From positions 1,134,359 through 1,198,358 of the forward strand of contig JAQGDQ010000012.1 in NCBI GenBank assembly GCA_030141605.1: a stretch of 64,000 bases of DNA, read 5' to 3'. The position numbers and the translations under genes are program-made. The notes under the pieces are model-generated. The model saw only the letters and a list, made by a program, of their open reading frames with translations. It did no database searches and was not told the origin of the DNA. Below, piece after piece: positions 1 through 64,000 of this stretch (the stretch's first letter is position 1; the number at the start of each line of letters is the position of its first letter). The DNA comes from Tubiluchus corallicola. Its lineage: Eukaryota; Priapulida; Priapulimorpha; Priapulimorphida; Tubiluchidae.

Positions 1-698
1 GCATTCAAGAAATTTTTTACATGATACGTGGTTTAGCTGTAAGCAGAGCAGAGATTTATAATGCTGTACATGTGCAGTACATGTTCACCACTGTTACCGT
101 AAATATTTATTTTGTTTTATTAATTGTTAAGCTATTATTTAATAGAAATTGTGAAATAGTAGATATTCGGATATTGTTATGGCTGTATATTTAATATTGC
201 ATAAACGATAATGGTAGTGTACTAATAAGTTGACAAAATGCATCATATTTGGTATTTGGTAACAACAGTCTTAACTCATCGCTTTATTTAAGCTATATAC
301 TTGCATGATGTTAGCCTATGTACTAGAGCTTTTGCACTAAAAATGATTGCTGCTTAGTGCCAAGTTGCCATCTGCTTTAAAAAAAAATCGTTCTTGAGTG
401 ATAATTTTTAAAACGGCGACCAAAAAAGGTCACACGTGGCCAGCTGACAAGATAAAACAGTCGTGGCCTAAACACCTGATTGTCTTTAGTGCCTTTACTG
501 GGGAAATCAGATTGTATTCAGTTAACACTTTGAGGCTTTCGATGCTCAACGTTGATGCCCTGCCATGAAAATTTTGATCTATGTATGCATACTGTGCGTA
601 TTGATAGCTGTGCCTCTCCAGCCTAACAGATCTGCAGTAACTCTTTGAGGCAGCTTTTGTCTTTGTTTTTGACTTTTGCGCTTTTTTCTACATTTCAG
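1..698. other. intron or upstream sequence of the methyltransferase gene, no exon recognised
   Basis: AT-rich sequence before the first recognisable methyltransferase exon. It ends in a good acceptor (pyrimidine run then CAG at 696-698), so it should be intron at least at its right end. I looked for an upstream exon that would encode the Rossmann core and saw none, so the 5' half of the gene probably lies left of the window. Confidence 0.5.
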
Positions 699-3098
699 CA
701 CCGGTGGAAGACATTGAAAAGTTATTGGGATGAAGGTAGAGATATTGTCGACCGTTTTTATGCGGAAATTAAGGTTCCATATGAAAATTGCTGTGCTTTT
801 AGGTATGTTTGTAATCCAATTTGTTCTACATCTGTAATCTGAATTGCAAGATTATTAATGGAAAGTCTGTTGTTCAAATCCAGGTGTAGTCTCGACTTTT
901 TCACATTTCTACTAGATGAATAAAAAGTTTTCGTCCCCCCCCCCCCCAAAAGCAGCTTTTATTTATTCTAGGAGCGTTTACACTAATGTCCTCATCAGCT
1001 GAGTTGACTACTATAAATTGAAGACTTGTGGCTGCACAAATGGCATTCTACTTTTCATGCATGCAGTAAAGATGAAAAAGTCTCACAACAGCACTTTCAT
1101 ATTTTTCACATTTCTTTCTTTTCATTCAGTTTTAAATTCAGTAACTGTGGCTTCATTCAATTATTATTACTTGACGTTTCTTTTCAAAAAGTGGTTTGGG
1201 TTGCTTAGCTGTGGCTATTTTTTCCATGATTTTATGTAGAAGCAATTATTGTTAACTGTATAATTTACTGCAAAATACAAAACAATTTTTTAATATTTTA
1301 GCTGAAACACCTAAATAATCTGTCAGACATTAACGCCTGACAGTTTATTTACAGATGTTTTTAGAAATATACTTGACAAGGTACATTTATTTAAACTTTG
1401 TCTTTTTCAGAAGCGATGATAGCCTTAATTACAAGTTGAATAATGTCACCATATCATCTGTAATTGGTTATTTGTCATCATGGTCTGCATATCATACATA
1501 TTTAACGGAAACTTCTGACACAGGATTGCTGCAGAAAGTTCAAAATGAGTGAGTTTTTATTCTGTTTCACCAGTAATCTTATTTCACATGTTATTTGTCA
1601 GTTTTGAGCAACATTAAAAAACCAAACTGGGTTGTTGCAAATTTCTGAGATCTAATTGAATGAATAAATGGTGAAAATTAGTAATTGAATTTTTTATTGA
1701 AATATTTAGTAAATGTGAATTGAGAAATACAGAGCAGATAAATAAAAAGCAAAATGCCTACAGATCCTATTGACTGCCTTGACTGCAATTTGAGCAAAGA
1801 ATGAAAGCTTTTCTACTTCACTTTTCAAGGAGGAAGTAAAGTTATAGTCATGATTATGTACTTTCCTCTCAGTTTCATAAATAAACTCCATAATGCTTTA
1901 AAAACAATTACTACACCTCAATCCTCGTTATACTGCCGCCATTATAAAGCGAGTGTCGCCATAATGCTAACTTTTGCCCTGTCCTGATTTTCAAAACATA
2001 TTAAATATAGTGAATACCGCCAACCTCATTTACCTACATCCACCAACGCATTTGCTGTGCCAAACGTTGACAATCGCTATGAATTACTACCCCCAAAATG
2101 CCATGGTATTGCAAAACAATGGTCCTTTAAAATAAAAACAATTATGATAATATCATAAAATTTTATGGATTTAAATTTTGTAGCAAGTGATTGTAGAAGA
2201 GTAAATTAAAGTAGAAATTTTAAGCTGACTAGGAGCACAAGCAAGGTCACGAATTTCGTAGTTGCCATATAGTGTAAATTGCGCAAACTGTGTACTGCAT
2301 CATGGTCAAGTTACTACTCTCAGATGGGCGATTTCATAATTGTCCAGTAGCAATATGCATGTCTGTAGGCCTAATTGAGCATTTTAGGAGTGGTTACACT
2401 AATAATACTTTACATTTTGCAAGTCATTAGCAGTAGTTCAGCAATTGTTATGTAACAGGTGCACTAATATAAAAATAATAAATTACTGCATATTAAAATT
2501 AACTGAGAAACTAAATTAAAGTTCTAAGATAGTTTAATTGTCAATATTTGGTGAATCTTGATGAACTTTGTTGAATATTTGGTGAAAACCCCCAATATTT
2601 ACTGCCAACCCCACTATAATGCCACATTCGGGTGTCCTAGACCTGGAGTTATAAGTTTGACTGTAAAATTAAAATAATACTAACTTCGTGTACGAATTAT
2701 TTTAGCCAAATGTCTAAACTATAACGTTTTTTATTCGTTTAAATTTTTTATGCTTTTTCATCGCAAACATTTCTAGTCACATTGCCACTATATTTATACT
2801 CGGAATGTGTTTACATTAACATCAGAGTTGGCTGAATGAGCATTTGAGACAGTTAGGCTACAGACTGCTGACTGTCACGGGTAGTCAAGCCTTGATGCTT
2901 GTTCAGATTGGCAATGATTAGTAAATGAAACATTATGCTGCATCTGCAAATTTGCATTTGGTGGAAGCAGTTACTGTATAATTGTTATTGTTTGCCAGGT
3001 TTTTGACAGCAATGGGTGAAACTGATCCAGATGTTGCTTGTATAAACATGGAGTTTCCAGTAACCCTCCTCATGGGAAGAAAGCCAACTTTTTTGTGA
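699..3098 (+). CDS. TMT1-like SAM-dependent methyltransferase, C-terminal three exons (5' partial)
   Basis: Three exons join in phase: 699-802, 1411-1548 and 2999-3098 (stop TGA 3096-3098). All junctions are GT..AG (donors GTATGT and GTGAGT). They encode about 113 residues: a W-KSYWDEGRDIVDRFY segment, then a segment with TISSVIGYLSSWSAYHTYL, then a short tail ending MEFPVTLLMGRKPTFL. This is the C-terminal part of class I methyltransferases of the yeast trans-aconitate methyltransferase (TMT1) type, where an aromatic helix (here YLSSWSAY) covers the active site and the protein ends in a 'fPV.lllgrK' strand. The SAM-binding Rossmann motifs are in missing upstream exons, so activity and substrate cannot be read here. 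The family is cytosolic and methylates small carboxylic acids in yeast; the animal substrate is inference. Proteins of this group are best known from fungi and bacteria, but the introns show the gene is at home in this animal genome. Confidence 0.8.
1911..2667. mobile_element. possible pogo/Tigger-like MITE remnant in a methyltransferase intron
   Basis: The left end (TA then CACCTCAATCCTCGTTATA) and the reverse complement of the right end (TA then CAGTCAAACTTATAACTCC) look like diverged inverted ends of the kind seen in pogo/Tigger elements. Both ends also carry a 'GCCA(C)..TATAATGCC' motif close by. TA dinucleotides flank both ends. The match is partial and there is no ORF inside, so this is a weak call. 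Confidence 0.3.
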
Positions 3099-3429
3099 TA
3101 GACTTGAATATTTTAATTGTTAAACATAAATTCCCAATGCTGCTGTTATCCTATAGTTAAACTGTCAAAAAGAGTCTCTGGTTTACATTTTAAACGCTTA
3201 AAAACTAAGATTTATGCAGAGCAGATTTAATCAAATTATTTTGTCTTGGTTGTAATTATTATAATCACTCCAAGAAGCACTTCACAAATCAAGTGATACT
3301 CTTATATCTGTATTCACAAACAGTGCAAAGATGTTCTGCTGTGGGAACTGTTTTTCATTTTTGCACTGTGCTTGTTAGGCTTAATACATGCAAGTAAGTA
3401 AAAGCAATAATGTATAACTAGCCAACCCC

Positions 3430-3682
3430 GCAAAAATAACACATAATGACAAACTACATCCAGCCACACCAGATCATACCCACCACATCACACCCACCAC
3501 ACCACTCCATACATACCACACCACCCAAACCACACTGCACCACAACTTCAACAACATACCATGCCACCAACCCCATGTCACACCCACCACATTGCACTCA
3601 CTACACCACACCATGCACAGTACGCTCACAACACTCACATCACATTATGATGGTGATGATTATGATGATGATGATGATGATA
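3430..3682 (+). repeat. CAC/ACC-rich low-complexity block followed by (GAT)n
   Basis: About 200 bases of imperfect CACACC/CCACA units on the plus strand run into a trinucleotide (ATG/GAT) repeat at 3643-3682. The long open frames here (His, Thr and Pro rich) are an effect of composition and not a gene. Confidence 0.75.
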
Positions 3683-4152
3683 CCTACAACACTAACATCT
3701 ACAACACAGCAACTTCTGTGTGTCATAACAAATGCTAGTAGACACATCTACCAATGATCAATAATGCACGAAAATGCTACACAGTTTTTGTTTACTGCTT
3801 CCTAGCTGATAATAGGCTAACAGAACTTACATGTAAAATCTATGACACTGTAGAATGGCATGTGATGACAACGCCTAGAACAGCTGCGTAATTTCTCAAA
3901 CTCAAAGACAATGGGTGTTCCAAGTAGAATGGATCACTGGGGGGTTAAAAAGGAACTTTGAAATATCCCCTTCCCATTTCGTCTAGTGGACATCTCTCCC
4001 AACGAAACTTTCCTGCCTTTAATAGACCATTTCGTCCTCTTTCAGGGCCTGATTCGAAAAATAAACCCCCAATGGGACCACGCTAGATCGAGACCTTTTG
4101 TATGATAAATAGATCACCAAAAATGGTGTAGTCGTTGGAGCTGTAGTCTTGT

Positions 4153-4154
<2 letters not shown>

Positions 4155-4184
<30 letters not shown>
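4155..4184. repeat. (TA)n microsatellite
   Basis: A perfect TA run of about 15 units. Confidence 0.9.
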
Positions 4185-4186
<2 letters not shown>

Positions 4187-5499
4187 ACCGAAATGAATAT
4201 ATACGATATGTACATGTATAGTACACATATAATGCATTTAATTTTTGAGTAAAATGTATCACTTTTGTAAGATTATAATTTCTTTATGATTGTTTATACA
4301 TGAAAATATAATAAATAAAAAAAAACTTGAAAAATTATCTACTAAAGCAAATCCTTTAATTGTTGCCAGCTTCTTTCACAAAATTTCTGTTTTTCACTAC
4401 AGACAGTTAGTGCTTATGCTTTTGATCTTTAGCCAAAATAATATCTTAGATATTTTAAGTTATTCTATTGAATTTAAATTTAGGCCTACTTTACAGGCTT
4501 GATGGTTTTAATTAATGTAGTTCTTGCAACAGGATCAGGACCTAGCTGAAACAAGATAATCCACAAGGCACTGGAGCAACAAAGCTGTTGTAGCCATGTT
4601 TGTGTGCATATAAATTATACATCCTACTTATTGAGAGAAATGCCTGTGTAGTATGGCAGGTAAAACGGCCCAGAATCAGTTTTCCTGGTCACTCATCGTA
4701 AATAGTCATGTAATGTTTTAAAGTATTGATATTATTAATTACTGCGTACCACAGATTAACCTAGATTTAAAGTTAATTATATTTTTAAATAACCTGATTA
4801 ATTTCTGTATTGCAAGTCAACTAACCATTGGAAATTTATTATAACTACTTAGCATAAGTAAATTAATACATGTACCGACTTTAGTGTCTAATGCCAGGGT
4901 TTAGTGTGGCTTTAGGGTTTTTAAGACCACCCTGTACTCGGGGCCATCCAGAGCCATTTTGGGCTCCGGGTCAGCAAGCATTAAGAGCCCCACTTCAAGT
5001 GGCAAAACATCACATAAAGCTGAAATAAATACAGAAATGACACCATTAATGTTGTGCTGCAAGAACCTAAGACACTGATGCTGTGATGACTGTAAGGAAA
5101 ACAAAAACCAGAAAATGCATATATTTTAATCTAACTAATTCCATTATTTCCAATGCCTCCACCAATCAAAAATGTACTACTGGTGAGAGAAAAACTAGAG
5201 AAAAGACAAAAAGAAATGGACAATTCACATAAACAACTTTATGAAGAAAAAACTAGCAGCTCTAGCTATATAAAACTCCTGCATCCTTAATCTTCTCAGG
5301 GGCCCCCTAGACACCCGGGGCACTGGCCTCCCTGCCACCTCTCTCGTAGGGCCTGCTTGTGGAGTCTGATGAAAACCACTCAAATTCATGTTAAATGGCC
5401 ACTTAAATGGTATTTAAGGTAGGATCCCGGGTTATCACCATGAACTTGAATTTTTCACACTTAGTGTCCTACTTAAAAAGTGGTTTTGATTTTTCTTAA

Positions 5500-5690
5500 T
5501 AAGGTAGATGCTCCTGGTCCAAGTACTAACTATATATGTTGCCTGTATAGTTGTCAAAAAAGGCAATATTATCTCCAGAGCAGCAGTTGGTGCTTGGAAT
5601 TACTTGTCATGCAATGTCATTGTCACTTCTGTAGTTGGTATGGGAAGTAAGTTCTGTGGTACAAGACTAAAGGACAGGATCTTTTACAGG
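5500..5690 (+). mobile_element. LINE reverse-transcriptase C-terminal fragment (decayed)
   Basis: The plus-strand frame contains ISRAAVGAWNYLSCNVIVT. This is the pattern 'R.A..WN.Lp..vv..tsv..F' that closes the ORF2 of many CR1/L2/jockey-type LINEs, where it precedes the 3' UTR. No RT core was seen upstream, so this is a 5'-truncated or broken copy. The open frame continues to 5855 but the rest is not recognisable. Confidence 0.4.
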
Positions 5691-6562
5691 TTTTGCAAAG
5701 CAACGCTTTTTGGGAAGCTCATTAACTGCTTGTGTAGTTTGTTGGGTTTGTGGTGTTGTGTAGCATCTATAGATGAATATACAACTGAGAAATGTTATGT
5801 CCTGATATTTCTTTATGACAGGCAGTTGCTGTCATACATTTCTGATCAGCTTTAGTTTGTTTGTTTATAACATATGCTGTCTCCCTTGGCAAACTAAGGA
5901 GTTTTGTTATGTTTATGGTAGGTTTTTCCAAACTTGTGTGTAAAAGATTTGGCTTCACTGCCTTAAACTTACTTTTTCTAACAGTAACTGTCCCCTTCCT
6001 CATTAAATTATTATTATTATTTTATCATCAAGTTAAAAGGAAACTTTTTAAAAGGAATTCAATGAAACTTTCAGATTTTTAATCGCAAATAAAAAGATTT
6101 TACTACTGCTGCTGTTGCTCCTACCAGTTCAGTAGTATGTTTGTTTAATGATTAATGAAGCTACCGGGTAATTATTATTTTCATTTCGTTGTTATTCAAC
6201 CTATTGGCTTGTGATGGTGTCAGTCTGTCATTTTCTTCCCGCGACGCGCACATCTAGCGCGGATTAACATTAATGAAAATTAAAATCCGTAAAGATCCGA
6301 TACGTCGTTTTTAATCCGCACATTCCTTATTTTCAATACTATATGCCCAATCCGATCCGTTCCGCAGTCGTGACTGCTATTCACTGCCTTTGCACATGGT
6401 GGGTGCGCTCCGGAACAGAAAGATCTAAAACGGTACTTTTTGCTAAACGTGTCGGTTTCTATTTAGTTTCTGTTTACTGTTTTGTCACTAAGTATTAATT
6501 TTATCAGACTCCCCTGGGTTTGGGAACCTTCATACGTACTATGGCAATACGTTATATGTGTA

Positions 6563-7246
6563 GGGCGTCGAGTAACCCATTAGCCGAAGTATGACGCGGC
6601 AAAATCCATGTGCTAAAAGCAGTGTCGTACATGGGCAGCCCAAGTAGGACACTAGCGATTTCTGTCGAGAATTGAGATTTATGACATACAAAAATATAAA
6701 AGTAAATTTGTTTTAGAAAAAAGTAACTTTATAATAATGATGGATAGTCTTTGACAATTTACAAATGTATTTTTTACAACAATATCATCACTATTGTTAG
6801 CTTCATTAATATCATCATAACAGTAAACTGAGTATCTAATGCTTTAAAGAGAGATACTGTGTCGCTAACCCGTTTACTTAGTAGAAAACAATTATTTGTC
6901 CAAGAGGGAGTGAAAAGGATCACCTGTCTGTTAAGCAAGACAAAATAAAAAATGATATACCTTAAACAAATGTTGGATCGCCTAAAAAGTGTGCTATTTC
7001 ACTTTAAAGAAGATTAATATTGGCAAATATTAATTCTTCTAGCTCAGAATAATTTTTTTTATTTTATCAGGTGAATAATAAATTATTCAACGTATATTGA
7101 CGTTTTTAATTATTATTATTATTCCATAAACAAGGACAACGGACAGTACGCTTAACAACTCAATTCGCGACCTGTTTCTAGTGTCCTACTTGGGCTAGCC
7201 CATGTACGCCAATTGCCTACTTCGGCTAGTGGGTTACTTGGCGCCC
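6563..7246. mobile_element. inverted-repeat element (MITE-like), about 0.68 kb
   Basis: The left arm (6563-~6676) and the reverse complement of the right arm (~7157-7246) align as GGGCG-C-AGTAACCCA-TAGCCGAAGTA, then TCGTACATGGGC-AGCCCAAGTAGGACACTAG, then GTCG-GAATTGAG. The left arm has about 20 extra bases between the first two blocks. The interior is AT-rich with no long ORF, as in a non-autonomous DNA transposon. The ends are clear, but I could not define a target-site duplication. Confidence 0.75.
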
Positions 7247-8918
7247 AATAATAAGTATTAGCGATTTTGGATCCGTATTGAGGTACGAAAAGTTAGCGTT
7301 AATATGATTGACGTGATGTGTAAAATCACAGCGTTTATCTAATATATCATAATCATCAGTTTACTTGACCTTTGCAATTAGAAAAAGTGATACTTTTCAA
7401 CTTGTTTTCTTGCACATTGAAAAAATTGATGTCAAACTTTCTAGCAAAGTCTACACATATAGAAACCATACATTGTGTGGAGCTCAGTAGGAGCAGTGAG
7501 TGATATATCATTAGCATAAGCTAAAGCACCGGCATAAATACTGCCAAATTTTCATCCTGTATCAAGCGCACTTCTCTTGCAATCAATCAATATACAGACC
7601 AAACAGCTGTGGTGATGGTACAGCACCTTACTCTGTTATTCCGTTACTTGTGTTACTCTACTGGAAATAGTAATATGTCTAGATCTAATACCCGACTATT
7701 TCAAGCAAATATGTTGATGTGTATAAAAAACACTGTATATAAATCTAACAATAACCAGATAGCATTACTTTTTTATGCAAAAGTTATTTATCTAAATAAT
7801 CCATAATAAGTGACTTTATCAAAAGCTTTAGAAGCGTCACGCAGTATACATTATACAGCAGACTCATTGTTAATATAATGATTAATTGTCACTTGAACCC
7901 AAACTGTTTGTTTGCTGTACACAACATAAACCCATACTTTAAAATAATAAGCCAGTCCAATAGTTTACTTAGAGGAGAAGACAAAGTGATGCCCCGTATA
8001 ATTACCTTTGTCACACATGTTGCCATGTTTATCTTTAGCAATAGGTTTGATAGTTGAAAAGGAGAAGGTTTTGCAGTACAATACCATGAGATAACATCAT
8101 ATTAAGTACAAACTTTTGAGTACATGATTATAATGAATGTGAGCCATTAATCAAATGATCTCTAGAAAATCCAGTAGAACCGTAATTTTTACCTGGCTTG
8201 AGATGCGAAACAGCACAAATTACAATATGAACAGAAAATGATTCATTTGGCATAATGTCATTTTCTGCTAAAACTTTTTAGTAGTTTTGCTAGGACTAGG
8301 AACTTATAATAAGATTAATGTTTTTTTGTGAGCCAGTGACATTCTTGGAGTACACTGTTATAGTGAAACTGTGACATTTTGCCACTTGGAGTAAACATTT
8401 TAAATTATTGAGAATTTTATTTTTTAGTTACATATGCCTCTGAAAGAGGTAAGTGTAATGCAAGCAAAATAGCTTTTTACGGAAAGTTTTTTTGAGATAT
8501 ACTTTAATATTTCCCTTTTGTCTCCCTTTAATAAAGCGTGTTCAGTAATCTGTCTCTTATCACTTCTTTGCTGCCTCTGTTATCAGAAATTTGCACAGTG
8601 CAGAAATTTTCCCCATAATGAAAAACAGCAGTGACCTACCCCTTCATTTAGGGTACTCCTTCGTTTCCAAGATTAAATAGATTTGAACTCATTTTAGTGC
8701 ATATATGCAGTATTGGTGAAATACACGAAGAAGGCAAGTTTGTCAAACATTGTAAATGTTACTTCATCATCATTTCAGAAGCAAGTTGTAGCAAATCGCA
8801 TTGTTTTCAGTCCCACAATTGTTTGTACTTGCAGGGCACAAACACGTTTAATTATAAATTAATTTAGTGAAGGCACAGCTGAAAACGACGATACTGTTGA
8901 ATACTAGTTAGGGCAAAG
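7247..8918. other. intergenic sequence upstream of the P450 gene
   Basis: AT-rich, with no recognisable exon, repeat or RNA gene. The promoter of the P450 gene should lie near its right end, but I see no clear TATA box or initiator that I would defend. Confidence 0.5.
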
Positions 8919-11900
8919 ATGCGAAACTTTCCACGATCATTTAGTTTTTGGAGAATTATTATGGAAGGCCGATATTTGGCTTCCTCAACAAGAATGCTGG
9001 ACTTATCAACATGTCGACCTTTGGGGCAATATTGTAGCTCTAGACTCTTGCAGAATGCCAGAAATGTGGAGAAATTTGTTCCTGGCATAACTGAAGTAAA
9101 ATCGTTTGCTGAAATTCCTCGAAAGCCTTCTTTGCCACTTATTGGACATTTATTTGCAGGTAAATTTTTTAAACCTATTATTATTGCATTCCATGAACTT
9201 TTGTATTTTCATCTTAGTGTTTAGCATAAATCACAAGCATTAAATCTGCAGTTTAGTTTCTAACTTTGCTTAGAGGTTAAAACTGCCTGCTGCATAAAAA
9301 TTCACATTTCCTGTCAGTAGGTGACTTACCTTGTGTTCGGGGATTCTTAGGCATTTTGCTATCTCTTGAAGTCTTTTGTTTTTATAGAATTACTTTCAAA
9401 ACACTTGCTGAAGAACTGAACACTGTACTTTTAGTAATATGCGAATACTTTGCAAATGCTGTGTAACTGTAACTGTAACGGTAGTCCATAGCCTTTTGTT
9501 TACTACAGGGATTTGTCTTCAAAGACCAGTTATTGTCTTCAAAGACTACAAAGAAAGTTGTTAATTGTGTTAAATGAGTCGAGGTGATACATTCAGCGAT
9601 AATTTTTGCAGATGTCATATGTATTGTTGTGGCATTGTACTGATTTCATTAATTAGATTATGACTGTGAATGGCAGAATGTTCTTAAACCATAGTGGTTG
9701 ATACCATGAGTATCCCCCCTACTGTCACTGTTGAATTGTGTGCTGCAAGGATGCAATCTCAGGCCTGCTGTGTCATGTTGAACTGGTAGTTCTGGTGGCT
9801 GAGCATATGATGTCTAATCCTAGCTCTCGGGTTCAAGTCTCAACTGGCTCACAATTTTCTGACGCCTCCTTTGTTTCTTCAACTCATTACCCGCAATGCA
9901 TAATAATTTTGCGAAATAAACGGCAATGGTTTATTAACATTCTGGCATTCATAATCATAATCTAATTAATGATGTCTTTAATTGCCAGGTAATTTTAAAA
10001 AAGAGTTGTACTGATTTCTGTTTTTTAATAATGCATTTTTCTGCATTCTCCTCTTATGATATAATTTGAAAGTTCTTTAATAAATGCCTACAAGTAATCA
10101 AAAAGGGAGCTCTAACTTTTGTCCAAAGACATTTTGGGAAATATAACCTGCTGTTCATCATGTTTCTTCATCATTCTGCTGTCATGCCAATCTGTTGTTC
10201 TATAACAGATGATATTTGACGAACAACAATATGTTTGTTGTTCTGTGATCATAAATTTTTATTGTTCATTGGTTAGTATGTTATTGTAGCTGTGAAATAC
10301 GACAAAAAAGCGTATAAGTTATTAGAAGACTGGCACCATGACCTGGGACCAATTATATTCCTAAAATTTGCTCATATGGAGATGATCAGCTTGAGTGATG
10401 CAGATGATTTGGAGCAGTTGCTTCGTTTTGAGCCAAAATATCCATCTAGAGTGGAATTCGAAATATGGAAACATTACAGAGAAGTGAGTGGTGAAGCATT
10501 AGGAGTCCTTCTAGCGTACGTATTTGGTTTTGTTGCTAACTCAAACAATTTTTTGCACTGTGGACATATGACCCTGAAGTGGAGCAATGATTGCTGGTGG
10601 CACGAGGACATATACAATACAAAAGTAGTTACATAGGTCATTTATGTCTAAAAATTTCCTAGATCATTGTTGATTTAATCAGAAACATTGCATGATAATT
10701 CATACTTATAACCATAAAATTGAAGTTTATTAAATTTGTGATGTGGAAAACAAATTCTTAAAAAGGAAAATGATAGCCAGCACGTGCTTAAGCAAAGACG
10801 TGGCTTTTATTCTAAGACAAACATCTGCTCATCTGCAATGTTTCGACCATAACATGGTCATGATCCACTTAATTCAAACTATAGTGTATAAAAATTTTAA
10901 AAATCTCATTGTGAATAGCAAACAAAAAGAAGTAGTAAATTGTGAACTTACAGGTCATGCAGTGCAATGCCAAGTGACAGAAAAAATAAAGTTATGTTAT
11001 TCCAGCACAGTTTATTCTCTGTCAAATGCCTGTGGGTGGTAAGAGAAACATTTGCACCAAACATGAACAATATTATAAATGAGCAGATTTACTGCTCTAT
11101 AATGGGCAAATAACAACCAGCCAAGCAAACAAACAAACAGCATTAGAGCACAATTTCCTTGACAGAGGTAAAAATAATTAAAATAATTATCCCCCACGGT
11201 GATCCTAATTCTAAGCTAATATTTAATAAGTGTGCCATTTTTTTCCTATTTTTCATTTTTGTCATTTTTTCCTGTGTTGTTTTAGCATGCATCAAATTTG
11301 TATGGTGTATGTAGCTGTCCTTGCCTGTGGTAACATTTATATGCCTGTTGGCTGCTAGTACATGGTAATATGACTGCCATTTTGGAAGTGACATTAATGT
11401 GATATAGTCATTTAGTTAGAAGTGTTCATGACATTTCTTTCAGAGAAGGCGAGTCCTGGCATTGGCAGAGACGGGCCATCAATCCATTGATGATGAAACC
11501 TCTGCAAGTAGCAACTTATAATCCTGCATTAAATGAAACAGCTACTGATCTTGTAAAACTGCTGGAAAATGTGAGAACCACGGATGACATAATTCCAAAT
11601 ATAAGGGATCGACTCTTCATGTGGGCTATTGAATGTATGGCTTCTGCTTATTTTGATGTTTGGGTAAATTTGCTGAACAGGATATTTGAAAAGTATGGGA
11701 GTCTTGGAGAATAACCTATATTAAAAATTATTGTCTTTTTATGTGATGTGTAATTTGGATCTAATGAGGCTTGATGCTAAATATGAAATCTTTGTTTGTA
11801 GCTACCGGCACAGTGCTGTTTGAAACTCGTCTGGGATGTTTGGAGATGGGCGGGCCAAAAGACAAGGAACTGTTTGATTTTGCTGTTTGTGTCAATGATA

Positions 11901-13449
11901 TGTTTATCTCCAGCGATAGGTTGTTTGCGTTTCCACCCTCCGTGGCGAAGTTTCTTCATCCGAGACTTTATAGAAAGCATATGAATGCATGGGATACTAT
12001 ATTTCGAATAGGTAGGACAGTTGGTATTTGGATTGCTGTAAGTTCTGCAAGTGGCAGTGACATTGCTTATTTCTGCTTTGAAATGTATAAGCCTTTAAAT
12101 GCAAAGTTTGTTTTCACCTATTAAGAAAGGAAAGGTATATTTTCTTTGCAGTTCCCATATGTTCTTTGATGTGAAAAATTAGGTCCCAATTTTGGTATTC
12201 ATTCAAACCAGATGATTTCATTAGAAAATGCTTCCCAGAACAGCAAAACTAACAGTAAATTGCAGAGTTTTTATCTCTTCCCATTATCCTTCTTAGCATT
12301 TTTGCATTGATTACATGAACTGGCATCACATTTTGTAATATACAGATCTAACATTACCTTTTTAAGGAAAGAAGTACATTGATGCCAAGCTAAACGAAGT
12401 TACATCAAATGTGGAAGACGTTAAGGAGAAAGGATTCCTGTTTAACCTTTTAACTAGGAAGGAGTTATCAAATGCAGAAGTGTATGGATCAATGATAGAC
12501 TTAATGATTGGAGCAGTGGATACGGTAAGATTGTAATTGTAGGGAGGGAGGGACATTTTAGGACTTGTTAGCTGTGTTTACTATCTGCGTACCTCAGGAC
12601 CCATATTCCAAAGTTAAACATTATAATTTTTTGGCTTTATAAATATGAACTATCAATATATACATTTAATTCCCCATGAATTTACATTTTTTGCATCTAG
12701 ATTTCAAAATTGAGAGTGATTTGACAGATTATGGGTGATAGTTGGAATTAATTAATGGGGCACCAGGCATTAGCTAAATACTATTGATCAAGGCATAAAT
12801 GACAAATTTAGTGTCTCAGTTGGGTTTTTAAACTGCTCTACTGACTTAGTGATGTCATTGCATGATGTCTTGGAAAAACGGAGATTTATTGGTGAAAATT
12901 TTTATAAATGCTAAAAGATTTTATTTTGTGAAGCATATTATTGGATGTAGATTTTATATATGTAATTAGTAACACTACTGGTGAGCCAGATTTTTCTTAA
13001 TTTATGAAAATAACAATTAATATTTTGCCAAAAAAGACTTTTGTGGTGAGGTTTTATTGTTAATTACCATGTATTATTAACTCTAGTACCAAAGCTTTGT
13101 GCACAATGAATAGTAATCGAGGAAATAATGCACAGCAGTTGCGAACCAGGTCATTACCAGCGAATGCTTCTGTTTCATCCGAAACAAGTTTGACAGAGAT
13201 CCAATAGAAAGCACAACGGCTAATGTATTAGACTTTTAGAAGAGGAGGAAATAGAACAAGTGAAAAGCCTGCTATGTAGTTATCTCTTTACAACTGCACA
13301 ATTTTCCATCAAAATTTCCCAGAAAAATCGCTCGGAGATCATTTGAAAAATAGATGTAGAAGCTATTTTAAAACTATATGAGTTTATGGGCCAGAATGTA
13401 CAAGATGAACAATCTACTGCTACTGCTACTGCTACTGCTACTGCTACTG

Positions 13450-13494
<45 letters not shown>

Positions 13495-13517
13495 ATAATA
13501 ATAATAATAATAATAAT

Positions 13518-13550
<33 letters not shown>

Positions 13551-16500
13551 TTCTCTCATATGTTTTCTTGTAAGCAACGTCTCTTATATAATTTTGTTTT
13601 ATTGCTTAAGTGTCTTTTGACTCTTTTCTCTATTTTTATTGTACTCACACCTTGTATTCAGTTGTTGCTGTTATGGTGTGAGTTTTTAATAAAACCAATT
13701 ATTTATTTATTTATTTTTATAAATGCATCAAGTCACTTGACTGGGCTTTCTACATTGCTTCCGTTCTCTTTGTGTTTTTTTAATATCTACTCTTACAGTA
13801 GAGCTTAGGAACTTCTGTCTTTCTAAGCATATATGTAACTCTGTACGGTTTTCACTCTGAGTTGACTTGTGAATGATGAATAATTATTGAAAAAAATGGC
13901 AGGCTCAGCTAGCTGCTACTAATGTATTCTTGTAACTCATTCTGATTAAGTTTATTTAACTGAATTTTTGTTTGTTCAAGTTCTTTCATTTTTGCACAGT
14001 TTCTGGTTCTGGATAGTTTAAATTATCATACTGTATTGTCTTGTTCCCCTGTTTTAAGATGATTATATACATCTGAACATGGATAAATAATTTTTTCTAA
14101 TTCAGTGTTTCATATGTTCTTGATTATTCATTATTCTCGATAATCAACTAGGTTCTGGTCTTATAACAGCCATTAACATTTGTTTGTAGTCTAGTTACCT
14201 TGCAACTAGACTGTTTTGTGCGATCTGAAAATCATGCCATGTGTCTGTTGAAGGTTGGCAGGCACATTTCATTGCAGTTTTGTGGTATAGTTTTAAAACT
14301 CACCAGACGTTGAGCAAATCCGGTGATTACATGGGTAATTGACCGTAATCAGTCTTGTGTCTCGCTGATTCATGACAGTTAACACTGAAGTAGTGCTATC
14401 TGATCCTCAGAGAAACTACAGCTCATTAAAGTTTAAAGAACATTTTGTAATTATGCTTCTCATTCTAGCCTAATGTGTGAAAAGAAAATTCAAATTGGTG
14501 ATTGTTGTAGCTAGCAAAGAAAATGATTAATATGCCTGACTGTGATTTCAGACTACCACTGCATTTCAATGGTGCTTGTATGAGCTGTCACGTCATCCAG
14601 ATGTACAAGATACGCTCTACAATGAAGTAGCAAGAATTTTGCCAGCTGATGCTACTCACATCACACAAGAGCACTTGTATGACATGAAATACTTAAAAAG
14701 TGTGATTAAGGAAACATTACGGTAAGTTAGCTCGAGCTACAGTAACATAAGAGTAGTATTATCTGAGGTTGTAAAGGTATAAATATGTGGTGTGACTCCA
14801 AATTTTGAGAGATTTTCACTCTGTATTAACACTTAAAAGCTCATGTGGCGCCCTAAGTAAACAAATCCAGCCCTATGTGTAGGAAAACCTCTAGATTCCC
14901 TGTATCATTATAGGTTATACAGGTCAATTGTAAATTCTGACAGAGCTTGCTTAATCACTGAACAAATAAGTACAGCAAAAGGGTTTTCTGTGATGCATGA
15001 ATACTAATAGTGAGTGTAGTGTAATTTTTTGTAATATGACCAAAAACATCATTGCTTGTTTACTCTAGAAAGGTATAGCTAGTAGCCAAATTCTACATAA
15101 TGCATTCTGCTTTTTTTGCAGATAGGTACTATATTAGTTGTTTTAAAGGTGCAGAGATATTAGCTGAAGCTTCAAAGCTTGGTGCAGTGTATTTTTTTAA
15201 GTATGGTGCAGTTTTTGCAAATTTGGGTTTTTGTCCCTATTTCAGACTACTAATATACAGTTAGCTAGCATTTATCATTATAAACAAATCTGTAGTACGA
15301 TTTGTAAGTTTTAGAAAGATCTACAAAATGGTATAAAGTTTGTATGTTTAGCATATTTTTTAAAAATACGCAAACACTTAAAAAGTGGAGAAAAAGGTAG
15401 TTTGCCTAGTTGTTAAAGAAATCCATACATTTAAATGCATTGCTTCCAAATGTTAAAAGTGGGAGCTTAATAAAAGACCAACTTATTTACTTAGTGTAGG
15501 TGATGTAACACTGCTACACCAAAAAGGGGAATTGCCATGCTAATGTAGTAAGGTCTTGGTGATGCCTTTACAAATAAAAAAATTGGTTAATATAAATTGC
15601 ACATTGTGGTGTCTATATAAGATTTTCTGTCTGTATGGAAAATGTACAGCATACTCTCTGCATTCAATTGCTCAGATTAGTTTTTGAAACTGGCAAAATA
15701 GCTCTACAATTATCAGAATTTCCATTACTGGTAATAAAGTGATAAAACCAATAACATCACTAACATTATGTTAAATGAATTATTGCATTTTAATGATTTT
15801 TTGCGGCTGTTTAGCTGGTCTTTAAAATGAACTGACCTTCAGCTGTATTTTTACAAGTAGCTGTAAAGGACGTTTAATTTGTTGGGACATTTAATGAAAC
15901 TTAATATCCAAAATAAGAATTTTTATGAGGTGTTCCTCTGAGTAAGTTAGTTAACCAGGTTGTCCTTTCACAATATTTTGGGCTTAATTTTTGCTTGCAT
16001 CTGGCTCCATTTTACAGCCTGCACCATCCAGTTGCTGGAGTTGCCAGAATTATTCCAGAAGATATGGTTATTCGAGGCTATCACATACCAAAAGGAGTAT
16101 GTTATATTTTACTTCACAAATCTAACGCTTATCTGCAGAAATTTCAGTCCAAAAATATGCCATATATGCAGCCTTTACCAAATGGCTGCAATGTGAAATC
16201 TGCATACAAAGTAATGTAAGTTTTTCTGAGAGTCAAACTAATTAAAATTTGTCGAAGAAATGAGCGAAGTGTGTATTTCGCATGTGATATCTAAATGACT
16301 TTGTCATAATTAAACCAGCTCTTGAGAGCAAGTTTTTGAAACCTTTTGTCCTTTTTTATTTGATTTAACTATTAGCTTCATAAAACCAAAGATAAGTACT
16401 GTTACACAAGTGGTGCTATTTAAGTGAAAATTTACCTGATTTTTGTTCAGAGCTTAGTTGCTGGCTCAACACACATCATGGCTAAAAGTGACAAGTACTT

Positions 16501-19500
16501 CAGGGACCCTCTCATATTCAAGCCGGAAAGATGGCTACGTGATCATGTGACAGATGATAATACCTTCCATCCGTTTGCATCATTACCTTTTGGGTTTGGT
16601 GTTCGCAGTTGCATAGGTAAGAAAACGAGATAGCTGACATGATTCAGCTGTTAAAGTAGAGAAATCAGTCAGTAAAGTAAGCTGCAGCTTCAGGATTACG
16701 TTGAAATTTTTTCTAAGACAATTTTTGACAATTTTTCTGTTATGTACCTTTATTCTTGTTATTATGACAATTTTTTGATATTTGTTTCTATTATGTACCT
16801 TTATTATGCAAATTGCAGTACATATACAACAAACGATTGGGTACTTTAACTACAGCTTTTATATTTTCATTATCATGGATTGCCTTTTATCTTTTACCCT
16901 TGCTTCTTGTAACAAGTTTGACAAATGAGCATGTTATTTTTTCTGGTTGGCTTTGAAATGCATTAGTGGTGCACTTCATGGTGAACGAATTCGGTCATTG
17001 ATATCTCTAAAAAGTAATTTGTTTTTTCTCTGAAATTTTGTATTTGGGACCTTTGTGATATGTCTTGTAATAGTGTTGTAATAAAATGCTTAAAAACTAA
17101 GGTTTTGTTTAACAGGATCAATAAAAGTACAAATATGCATTCATACTAGTATGAGTAATTGAATAACAGTTGGGCAGTGAAATCAAAAATGACTCTGAGG
17201 TTTGTCCCCTATTGGTCCACCTATATTATAAAAACTACCAAGTTCCTAAGAGATCACTACTTTGTAAAAAAAGAACCACTTTGGGAAAAATGTCACTCAT
17301 AAAAACACCTGCCCAGTTTTATAAAATACAAGGTTACTGGTTTTGTCAAAAAATTTTGTCTGTTATTATAAAGAAACAGGCTATTATTTTTAAAAAATTT
17401 CCTGTTTTCATGAAAAAACTAAGTCAATAATTTTGAAAAACATTAGTCACTTTGGTAAAGCAAACCGTTTTTACAAAAAAGTACGACTTTTGTAAAGATG
17501 TTGCTAGTTTCATGGAAACTATTGCCTATTTTTGCCAAAAAATTCCTACTTTTGTAAAAACAGTGGAACTACTAATTTTGTAAAAGCATTTAAATCCAAT
17601 TTTGTTAAAACAGTACTTTTTACATGTAGTGCTGGTAACTGATGTATTGTTCTGGGTTGACATCGTTTGACTGTTTTTATAGTATTTACTGTAACTAATA
17701 ATTAATTGGTATACAAACTATTTATAGAAATTAAAATTAATGTTTTCATCTCTGTAATGTATAGCAATCTCCTCTCAGCTCTTTTTTCTGACTTGGTTTC
17801 ACACATGTTCTTTTGGGATTTGCTTCCCTTCCTATCCAATGATTAGAATTCCAATTCGGATTCTCCTATGAGTCCCTTCTTATGGACAAATCCAATGGAC
17901 AAATGATTGCTTAAATAATTATCACTAGAAATAATTGCAAAGTCAAAATATTTATTTGTGTTGCATCACTTCAAATAATTATTTTCATATAATTCCATTT
18001 TAACATTATCGCATACGTGCATGTAATCATTGTCACCAAGATGAGAGCTTATAATCATTATTATTATTGCAAAGTTGGCATACTGAAAATGTACATGTAT
18101 TTTTGAAACTGTAATCTTTAATTACAAATAAGGTAAAAAAATAAAATATTATTATAATACACTTTTGAAAATGATGTTTAGAAGCCATTAATACAGAAAA
18201 GGAAAAAACAGCTAGTTTATTGCTGTAAAATTATGAATATCACCTGTACTTATTTCCAGCAATAACTCTTATACCAATGCTTTGTCAAATCCGCTTTGGG
18301 ATACAACTCATATGGATAGGAAGGAAAGCATATCCAGAAGAACATGTGTGAAAACAAATCAGAAAAAGAGCTGGGTGGAGATTGCTGTACCTTACAGAAA
18401 TGAAAATTTTAATTTCTACATATAGTTTGTTTACCAATTAATTATTACATAATGTGTTATGTGAAACACAGTTAAATGACGTCAACCCAGAGCAATACAC
18501 ATCAGTCTCCAACACTGCAACACAAAATGTATTGTTTTGACCAAAGTGGTTATTAATTGCCTTTACAAAATTTGTGGCCTAGTTGTTTGTACAAAAGTAC
18601 GAAATTTTTTGACAAAAACAAACTTTGTATTTTATAAAAGTGGGCATGGTTTTCATGAAACTAATCACATTTTAACAAAAGTGGCTACTTTTTTACAAGA
18701 GTGGGAATTTTTCGGTCTAAAAATAATACCTCTGGTTTTATAATAATGGGCAAGATTGTTTATAAGTAATAAGATTAGTAACAAAACCCAAGTGATTATT
18801 TTTTTTTACAAAAGTAGTAAGCTTATGCAAACTTGATCATTTTTACAATTTAGGTAGTTCATCTCCAGTTACTGTAAATTAAGTTTTGTAATAAACAGTA
18901 ATTATAATTCACGACTAGGAGAATAAAGCAAGTAGTAAAACTTCTGTCTTAAGTCATGAGAAGTATATTATCAGTATCAGTGAAAAGCAGTTCACACTTT
19001 TAGTACTAATTTTGAAGCTTTGTACATTGCTTTATATTATAATTGCTAATGCATGTAATTTTGTTTTTTCTAGGTAGACGATTTGCTGAATTAGAAATGC
19101 ACCTTCTTTTGGCCCATGTGAGTACTGTAATGTTTGTTTCTGCTGAGTCATATTGGTTTGACACATAAAATGTTCTTGTCTGTATAATTGTTACCATGTT
19201 TTGGCTGTTTCGCATAAATGTCGAGATGCTGTGTCAGTGACATTATGTGTTTTTTCTTTATACAATCGAGCAAACTGCAAGTGGATTTCTAGTATTTAGT
19301 GGAAAGTCTACTCTGTGTGAATTGTTATTAGATCAAATCCTAGCTGATTTTCTAAGCTATGCTTGTAAGGTCAGACACTGAACCAGCAAGAGGTGTTTTA
19401 GCCTCCTTTGAATGTGAGTACATCCTCCCTCTACAATGTAAACAGCCAGAATTGGTATAGCAAAAGAAAAATTCCAAAGTGAACATCAAACCTGGAAGTT

Positions 19501-19991
19501 GTGAGCTATTCTCTGACCAGCTTGGGGAGAGCTATTTTTAACTTCTGTCACCAAGCACATGCCGAGACCACTGGAGCCCTCTCCTATGTTTCTTGAAGTC
19601 ATATAACTCCAAGATTAAACTCTATATTACTGTTGGTTACTCTAAAGGTAGGGCAGCTCAACTAGCTTCTGTCTAGCTTTTTCACTTACATGTGTTTGTA
19701 GCAAGATTTGTTTTTTGAGTGATAGGTTATTATATTGTAGTAACTGGCAAGTGTTTGCTATAAAACAACATTAAATTTTAAAGTTAGTCGAACAAGAAAG
19801 TCTTTGTGTGAGCTTTGCAACTTTGTGTGAGCTTTACAACCTGCTGACATCACGTGAAACTTATTTTCTTATTTCAGCTCTGCAAGCGATTTATTGTTAA
19901 ACCAGGAAATGCAACTGACATTGAAATATCTCACTCAATCTTGATGTATCCTAGCAAATCTGTAGATGTGGCTTTAGTGGATCGGAAATAG
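8919..19991 (+). CDS. mitochondrial-type cytochrome P450, complete, 10 exons, 532 aa
   Basis: Exons: 8919-9159, 10290-10515, 11444-11634, 11802-12011, 12367-12524, 14552-14721, 16018-16096, 16451-16616, 19074-19117, 19878-19991; every junction is GT..AG and the total (1,599 nt) is exactly in frame. The start ATG has A at -3 and opens an Arg/Ser-rich, acid-poor leader typical of mitochondrial import. Then come the 'IPRKPSLPLIGHL' proline hinge, the C-helix 'WQRRAINPLM', 'ESTGTVLFETRLGCLE' (a mitochondrial-clade signature), the I-helix 'GAVDTTTTAFQW' (about 337-348), the ExxR 'KETLR' (E396/R399), 'PERWLRD', and the haem loop 'FGFGVRSCIGRR' with Cys about 479. This is a haem monooxygenase expected in the matrix side of the inner mitochondrial membrane, fed by adrenodoxin. 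Mitochondrial P450s act on sterols, vitamin D, ecdysteroids or xenobiotics; the substrate cannot be told. Exon 3 must end at 11634; reading through gives a dead end. Confidence 0.95.
9738..9870 (+). mobile_element. possible tRNA-derived SINE fragment in P450 intron 1
   Basis: An A-box-like TGGTGGCTGAGC is followed about 35 bases later by a good B-box-like GGGTTCAAGTCTC. The region does not fold into a full tRNA cloverleaf by eye. A degraded tRNA-derived SINE is the simplest reading. Confidence 0.35.
13418..13550 (+). repeat. compound microsatellite (CTGCTA)n-(CTA)n-(ATA)n in P450 intron 5
   Basis: ACTGCT hexamers give way to ACT trimers and then to AAT/ATA trimers, as in a microsatellite that mutated and re-expanded in steps. 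The poly-Leu, poly-Ile, poly-Asn, poly-Thr and poly-Ser frames here are artefacts of this repeat. Confidence 0.95.
13560..13720 (+). mobile_element. probable LINE 3' end with (ATTT)n tail
   Basis: A T-rich 3'-UTR-like stretch ends in AATAAAACCAATTATTTATT and further ATTT units. LINEs of the L2/CR1/RTE kind often end in a short microsatellite tail like this. There is no coding part left, so the family is a guess. Confidence 0.35.
17160..18890. mobile_element. large foldback (long inverted repeat) element in P450 intron 8
   Basis: The left arm (about 17160-17880) is the diverged reverse complement of the right arm (about 18280-18890), around a ~400-base AT-rich centre. The inner arm parts match best: GGTTGACATCGTTTGACTG at 17654-17672 against CAGTTAAATGACGTCAACCC on the right arm, and blocks such as GAACATGTGTGAAA and TATGGATAGGAAGG with their complements. 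The outer arm parts are built of imperfect ~25-30-base subrepeats with the core ACTTTTGTAAAAA. Long arms with internal subrepeats are the hallmark of foldback-type elements. There is no transposase ORF, so it is non-autonomous, and no target-site duplication was defined. Confidence 0.8.
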
Positions 19992-21229
19992 ATGCCTTGG
20001 AAAAACCCAAGTTCTAATGTTCTATTAGGTATATTTCCTATACTAAATAATCGGGTACCAATGTAATTGCCTTAAATCAATCACTGTGACACTAGTACAA
20101 GTAAAGTGATTTGTAGGAATCATTGATATGTTCTTTTATGTCAATTGTTAAAGTTGTGGCTACGATTTTGTGTTTCCATTATTGTTTGCCGGCGTTGCTG
20201 ATCCTGTAAGATGCAAGGTCGCGGATTGCAAACCTGGGTCTGTAAGGTTTTCTCGTGTTGTTGTGGACCCACATTGCTTTAGGACCTGGTGGAGTAGCTG
20301 ATCCAGCATATTTCTTAACTTTTGTTTCCGGATGTGGCTTCAAAGCTGGAACGTTAAGATTTTTGAAAGATATCCAAGTTTTTTTCCAATGTGCAAGCCA
20401 AAAACATGCCCAAGTCGTTACTGCATAGCTGGCTTCATATGCAAAAAACCCTCAAAGTCTCTAATCGAACTAAATCAGCATCTCAGTTTTAGAAACAATT
20501 ATTATTGTTTTTCTGTGGCAGATCCCCATGGAGTTGTGGACCCAGTTATTGTATACAGTCCACGGATTTTGCAAAGCTGCGGAATCACACAGTCCACGCA
20601 TCCTTGATCATGTTACAAAATCCCTAGCCATGTTATAAATTCTGACCAAATTTATTATATCAGTGTAGTGATCTTGTTTGCCAGGTAATTTCACTACTAA
20701 AAAACGCAATGGGCTTGACCACTTAAACAAATTGTTGCAATCTTAGTGATTAGATCATATTTTTATTATTTCTGTGAGGATTTAAATTATATTAGCTAGT
20801 CACATTTGTATTTTGTATAGACGTATAACTACTACAATTCTATTGTACGAATCTATGTGTTGCATCAGTAATAGAATTTGTGGCTATTAATAGTTACTGG
20901 CAGTTATTTGCAATGTTTGAGCTGCAAAAGAGGACTTCATATTCGAAGTAAATATATTGGAATTTGTTTTTTTATATTTTGATGAACCTGATTATGGTAC
21001 TGATTATTATAATTGTAATATACATATTATATTATGATATTCCAAAGTTTTAACTTTATAATTTTGGTTGTTTTTTATTAAGAGCACAGTCTAATGTATA
21101 GTAAAAATTGGTGAATAATTTTTAATTTGCAAAATAAAATAATTTAAGCTGAAATTATTCTTGTTGAATTTTTTTTTGATCTCTGTATCCCACAAAGGGT
21201 TTGCTCACGAATCTATGTCCTAAAGCCAA

Positions 21230-21545
21230 GCTTTCCCGAGGGTTCCGACAGCAGCCAAGCATTCGTCAAGCAGTCGCAAAACATTCACGGGTGTTGGCCA
21301 TTGTCGCAAAAAGGTTGCCAGCTTCGCCAAAAAATATTAAAATGTTTAAAATTTGTGCCGGAGTCGCAAAACTTGCTACCTCACCAAAACTTCACAAAAC
21401 TGTCGTAACATTCGCAAAATGCTCACAAATTAGTGGCCACGTTTTTCAACAGTTTCAGAACTTGCGACAACTTAGTAAACAGTTTGCGACACTTTTGAGA
21501 ATGTTGCGATTATTCTGCAACACTTTGGCGAACCAGGTTGTCCCA
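21230..21545. repeat. GTCGCAAAA-rich degenerate repeat with inverted copies
   Basis: The motif (G/T)TCGCAAAA(C) recurs on the plus strand through the left two thirds (for example near 21275, 21305, 21362 and 21412). The right end carries its reverse complement (TTTGCGAC, TTGCGA, TTTGGCGAA). This gives a loose palindromic structure, as in a decayed foldback or MITE. The 126-aa frame across it is rich in Lys/Ala/Arg because of the repeat. Confidence 0.5.
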
Positions 21546-21615
21546 CACTTTTTCATTGAAAATTCCATGAAATCGTCTTGAAATGATCACAGAATACCCC
21601 CACTGTCGTGCAACA

Positions 21616-21652
21616 GTCTGTGTAGTGGTGGTGGTGGCGGCGGCGGTGGAAA
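21616..21652 (+). repeat. (GGT)n/(GGC)n short microsatellite
   Basis: A run of GGTGGTGGTGGC then GGCGGCGGTGG, notable as a GC-rich patch in AT-rich DNA. Confidence 0.85.
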
Positions 21653-22299
21653 TAGCGGAATAACAAATTGCCTATGTTTGTCCAACACATAACATGAGCA
21701 GTTTTGAGCTTTATCCAATTTGAAAGCACAAATGAAATAAATAAATATAAGTAAAAAAAGAAGAGAAAAAATAATAAAAATGTTGCTTAAGCTGAATCAG
21801 TGAAATCACATGTCCGGCAAGACAAAGTCCTAGCATTATAAATGTTCAACATTTCAAAAATAGCAGAACATACTGCATTACAACTTTCAGATTTAAATTC
21901 ATTGCCATAATTTTGGAATTTTATTTATTTGTAACTGGCTGAAACTCAGTGCAGTGGCACAGCATGATTCTCACATTGAACTTCTTGGCTGTTGCATATA
22001 CACTTCCGGTTATCTCTTGGAATTTGGCTCTACTGCCCAATTTCAATTGCCGTTCTATATGCAGAAAGGCGAAACTGAGAGAATGTTCTGGAATTTGAAC
22101 AGTTTTGTCTGTGGATAGTCGGGTGTATGCGTAATTCAGGATTTATTAGCCATTAAGTACAAAATTTAAATTTTATCACTAATCTGTACGTTTTGTTTAC
22201 CCGCTGAATATCGTGCATCTACTGATCGGCATTCCGTATTACAGCTTGTATGTACGTATAATCAGAAGATTAGCGTTTCTAACAAGATTCCGTGCATGA

Positions 22300-24545
22300 T
22301 TAAAGGGGTCACCAACCATGTACTGTTGCTCATTTGTCGTTCAGGTAAAAAATTTACCGGCAGATCAGAGTAACCCATTTCTAAAAAACATCAATAGCAT
22401 AATTTGGACGTCCATCAAATTTTTATTAAACTAAGATTCGCATCCATACAGTATTGCAGATAATAATGCTGCATCGAGTACCTTCTTTACATAGAAGGGA
22501 AAGTCACTGTTTTTCTTTACAAATGCCAAAGATTTGAGCACCTGGCAATATTTCTTATGAGCATGGGTCTCTAGGCACATTTTCGTTTTACCATCCCGAG
22601 TGAAAGGCACTCCCAAGTAGTATAAGATGAGCAATTTCTGATGGTCATGCCTTCAATATTCAATGGCCGCCTATCATTGTTATCTCCATTTATTATCATA
22701 AATTTGTTTTGCCCTGATTCAGCTCCATACCAGACTCACTGCAGAATTCAAGGAGAGTTTGCACTTTGTTTAAGCAGCTAATTCTAGAGGTAGCCAAAAG
22801 TGCGGTGTCGTTCATTACCATTTGCGAATGCAGCCAGCCTAAAAGCCTGTCTGAATGGCAGTTACTCTTAAACTTTTCTATCAGGTCATTCACGTACAGG
22901 ATGAACATGAACAAAGTACACGATGTGGGTGCCCTCTGGAGGCTGTAATTACCGCTGATCCCACGATGAAGCGAGTATCACTGTAAATACTAACAGTAAG
23001 CACCGTTAACATCATCACTCCACAGCCTAATCACTTCATAACGACAAACAAACAATTTCTAGGTATGCGATCATATGCCTTAGAAAAGTCCTTAAAAATT
23101 ATATACAATTTTTTGTTCATACATCTCGCATAGTCAACAAGCAAGCGTAAAGTAACAATTTGTTTCATGCAACCACGCCCTTTCTGGGGGAGCCTGCTTG
23201 CTCATGGTCTAGCTGTAACCATTTAGTCAGTCTTTCATTGAGAATACTATCATATACCTTAGCTAAGGTATCCATTACAGTCATCCTGTGATAGTTGTCA
23301 GTCAAAGAGGCTACCCCATTTTTAAATAATACGAGTCGAGAACAACAAAACCAAGCTGTTGGGTAGCTTCCTAAAATAAATATGCTATTAAGCTTAGAAA
23401 TCCTGTCAAGGTTGTTGAAAAGCATTTATTATACCCGAAGGAACACCAGAGAGGCCCCCACTAGCATTAAAATTTTAAGTCTTTTACGGCATTACTGATT
23501 TCTTCAATAGTGATTGGGCTGTCGGTGATAGGAATCGATGGACCATCTAGCAAGCTATTGAAGTCAATGAAATTTTCACAAGGATTTCAATTTAAAAGTT
23601 TTTCAAAATGCTCCTTGAATTTTTCGTCTGAGGATCTGTCAGATATAGATTGGTTATTAACAATGCCATTCCAGTTTATAGCTTTGGAGTCATTACTATT
23701 AATTAACGCAGATCACCGATTGTTTGCATTAGAAGTATGTACAGTACACGCATGCGACTGCCACTTGAAAGTTGGCTAACTTAGTATAATAAATCATTAA
23801 GCTTCCTCGTCTTCATCAGTGCTAGAGGTACTATACAGTTCCACAGGATCAACCTCTTTAAGGAAGTCAGACACCTTTTCCACATACAAAGAGTCAACAT
23901 GAATAGGGCGTTTACAAGGGTTGATATTTTGTGAAGTTATGTCATGGGCTCTCATTTCTAGATCAGTCACGCCATAAGCATACTCCAAATTATTATAATG
24001 AAATTGTTCAGACAGAAACTGAGGGTTTTGTACCACTTGAAAGTCAACAACGAGGTTAGCTTTACATTAGCGTTTGGCTTCCTGCAGGGGTCATTCGTCA
24101 GCTGCATATTAATCCAAGTGCATATTATAGCTTTTGCCTGATATAAACTCGTTACGATAAGAACTTCCAAAATGCGAATTAAAGTTACCTATGGCCACAA
24201 AATTTTTATTTTTATTTGACATTATTAAATCGCTCAGATCTACAACCATGTCCATTCTAAAATAGGGGTATTGTACAGCGGTATATATGCGCCCACGGCA
24301 GCAACTCTGTATTGTTGACGTCTCTATTCACTGCATTTATCATTAAAACTGCACACCCTTTAACTTCATTCAACTTTTGATAAGCCACATAGCCTGAAAG
24401 GCAAAGCAGGTTTAGTTTCATAAAGAAAAACAATGTTCCTTATTAGCCAAAAGTAAGCTTACATGCTCATTTGCAAGTTTGTTTCAGACTCCATTTACAT
24501 TCCACTACATAATCTTTAATATGTTATCCCACTTTACTGGAAAAA
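22300..24545 (-). mobile_element. decayed LINE with endonuclease and reverse transcriptase (no RNase H seen)
   Basis: Read on the minus strand from right to left: 'WNVNGV' with 'ANEHVSLLLANK' (start of an APE-type endonuclease, ~24530-24440), 'GYVAYQKLNEVKGCAVLMI' (~24400-24330), 'NFVAIGNFNSHFG' (the endonuclease GDFN motif, ~24205), an RT linker 'PITIEEISNAVKDLK..ASGGLSGVPSG' (~23520-23435), 'MTVMDTLAKVYDSILNERL' and 'HEQAGSPRKG' (~23280-23175), 'FKDFSKAYDRIPR' (RT domain A, ~23090), 'FILYVNDL' (domain B), 'MNDTALLATS' (a mutated YADD, ~22815) and 'YLGVPFTRDGK' (~22610). Stops and frameshifts break it everywhere. The motif order fits a jockey/CR1/RTE-like non-LTR element, now dead. Confidence 0.85.
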
Positions 24546-25458
24546 AGAAGGGTTCCATGTATCAGTCACAACCCTGTTTCTCATCAGTCTTCTACCTCAC
24601 TTATCAAAAACTGTCACACACTGTGTTTTCTGGCTTAGCTTTTTTGCTTCCTCAGCATCAAATAAATGCTTCTGCTCTCTTCTAATGAATATCTTTTTTA
24701 ATGAAAATGCATCTGAATTCAGAGGCCCATGATTTCAGTTTTTTGTGTTGCATATGACCTTTTCTCTATTCTCCACAGATTTCCCAATAATCGGCCTAAT
24801 TCGTCCTGATTCAGAAGACCTAATTCTTTCCACCTCTGAGATTAACTACTTTAACTATTTTTACAGTGCACAGTGTAGTGTTAACATTATTTATAAAATG
24901 GTTAACCTATATCAGCAGCTTGCAGCACTGATTATCAGCACTGAAAGAAACAGGCTTTGCAGAGAACTACGAAAACGATGCTGTCCAACTGGTCTACAAC
25001 TAGCAACTGCACTAGTACATTAAATTTTGTAAGCAGTCTAAGGTCTGCTGTGTATTATTCATTAAACAAGCTTTTAAATACGACTGGATACTACCTTATG
25101 CCAAATACTGTTTGTAATTGCATATTTTAAAATGATAATCTTAAGAAGTTCGAATACAGTGTGCTAAATCAAGTTTAATAATAAAATGATGGAAACAGTA
25201 TTTAAGACTAACAAGAAGTAAATTAATCAGCTTGATTTTCATTAACGTAAATGACACGAATTAATTCAACAAACATCAAAGATAGTTACCATTTAAGGTA
25301 GTTTCAATTAATCTCATTTAGATCGCAACAGACATGCATAATGTACATATTACTCTTCGTATACATAATCTACATAGTAGCAAGTTGCAATAATGAAAAG
25401 TTACTCATGAGTTAAAGCATCTGCTTTCCTTTATGAATGGTAAAAAAGACGATGTACT
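24546..25458. other. intergenic between LINE remnant and RED 3' end
   Basis: AT-rich. A 92-codon plus-strand frame (24745-25023) matches no family I know and is probably chance or LINE 5' sequence read antisense. The RED 3' UTR should occupy the right part, but no clear AATAAA was found on the minus strand. Confidence 0.5.
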
Positions 25459-28400
25459 TCAGTACTTTGGTCGTTTGTATGAAGATCCATCATCACCATC
25501 TTGCCGCCGTTTTATTATCTGTAAATGAAAAAGAAAGCTAGCTATTATACATGATTAATTATACAGAAACAAATCAACCCTCCAGTCTATTACTTTAGAG
25601 TCTAGTCTGCATTATCAATCTGCTTATTCATTTTGCTGCAGGTTGTCTTTGTTAACTTTCCACACAGTCTGACAAGCCAACAGTTTGGTTTCCAAAAATT
25701 TACTGTAAATAAACACAAAAGAAGCTAAAAATATTATGTTGTCAACACAGTTTTGTTACACTACTACAATGTTTTGCCTTTGCAAATGCATGCATAGGGA
25801 TTCAAATTTCCAGAGACAGTGGGTAAGAAAATATAAGCTGTACAGCCTCACATGCACTTTGTCTGGCTGGGTGTTAAATTAATCACTCTGTAAACATGAT
25901 CTTAGTATGATATAGTTGTACATATATAGCCTGGAATAATGTAGCTGTACGTATATTTCAAAGATTTGTCACATTATACTCGTAGGTATTCATTATCGAG
26001 ACTCGAATTAAAATACATGTCAGTCAAATCGTATTAGAATGCGAACCTCTCTTAACGCCCATATTTTTGGCCAAATAAAATGTTCACATTTGGATAGATA
26101 TGCGGGAGGCATAAAAAATGTGCTGAAGTGAAGACTACAACAGTATTAGAAGCATTTGCCCTGCAAAGTTTAAATTTCACAGCATGCTATTACAATATAT
26201 TAAGTTTTAGCTGTAAAAGTTACAAGTTACTCGCTTAATGCCACCTTTTTTAGTCCCAAGAAAACTGTATAAAGAGGTTTTTTCTGCATTCATTAGATAA
26301 GTTAGTAGTGTACTTTTTCATTCCACACCAGAGACTACGTGTCTGCATAATGCTATTAGCTAAATACAAAACCTTTAGGAGGGTAGGATTAGCAAGAGAG
26401 CATGGTTATTAATATTCCGTGCAAGTTACCCCTAATCTAGTTTGAGAAGAAGTTTTAGCTCTGAGATTTAGCGATTACTCCTCTCCACTTATCAAACAGT
26501 AAAACATGAAGATTACGCACATTACTGATTTTTGCCCACTGTTGATCGAGTTTCTGTTTTTCAGTCTTCTCGTTGAAATTGCGTCTAGTCTTTCGGCCTT
26601 CAGTCATCTTAACTCCAAACTGGAAAGCTGCTCTGTTAAAACAATGTAAATAGATACTTCACTGGCAACCTGACTTTGCGACAAAAAAGTAGTGATACAT
26701 GTACATTCATAATTAGAGAACTGATAAGCAAGTTATGAAATTGAGTAGTACAAGCATGAAATTTCAGAGTAGGTCAGTAAGGTAATACATGAGCCACTAC
26801 ACAAACCTTCTATCATCTACAATTGTGTACAGGTCCATGAACAATTATTAGAATTGCTATGAGATGAAACACTGGCACTTTTGTCTTTCTGGTGGTTATT
26901 TTCCTGTTTACTGACAATTCAATGATTTCGTAAACAAAAAAAATGGCAAGACTTCATGTACCTGATGTTCAGTTATGTAAATTTACTGATATTACAGCCA
27001 AATAGCTAATGAGTTTTATGCTAACACATGTAAGGCTTATAATGTCTCTGTCATTCCTACCTAATATACATAATTAATTTTAAACCTTACCAAATATACT
27101 TACCTATACAGTAGGCGTCGCTTAATAGACTCACTTTGGGACCAAAGTGTTTTGACCCAATTAACCGACTGAACCTATTAACCGATGGGTGTAGTAATAC
27201 TGGTATAGAGATATGAGTTCACCAGCTTACTGTGCACTGCAAAGGTTTTTATTGAATTTTAGAAACCTTGTAAAGCTTAAATTCCTTTGTACAGTTAAAA
27301 ATTAGAAAACATATTTTAAAATATTAAGTTATATAAGTGAATTAGCAATAAATTAAAAAGTACACTTTTTTAACCCGCACAAGTCTACTTATTTGCAAAA
27401 ATTACAAATTTTTTTTGAAAAATGGCTGCTTCATTTTATCACAAAGAAGTTGGCCCACAAAGTTCTCAAAATAATAAAAATGTTGAAAATCTGTTGTTGC
27501 ATGATGCACAAATTCTCGTAAAATACTTAGTGCTAGGCATGCTTAAACTGTTGGTGGTGCCCGCAGCTTCGTCTGTAGCTTCGCCTAAGCTCCAGCTTGC
27601 TATAATTCTGACGTACTTACTGTACTGTACCTGCGTCCAAGGCATAACAGCAACAGCTAAGTGATTAAACTTTCTGGCAGAGACAGCCAGAGCTTCAAAA
27701 GCAAACCGCTAAACAAGAGATTAAATGTTTAGCTTCCAGGAATTCTTGGGTAACAAGATTAATTGCAGTGGACCAGCCGGTCAAAGCAAACTATTAGGCT
27801 AACATAATTAGGGTACCCTAAATGTTTCTGCTTACAAACAAAACAGTATTTAACATGATTGTTTCTATGTATATTATAGGACAAAAGCCAACTAAGATGA
27901 TATAAAAATCACATAAGCTTTTTAGTCACTTGAAAGTGTCTTATTGAAGCATGTGAAGGAAAAATATTGAGTCAATTATGCGGAGTTATTTGAGACAATT
28001 ACCAGTAGTTTTTATGTACATTTGAATAGAAGCGGCCCGTACCAGACGTATTTGAGTAAATTAAGCGATTGAGTTTATTAATCGTGAGTCTATTAAGAGG
28101 CACCTTCTGTATTTTGATTTTGTCAAATCAATGACGTAGTGATTTTTAGACATTCTAAAAAAACAAGATCTTCATAATGTTAAAATTACGTTAAAAAATA
28201 CAGATAAATTTAGTCTGTATTAAACTGGAATTTCCCGTCCCAATCAAGTGCGTCAAGCGGAAAATGAACTGGAAATCAGCATACAAGGGATGGAAAACTG
28301 AAAGACCTTATTATTGCAGCAATATATAAAGACAAGTAGAGAAAATTTTAATGTGCAAAACGAAAGTGTGAAATTGATGGGCGGCCATACTTTGGTAAAG

Positions 28401-31400
28401 CTTCCTTTGTAGACATGTAGTCCTGATACTCTTCTTGTGTATCAAAGTCCCATCGCCCAACAGGCCCTTTCTTGTTTCCAAGGTCCATTTTACTGTAATC
28501 CACCTCATCGTCACTATCATCCACAGCATCCATCATCTCCGGGACACTAGAAATGGAAATGGAACCGTTACCTTCAGCATGCTGTAGAAAGTGAAATCAA
28601 AGAGACAATATCATCTCTCATCCACCAAAAAATCAGTAAAACTGTCATTTCCACAAAAATCAAAGTTGTTATCACACATGGTATATTGAAAAACCAATAA
28701 ACACTTCATCTCAGACATACTGCAAAACCAGTGAAAGTGATATTGCATTGCTTGCACTAGTCAGAAAATTTGTTTCTGTTTGAAAAACGGCATATGCAAT
28801 CTTATGAAACACGGTTTGCTTTGAAAGGATATTACGTGACCTTTTAAATCACAAAATAAAGATATTTGCACAATATCTTGATATCACTTTTATGATTGAA
28901 ACACAAATTCCTTAATTCAACACTTACGCAATTAAAAACAATGTAACAAAAGTACTTGATAAAGAAAGTTTTACAAAGAAACGGCATGAAAGGAGTGACC
29001 CAAGATAAACCTAAAAAAGTATGTGGAGTCAGCATTAATTGCTAATGCACATATAAAGTTTCATACTAAAAAAATACTAACCCAGGATAACATTCAGCAT
29101 AACTGTCTTCCTGGACAATTTTCTTAGCACTTTTTTGTTTGTATTTTTCTTCCTTCTCCATGTCCAATCTGGCTGCATCATCATACTGTTAATGATTTTT
29201 CAAATAAACATTATGCAAAAAGCTAACAAAATTTTTCGAAGATTTCGAAAATCGCAAAATAAATTACACTTGCATTTTTCACTAACACTTTTCATACAGT
29301 TAATTAAGCGGAAACATGGGTATTTATGTGGCAGTCACTAAACTTGTTTTGTTCCGATAGAGGTTTCGGAGTGCGGTATAGGTAGATGCATGTAACAGCA
29401 TTAGTCTCCATGTTAGTTAACAGTAAAGAAACAGGAAACCTTTTAATAAATATTGGCAAGAAATATATTTCTTTTCAGATTGTGACAAGATATGCAGTAA
29501 CATATGACATAATTTCTACTGAAGTTAAAGAAGTTGCAAAGAAATATCTACACTAGAGTGTACTTACCTTAGAAAATTTGTCATTAATAGATTTAACCAT
29601 GTCTTTTACTTCTCTCGCTGAAGGTCTATCGTCTCTTTCTCTAAAAAAACGTAAACACAACTAATTCTGAAATTAAGAATTCATTAAGAGAACTTTTATA
29701 ATGGATGCCAAGTTATGCTTATTACTTTAATATAATTATTCAAGGAATTTTCCATTTCTGGTCTGGCACCGGCGATCTAAATTTACACAACTAAAATTTT
29801 AACAAACGAAGTATGAGAAGCTTGTATGCCAGACAGGCGACATTATAATTTATTGCAAAATACAAAATAAGAATGAAAATGAGATAAATTTCCTGTTAAA
29901 ATAAGTACGGTAATTGGAAGAAAACATATTTATTTATTATTTATTACATACAGGAATGGTACAGTACATATTAGGAAGCAGATACAATGTGCACGTAGAA
30001 GACAACGCATAATACAATGCAGGTGTAAATGATGGGTGACAATAACAAGATTACAAACATATAATAATTACACAATTACGCAGTAATACAATTATTCAAA
30101 AATCAAGCAATAACGAATTATAATTACAAAAAAACATATCATATTAAACAAGTACAGAAAAAGGAGTTGTCAAAAGCAGAAAGTGTTTATATATGTATGT
30201 ACACATTAAACTGTCAAAACATAGACATTATCAAAACACTAGCATATTAATTATTATCATAATATAAAATAAAAATAAAAACCTGTCAGCATCTCTATCA
30301 GTTCTGTCTCGGTCCCTCTTGCTTCGCCCTCGGTCCCGTTCATCAATTCGTTCACGTTTTTCCTGTGCAAAGTTGAAAATTTGAACATTTAGGCATAAGT
30401 ATAAATCATGCAGAAATTGTTGGTGCATTACAAGCCAACCCTATTTAGGGTGAGCACAGCCGAGAGCTCAGAGTGTATGCTTTGCAACTGAAATCAAGTA
30501 GTGCCAATGTCAGGTTTAATGCTCGCTTTGGGTGGGCGATTTTATTTACAACAAATTCTAGAACACAAATACTACAAAAAACTTAATGAATATGCTGAAA
30601 GATCACAACAAACCAAGGGACATTCATGAGTATCCTCCATGTTTTTTAACCAGGCTAGTTAAGAAGTGGGTCATTTCATTTGATTAAAAAGAGGGCAAAA
30701 AAGGTCAATTTCAATACATTTCAATATTTACGATTTGGGTAACAAGTAACATGCTAGTAAATTGATTAGCTGAAACACTAAATTTCTTATTGCATTAAGC
30801 AAAAAATCGTTAATTAACGAAAAAACAATAGGGCTTTAGTTTTAATTAATAACAGTACGAATGTGCTATACCCCAACTAATATGCCAGTGGCCTACCTCT
30901 GCACAAAGGTTGATATTGCTCAAGGGTTGATCATCACAAAGCCAGCACAGAAAATGTGGAGAAAAGATTTTTTATGAAAGTTTAGTTGTAACAAAACTGA
31001 AAACTAACATGAGAAAAACAGTACAAAATTCATTACTGCAGGGAGTAAATTTTCAGCTGGGAGCCTGGTACAGTAACCTCTTCAACGAGGTACAGTAGGT
31101 AGGTACTTTCAAATTAGTTACCATATAGTTCTATGCACATGGGGAATGGGAACTCTACATTGTCCTATTAAGTACGGAAATTGTCGAACATTTTTTTAAC
31201 ATGCAGCATATTGCAAGAGGTTTAGAAATCGAGAATAAAAAAATAAATTTTGATGAAACCATGAAGCACTAAGACATTTTTTTACTTTCTATACAGTAAC
31301 AATATGATATTTACTCTATCATTATTATTCACCTTTCATTTCTTTCTTTTTATTATATTTTGTGCCTTTTCACTATGTTCTGCATTTTGTTTGCAAATAA

Positions 31401-34400
31401 ACCCCATTGATTTAAATAATTATAATTTTGAAATTTGAATTTTGTTTTGCATGTAATTTTGTTAAAATATAGGTTATGCTGATTTAAAGAACTACAAAAT
31501 AAAAGTTGATCAAATTTCTAGTCACCAACTTTATTGCAGTATATTGTATGAAATATTAAAACAGCATGAAGTATTTTGAGTTTGTAGCACAAAATTTTGC
31601 CATTCGAAATAATTCTGGTGCTTGGTTCTTTTTATTTTTTATTGCTTGCATGTATTATTGCAATTACGTTTTCATTTGCTTTTCATGTTGATGTTATTTG
31701 ATGTTGTTGTTATGATTGTGTTTGGCTTGAGATTTGTTTTAGTTATTTTGTTAATCATGCAATCATTATGACTTTTCATTTTGAAGTTTTCTTTATAAAT
31801 AAGTATAGTGGCATTGGCCACCTTAACATGGGATGGCAGCAGCGACGATAGTATGGTCTCTCTGTCATTCCATCTCACAAGTTATACTTGAAAGTTGTTG
31901 TTACTTGTATTTGTGATATCTAAAGAGACAATAAACAATTCTATTCTATTCTAGTCTATGTGGGGTTGAAACATTTTTGACCTGGCAGCTAGCCTTTAAA
32001 TAAGCCACTGAGTTATGGATTCTCATTCTTCTGATGGAGAAAACAATCCCTTTTTTTATTAAGGGAAGGAAATAGAATTCTTTGCTTCTAATATTGTACA
32101 ATAAATGATAAAAAACATAATTCTGAATATAATTTTGTCAACACAAATAAAATTGTCAACACACGCACGCATGCACACACACAAAGTAAATGAGGAATTT
32201 GTAAGCTTTTCTAGTTTGTAAGTTGTTGCAGAGATTCAATGAAAATATATTTTTGCAAAAGTAAAAAGGCCTAAATGTTAATTACCTCATCATCTCTCGG
32301 CTTTTCAAAATATGATTTGGGTTTATCTTTTTTGTCCTTTTCCCGTGTCTCTCGTGGCTGTTTAGCTACGGTGGGAACATATTCACCTATATCAGCATAT
32401 ATATTCTCATCTGCTCCAGGTAATTTTACTTGTTTTCCCACATCCATTTTTCCTAAAAAGTGACACTATGAGCTCAAGTATGAAAAATCACTTGCTTTCC
32501 ATTACAGAGAAAACAAAATCAGTTTCAGATGAGAGCTACAATGAAACTAGTAGGTAGAAAACGACATTGTAACTACATTCACCGTTTAGCATGATCAAAC
32601 CATATTCATTGCAAACAGAATGTTGGTCTTGGTCCAGCGATCCACCTAGAGGGCACATTTCACCAGTACTGGTCATAAGCTTGGTATTGTAGGCGCCAAA
32701 TTTTTCTGGTAATGATTTTGGGCTTGGTTTCAAGCACACTGGAACTAATCTTGATCTTACTCTCAAAATTTGGTCTTGATATTAAATCCAATTTATGCAA
32801 AATGTCATTAATTTTAGTGACTGACAGACTAATCAGCTTGTCATTAATTATTGATCAATTCAGTAAACTACTAAGCCGATGCTGCCGTAAAAATTGCTAA
32901 ATTTATAAAGTAAATAAAACTAAAATATTTAAAACTCACAGCAAAAGTTTTGACATGTTTAGCATATTGTTACGATAAATTTACACATGGCAACAATATT
33001 TCATTCAACTGCTTTCCCAATGAGATACAATTAACATTGTTCTGGATATCAAAAAAATGATAACATTGTGTTACTGAAATTTTATGGGAATACACTTTAC
33101 ACATAAAATAACTTCATAATTTATTCAACTTGTGATTGATCGGTGTCGGTGAACAGCAAAGTTGATCAACTTGTGATCGGCTTGACACCCAAAAATGTAG
33201 ATTAGCACACCAAAAGTTAATTTTAGTTTTGTTAACATAGTAGTTTTTTAATTATTTACATCATTTACCACAAGAAAGTCTTGGCATCATCTTGGTGATA
33301 AAGGTTGAAAATTCTTGAAAGTCTTGAAAATTATTGACTAAGACTCGATAACACTATTTTTGTGTACAACTTTTATCAACTTTAACAAGGTGTAGTAGCC
33401 ATCAGTACAATTAAACATCTATTGTAGCCTATATTACTAATATTTAGCAGCTATTCATTGTGACCCAACATATTTGGAACTACGTAATTCAACCACACCA
33501 GTGATTCAGTAGGTTCCTATTAATTACCAGCTAACCTCATAACCGTACCTTTATCCTTTTTCTTTTTTCTTCGTTCTCCCGACCGCAGATAAGAGAGCAC
33601 CTGTGTCAGCTTTTGAATCACTATGTCATTTGTTGACAAGGTAGTGGTAGACTGAAAATGATTAAAAATGGCTAGCGGAAAGCGTATAACAAAAAGCTAA
33701 TTCTTAAACAATTTATATAAGAATGGAATGCTATAAGTACTAGAATAATGACTGATGCACAGTAATAGAAGATCACAAGATAATCTTAAACACAGCGACT
33801 AATTAACAAATTAAAGTACAAGTAATGTTACTCATTGCTTAATGAAAACAATATTATTTGAACTGTTGAAGCATAGTCACGACAGCCTTTAACAACCTGT
33901 AAGGTGATCGTAGAAAGGTGATCGTTGAACTGCAACAAATAGGTGCATCTCTTAGTTCAATGTGAGTTTCTATGGTGATTCTATTGGACATAACACTACA
34001 GTCATTGCTTCCATAAATTGACAATTATTGATGTTAATACCTCTATACTGGGACAGTCTGCTTTACTTCTAATCAGTGTAGTTGGAATATCAGAATCGGC
34101 AAACTCATCGTCCAAATCTACTATGTACACCATTCTACGTGGAAGAAACAATTCATTTCGCTCATTCTTTTGCCAGCGAAAAGCAGCTCGGTAGATGTTC
34201 TTGCCTAAATAAAATGCAACAGAGCGAAAAATGAAAAGAAAAAGAAAACGGACAATAAATGTATGAAAGGAGTATAAAGCTCTCTGGCAAACTAGCAAGT
34301 TTTTAGACACCCGACACTGATGAGACACTACAGAAATCTTCAGCTGCCACAATGTGAGTTTGGCGTTATGCTTTAACAGTTTAGGAAATTGGTGAAATTC

Positions 34401-36643
34401 ATGTTGAGCCAAAGGCTACATGTTAATACCGAAAATTTTTCTAAGGATGTTTTCCATTAAACAGATATAAGGTAATACTACCTTAAAATGCAAAAATGCT
34501 TAGGTGTAAAAATAATAAGACTGGACCAGACAAGATTGGAAAAACCACTGTGAAAAGCTAAAAGAAAATGCATACACCAAGGACAAGAAGTAAAGACCGA
34601 TAATAATATCACAGATAGGTAAAACAAATTTTGTATTAACCAGTGGTCAATAATAAGTTTATTACACTGTTAGTTCTAATATCATAACACTAAATTACAT
34701 GAAATTACAAGAAATGCTGCGGCAGAAACTTTAGCAGATATTGCCTAACTATTGATGCCATTTATTCATACACGGCCTTGCACATTTGATTATACTGGTG
34801 GCTATATCGTGTGTCTTAACTTATGTGTGTCAAGTTGAGCTGACATTCCAGTCCTGAGTAAGACTGAAGTGTGTTTCACTATGTTAAATGCAGATAATTT
34901 CACTAGGCTAAAAATACCAGTGTAATATTACTAGTGTAAAACCAGTAATAATTTCAGTCACAAATGTCTGAAGCAATGAATTTGTTAAAATTTTAGAAGA
35001 TATTCACCCAGTTTTGTTCTAAATTGTATTTTTTCTTCTTCTTCCTGTTCCTTGTCTCTAAAAAATTATAAACAATATTTTCAATTTAAACATGAACTTA
35101 CAATAAGAGAACATAAGAACAAGTGAAAAGTTAAATACAGACGTACTTGGCACAACAAGTATTTTTGGCTGAGTTACACAGGGATTTAAAAATAAGATAA
35201 TAAACATCCTTACTTATCTTTCTTTTTAGTAACTGTATGTTCCATCATATCCTCTTGTTCTTGCTCTTTCGCTAAAATCTCACTGCGCACCTATAAATGG
35301 AACAGTAAACTTTAAAGCACAATGTGAAAAAAGTATTATCAGACTCCTACCTATTTTGCCGCAAAAGTCAGTTTTTAATAAAAATTATTTATAAGCACTA
35401 TGGAACGATATACAAAAAAAAACGGTTATAGTGATAATGCAATTGTACTTGTAATCAAATACCAAGTGGAAAGTGCAACTCTTGTAACAAAAAACAATCT
35501 GTAAAACTTTCAATGGCGTACCTTTTGCAAAAGGGCATAGTCGAGACCTCTCACTAAATGAGTGTGTTCCATGTCACCACCCAAAAATTTCGATTCCTGA
35601 ATCATTTGTCTCCTCCTTTCAGCTGCATCTACTGTCCTGTAAGAAAAGAGAACTAATTTAGTGAAATGTGTTACTACTGTGTAAAGTAATTTAAGATCTC
35701 TATTTGCTTCACATTAAAATAAATTCAAATGATAACGATGATGATGATTCTAAAGAATAATTCCTCTTTATCTCCCTTGACACGGCTGCAAACAGTGCTG
35801 AGGTACACAAGCAACGCTATTAAATACATAGACTTTACTTTAAATACATTAAAAACAATTAGTTGCAAAAGTGTAAATTGTAAATGATATAATATTTTAT
35901 TTTTTTTTGGTTGGAACTAACAACTTACGAGCTGATATCTGGTGCCACTGCCCTGTAGTTAGCCGTGGTGCTTATAAGTTCCACATCAGCATAATCCTTG
36001 TTGTCACCTTCTCGGCGCTCTCTAGCCTAAGAAGTTAAATAACAAACCTTTACTTTTACACTAAATGTTGCTATTCAGCCTTTTTTAGGTTGAGAAAAGA
36101 AATACAATAAAATGTAGATCTAGCACAACTAACCCTGTCACGATATTTCTTAGCCAACTCAGCCTGTTTTTCTTCTTCCATTTTCTTCAACTTTGCATAG
36201 AAGCTCTTTTTCTTTTTCCTTGCCTCGGCCGCTTCATGTCCATGTTCAACAATTTCTGCTTTGCTTTCCATACGAATTTTTGGTGTCGGCATTGTGGATG
36301 GGGTGTGCACCGATGCCGGTGTCATCAGCAGCTTACGGAAATCAGCATTCGTCATAGGATGACTATTAAACAGTTACATAATTAATGAGCAATTGTAGTA
36401 GAACAGACTTTAACAGAACTAAATTATTACAGAAGTAATAAAGTTAAGAGAAACCACCAATTACGCAAAGCTGATAAAGAGGGAGAGAAACGATTTTTAA
36501 GCCTGACTTAATTTCAACATAATTTAAACATAATTAAAGAAATGTAGTGGTAATCATATCACTTACAGTTCATCTTCTCCCTCGTCATCATCAGAATGGT
36601 TAAGATGTTCCGGTGGCAGTGGATTTGAATATGGACCATCCAT
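25459..36643 (-). CDS. IK: RED protein (IK cytokine), spliceosome component, complete, 15 exons, 554 aa
   Basis: Exons from the 5' end: 36643-36567, 36362-36134, 36026-35929, 35636-35522, 35290-35214, 35057-35008, 34204-34041, 33651-33549, 32452-32286, 30362-30283, 29640-29568, 29185-29082, 28546-28391, 26632-26521, 25518-25459. All GT..AG, total 1,665 nt; human RED is about 557 aa. Landmarks: 'MTNADFRKLLMTP', 'KKKKSFYAKL', 'KYRDR..ARERREGDNKDY', 'TTANYRAVAPD', 'KFLGGDMEHTHLVRGLD', 'KNERNELFLPRRMVYIVDL', 'DIPTTLIRSKADCP' (RED_N), a short Arg/Asp/Glu tract (about 361-392), then 'YAECYPG', 'DDEVDYSKMD', 'KKGPVGRWDFDTQEEY', 'EALPKAAFQFGVKM' and the end 'YKRPKY' (RED_C). RED works in the nucleus with SMU1 in B complex activation of the spliceosome. 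The R-E/D repeat is much shorter than in mammals. Introns carry repeats. The 28546 acceptor was chosen because it alone keeps phase; so was the GTGCGT donor at 26520. Confidence 0.95.
27109..28109. mobile_element. pogo/Tigger-like non-autonomous DNA transposon, 1,001 bp, TA target site
   Basis: The left end CAGTAGGCGTCGCTTAATAG and the reverse complement of the right end CAGAAGGTGCCTCTTAATAG are followed on both sides by ACTCAC, so the inverted ends match at 21 of the first 26 bases. TA lies directly outside each end (27107-27108 and 28110-28111), the target duplication of the Tc1/mariner/pogo superfamily. A second ATTAA-containing block repeats inside both arms. The interior frame (27422-27664) does not look like a DDE transposase, so the copy is probably non-autonomous. 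It sits in the RED intron between exons 13 and 14. Confidence 0.8.
29925..30130 (-). mobile_element. possible retroelement 3' end with AATA-type tail (minus strand)
   Basis: On the minus strand the sequence ends in GTATGTAATAAATAATAAAT, an AATAA-type microsatellite tail after a non-coding stretch, as at LINE or SINE 3' ends. It lies in a RED intron. No coding part is present. Confidence 0.3.
31590..31960 (+). mobile_element. probable LINE 3' end with (TTCTA)n tail in a RED intron
   Basis: A T-rich stretch runs into AAAGAGACAATAAACAATTC followed by TATTCTATTCTAG. A polyadenylation-like AATAAA directly before a short pentamer tail is a common LINE 3' terminus. The stretch before it (TTGGCCACCTTAACATGGGA to TCTCTCTGTCATTCC) looks like the last coding or UTR part of a LINE. 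No RT motif survives here. Confidence 0.4.
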
Positions 36644-36879
36644 GATGCTTTCACTACAATAAGTTGGCTGCCAAAATTACTTAGTTTTGACGACTAGGAT
36701 TGACACGAACCCTATAAAGTAAATATGCAAATCTAAAATTTAAATGGAACATATTAAATTGAAGCTTAATGTAATAAAAAAAAGTATAAAGGGTGACAAG
36801 GCTCTACTGATAGCTTATATTTTTTAATTATTACTCAATTTTCCTCAATGAAAGCAACTTAGCTGTCCCCAGCAATGTT
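36644..36879. promoter_or_regulatory. short upstream region of RED, before a LINE copy
   Basis: Only about 240 bases separate the RED start codon from the first recognisable LINE sequence, so the RED promoter and 5' UTR must lie in this gap or overlap the LINE. No TATA box or other core element was recognised. Confidence 0.3.
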
Positions 36880-38870
36880 AATGAAATTTAGACAACAGTG
36901 GTAACAAAGCAGTTGCTTGTTTTTTCGATTTGAAAAAAGCTTATGACTGTGTATGGCGAGATGGTCGTTTAGTCAAGTTATTTTTAATCTACCATATAAC
37001 TGGTTGTGGATTAAAAGTTTTTTTTATCAAACAGACATGCCAGGTGTCTGGTTAATGGTTATTACGGTTCTGAGTTTGTTTCTTCCAAGGGTTTACCACA
37101 AGGGAGTGTTGTTTCACCAACTTTATTCAACATTTTAATAGCTGATATGTCCAAGTCTATACTGGGAAATCATTGCAAGTATGCAGATGGTGGTACTTTA
37201 TGGCACACTGGTCCGGATGTCATCAGTTTAGCTTCACTAGTTTGCTCTGACGTGGAACATACTATTAACTAGTGTTCATTATGGCATATGTCACTTAATT
37301 TAAGTAAAACTGAAATTACTGTGTTTAGTAGAGTTCCTTATATACTACCTAGTAATTCACCTTTTTTGTGTTAATGATGTGTTGTTAAACAGAATCGGTT
37401 TTAAAAGTTATTTGACATTACCCTTTCACACCTAGATTGCAAAACTTTCAATGAAAGCTAGCAAAGTTCTTTCATACATTAGAGAAATGAAAGGTGTTGC
37501 TAATATTTCTACAGTACATCTACCAAGTATTTGTAAATCACTTGTTCGTTCGTTGATGGAATATGGTGTTATCATCTGGCAAGTTACAGTTCCTAAAGAA
37601 CTGGCTATATTAGAAACTGTTCAATGCAAGGCTTTGGCTTTATGTCTGGACCTTCCTTCGACTTCTGGTGTTGAAACATTCGAGGTAGCCAGTGGTGTAC
37701 CTCCGCTGATTTACGATTTTCTGAACTTGCTGTTACAGAGCTCACAAAAATTTAATCTAAGCCACTGTCTAATCCTCTGAATCAATAGCTAGAAGAAATT
37801 AAAGCAAGCGGTATGGGTAATATCAAGTTTTTTCCTCCTATGGCAAAAGCTGTTTCTCTGGCACGTGAGGTTGAAAAGAATGGGAAGATTATAATGTCTC
37901 AGTTGGTTCTGAAAGTTGATTTCAATCTAAATGACAATTTTACAGATAATCCGCTGGCTAAACCTAATTATTGGATTGTACTAGGATCCTCAAGGAATAG
38001 GTCAGAAGCATAAGAACAACTTGGGAAAGTCTTAGTTTTGAATTCTTTATCCAGGATTCCAGAAAATGCTGTTTTTGTATTTACTGATGGTTCTTGTATT
38101 GACAAGGCCATGTAGAGCGGAATCAGTAATTTGCTCACATTTTCACGAATTTCATCAGATCAGTAAACGAGTAGCATTGCGTGGATCCATACTGTAGGCT
38201 TAACTCTTTGCTGTATTTGCTGTTTTACAGTTGCAGAGCAAATAAGCTTTATATTTACAGATGTTAGAAATGTAACAGTTTTTTCAGACAGTCAGTGCTC
38301 TGTTACAAAGATTTATGTGATAGTATAAAAATTTATGTTACATTTTTTTCTAGTATTGATATTCACGTTAACTTTGTGCAGGTTCCTGGTCCTTGTAATA
38401 TTATTGGAAATGATCTCGCTGATTCCTTGGCTAAAAACGCTGCCAATGATGCTCAGTTTATGGATACAAATTCCTGTATTTACACTTTGCAAGACGTCAA
38501 GAATGCAAGCCATAAAACTTTACATCGTAAATGGCAGTTTCGGTGGAATCGCTCTTAAAATGGTAGACTCTTCTATAACTTGTGTCATCCTATGATCTTC
38601 AATAGAAGGCTAGATTTTGCGTAAAAGCCCAAGTATTTCCAAGTTTCTTCAATTACATACGGTCTACTCTAAACTTAACTACTATCTTCATAAGATTGGA
38701 GGCGTTAATTCGCCACTCTGTAAGCGGGGTTTAATCGCAACCTACATCTTATTAAATTTACCAAAATTCTTAAATACTCATCCACAAAAATTCACAGATT
38801 TTGACGTCGCTTAACTTTGGTTTCATTACGTTCCACTTCCAGGCTAGAAATAACTCGGTTTTAATATTGT
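36880..38870 (+). mobile_element. decayed LINE with reverse transcriptase, RNase H and zinc knuckle-like end
   Basis: Plus-strand order: 'AVACFFDLKKAYDCVWR' (RT domain A, ~36905-36955), 'GLPQGSVVSPTLFNILIADM' (domain B, ~37090-37150), 'CKYADGGTLW' (domain C, YADD changed to YADG, ~37175), 'MSLNLSKTEITVFSR' (domain D, ~37285), 'VLSYIREMKGVANI' to 'ILETVQCKALALCL' (thumb region), 'FTDGSCIDKA' (RNase H DGS motif, ~38080), 'FSDSQCSV' (RNase H, ~38285), 'VPGPCNIIGNDLADSLAKNA' (RNase H end, ~38380-38440), then 'YYLHKIGGVNSPLCKRG' (the usual Cys-rich end). Frames are broken by stops. RT plus RNase H points to the I/jockey/R1/LOA side of the LINE tree. It is a different family from the copy at 22300-24545. 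Confidence 0.88.
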
Positions 38871-39363
38871 AAAAATTTAATCACTGAACATTTCCTTGCT
38901 CGCTCCATATCTTTCGTTTGTGCTTTGTGCGAAAAAAAAATTTCATCAAGCTAACGAGACGAAGTTTCGAGCTAAATATCGCAGTTATCCGCTAGATTAG
39001 GAGATAACAAACATAGGTTGTTAGCCGATTACTGAATTTAAATAAAAAACTACTGCCTGTTGGCAAAGTAGGTACAGTAAATTATGTCAGCAACTCAGTG
39101 TGCACAAGTTCGCACACAAAAGCAATTTTGTGGTACACGGCTTTCTAAAGTTTATATTTATGTAACGACAACGTACTATATGGATCGGCTTTGAGTTGTA
39201 AGAAAATTATTTACCATAAAATGAAAAACAAACTACAAATACAAAATCCAGTAAAGAGCAAAACAATCATACTTCGTATACCAGTGTTACTCTTGCAGTC
39301 TTTACTTTAAGATTTCTGCTATTGCTAGTGCAAGTATGTCATCTTACAGGTGTTGTGTACGAT
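38871..39363. other. 5' flank of GRHPR
   Basis: AT-rich, with no gene. It must hold the GRHPR promoter and 5' UTR, unless a 5' non-coding exon lies further left. No core promoter motif is clear. Confidence 0.4.
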
Positions 39364-40461
39364 ATGTTCTGGCAACGATTTTATCATTTTAGCAAGCTTT
39401 CTATTTGCAAAAGTTTGCTAAAAATTAATGCTCACATCTCAGAACGCTTTCCCTGTGGTAAATTTAAAATGAGTAGTTTTAGTAAAGCAAAAGTTTATGT
39501 TACAGGAGTAGTACCACATATTGCTATTGAATTACTTGAAAAAGGTGGTTGTCAGGTTGAGCAGTGGAAGTCAGATAAATTGGTTCCCTTTGATGTGCTT
39601 CTTGAAGGTGTGCGAGGCGTTGACGCTTTATTTTGTAAGCTCACAGAAAAAATTGACAGCAAAGTTTTGGATGTAGCAGGTCCACAATTAAAAGTTATTG
39701 GAACAATGTCGGTTGGATACGAACACTTGGATATCCCAGAAATTAGAAAGAGAAACATCATCATTGGCTATACGCCCGAAGTTCTGACAGATGCAACTGC
39801 AGAACTAACTGTAGCTCTGTTACTGGCAACATCGAGGAGACTGATGGAGGCTGTACAAGAAGTTAAATGTGGAGGATGGGGAAGCTGGCAACCTCTATGG
39901 ATGTGTGGTAAAGGACTGAAGGATTCAACTGTTGGAATTGTTGGTGCTGGCAGAATTGGCCAAGGTGTTTTGGATAGACTGAAACCCTTCAAGGTAAAAC
40001 GATTTCTGTATTGCGATAGAAACAGAAAGCAAGCTGTTGATGAAAAAGGGGGCATACACGTCAATCTGGATATTCTTTTAGCTGAATCAGATTTCGTCGT
40101 TGTTTGCTGTGCTTCTACTACTGAGACTGCAGGATTGTTTAATGCAAACACTTTTAGAAAAATGAAATCTGATGCAATATTGATTAACACTAGTCGTGGT
40201 AATGTTGTGGATATGGATAATCTTGCAGATGCTCTAAAGACTGGTACCATCAGAGCAGCTGGTTTAGATGTAACTGTTCCTGAGCCACTACCTATTGATA
40301 GCCCATTACTTAGTTTAAAGAACTGTGTTGTTTTACCTCACATTGGTAGTGCAGTTTTAGAAACAAGAGCTGAAATGGCTGCATTGACTGCCAGAAACAT
40401 CTTAGCTGGACTTAAAGGCGAACCATTGCCTAGTGAACTTGTTGTACAAGGGTCATTATAA
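39364..40461 (+). CDS. GRHPR: glyoxylate/hydroxypyruvate reductase (D-2-hydroxyacid dehydrogenase), intronless
   Basis: A single open exon that is unmistakably GRHPR, an NAD(P)H-dependent D-2-hydroxyacid dehydrogenase that reduces glyoxylate to glycolate and hydroxypyruvate to D-glycerate. Two starts are possible. ATG 39469 (A at -3) gives 330 aa, the family's usual length (human about 328). ATG 39364 adds 35 residues rich in Lys/Arg/Ser/Phe that resemble a mitochondrial presequence; I keep it because the frame stays open. Numbering from 39469: 'TMSVGYEHLDI' (79-89), 'GYTPEVLTDATAEL' (100-113), 'GGWGSWQPLWMCGKGL' (135-150), the NAD loop 'VGIVGAGRIGQ' (155-165), catalytic Arg243 in 'INTSRGNVVD', Glu272 in 'VPEPLP', His291 in 'LPHIGSA', and the end 'GLKGEPLPSEL'. 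All catalytic residues are present. No introns, although the neighbours have 10-15 exons. An ATTAAA lies at 40496-40501. Confidence 0.95.
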   Translation: MFWQRFYHFSKLSICKSLLKINAHISERFPCGKFKMSSFSKAKVYVTGVVPHIAIELLEKGGCQVEQWKSDKLVPFDVLLEGVRGVDALFCKLTEKIDSKVLDVAGPQLKVIGTMSVGYEHLDIPEIRKRNIIIGYTPEVLTDATAELTVALLLATSRRLMEAVQEVKCGGWGSWQPLWMCGKGLKDSTVGIVGAGRIGQGVLDRLKPFKVKRFLYCDRNRKQAVDEKGGIHVNLDILLAESDFVVVCCASTTETAGLFNANTFRKMKSDAILINTSRGNVVDMDNLADALKTGTIRAAGLDVTVPEPLPIDSPLLSLKNCVVLPHIGSAVLETRAEMAALTARNILAGLKGEPLPSELVVQGSL

Positions 40462-40495
40462 CGACTAAATTTATTTTATGAGTGCTGTAATCCAT

Positions 40496-40501
40496 ATTAA
40501 A
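40496..40501 (+). promoter_or_regulatory. candidate polyadenylation signal of GRHPR (ATTAAA)
   Basis: ATTAAA lies 34 bases after the GRHPR stop codon, followed by a T-rich stretch. It is the common variant signal, but other signals further on cannot be ruled out. Confidence 0.4.
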
Positions 40502-41265
40502 GTTTCATCTTCAGTCTTCACCAATTGCTCGTAACTGCCACTTCATGCAGGCATCTTAAAATAGCTTTTTACAATCATGAACTGTCTATAAATTATTGTT
40601 GGGCTCAAATTTTGTATAATTTACCTCACTTGTAATACTCAATTATTTATGAGGCTACATTTTATTTTAACCGTTGTGTGTATATATTGTCTAAATTCAA
40701 AATATATGAGTCTACTTGCATCTTGTGATGTGTGGTTGTAAAAATTTAAAACCGGTACACAAGTTGAATGTGCCATTGCAGCTCTGGGTTATATGGAATT
40801 CTATATACACATATAATATGTAGCACAGATATATGGGAATCAGCTGCTCTAAACATGTGCAAAATATTGTTTTGTTTAGACTATGAGCCTGCTATGTAGA
40901 GGATTTTCTTTATGACAACAAATGACAAGTTCATTAATTGCCACTATTTTATATAAACTTTTTATCATATACATAGTACATATGAATTAATTTGACAGTA
41001 AGAAGTAATTGCATACTATAGTACAGTACTAGCTTCAACAAGTGCCAACCAGACTACAGTTAAAATTTCAACTCCTGTTGTAAAAGCTGCAAGGTATTCA
41101 AAACTTTAAGCTGTATAGGTATATGTTACGATTTTGGGCCACTCAGTAATCAGTGGCAGATAATTGATTAGCACTTGATATTTAATATGATTCTTGGGCA
41201 GATAATAAATTAGTCTTTGAGATGATTAATATGTACAATTGTACATTAGTGAGCGACTTTCAGTG

Positions 41266-41616
41266 CAGTGAAGTCTCTGGAATACGGAACAGAGACTTCT
41301 TGGCAGTTCAGCAACGAATTAATATTGCATGCTTTTTCTCAGCGAAACATTTGGCAATGCTTCAGCAATGCAAACATTAAGACTGATCTTCGGCTTTGAC
41401 ACCCTTGCATTTAACTACTTGTAAGTACCAATCTGATCTTAATTTAAACTATCAAAATTTATAGTAGCCTTTAACACGATACTCATTATCCTTTTTGGCA
41501 GCGAGGTGGACTTTGTTGGTAATCCTACCTACTGCAAAATAGTGGTCACTATAATGCACTTTTGAGCAGTTAAAAACGGGACAAGTTGTTATCTCTAATG
41601 CAGGGGAACTTTACTG
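41266..41616. mobile_element. small MITE-like element with CAGT(G/A)AAGT inverted ends
   Basis: The left end CAGTGAAGTCTCTGGAATAC and the reverse complement of the right end CAGTAAAGTTCCCCTGCATT share the CAGT-AAGT start, and both then have an A/C-rich block (AACAGAGACTTCTTGGC against AACAACTTGTCCCG). Such ends resemble Tigger/pogo-type MITEs. The left flank is not a clear TA, so the class is uncertain. Confidence 0.45.
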
Positions 41617-42069
41617 TTTTTTTTTTTGAAATTACAAGGAACTAGAAGTAATGAGCTGCAAAAATTATGATACCGTAAACAAGTTCCTAATTTTTAGAAA
41701 TGTTTTGATTAAACATAGCACAAATTAATTTATTTTACGAATTACAACTTATTTTTGGTTTGTTGCATATCACTATTTGAATCTCAATTTCTATTTTGTT
41801 CTAATGTGACGGTTGTCATACTCGGTATTCTCTTGACCTAGAACATCTCTCTCTTATTTCCTCACAGTGGGAAGTTAACAATAAACTTGATAATTCAAAA
41901 ATTTCAAATGATGTACAAAAATGTGTTTAATACAGCCATGTAAGCTTATTATGGTTTACATACAAAATAACTTTCTTTGTGAACAATCATTTACATATGC
42001 ACATACACTATGTATCATAAACTTCATTTAAAATTTTTCCATAGTATGTCTCAGGATACTGTGGTGTAA

Positions 42070-42075
42070 TTTATT
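42070..42075 (-). promoter_or_regulatory. candidate polyadenylation signal of PADI (AATAAA)
   Basis: AATAAA on the minus strand, 108 bases after the PADI stop codon. Confidence 0.45.
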
Positions 42076-42182
42076 ACTGGTCTGATAAAAGCAACAATAA
42101 TGATCATCAGATGCCTTCTCAATGTGACACAGTAGCTATTAAAGCTTGTTATCATACCAGTTTTAGTCCAAAAACAATATTC

Positions 42183-45100
42183 CTATTGCCTAACTTTAAC
42201 ATTCCACCATTTAAATCTGAAAGGTTTTCTCCGCTGATTGGTTCCACAGTGAATGCCACCGTCAAAAATATGAAAAGCATTCCAGTCATCAACAAAATGA
42301 GTGGTGAGGCCGTGTGGTTCAAATTTTTTGCTGACATACGCTTCCAGTACATCTACGCCATTTACAACAGGCCCGAATGGTTTAGGTATGATAAGTTGGT
42401 TGTTCACAACCAGCATGTTTACCATGTCTGTAAAAAAGAAAAAATTGTATTTTCTATTCCATAATATATTTTATAATATTTTATCTTTTATCTACCAGTA
42501 CAATTAGTCGTTTTGTTTTACAGTAAAACAAGGTACATTTTGACTTATTGTGAATATTGTACAGTTTTTGTTAGATAACAGCAAATCGTCAATCACTTTA
42601 TCTAGTTGTCGACATACTGACATACTCGGAAAATATGAAGATGCTCTAAAACTGCCAATAATTGTGTCTTCCACAAAGAGAAAAAGAACTGGTATCTCTA
42701 AAACGTCTTCGTCAGTTATTCCTAGTTCGTTCTTGAGGATTTCCCTGTTCATGTCAATGTAATGCTGTAAAAGACAATAGAATCAAGGTTATTAGCAAAA
42801 AGTGGAATTAAAAATTATTTTACTTTGAATTAGTCCATTTTGGCTTGAGCATATTTTCTTTAAAAATGAAATGTATATTACAAGTGCATTTATATGTATA
42901 TTTAGCTTTTATATTACACCATTTGTTAGACGTACCTGGCATTCCATATTATCAGAGTAAAGCATATCATCGGTAGCTATCCTATGCACGCTTATAGTTG
43001 CCTTGCCCTGGTAGTAGGCATGCTTCTTTCCTGAAAACAGCTTCAATGCGCGAGTGCTTTTGTTTTTTGTGAGTCCATCAATAATGTCGTAGAAAGCCTG
43101 TGGACTGGCCAGCACTACCTTAAAGCCCTAAAAAACTTGATTATCAGCTCAGCAAGACTTCAAAAATTATAATTATCCAGAAATTTCAAAATGTACTTAA
43201 ATAAGTGACAGCATTTATTTAGACTTGGTGCATCCTAAAATTCTGTTCTGTAGTATTACTAGTATGTTAATTCCAGCATGATGCCATGCTTAAGAAACTT
43301 ATGGGCTCGCTAATACTGGTCCAAGTCATCCATCATTTGATTGTCTGTGTGCATGTTTGTTGCAGTGCAATAGTATAAGAGAATAGTATTTTGAGATCAA
43401 GAACATATTAAGATCATTTATCCACCAGCTTGGAACTAGGTTCCATATTAACACATCAGTACAGTAGCAGTGAAACCTAGCTAAATGAAATACTAAGTGA
43501 AGCCTAAAAAAGCATTCTTGTTGCTAACAGATCGTCCTAAATAAGATAATTATGGTAATTATATATTATGGTCACTTGGATGTTAGGAGCTTTGGTGATA
43601 AAAGGGAATTTGTGGTCAGCAAAGAGGTGCATAAAGAGTGATTTCAACTGGGGATTAGTATGCATGGTACATTAGCTATTGTGGAGATTCTAAGAACAAT
43701 TTAGGATACCAGTGTATTGCTTACCTTGCTGTTATTGGATGGAACAAAGGTAACAAATTCATCAACATGGCCGACATACAGCCAGTCCGAGTAGAGCTTC
43801 ACTGGACTTTGCACTTTCTGAGCTTTAAGGAAAAACCAGAGCTTGTCAGAGAGTACTCTTACATCTTTTGCATATCTGCAACACACGTAAAGTGTGCATA
43901 ACTTGCAGCTCTGCTCCAACTATTAAACTTTGCTGTTGCTTGGTTGTGGTATACATATACAAGGAATGACTTGGTTGAAGATGGTTAGAAAAGAAAAGCA
44001 GAGTAAAAATGCTAGTGAGAAAAATTTTGAACTAGACATGATGAGAGAGGAGAAAGTAAGGATTGTCACCAGTGAGTATAACCATAAGACAAAAAATGGA
44101 GAATGTAAAAAACAATGTTACTATATCATAATATCAGTACGTCTGGGCAATAGTTACTATGGGTAGACAACAGAAACAAGAACGCTCAAAAAATCTTTTT
44201 CCTGATACTTTGTACTGTTTACGTGTGCCTCAAAGACTTGAAAATGGGATAAAACAAATTAAATTGCTTTGGAATTGCATACTATGCTCACACCCTGGAT
44301 CTCCATTTCCTATCAAGATTCGTCCAAGTGGATATTCTATTCCATTAACGGTCACTGGTGGACTGACCTCTAAGTTACCAAAGTAGTCTAATTCAGTGAA
44401 GTCGCTATGGTTGTCATCTTGGAAAATATCTACGAATCCAACATTGGGCCCCTATCGTTAAAGTAAAAAATTTGAAAATGTATTCAACCTACTGTACATA
44501 TGTAACTACATGCTAGATGGTATATAAGTGTTCGATCACAATCTATAACCCAACATGTGCACAAAGAATTAAGAAATTAAGGTCATAATAAAACTCTTTT
44601 CGCAATAGATAAAGCTCACAATAGTTCAGAAAAAATAATGCAATAAAGAATCAATGACTTATATTGTTTTATTATTTCCGATTTTAGGTCTACTATATGA
44701 CTTTGACAAAATGTAGTACATGTATATAATTTAGTGTGTACCGAATGTTAACATTTTCATTAATAGGAACAAGTAATAAAATGCTTGGTCCATTTGACTC
44801 TCATTGTCTTTATTAAATATACCTAATACGTGCAACTTACCAATTCTTGCTTAGCACCGTATTGGTTTAATCCTTTTCCAGTGTCTCTGGGTGAGGACAA
44901 AACAACAGCCATCGGATGATGCTGAGGCATTTCAGCATAGCCAAACTCTAATTGGTCCTATTACAAAAAATCATTAAGCGTATACAGTAAGAAATTGTAT
45001 ACGGTAATACAGTAAGTGTGCATCTCGAATCGCTCACATAGTCCGTTTATTCATCATGCCATCAGTTCATTCGTCGACTCATACATTTATGGTACTTTTA

Positions 45101-48100
45101 ACAGAAATCTTATTCTTTCAATCCATATGTGACGAACATACAGCAAAGTGTTTGGTTACCATATGCAATGTGTGTTTCTGTTTGATCACTGCTGGCGTGG
45201 TTATGCTGCTCATAGCCAACTGGTCATTTAAAGCCTTTCATGTATTTTTTAATACAGTTTGGCACCTTGCAAACTGGAATCCAGCCCTCAGTAGCATGGC
45301 CTACTTAATGTGGATGGTTGTGGTGGATCAAAACCTTGCTCATTGTCAAAAGTAAGCTTCTGTGGCTCATTATCAAAATGTGATGATAGATGTTGAACTG
45401 GCATGGTAAATGAAATTGCCAAGAGCAAATATTGACCATTGGGGTTATGAATCCATCCAATCACTGACCAGTCATGGAGTTGCTTAAATTTGGCTAAGGA
45501 TGCACCGTGACAACGACTCAGCTTATCATCTTTTGGAAAGACAAATGAAGGGTAGAAACTTCACTATGAAAATTGTACAAAGAGAGCACCAAACTTTTTC
45601 TATCCTGCGGGGCTGCACTATAAGAATCAGAAGACATCACCTAATGTGTGGCTGTCCAAGTAAGAAACAACATGCAATACATTGAGAACTTGGTGGTGAA
45701 ACGATGACGAAGGAGACTGATGCGACAACACTGACTTTAGTAACGGCATAGGAATGATATTAGACAATGTGGCTCATAGATTGTAACCATCTTTGAGAAG
45801 AAAACATCTACTATCATTAGGAAAGGAAAACCACAAGCAAGCAGTCATACATTCACACACGATTTACTTACTCGTACAATCATCATTCAGTCATTTTTGG
45901 CCTTTATCCATTGCTCATTTGTCTATTCATTTCTTATCATAAGTCTCACTGGTGCAGCATTTATTTGTTAGCTGGTTGATTTGCTGGTTGGTTAACTGGT
46001 AATTTGGTTGATGGTTTGTTTGCTCAGTTTTCTGTATTTGTTTGTTAAACTATTTGTTGTGTTCACTTTCGCTCATTCCTTAGTCACATAGTGGTTTGCA
46101 AATAAGTTATCATCTTCAAATTATCAATCACAATTTCTTTATTGTGATGTTCTGCAAATAGTAACAGGGACAGAGACAAAAAGTTTTACTTGTATCCATC
46201 TGTCTCCATTGCATATTTTCTTCGGACACATACGGATTTCAACATTAGGCATGTCTTGCATTATGCCCTGAAGTTCAGCTAGGAAAGTTTTAGTTTGCCG
46301 GTTTACAACTCCATAGATGGTATCAGTTTGTAGAGTATTTGGTGTCATAATCCAAGGCGTTACTGTAAACAGGACTGAATCTTTGAAAATAAGAGATGCG
46401 CCCTGAAAGAGTAAAATTAACATTTACATTGAAAATTTTTTAATGATAATGACATATATAAGCTATCAATAAGCATTTATAATTGCATTTCTATCAAACA
46501 ATATATATGTTATATATTATGGAGACTTTTCAGGCAACAACTCATGGTCATTGATGAAGGGAGATCGGGATGGTTAACAATGTGGATCAAGCAGGGATGT
46601 GTAAATGTCAGGTTTCCTCTTTCTCTTGACAATTGACTATGTAAAGAGGATAGTGGAAGACAGCTGGAGGACGGACATAAGATTGAGGTTTTATACATTA
46701 CTTGAAGATTTGGATTTTCCAGATGATTTGGTGCTGGTCTCATTGGAGTTTGAATATAATACAGATGAAGACCACAAGGCTCATTAGGAAGCAGAGCAAG
46801 TAGGATTAGACTAAGCTGCAGGAAATGTAAAATGATGAGGTTGAACGCAGGGAGTAACATGAGGGTGAATGTGGGAGGTGAAGAGGTGGCAAGAGGATAT
46901 AGAAGAGTTTGTATACCTTGGAGCATAATGTCAAATACAGGTGAATGAACACAGGATGTGGTAAGCAAGGAATACCGGCATGAGGACGAAAGGTTGGTGC
47001 TATTGATTAGAAGCGAAACGTGGAAGACAATGAGGATGGAGGAGATAAGAAATGGGGAAGGGCAGTGAAAGCAGGAAAGAGGTATGTGGGATGGAGGAGT
47101 TGAAATGATACCAGAGCTGTGGCAAAGAACAGGAGGGTATCTCGACTGTATGTGTTCTGACATGGTAGATGCTAATTAAGTGAGTACAAGGCAATAACAA
47201 GGTTTGACAGTATCCTTACATAACTGTCAATACATTTGACGTTGATGTCTTAGTTGATTATATAATAGCCAGTATTGGGAACTTGCAAAAATGATTTCAT
47301 TCATTTAGTATTCGATTAATCTGTTCTAGATTTGTAGTTGGGCTTGCATTATTTTTCTCTGCAAATGCATTGCTGAGCAACATCTCATTTTTTTGTTCTG
47401 CGTTTTAGTAATCAGAACATTGAAATTTAGGCTGCATACTGTATAAACGCCTAGATAAAGATGAAAATGTCCGTCGAAGTCTCCATCAGGAAATTTCATG
47501 GCCTCAGCATAGAGCTTTACAACTCTTTTTCCTCTGTATGGAATATTCACACTATTTGAGCTAGATGGATTCAAGATGTTTTCTAGACTTTCAATTTGCC
47601 CTGCATACATAAAAAATATTTATATAGTGACAATCAAGAAGTATAATTTATTGTTTTTTTCTAAACTATGCTAAAAAGAATAAACACACCAAATAAATAA
47701 TTTTTCTCTTGATTATGGCGAGTTTTCAAAGTTTCACTCACCAAAAGAGTTAACATTAGCTTTGAATATCCTCACGAGATTCCGTTTCCTGTTTTCTGTG
47801 AATAAGAACATACTGTAGTCTGGCGGTAAAGTTGGTGGACCATCTGAAATTTGACACACTTGAATTTAAAGACACAACGACAGCAGTTTAGAAGTTTGAC
47901 CGGATGAATTGCATGCATGCATTGTCACCATTGATCCTGAATTTTCTTTTAAAAAATAAATAAATTTACGCCCGGTAAGAAGTAAAAAAAATTACAAATG
48001 AAATAATTTAAAAACTGGTCCTTGCTAGGCTCGTTTAACCTACATCTAAAGTTTTAAAGAATCTCACCCTTTAACTATTCCAATCGCTAGTTTTTGTTTT

Positions 48101-48398
48101 AGCCAACAGATGGCGCACAAAACAATTTATAAAACCAGAGAATTCATTTTTATACGTGCTTTAGCCCTAATGCTGAATTCACTGATAATTTTGCAAAACG
48201 TTTTTCTCTCTTTCTCGCTCTCTTCCTGTATCTCTTCCACATACCAGTTCTAATGATAACTGGACTCAAGTCCTTCAAATCGCGGCTTCCCGAAACCCAT
48301 TCGTCGTCCGAGTCACGCAACTTTGCATGATTTCGATCTCGGTCAACATTCGGAATGATGATTGCTCCATAGCCAGATGGACCCCATTGCCAAGAGTT
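42183..48398 (-). CDS. PADI: peptidylarginine deiminase, 10 exons, middle and catalytic domains (N-terminus not found)
   Basis: Exons in order: 48398-48245, 47843-47742, 47600-47440, 46402-46190, 44957-44841, 44451-44294, 43875-43725, 43127-42936, 42764-42626, 42427-42183 (stop 42185-42183). All GT..AG, all phases join; 543 residues. PADI turns protein arginine into citrulline, Ca2+-dependently, in cytosol and nucleus. Seen: '[11 protein letters not shown]' and 'NVDRDRN' (middle domain Ca sites), '[15 protein letters not shown]', 'GDRWIQ' then '[11 protein letters not shown]' (catalytic Asp211), '[20 protein letters not shown]', '[15 protein letters not shown]' (catalytic His338 and Asp340), '[14 protein letters not shown]', '[11 protein letters not shown]', and '[18 protein letters not shown]' (nucleophile Cys523). 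All four catalytic residues and the first calcium site (Gln, Glu, F-x-x-L-E) are kept; the second calcium site differs (see findings). Vertebrate PADs have about 150 more N-terminal residues; those exons should lie right of 48398 but I could not recognise them. Confidence 0.94.
44990..46100. other. PADI intron holding unrecognised open frames
   Basis: This intron (44958-46189) contains plus-strand frames at 45056-45355 and 45500-45685 and a stretch with repeated TTCATTC/GTTGGTT-like words near 45880-46060. The text looks like old transposon sequence, but no motif allows a family call. Confidence 0.35.
46550..47250 (+). mobile_element. decayed LINE reverse-transcriptase fragment in a PADI intron (antisense to PADI)
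   Basis: The plus-strand frame reads '[20 protein letters not shown]', then '[21 protein letters not shown]'. This is the RT block 'fLF.L.iDwvm' plus '..leDLDFADDlaLlS', with FADD mutated to FPDD. It is followed by broken text resembling 'N.GGEEVE.V..FVYLGS..S..G' and a Gly/Arg-rich tail. It is a third LINE family in this window. The 217-codon minus-strand frame across it is its antisense shadow. Confidence 0.7.
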
Positions 48399-48416
48399 CT
48401 GAAGTTTAAGATATAA

Positions 48417-48438
48417 TATATATATATATATATATATA
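48417..48438. repeat. (TA)n microsatellite at PADI exon edge
   Basis: A TA run about 20 bases upstream (on the minus strand) of the first recognised PADI exon; it forms part of the intron before that exon. Confidence 0.85.
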
Positions 48439-50327
48439 ACATGAAGATACTGTGAGCGAGAGTTACTGTTTTTTCCATTTAATCGTTTAATTTTTCATAA
48501 GTTTCGTCTTCATGTATATTCCATAAACTTTACATACATGTATTTACAAGTTCTTTCAGCAAAAAAATAAAACCGGTGTTTGTAAACAACTAACAAGTTA
48601 CATTACTAGAGAAATCCTAAACGTCACAATTGCTGTTTTATGTGCAAATTTAATAATTTTTTTACAGCGATGTATGTAACTGGATAGTCAGGGTGTGTCC
48701 TTAGCGACTGAAGTCAAGCAACGGTTGGTCTGTTTAGTAAATGGATGACTACCTACCACAGAAGTCACTTCTGGAAGGTATCTTTTGTCATACTGCTAAC
48801 TGTCCCAAGCTACTTTCTCATCCAGTGAGGATGTATGTAAATATGCATTCGAATGTTGTTAAAACTCTGCCCGTTCAGGGTTAAAATCTCAGACTGATAG
48901 GCCAGAACTATAAGCCATCAACAGTTAATAATTATGCCTAGGCCCTGCCGTCGTTGGCCCAATGGTACAAAAAATATTTACAATGGAACCAAACGTGCGA
49001 GCGCTACTGACGCAGGCGTAACCAAATGACATTCGTTTTCACAACACCATAAGCTACTTTGAATTTACTGATAAAGAATTGAATTTAAGCAGACAGTTTT
49101 TTTACTTCAGCAGCGTGTACATGGAGCTGCTAAATTTTCTAGTAAGGTAGCTTTTGCGGTAATAGTAGGGTATCTTGTGTTTACAATATCGAGGTCTTCA
49201 TTAGAGTGCCTTATTACTGTCCACGCTAAGCAGTTTTTTATCTTTATCTTCTTTTTGTCGCGTGCTTGTTATCGATTTCGTTACTGTACATATGTGAACG
49301 CAGATTAGACTATACGAAGAAGCAGACCATTGAAATTTTTTGGAGAATTTGCCATACTCGGTACTTTTCACCATATTAATTTAGCGCTATCCGACACGCC
49401 GTTATGTATTGTTTACACAAAGTTTTAACAAATTGCCATCGCTCTTTTCGTATTGACTGATTCATTAAGTAAACAAACGCTCTTGTCTGGCTGCTTCCAA
49501 GCTTTCTGGAATCCATTACGTTGCATGCACATGCAATCATTTCACTTCCTCAATTGGACGAAGACACGTATGCAACCCATGGGCGGAGAGAGACACCAAG
49601 AATAAATGAGTTGTCTAACAAACCTGACGTGTTTGACGTCTTCGTCGCACGTCAGAGGGAGCAATGTTCTTTCGGTCAACAGACTCCAACATGCAATCTT
49701 AATTGGCTTCCGACACGCCAAGGAATGAGTTAAAATAATTGCCAAAGCAGTGGCGATGAAATTCAAACGAAGCTGTTTTTTCTCAACAGCTGATTAATTT
49801 TTTTTTGGATTTTGTGGCAGTATGGTTGATTAAAGCCGCCATAGAGTTGACGGATGGCTTGCTAACTTTAGTAAAATGTTTGATTTTTCGAGTTGTTAAG
49901 GATGGCCTTACGATCTCACTATAAACTTCAACTTCAAGAAGTGGCAAAAAGAAACATAATAACACAACTCTTAGTAAAAAATTGGCAAAAAAGAAAGTTA
50001 ATTAATTGATAAAACCTGTAAAATTTTGTGGTTATTACTGTTTAGATAACAGATTTAATGAAGAAATACCCAAGAGTAGTATTTCGCGCGCTACTTCTGT
50101 ATTGAGTATTATTTTTTTCTGACCTGCAAAAGCTGGAAAGTTAAGAGAGAGAGAGAGAGTATATTTTTTGCCATTAACCAAAAAAATGTCAAAATATTAT
50201 TAAACAGGAATTAAGGAATATTTTAAAGTATGTCCCAAAGAATTTTTACGCAAAGTCGTATTACTTAGCATTACGTTTATCTGTTCAAAAGAGATAATTT
50301 ATGTAACAGAGAAAGAAAATTCTTACA
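48439..50327. other. region upstream of the first recognised PADI exon, nothing identified
   Basis: I searched the minus strand for the missing PADI N-terminal segment (in vertebrates it includes '..FLTA.EISLD.D.D.DG..') and did not find it. Short frames at 49521-49766 on both strands look like chance. Confidence 0.45.
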
Positions 50328-50572
50328 ACGCTTTCAGACTAGCGAGTTTTCTGTTGTGAGTTTTCTCTCTGAGAGTAAACTGGCAAGTGTTAACTGTTTT
50401 GCGAGTTACTATCGGCAAGTTATTGCAAACTCTCCGACAGTGTTGCGAGTTCATGCTCTCTTTTCTAGTCTGAACATGCTTGCGAGTTACTTGGCGCGCT
50501 ACAGCGAGTTTTCCTAGCGAGCTACGGCGAGTTTACATGGCGAGAAAACTAGCTAGTCGCTAGAGTGAACGC
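50328..50572. mobile_element. MITE, about 245 bp, rich in GCGAGTT words
   Basis: The left end ACGCTTTCAGACTAGCGAG followed by TTTTCT is the imperfect reverse complement of the right end AGAAAACTAGCTAGTCGC followed by TAGAGTGAACGCG. Inside, the word (T/G)GCGAGTT occurs repeatedly (for example near 50398, 50443, 50480, 50506 and 50529), which gives a GC-richer patch. Inverted ends of the type GCGTTCA..ACTAGCGA are common in small non-autonomous DNA transposons. Confidence 0.65.
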
Positions 50573-51711
50573 GCCGTAGCTGTTTAAAATATCGCCCAAA
50601 TTGCTAAAACGTTACTGGTCCACTTTCCCATGGGTGACAAACAACGTCACTGACTCATCGACAACCGTATTATTAATGTTATTTATAAAATAAAGTAATT
50701 TTTGTGTTTTTGCTTAATTAGCAATGTGGCTCTAAGAATGCTCTGATGATTTTTTCGAACTTTACCCAATGCTATCAGAACTTGCTTAAATCTTTTACTC
50801 AAAGACTGACCGTTAAAATGGGTACCTTTAACTGTTTAAGTTGCAGTTTGTATTATTTCAGCTTACAGTTTTTTACTCCTCACTTGCCCGTTTTTATCAC
50901 AACTTATAAATTGGCTTCTGTTTCAGTTTGATTGAATCCTTTTGCTTCTACAATTTTGAATTTCATCTGCAGTATACCTGCAATTTCAACTTCCAGTAAA
51001 CATAGTCAGTTTCGTCACGATTTTATGTATCTACTTCATTTTTGGAACAAAACAATTACTTATTAGTTTAAAACACTTTAGACAATGGTATTTTAGATTT
51101 TGAGCTAGACCCGGCAACCGACTATATGTAGCTAAACTCACTGAAGCATTGACGCTGTGACATTGAGTATGTGGAAACTGTTATTGACCTATTGCAACAC
51201 TTTATGAAGTCAACTCAGCACAATTGTATAATTATTACTAAACTCTGAGTCATAAACTAATTCAAATTCCGCAGCCGTGCTGGAGGAAACAAATAAATTA
51301 GTAGGTAAATTAAAAGAGGTTACAAAATGTAGAGGTTGTGCTTTTCCCAAAGAGGTGAATAAACAAGAATTATAATAAAGGTCATTAACTAAAAAACATT
51401 AGCAAACAATAAGCTTTGACTTTCATCCTTCAACAATTATTATAATTTATATATAATGCTGGAGAGATTTTAAATTTCTAGTTTGAGTGTAACTAGTTAA
51501 CTCTGCGACTGAGTTGTCACCTATCAGCTAAGTTGCTGCGCTACAAAGAAAACTGAGGAAAATCTCTGAATATATATATATACAAAAGAATATTAAAGGC
51601 AGAGCCGGTTTCGCACCGATAAAGCCATTGAGCAACGTCTTAAAAAAACACATACGCTGTCAGCACAAATATAACTCTTTCCCCCCCGCTTTCCAATTTA
51701 TCCCTCCCTAG

Positions 51712-51776
51712 TGCAATCATCAACGATTATAAAGATATTTTGCTGAGATTCCGCGAAGAGGAGTTGAGAAGAAACG
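51712..51776 (+). CDS. orphan internal exon candidate (amphipathic helix)
   Basis: A strong pyrimidine tract (CTCTTTCCCCCCCGCTTTCC, then TTATCCCTCCCTAG) precedes 65 bases that read AIINDYKDILLRFREEELRRN, followed by a GTATGT donor. The peptide would be a charged amphipathic helix. No partner exon was found within a few kilobases, so it may be an exon of a gene with long introns, a pseudo-exon, or chance. Phase: 1 base, 21 codons, 1 base. Confidence 0.25.
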
Positions 51777-51985
51777 GTATGTTCACATCCGTGACTGAGC
51801 GTATACAAAACCACACATGTGTGTGTTGTTCCCTATTAATATCCTTCAGCGGTAGGACGGATCTAGAGAGAAGTCACGCCAGCCCACGCAGTGAAAGCTA
51901 CGCAGAGGTTGCACAAGTGTACCTAACGCTTCTTTTAATACCAAACATTAGTCGATGATAAATGCTTTAGGGTTCGTATATAGGG

Positions 51986-52007
51986 TATATATATATATAT
52001 ATATATA
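51986..52007. repeat. (TA)n microsatellite
   Basis: A TA run of about 11 units. Confidence 0.85.
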
Positions 52008-53584
52008 ACACAGAGTGTATAATAATCTTGTCATAACCGTTCTGTATGTATTTTTACAGCCAGTCTCATCCCTAAACTTTCATAGTATTTTAAATAATTT
52101 CACGACATTATTTCTTACCATTCCGACTTTTTTCTATTTTACATTATTATTATATATCATACATGCAAAACAAACTTCCTCCTATTTGCAAAAATTGTGT
52201 TCTGGTGAGGACCGAAAAATTGGTGTCCAGCGAAATTAAAACATCAGATGTGAAATTAGGAAATCAGAAGCGTAAACGTTATAATAAATTAATTCGCTAA
52301 ATTTTGTTAAAACTAAAATGCTAAATATCGAAAGTTACAAAATATTACGGAAACGTGCGTAGTTACGTATTATGAGCTCGCGCTTGCAAAATATTGCAGT
52401 ATGATTTTGAGCTACACTTTTGTTGATTTCTGATTTACAACGTCGATTAGGTCTACATCACACTGAAAACTCTATTTTAGTTAGTCATACATTTGCCAGA
52501 ACTTTGGGGTCTTTTGCACAGCTATAGTGACCCCTCTCTTCAGGTTAAGATCACATCAATTTGAAACATATTTCTGGATCTGCACGACTCGTGTGCTGCC
52601 ATGTTTACCCAGTCCTGCATCATTAATGTTGACGCTTGTAGCAACGAATAACATGTGTTGTTAGTATGCGGTATTATGAATCGAATAAACTCTCTCAACC
52701 ACAGCATATGATTATGACTCTGTAGGAACGCGGCAGCAGTTAGGAAATTTATAGAGATAAAGAGCCAAATGTCCCCATATAATACACATTTGAAAAAATA
52801 TCTAGTAAAATTTAACTTTAATACATATTTATGCACTTAATTTCTGCTAGAATAGCAATGAAGCCACATTTTACTGCTTAACAACATTTTTTGGTACAGT
52901 GAAATGGGCCACGATAGAAAATGTAAGTAGAAAGTGCTCAGATGGCCAATACGTAGATCTAATTTGTTCTCCAAATTTTAGGACATTTTGATTGTAAGCA
53001 TGTCCAAGTGCTTACAGTCCAAGTGGATTTATACATAAAATAATGGTTTCTCCAGTTCATAATTAAATATGCTTCAAGGCTGGCTTCAATTAACTTCACA
53101 GCAAAAGTGGTCAACTGGCCGGGTCTGAAAATTCCAGTTTATGTTGCAGGATCGCGTGCTTTGCTACAGAATAAAAAGTGGAAAAAGGGAAAGAGAAGGA
53201 AGTGATTATTTAGAATGTAGTCAAAATGATATAAAAAATGCCACGGAAAAAGGGCACAATTGGAAAAGTAGGAATTAATAGCACGTGTAAAACTAAAATG
53301 CACTCAGTAGAAGTAATCTCCGCCAACGCCAAATAATCCTATACACGCTAGTCTGATTTTTTTTATAGGAAGAAACATAAAATAAAGCTGAACAGACAAA
53401 CCTACAAAAAATATACATATTCAAATAATTAATAATTATATAGATTAGCTAGCGAAATAACCCCAAGATACTTTGTTATTTGTCAGATTGTAATGACTTG
53501 GGTCAAAAATGTCGGTACAGTGACCATTGTCCAGCTAATATGGTGTGATGTTTGAAATGACTTCTACGAGCGCCCCAGTTTCCT

Positions 53585-56112
53585 CCAAAAACTCCCGGCA
53601 ATTTTCGCCAGAGGGCCAAGTCCACGATGGCCGTCAACTTCTTCTGGAAAAATTATCTTTTGACTTCGTGTATCAGATGTCTGGTGCACGTAGAATCACG
53701 TAAAAATGGTTTCTTTGACTAAGTAGATCTCGAAAATTTGGATTCTGTCAACTTTACTTTGTGACATCATTTTGACCCCGAAATCCAAGATGGCCACCAT
53801 GCCACGGGTAAATGTAAGTGTTGAATGAAAAAAGAAGTCGATAGGTTTTGCATTACCACTTCTCTTCAGTATGTAAATAAGAAAAATAAATAATATTATT
53901 AAGAACATATAGTATTAGTGAACTATAGCTTTTAACTCCTGCATTACCAACTATGCATGGTCTTTTGTAGCTGCAAATGTTACCAAAATGAAGCCAATTA
54001 AAGCATATCAACAAATTCCACTTACTCAGAAATTGAAAGTACGTATTTTAAATTACGCATATGAAATCACGGCACAATTAGATATAGCAAACCTTGATTT
54101 TATGATACGCTACACATTTTTATGGCAAGCAACTAATACAATAGCATGATACTATGAGACGTGATCAGTCTGAATTAGAGCATTCAGCCCACTACATTCT
54201 GAATCAACAGATTCTAATGAATCACACCCACTCTCTGTCAATCAGCAAGCTGACAACGCATCCGTTCTCTCTTCCTCTTCATTCTCATCTCCCCTGAATG
54301 GTGAGGAGTGGCACGTCAGTGAAGGGTGACGCGTAAGACATGCCAAGTGGTTGGCACAGATGCAGTGTTGGCGAAGGCTATCTGCAACTAGAAATAGTTT
54401 GTTCTTCATTCTCTTCTACTTTGTAGCATGGCCTTCAGCCATGTTGCTTCTCTTATTGTCACCATTATCTTGTAGATCACATGCCGCATGAGTTGCAGGA
54501 GCTCGTCTACCTTCTCACAACCAGGACACACCGAAACAGTTGTATTTGTGCCACAAGTCCCTGCCACTAAGATTTTACATCAACTTCTTGTCTTTGCCTG
54601 AGTTGGCATCACAGCCTCTCATACAGCGTAACTGCACAATACAGTGTGTCATGTCATCAGTCACCTGCCTTGTTTTGATATAAAGGTACTGGACAGATCC
54701 CCTATGACCAAGCATGCCGTGGAACTTCAGCAAGGAAAGGCAAGTGGAAAAAACTACTGACATACAGCTATATGAATCAACTTTCCAAAACTTTTTGTGT
54801 AGATAATGTGTACTCTCTTGTCACCCACTTACCAATTCAACAACTAATAAGGAACTATAGCTGCGACCAGTCTGAAGCTGACGGCATTCTCTTTTCCATC
54901 TATGCAGCTTTGTGCGAGTTAGACTACTTGCTGGTTACAATGTCTACGCAACGGTAGTGGTTAGCTCACTCCAGCGGCCCGTCATACTCTGTCCTATGTC
55001 TTGCACTGTAACTTGTGGAGCTACAATCGATGAAAGCCTGTGATGCCAACTCGGGCTTTTATGGCAAAAATAGGAAGTTGATGTAATCAAGTGGCAAAGA
55101 GGACTGTGGCAAAGTAACGCTCACCGTCCGAGATAGCTTTGACGTTAAAGAAGAGGTGGTAGAGAAGTTCATTCAGGTCCCGCTAAATGTAATGTATGGT
55201 GACAACAACTCAGGCTATGTAAGGCTATAGGCTCATGCTACAAAATGGGAAACCCTGTACCGACACTGCCTCAGCGCCAACTATTTGGCGTACAAGCCGT
55301 ACACAATGTGCAAAACTTTCCAGAACTATTCATTTCCAGTGGGACATGGCTGGAAACTGGAAATGGGTCACGATCGAAAAAGGGTTATAATTGATTCATC
55401 GATTCAAGCAGCATTCGGAGTAATCACATCTCACAACAACATACTAGCTGCAATGCAATAAGAATTTGTAGCATAGCATGATATGTTCTTTGATGACTGT
55501 TATAATTATGTGGTCTCATTTGTCTAAAACATATCATTTTCTGGATAAAATGGAATTTGTTGACATGTTTTAACTGGCTTTATGTTGATAACAATTATAG
55601 CTGATTAAAAGCTCATTTTTTGAACTGTAATTGGTTCCATTGTCATTATATTCATCCATTATGATGCCACTTGACATTTTTGTGCAAGAACTGAACTTAT
55701 AAACATAAATGTCCGATAGCGTGACAAGATATATGTTTCGGTGGCAAAATTTTTACCAAGCAGAATTATGGAACGACCGAAGAAACAAAATTTTGACAAT
55801 ACTAAAGTAATGCATATTCGATAATCACGGAAGTAGCTGTAGTTTACTAAGGTTATTTGTCATTCTTTCTTACACACTAAAAAAGAAGTAAAACCGAACA
55901 TACTTTTTTTTCATTTGAAACTTACATTTGTGCTTGATGGATGCGGCCGTTTCGGATTGCGAGGTCAAAATGATGTGTGACAATGTAAAACTGATCCATT
56001 TACCCCCAAAAGACTGCCTCCAGCCGATTTTATGTCCACTAGTTCGAGACAATATTTCAAATGGGCGGCCATCTTGGATTTGGTCCACTAGCGAAAACTG
56101 TCAGGACTTGTG
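53585..56112. mobile_element. DNA transposon, about 2.5 kb, with ~240-bp inverted ends and internally inverted coding remnants
   Basis: The left arm (53585-~53870) and the reverse complement of the right arm (~55875-56112) share, in the same order, CAATTTTCGCCAG/CAGTTTTCGCTAG, CCAAGTCCACGATGGCC/CCAAATCCAAGATGGCC, CATCATTTTGACC, and AAATGTAAGT followed by AATGAAAAAA. The interior codes for pieces of a repeat-associated protein. On the plus strand (54772-55460): 'TFCVDNVYSLVTHLPIQQL', 'YSCDQSEADGILFSIYAALC', 'CDANSGFYGKNRKLM', 'CLSANYLAYKPYTMC' and 'FPVGHGWKLEMG'. On the minus strand (54770-54180): 'CDANSGKDKKLM', then related but broken text. The protein type ('ALTGCDANSGF..', 'H..RANYLA..', 'P.GHGW') is frequent in invertebrate mobile DNA. 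The copy is dead (stops, frameshifts). Confidence 0.75.
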
Positions 56113-56245
56113 GGAGTGACCCGTGGACCAAATATTTTATAAAAGGTTCATAGATGTCAAATCAATCAGCAAAACATGTTAAAACTAAACATTTTGACCC
56201 TACTAAATGTATGAAGTTGACGAGGTTTTTCGTCCTATATTTTTG

Positions 56246-56412
56246 ATCAGACGGTATAGTTTAGTGGTAGCGCGGTCGCTTTCCATCTGGCAGGTCGTGA
56301 GTTTAATCCTTCGGCCGGGTCATGCCAAAGACTCCAAAAATTGTACCTGCTGTTGTCCTGCCTGGCACGTGGTATTTAGGGCAAAAGTAAGGTAATAATA
56401 ATCTCTGTTATG
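56246..56412 (+). mobile_element. tRNA-derived SINE
   Basis: The head GACGGTATAGTTTAGTGGTA contains an A box (TAGTTTAGTGG), and GTGAGTTTAATCC is a degenerate B box. It is followed by a tRNA-unrelated body (GGCCGGGTCATGCCAAAGAC to GCCTGGCACGTGG) and a short (TAA)n tail (GGTAATAATAAT). The T-arm no longer pairs, so this is not a working tRNA gene. The body resembles, from memory, a SINE body seen in cnidarian and other marine invertebrate genomes. Confidence 0.7.
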
Positions 56413-57289
56413 TAGGTGTAGTTTGTTATTTACAGTCGGTGGAGTTTATAGGACCTATATTATGGTCCTGTTTATGTGACGCTTCTAACCCGCTTTCTAG
56501 AAGAAAGTCAAAGATATGCATATTGCGCGCAAATCCAGTAAAAAAGGCTGTGTGTGATTCTGAGTGTCAAATGAATTGCAGGTAACAAATTATTATAATA
56601 CTAAAAGCCATTTCAATAATCATTAATCATGGGCATAGATCAAAAATGTATAAGGATTTACGATATTGCCGGGGGTGCTCTAATTCTGGTCGTCAACAAA
56701 TTTTAAATACCCTTCAATGTATTGTAGTGCATTGGATTACGAGTCTTGAAAGTATTTGCTAAAAAGCACCCGCATGTCTCGTTTTTTAAATGTTAGTTAG
56801 ACGACATATTCCTGACTACATTGGCAACATGTTGAGCGTTTTTGCGAATGCAGCACGGCGATGAATTCATCAAGATCATATTTCACTTTCACCTCAAAGT
56901 CGCCCTTAAGGGGCGACAAGCCCACGGGGTGTCCCCGTTTGCAGTAAAAACTTCGCAGTGGCATAATTTCGAAAAATGAAATAATGGAGGCCTTGTGCAT
57001 GCACAGTAACAATTAAACGCGAACATTTTGCATTTTTAGCAAAACAGGTTATGTTTTTTTGGTACACGGTAGTCACCAATAGAGTCATCAGTAGACCTCT
57101 TTGGTGTGTGTGCACGCCAGTTTCTAACCATGGCTTATTTTTAGACACATTAGTTTTCTGTTATAAATTCTTCAATGAATGGGAATGTGCAACATAATTT
57201 CAAACTCGTAACTTTCGATATGGAAAGAATTAACTTTAAATGGACTGAGTGTGGTGTGTTGATCATACTAATAAATGGCGTAGGTAATA
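56413..57289. other. intergenic, one GC-richer minus-strand open frame of unknown nature
   Basis: On the minus strand, 57012-56797 reads through 'GLSPLKGDFEVKVKYDLDEF' and ends at a stop at 56799-56797. Base composition is higher in GC than its surroundings, which could mark a short exon, but splice sites and a family are lacking. Confidence 0.3.
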
Positions 57290-57400
57290 ATGGCTGTAAG
57301 AAAGGTGCACAGTGTGCTTGAAAATAGAGATGCGGTTGGAAACGTGCGTCTACCCCCAGATAATTATAAACATGCCGTGATCGACGCCAGCAAAATTTAA
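57290..57400 (+). CDS. small open frame, possible exon or transposon remnant (36 aa)
   Basis: ATG to TAA, encoding a coding-like peptide that contains LENRDAVGNVRLPPDNYKHA and ends VIDASKI. Next to it, 57468-57542 follows a CTTTTTAG-like acceptor and reads PNQRAMWSLPTMQTEEFLP to a TGA. A splice from GTGCGT (after codon 18) to 57468 would join them in phase into 42 residues, but it skips half of the coding-like first part. Both pieces may be remnants of one longer transposon or host protein. No family recognised. Confidence 0.25.
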   Translation: MAVRKVHSVLENRDAVGNVRLPPDNYKHAVIDASKI

Positions 57401-57467
57401 CTTGCTGATTGCTAAACTGCTCCTCTTCATACTTACAAAAATAACTTCATTCCATCCACGTTTTTAG

Positions 57468-57542
57468 CCTAACCAAAGAGCTATGTGGTCCCTGCCAACC
57501 ATGCAAACAGAGGAATTTTTGCCGGCGTACAAAGAGCTGTGA
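57468..57542 (+). CDS. terminal-exon candidate (24 aa) downstream of the small open frame
   Basis: Preceded by ATCCACGTTTTTAG, read as an acceptor. It encodes 24 residues with MWSLPTMQTEEFLPAYKEL and a TGA stop. See the entry at 57290 for how it might join. Unrecognised. Confidence 0.22.
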   Translation, partial: PNQRAMWSLPTMQTEEFLPAYKEL

Positions 57543-57913
57543 TAATAATTAACATTTTACAAACGACATGACATAACGGGTTTTATAAATTTGTGACGTT
57601 GTATATTGTTGATACGTTCAATTCGCACTTTTGAGGAGTGGAGTACCGAGCCACTTCTCCTCTAATGGGTGAGTTTCGGCCTAATGGTCTCTTGGTGCTA
57701 ATACGTTTTAAGCCTAGAGAATTCCAGACACCTTGTGTGCTCTTGTCCGCTGAGGTTCACTTTTTGGTATTTATAATGGCCTAGGTCTATATATACTGGA
57801 CCTTACTGAGTATGAGCTCTGCTGCTACTGGCCTGGGTTATTAACAGGAATTAAAAGTCATGCGTGTATCATTAGAATTGTAAAACAACACGCTGTAATT
57901 GATGACGTCTTAC

Positions 57914-58028
57914 CGTTCATACTATCTGCAGCAAAAGCTACGTGTAACTGTCCATAAATTATCTGTGTTGCCAGCTTTGATCTGGCTCGTGAAAATACGA
58001 ATGCATTCAATGGCAGTGTCTCATGCAT
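57914..58028 (-). CDS. orphan minus-strand exon candidate (38 aa, possible first exon)
   Basis: The minus strand reads from an ATG at 58028 (after a T-rich stretch) 'MHETLPLNAFVFSRARSKL' to 'IYGQLHVAFAADSMN', ending in a good GTAAGA donor at phase 1. It could be a 5' exon of the PADI gene, whose first recognised exon needs phase 0, so at least one more exon would have to lie between them. Nothing in it resembles a known PADI N-terminus. It could equally be a different gene or chance. Confidence 0.25.
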
Positions 58029-58712
58029 GGAAACAAAAAAGGAATAATAATAATACTACATTAGAGTAATCGACGTTTCTATTCAGCAAACTTTAATAAA
58101 ATTTAGCTGTTCTAGTAACGAATTGGAAACGTTGAACAGCACTGAAATGAAACTATTGTTGCGATTTGTTCGAACGATTCAAGAATTAATTTATTAGGGC
58201 AGTTCTTTACAGAAGGCAATTTCTGCAATTTCTTTTGTAAACCCTAGACTATACAAGATACAAAGTGAACAATTGCGTCCATTCATTGCAAACTAATATT
58301 AAGCAGGCCTGTAATTGTCAATTATTATTTTTGAGCAGATTTTAGCTTGCTATGATTGTTAATTTTTTTATTGAATATCACTAAGATGCAAAAAGCTGTT
58401 TTCCATTGAATATGCTGAAGTTTTAAATAAGCGATTATTATAATACAACCATAGTAAACATTTTTATTGCAAAGTGATTGATTGTAGTACGTGTGGTTCT
58501 GAAGTTTCGTAATTTTATTTGAATAATTATTGCAATGATGTCTGCCTTTACTGTTAAACTGCTTGATTGTATTGAAACAAATATTACATCTATATTTGTA
58601 TATTACTTCTCAGAGGAGTACATCATTAATTAAGCATTGAATTTTACTTCTCATAACTTGTTAGGGGAAACTATATCTGCAATATATACATACATTCATG
58701 CATGCATGCACG

Positions 58713-59155
58713 CATACATACATACATACATACATACATACATACATACATACATACATACATACATACATACATACATACATACATACATACATACATA
58801 CATACATACATACATACATACATACATACATACATACATACATACATACATACATACATACATACATACATACATACATACATACATACATACATACATA
58901 CATACATACATACATACATACATACATACATACATACATACATACATACATACATACATACATACATACATACATACATACATACATACATACATACATA
59001 CATACATACATACATACATACATACATACATACATACATACATACATACATACATACATACATACATACATACATACATACATACATACATACATACATA
59101 CATACATACATACATACATACATACATACATACATACATACATACATACATACAT
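58713..59155. repeat. (CATA)n tetranucleotide microsatellite, about 110 units
   Basis: An almost perfect CATA/ACAT array of about 443 bases. It is preceded by a variant start with CATTCATGCATGCATGCACG at about 58692-58711. The long frames on both strands (Thr-Tyr-Ile-His and Met-Tyr-Val-Cys repeats) are artefacts. Confidence 0.97.
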
Positions 59156-60517
59156 TGAATCAAGTATAATTTACTTTTGTAACGAAATATGATTAGATTG
59201 AAATGAGTCATTTACTTGCACAGTAAATGATTCATAATACAAAATTATAGTGTGAACAATTCTTCGCGAAATTATTTTTATCTCAGCAATCTACATGTGC
59301 GGTAAATATTTATTTACATATACATGTAGTGCAAGGTTTTGCTCTACTGTTTATGCCACAAAGCTCACAAGGTATATGACAGGCAAGCTTTGTGATCGTA
59401 CAGTAGGCCAGGATTAACGCTTTTCTTACAGAAACCCGATCTACAATGCAGCCAGTCAGCAGGGTGCGTGGTGACTAATGCGAATCAAACGAATTATTTC
59501 TGGAAATCCCGAGCACAATGAGCATGTTGAGCGCACTTTTGCTTGGCCATCATGAATAACATTAACGCAGCACGATTATTCAGTAAAACCATGATTCAGG
59601 CGATTTTGCGGAATTATTCTTACTTAACAAGATACAGTCTCTTGTCCTGTAAGAAGCAACACTAAAGGTCATGTTTCTGGGTCGACGTTTCTGAAAAAAA
59701 CAACTTTTCTGTACTTAAAAAATAATTATTATTACGCTATAACTGAATTTAAAGGAAAGACGTTCCTGTTAAATTTCTAATACACTAACTGACTAAACAT
59801 CTGATGGCCAGATTTTTGGTGACTTACCGAATTAGGAAATTTATGAAGAACGACTATCACAACTTTTTCTTTTAAATTCACTGTTATAATGTAATAATTG
59901 AAGAATTCTGGCAAATCTGTATTCGGACCAATATGGAATCAGTTCCGTCACATTGATATGGTTTACATGAACTGGAAAAAACTAAATGGGCTAACGTATA
60001 ACGAAAAAACAAAAGATATTCAGGCTCCAGCGGTTTATATGGTTTATTTTCCATTATCTATTTTCTAGAGTTTATTGCGTACTTTAAATTAAGTGGTTTA
60101 ATTTAACCAAAACATTATTTAAACTAAAACAGTTTATTCAAACTGAAATATTTTATTCTTAGAAACAGCTAAATTTCCGGTGAGTTAGACTTAATAAGTT
60201 GATACTTTAAGAGTTTTAAAAACCGAATTTCCTTCTTTAAACTGCGTTCTTATTCGAAACAAAAACGGTGTGCTAACTTTACCTGACTAAATTAGTCATT
60301 AAAGTTGGCCCACGTTTTATGGTAAGAAAAGGTTTTATGGTATCACCCGGGGCACAGGTGGATCTTATTCGTCTAATCGAATAAATTTCGCTTCAGTAGT
60401 CCAATTCTTGTCACTCCGTGGAACTGCAGTGCAGCAAGGACAGATATCAATGCAAAGTTTATGATTTTGTTCGTACTGGAAACGCAAAATATTTAGCAAT
60501 TCCACTATTCTGTCCCG
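59156..60517. other. gene-free AT-rich sequence
   Basis: No exon, RNA gene or recognisable repeat seen. Several words of the type GTTTTATGGT and TTTAAACTAAAAC recur near 60050-60330 but do not form a clear repeat. Confidence 0.5.
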
Positions 60518-60745
60518 TCGGAAATTTGATGGACTGATTAGATGGGATGTCCTTGGTATAAAACGAAAATTTTGTAAGAATTCATTAATTAGTTTAATTA
60601 ATTAATTTTAATATGATTTGAATACATATTCCCATGATCTAACCAAGCTGAAATTCGGCAGGATGATTTGCTAAGATGTCTTTGGTTAAAAACAAAGAAT
60701 TTGCAGTCATTTGTTAATTAGTTAATTAATTAGAACTGCTTAACT
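60518..60745. repeat. two diverged tandem copies of a ~129-bp unit
   Basis: Copy 1 starts near 60518 and copy 2 near 60647. Shared order: GAAATT-G--GGA-TGATT, then AGATG-GATGTCCTTGG against TAAGATGTCTTTGG, then TAAAA-C-AA-ATTT, and finally AATTAGTT-AATTAATTA. Divergence is high. It may be two units of an old satellite. Confidence 0.6.
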
Positions 60746-61277
60746 ACTTAATTTTAAATTGATTTAAATTGCAGAAGTGCTTGGTACTAAAAACTTTTGT
60801 AAAGTATCATTCATTTGATGGCCTTCAGTCAGCAGTAGCGACTCTGTATTTATCCTTTGTGATTACCCATTAAGCTACAGAATGTTTATAAAGCATCTTC
60901 GTCTTTTGTTTCGACAATAGCGACAATTATTGTTTCTCGGACTGTGTAGAACTTTTCTGCAGTGTCGATCATTGGTGGCTATATATAATGGTGCTTCAGT
61001 GTAAGTTTCAAAATAATTCAAAATAAAATAATGTGCAAAATGCTCTTGCGGCACCTTGTTAGCGTACTAATGCGCCAAATTCGTGAAGTATGCCCAATCA
61101 GCTGTTTGCACAATCGAAAAATTTGCCTCAGTTTCTAATCGTCCAATCGTCCAACAGAGTGTGACGTAGGAATGTTTTGTTTTCTCAAAGGTCTATGTTC
61201 TTTCAAATACTGCACTTTTTGCATGACTTTTGAAAATATTCTGGTATCCCAGAGAAAGAAAAGCAGACAACCGTGTT

Positions 61278-61548
61278 CTAGTCAAGTCTTTCAGCTCAAG
61301 TCCAAGTCAAGTATCAAGTCACTCTGGCCCAAGTCCGAATCAAGTCCATAAGCCGAAGTCCGAGGCAAGCCTCAAGTCGCTATGCCCAACTTCGAGCCGA
61401 GCCTCGAGTCATTAATGACATTATGCCCGAGTCGAGTCTCCAGTCATTGTGTCTACGTCTGAGTCAAGTCCGATGTTAACGTGGTTATGTTCAACTTCAA
61501 ATCGAGTTTCAAGTCAAAGTGAGCCAGGATTTAAATCGATTCTCAAGT
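61278..61548 (+). repeat. degenerate (T)CAAGTC(C)/CGAGTC tandem repeat
   Basis: The word CAAGTC or GAGTC(A/T) recurs more than 15 times at roughly 10-base spacing, in higher-order units of about 35-50 bases (for example AAGTCCGAATCAAGTCC, GAGCCGAGCCTCGAGTC, CCCGAGTCGAGTCTCCAGTC). The open frames through it are Ser/Lys/Pro rich for this reason. Confidence 0.75.
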
Positions 61549-62149
61549 TTCTGTTTAATAGTAACAAACTATTCGTGCTAAATTTAGTGTTAATTTTGTT
61601 GCTAATTTTTGTTATTATTTCGTACGTCGGACTATCTGTGCAAGATACATTATTTTGCAAATGGTTTTATACTGTAGTTATGCAATACTGAGTATTTGTA
61701 TAACATAAAAGTGAGCTTACAATCATTAGTACTAATTACAATCTAGAAAAAGTTTTTCAAGTTACTTATTACATTTAAGAAATATGGTGTCAAATACCTG
61801 ACAAGCCTGTGCGTTCTTACTAACAAACCACTTTGAATGAAGACCGGCTCAATTAATGGCCACACTACAACCTGGCAACTTAATATTTTATTAGCCAGTT
61901 TAAAAAGTTCACCTGGTGATGATTTACAATTTTCACAATGCTTTCACTCGTTTCTTTGGTTCTTCTGTAGGACTGAGTTTCTTGATTTAAATTCAAATTT
62001 TTTTCTATTTGATTGAGTTTCCTAATCTAAATTCAAATGTTTTGCTTGCTAATTTAAATTTTGTTTCACCGCATTCGCCATATTATTTACTGTTCGCCAG
62101 TTTTAATTTTAAACTCGCGTGAACTCATTGTTGTTAATTTTTACCAACT

Positions 62150-62370
62150 TATTTTTATTTTCTTGCTGTTTTCATATTGTTGATTATTATTAATTTGTGT
62201 ATACCGACTTGACAAGGTCATTTTACTTTCTTTAATTTTGGATAGGGGTGGCTGACGTGGTGACAGTTGATTTTTTTCGCCACCCCGTCTCGTTCTTTTT
62301 TGATTATATTTTTGCTTTTACTTATCTTTATCTTGTAAAATATTAGAGACGAATTACTTACTTACTTGCT
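62150..62370 (+). mobile_element. probable LINE 3' end with (ACTT)n tail
   Basis: A T-rich stretch containing CTGACGTGGTGACAGTTG and CGCCACCCCGTCTCG runs into TTGTAAAATATTAGAGACG followed by AATTACTTACTTACTT. A short tandem tail after a stem-like UTR is typical of CR1/L2-like LINE 3' ends. No coding part is seen. Confidence 0.4.
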
Positions 62371-64000
62371 GCTAAAATAGATGTTTAGGATGTATTTTGA
62401 ATTTTTCTCGTACAATGTCGTAATTTTTTAGCATAGGGTATATTTAATGTCGTAATAACATGTAAAAGTTTTTAATTGAGCGTAGACGCAGACACTGTCG
62501 GTGAACCTAGAGACTAAGAAATATACCAAAGGCATAATGCAAACATGGCTATAAACAATGAATGCAGATCAAACATGGGACTGAAACGCTTTCGCAAGTA
62601 ACAACAATGTAACTACTTAGTATTAACACGCATAATAATTATTGTTTGTTTTATTCTTCGTGCAGTCAGAATGGGTAAGAAAGAGTCTGCTTCTAAGTTG
62701 CAAGGGATTTTGTTGAAAATTTTTTTGTACTATAAAACAGCAACTGTGTAACTCCGCATTGCACATTTGTAATCTATCAATTAAAAAAATACAGCACATC
62801 ATATGACCGCGTATGTTACAGGTTCTTATATAACCGCAAGGAAGGCCTACCAAGTACCGACAGTTCGAAGTTTCTGTTCCGTCTTCTCTCCTTGACATCT
62901 ATATACGGTTACAGTAACTATATAGGTCTAACTCATTGTCTCCTTATGTAGTCGGCGACTATAAGTATAACAACCAGTTTGAGTGAATTAAATTTTGGAC
63001 CCCCATATTAAAGGTACGGACTTGTTCCTGTGTAAACAGCGGGTAAGATGGCATGTAATTTTTAAACTTTTCTGCTATTCTTAATTTGGCTTTCTTCATG
63101 TGCAAGATGTACATCAATAACAAAAACTTAAAATTTTGGGTAAATAAGTAAAAGTTCCCCAATCGATAGTGTCAAAATAAACAAGTCACTGCTAAACCCA
63201 TCCTTGGTTGTCAGAGTCCGGGCGTACACTCACAATTGACGAATTCGTATAATGGACAATAAAATCAGCGAGTGCCTTTGTCGTATTATGCCATAGTTCA
63301 ATACTTTTAACACCTTCTGCCAATAGAATTCCAAAAGGCGAAAATTTCAGCGACCATGCGCATCACGCCATGCACTTGCTAATAGAATCTTACCCCAGAA
63401 ACAAGTATTAAAGCCGGATGTATCGCTGGGCAAAAAACAGGAATTTGTCTGTCTATCATGAACTTAGCAGCTGTTTATGTTTTGCGACAGAACAGTAATT
63501 TTACACCTCCAACTTTTTGCTTGTTTCAAATCTCTAATCAGTGACGCCATTATGATGGTAGGATATAAGCAAGATGTTGCTAAATCTTAAACACTAAAAA
63601 TTATTATGTATTCATTTAGTTTTAAAACGTTGATTAACGATCCAGATAATTAGGCATTAGTCGTAACTTATCTTAACAAACGAATTCGAAAGTCTACATT
63701 GTTATTAAAGCGGTAAACATTAATAATTTTATTGTAGGCCCAATATAGCGGCCATTTTGTTAGCTGGACTTAATGGTACATAGCTGAATGAGACGCTAAT
63801 TATTCGAGCCTACAAAAAACCGATATCTGCAAAAGAGAGTAACAATGTCGTTTACACGGAAATTACACATTCAGAAACATACAAAGCATTATTCAAGAAA
63901 AGTAAACTTAGCATTTTGGAAGCTCAACAAACTTTCTAGGGTTACCATTGTCTAAATTCTCGACTTGTGAAGAACACATCTAAGCAGTCGGCATAGTTTT
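62371..64000. other. gene-free right end of the window
   Basis: No recognised gene. The minus-strand frame at 62623-62898 (91 codons, Cys-rich) and others are not similar to any family I know, and their base composition does not stand out. Confidence 0.5.

Follow-up and report, generated by a model that had tools for sequence, protein, structure and literature searches.

According to PMC8826395, Priapulus, Saccoglossus and Branchiostoma are invertebrates that have a PADI. That study analyzed the calcium sites in six animals, including Branchiostoma floridae and Priapulus, and treats sites 2 and 4 as a clade feature. This implies that B. floridae and Priapulus both keep these sites. The original prediction for the locus described here stated that PADI genes are best known from vertebrates, are patchy elsewhere and have been proposed to derive from bacteria by transfer, and this agrees with PMC8826395. 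Of two recent papers, PMC12153100 states that annelids lack padi4 "similarly to all other invertebrates", and PMC10998917 that no PAD4 homologues occur outside vertebrates. Site Ca2 is reported to be the last one filled in human PAD2 and PAD4 (PMC11402830).

The window analyzed here is a stretch of 64,000 nucleotides that has no N in it. It contains most of a real multi-exon animal PADI gene on the minus strand, spanning 48398..42183. A check of splice sites and frame shows 10 exons that are all preceded by AG. The first 9 are followed by GT and the tenth ends in a stop codon. The joined exons give 543 codons that are stop-free within. The model begins at an acceptor (exon 1), and no ATG lies in frame between exon 1 and the stop before it, so 5' exons are missing from the model. 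The features are as follows.

48245 to 48398, minus strand: exon 1, middle domain, with the Ca3-5 ligands N153, D155, D157, D165, D168, D176 and D179 (PAD4 numbering); not the true first exon
47742 to 47843, minus strand: exon 2, middle domain, from splice sites and frame
47440 to 47600, minus strand: exon 3, middle domain, equivalent of E252 retained
46190 to 46402, minus strand: exon 4, domain linker up to Q349, gate Arg and Trp347 retained
44841 to 44957, minus strand: exon 5, 39 codons, phase 0-0, with catalytic D350, E351Q, Ca1 ligand E353, D369S, S370, R372 and D373
44952 to 44954, minus strand: codon CAA, Gln replacing Ca2 ligand Glu351, from the alignment, codon position counted by eye
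44895 to 44897, minus strand: codon TCC, Ser replacing Ca2 ligand Asp369, from the alignment, codon position counted by eye
44294 to 44451, minus strand: exon 6, carrying Asn at switch position 388 and the Ca1 ligands F407, L410 and E411
44443 to 44445, minus strand: codon AAT, Asn replacing the Ca4 ligand and switch residue Asp388 (PAD2 Asp389), from the alignment, codon position by eye
43725 to 43875, minus strand: exon 7, catalytic His471 and Asp473
42936 to 43127, minus strand: exon 8, from splice sites and frame
42626 to 42764, minus strand: exon 9, from splice sites and frame
42183 to 42427, minus strand: exon 10, catalytic Cys645 (codon 42248-42246, by eye), stop TAG
42070 to 42075, minus strand: AATAAA, possible polyadenylation signal some 110 bases past the stop, by eye only

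In introns 4 and 5, tblastn searches with L001, L021, PAD2 and the window protein as queries showed no second version of exon 5 carrying the canonical ligands. A mitochondrial-clan P450 gene lies near the PADI gene in the window, and a dehydrogenase gene neighbors it. The P450 suggests an animal host and, taken with the 42-48% identity of the product to human PADs, probably an invertebrate one. Rfam and tRNA scans returned nothing. In viral contigs two peptide patterns matched 17 stretches, none of which encodes a relative.

The product matches the Pfam PAD catalytic domain PF03068 (PAD_C, 1.7e-127). It also matches PAD_M (PF08527, 1.4e-26) over profile positions 24-149 of 159, the start of that domain being absent from the model. 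The closest solved relative is PAD2 (5.9e-122), and all these family scores lie well beyond chance. Identity is 42-44% to PAD2 in two alignments, 42-48% to the human PADs, 38-44% to cyanobacterial PADs and 25-29% to actinobacterial PADs (L021-L023). The cyanobacterial reference is 16 rows out of L001-L019; two of the 18 loci, L014 and L017, were omitted for broken frames. The linker of the window product reads PWIMTPN as in the human and most cyanobacterial rows, unlike the actinobacterial rows. The insert at 155-180 in the Ca3-5 region, which marks the two-domain actinobacterial and fungal PADs, is missing from it. Of the features of clade Ai (PMC8826395) the product has PAD_C with the catalytic residues, PAD_M, the animal/cyanobacterial linker and no 155-180 insert. 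It departs from that clade in having Gln and Ser for E351 and D369 of Ca2, and Asn for D389 of PAD2.

D350, H471, D473 and C645 are all present when the product is aligned to known PADs, and Arg372 and all the Ca1 ligands are retained. Eight of the eight middle-domain ligands that were checked are retained too. Only 3 of the 14 full-length cyanobacterial rows have all eight, and PAD2 retains 7. The original prediction had ten exons assembling in phase over 543 open codons, an intact catalytic Asp, His, Asp and Cys, and a conserved calcium site 1, middle-domain N-x-D-x-D and Arg372. All of this holds.

Judging from the aligned residues, two of the three Ca2 side-chain ligands are replaced, along with the Ca4 ligand of the calcium switch. 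E351, now Gln, is invariant across 16 of 16 cyanobacterial rows and the 3 of 3 human rows that cover the column. For D369, now Ser, the references are likewise uniform, with Asp in all 16 cyanobacterial rows and in the 4 of 4 human rows covering it. Both replacements had been predicted, and the concern that the correspondences at site 2 might be shifted is answered by positions 351, 369 and 373 falling where they had been placed. The aligned stretches leave no ambiguity (WIQDQLEFGY / [18 protein letters not shown] / VVLDSPRD; LGPN / LGPD). A third change went unmentioned in the original prediction: Asp388, the Ca4 ligand and switch residue of PAD4, is Asn here. Asp occupies this column in 15 of 16 cyanobacterial rows and in all 4 human ones. 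The exception, L008, is Gln and lies within the cyanobacterial clade, and 2 of 3 actinobacterial rows have Asp, so residue 388 is no strict type marker in these rows.

Other parts of the prediction need to be amended. Asp does stand in place of Asn373, but this is not an unusual change since human PAD2 and 14 of 16 cyanobacterial rows also have Asp. Arg374 was said to be Thr. Our alignment places Lys there instead, in a loop that is two residues longer here, and human PAD2 and PAD3 have Gly. The broader claim of changed calcium and substrate contacts survives for calcium, in the Ca2 acids and Asp388. It is weak for substrate because Arg372 is retained and 374 varies among the human PADs. The residue changes may reflect general divergence. 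The window product departs at 20 of the 119 columns that are invariant in 16 reference rows (a left-out PAD4 departs at 15 of 134, L016 at 22 of 119). Departures show no significant excess in the switch segment (p 0.40; 0.28 with a 90% cut).

We argue that the gene is probably a protein-coding animal PADI whose product would be a calcium-dependent protein-arginine deiminase. Ca2, the last-filled site, has exchanged two acids for neutral residues and would bind calcium weakly or not at all. The switch residue Asp388, which links the middle and catalytic domains, is Asn. If Ca2 binds this poorly, activation would run mainly through Ca1 and Ca3-5. The calcium need would then be near or above millimolar and the response more graded than in human PAD2 or PAD4. 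We consider the chances about even that the product is such a catalytically competent but calcium-hungry PADI. This is our best guess because the PAD4 mutants described for these sites are still partly active but require more calcium. The human E351A/D369A/N373A mutant is reported to keep 10% of kcat, with calcium K0.5 going from 0.28 to 1.23 mM and the Hill coefficient from 1.7 to 1.0 (PMC5445078). For D388A the reported calcium K0.5 rises from 0.6 to 4.35 mM (PMC3559651). However, two points on D388A count against our best guess. Its cooperativity is kept (Hill 2.2 versus ~2.7; PMC3559651), and an earlier report cited in that paper gives it ~80% activity. The mutant literature is also at odds with itself. 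Replacing a single Ca1 or Ca2 ligand by Ala is said to nearly abolish PAD4 activity (PMC3559651, discussion) and N373A is described as catalytically dead (PMC11402830). Since these reports conflict with the 10% kcat figure, the activity of the window product is in doubt.

The published mutants are Ala in the human protein, and Gln, Ser and Asn can still supply oxygen ligands. Ca2 may still bind calcium, as the oxygens of these residues could serve and Asp373 and Ser370 remain.

One could picture Ca2 as calcium-free by design, with Gln351, Ser369 and Asn388 hydrogen bonding the 370-388 loop into its active shape, so that the enzyme would need fewer calcium ions or be partly constitutive. Each of the three new residues is polar and uncharged, the loop is longer by two residues, and in human PADI6 this loop is reported to be ordered without calcium (PMC11402830). 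But PADI6 was inactive on standard substrates in the same study, and the retained Ca1 and Ca3-5 ligands argue for continued calcium use, so we find this unlikely. If the product were instead a non-catalytic PAD, a structural or regulatory protein like PADI6, this would fit the altered Ca2 and switch residues and the nearly or fully dead single Ca2 mutants of PAD4 (PMC3559651, PMC11402830). It would also fit position Tyr636 near the catalytic Cys, which is Phe here although all 16 cyanobacterial and all 4 human rows have Tyr. The catalytic residues, Arg372 and Ca1 do not fit it. PADI6 is reported to have lost the Cys at the catalytic position and the Ca1 glutamates, yet it has E351 and D369 (PMC11402830). 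We regard a non-catalytic product as quite unlikely. It is hardly credible that the gene is decaying or an assembly artefact, with its 5' end gone and the catalytic part a remnant, as ten exons run without a stop or frameshift, every active-site residue is retained and the window has no N. The case for it is that the window showed no PAD_N or Ca6 segment and, upstream, nothing resembling an exon with a phase 0 end. Pfam gave no PAD_N match in the three minus-strand frames of the 15.6 kb upstream (48399 to 64000), a search that would miss divergent or distant exons. Its control over the gene itself recovered PAD or PAD_M in all three frames and missed the exon 2 stretch; its control on the P450 recovered one piece and missed the other P450 exons in the same stretch. 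A custom profile of PAD2 and 14 cyanobacterial N-termini found nothing credible among 2892 window ORFs, and positive controls recovered the PAD2 N-terminal pieces and the Ca6 segment. A weak match at 18820-18879 on the plus strand (E 0.59 and 1.8, FGNLEVSPP-like) lies in a short piece between stops and was put down to chance. Splice-plus-codon scans for upstream exons found nothing credible either, the best candidate scoring 4.5 against 6.2 to 24.9 for the ten real exons. These scans are weak because the codon table was trained on the same ten exons and part of the neighboring dehydrogenase, and their donor cut-off would miss 1 of the 9 real donors.

The gene might also belong to a lineage that is basal to the three-domain PADs, arose by a separate or earlier transfer and at no point possessed PAD_N or the Ca2/Ca4 switch. 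PAD_N, Ca2, Ca4 and D389 are reported to be confined to the animal/late-cyanobacterial clade (PMC8826395). The window product has other residues in place of the Ca2 acids and the Asp, and the searches described above yielded no PAD_N. A tree with three actinobacterial outgroup rows is rooted on the window branch (92/89). However, a 19-row tree without an outgroup separates the window and human PADs from the cyanobacteria (100/99), the human PADs being the only other animal rows. Root support is 70/79 with one outgroup row, and AU tests do not reject window plus human (p 0.149; 0.136 and 0.244 in further runs). Outgroup rooting was tried three ways and is not trustworthy. The root depends on the outgroup, and the window and outgroup are both long branches. 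The PWIMTPN linker and the missing insert speak against a basal position, and residue 388 sorts PAD types poorly. We think a basal lineage very unlikely. Equally improbable is the broader reading that an animal carries a PAD from a branch that predates, or was acquired independently of, the vertebrate-type enzyme, and that lacks both the N-terminal domain and the Ca2/Ca4 switch. In that case the switch seen in humans would have been added later, and animals would have acquired citrullination repeatedly or at an earlier date than has been proposed.

PMC9174705 calls it an open question how PADs become active inside cells, whose calcium is below the in vitro need. A natural PAD that keeps its catalytic site and middle-domain ligands while its final site is neutralized would be a natural test of which site determines the calcium threshold and the cooperativity. 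With this gene the animal PADIs also gain a member whose host is probably not a vertebrate.

The window product shares with human PADI2 (PDB 4n20 and others) the middle and catalytic domains, the catalytic residues, Ca1, the Arg gate (PAD2 Arg347) and Asp at PAD4 position 373. It differs in the Gln, Ser and Asn at the equivalents of PAD4 E351, D369 and D388, in the longer switch loop and in the N-terminal domain, which was not found for the window gene. It is like human PADI4 (PDB 1wd8, 1wda) in the same domains, catalytic residues, Ca1 and Arg gate and in all eight checked middle-domain ligands, and unlike it in E351Q, D369S, D388N and Asp for Asn373. Cyanobacterial PADs share the linker type, but all 16 rows have E351 and D369, and among the 14 full-length rows 11 lack at least one of the eight middle-domain ligands retained in the window product. 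The actinobacterial PADs have the catalytic residues and also lack the Ca2 acids. They differ in having Phe, Leu or Ile at 351, Arg at 369 and the Ca3-5 insert. The centipede venom PADs are invertebrate PAD genes too, but they are described as the result of two transfers, from Gammaproteobacteria and Bacteroidetes, are treated alongside the Porphyromonas PAD and are set apart by that description as unrelated to human PADs (PMC7864903). Human PADI6 is another PAD with altered calcium sites, and the window product is its reverse: PADI6 reportedly retains E351 and D369 without the Ca1 glutamates or a catalytic Cys in the usual place (PMC11402830), and the window product has the latter without the former.

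Ten minus-strand exons, spanning 48398 to 42183, join to give 543 codons and then a stop. AG precedes all ten, GT follows the first nine, there are 0 internal stops, and the introns run from 141 to 1232 bases. Pfam assigns the translation to the PAD catalytic domain (1.7e-127, profile positions 2-395 of 395) and, starting at profile position 24, to the PAD middle domain (1.4e-26). A phmmer search of the PDB returned 27 sequences, every one named protein-arginine deiminase type 1, 2, 3, 4 or 6, with PAD2 on top (5.9e-122). These family matches are far beyond chance, and identity to the human PADs is 42-48%. The splice sites, open frame and domain matches thus bear out the original prediction of ten in-phase exons coding PADI middle and catalytic domains. 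Exon 5 (44841-44957, minus strand) is 117 bases long with phase 0-0; skipping it would leave the frame intact but lose catalytic Asp350 and several calcium ligands. Antisense in a PAD intron, at 46500-47000, lies a by-eye candidate reverse-transcriptase fragment with no Pfam match. The neighbouring features are these:

8900-16640, plus strand: exons of a mitochondrial-clan cytochrome P450 (nearest solved CYP24A1, 1.2e-58, pieces joined by eye)
26000-36000, minus strand: exons of a RED/IK-type splicing factor (RED_C 7.5e-35, RED_N pieces)
39220-40461, plus strand: D-2-hydroxyacid dehydrogenase, a single ORF convergent with the PAD gene (2-Hacid_dh_C 6.8e-55)
58682-59155: (ATAC)n microsatellite, about 118 copies

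The plus-strand P450 (about 8.9-16.6 kb) most resembles the mitochondrial types CYP24A1 and CYP11. This clan is known only from animals, and the gene points to an animal host. The 42-48% identity between the PAD product and the human PADs suggests a host other than a vertebrate.

Residues were compared, in human PAD4 numbering, in an alignment with PAD2 nearly whole, the middle and catalytic parts of PAD4, and only C-terminal parts of PAD1 and PAD3. The bacterial rows are 16 cyanobacterial, three actinobacterial, one from a Kapaibacterium assembly and one planctomycete fragment. The bacterial set came from a single scan (20 loci, 18 cyanobacterial). Cyanobacterial loci L014 and L017 were excluded for broken frames, and rows L011 and L018 are partial, leaving 14 full-length cyanobacterial rows. 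Catalytic D350, H471, D473 and C645 are all present and the ligands of calcium site Ca1 are retained (Q349, E353, F407, L410, E411), both as predicted. Column 349 is Arg in 8 of the 16 cyanobacterial rows. In exon 10, nine residues upstream of the catalytic Cys, the Tyr636 column is Phe in the window and Tyr in 16/16 cyanobacterial and 4/4 human rows.

According to PMC11402830, E351, D369 and N373 supply the side chains that make up the second calcium site, Ca2, in PAD4; the window has Gln, Ser and Asp. Every cyanobacterial row (16/16) has Glu at column 351, as do PAD2, PAD3 and PAD4, the PAD1 piece not extending that far, and column 369 is Asp in 16/16 and in PAD1-4. E351Q and D369S are true departures, placed where the original prediction had them. 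The predicted Asp at 373 is there too, but it is not an unusual change, since PAD2 and 14/16 cyanobacterial rows also have Asp. Arg374 had been read as Thr; this is one alignment choice because the loop is two residues longer, and the present alignment gives Lys (PAD2, PAD3 and bacterial locus L010 have Gly). D388 (PAD2 D389) had not been mentioned, and it is Asn in the window. Column 388 is Asp in 15/16 cyanobacterial rows (Gln in L008) and 4/4 human rows. D388 coordinates Ca4 (PMC3559651), and PMC8826395 names PAD2 D389 as the critical residue of the calcium switch, with conservation restricted to the clade of animals and late cyanobacteria. Contrary to that restriction, 2/3 actinobacterial rows have Asp. 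In sum the earlier observation was sound and the gene is real, with two residues over-read and one missed.

The Ca2 and switch changes may simply reflect general divergence of the gene, since the switch segment shows no excess of departures. The window differs at 20 of 119 columns invariant across the 14 full-length cyanobacterial rows, PAD2 and PAD4. Leave-one-out controls give 15/134 for PAD4, 10/129 for bacterial locus L019 and 22/119 for the Kapaibacterium locus L016. There is no excess in segment 365-392 plus 351, either among invariant columns (2 in 8, p 0.40) or at a 90% cut (3 in 9, p 0.28). Assuming the ancestral codons, E351Q and D388N are each possibly one base from the usual codon and D369S two. 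What is distinctive is that the changes at Ca2 and 388 affect a single metal site, at its ligands, together with the relay belonging to it, with the other ligands kept, a post hoc grouping.

In human PAD2 and PAD4 calcium fills Ca1, Ca3-5 and then Ca2, which swings out the arginine gate of PAD2 (PMC11402830). Going from residues to calcium response, we infer, by analogy with PAD4 mutants, that the window enzyme should be active with a higher calcium need and a more graded response. The PAD4 triple mutant, in which Ala replaces each of the Ca2 side chains, retains 10% of kcat (1.45 vs 14.5 per second); its kcat/Km is down to about 4% (1.12 vs 25.4), its calcium K0.5 goes from 0.28 to 1.23 mM, and cooperativity is lost (Hill 1.7 to 1.0), as given in PMC5445078. 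D388A moves K0.5 from 0.6 to 4.35 mM, with kcat 8.2 vs 13.3 per second and a Hill coefficient of 2.2 retained (PMC3559651). There is counter-evidence, as Ala at a single Ca1 or Ca2 ligand nearly abolished PAD4 activity (PMC3559651) and N373A is reported as catalytically dead (PMC11402830). Gln, Ser and Asn are milder replacements than Ala, and Asp373 and Ser370 are still there.

Exon 1 begins with a phase-0 acceptor, and the stretch back to the preceding stop contains no in-frame ATG. Neither the N-terminal domain (PAD_N) nor the Ca6 segment was found upstream by Pfam frame scans or a home-made N-terminal profile. PMC8826395 describes PAD_N as present in all metazoan PADIs. Given exon-sized pieces of the PAD2 N-terminus, Pfam found PAD_N (2.2e-14 and 2.8e-08) and the start of PAD_M (2.4e-05); a cyanobacterial Ca6 piece scored 3.6e-04 and a cyanobacterial PAD_N only 0.01. 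The home-made profile, built without PAD2, found the PAD2 Ca6 segment (2.1e-11) and missed its first two thirds. The frame-by-frame scan detected the domains of the window's own PAD gene in all three frames, missing exon 2, and P450 and RED pieces, missing some P450 exons. Going by these controls, the scans would probably have caught an N-terminus like that of PAD2, while a diverged one would escape. With introns this short, missing 5' exons lying over 15 kb away would be unusual for this gene.

A 19-row tree lacking the actinobacteria, L011, L016, L018 and L020 sets the window plus human PADs against the cyanobacteria (100/99). In a 25-row tree (L020 omitted) that includes three actinobacterial rows, the root separates the window from all others (92/89); with one such row root support is weak (70/79). 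In a catalytic-domain-only tree the outgroup rows scatter, one landing among the human PADs. The AU test does not reject the window plus human grouping (p 0.149, 0.136, 0.244). The actinobacterial outgroups are too distant for rooting, and read conservatively the gene is a long-branched animal PAD. The L016 PAD (2524-4698; Kapaibacterium, Bacteroidota) groups with cyanobacterial PADs (98/98), also on a long branch, and has Ala at the switch position. The host phylum would matter for dating the PADI transfer because PMC8826395 found every metazoan PADI except that of Priapulus in deuterostomes.

Of the PAD4 middle-domain ligands listed in PMC3559651, the window retains 8/8 (N153, D155, D157, D165, D168, D176, D179, E252), the first three being the predicted N-x-D-x-D. 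Position 170 was excluded from this count for a length difference (aligned residue Trp, Lys in PAD2). Human PAD2 keeps seven of the eight, whereas all eight are kept in only 3/14 full-length cyanobacterial rows. We argue that this gene is not a new system; it is useful as a natural case in which calcium control can be tested.
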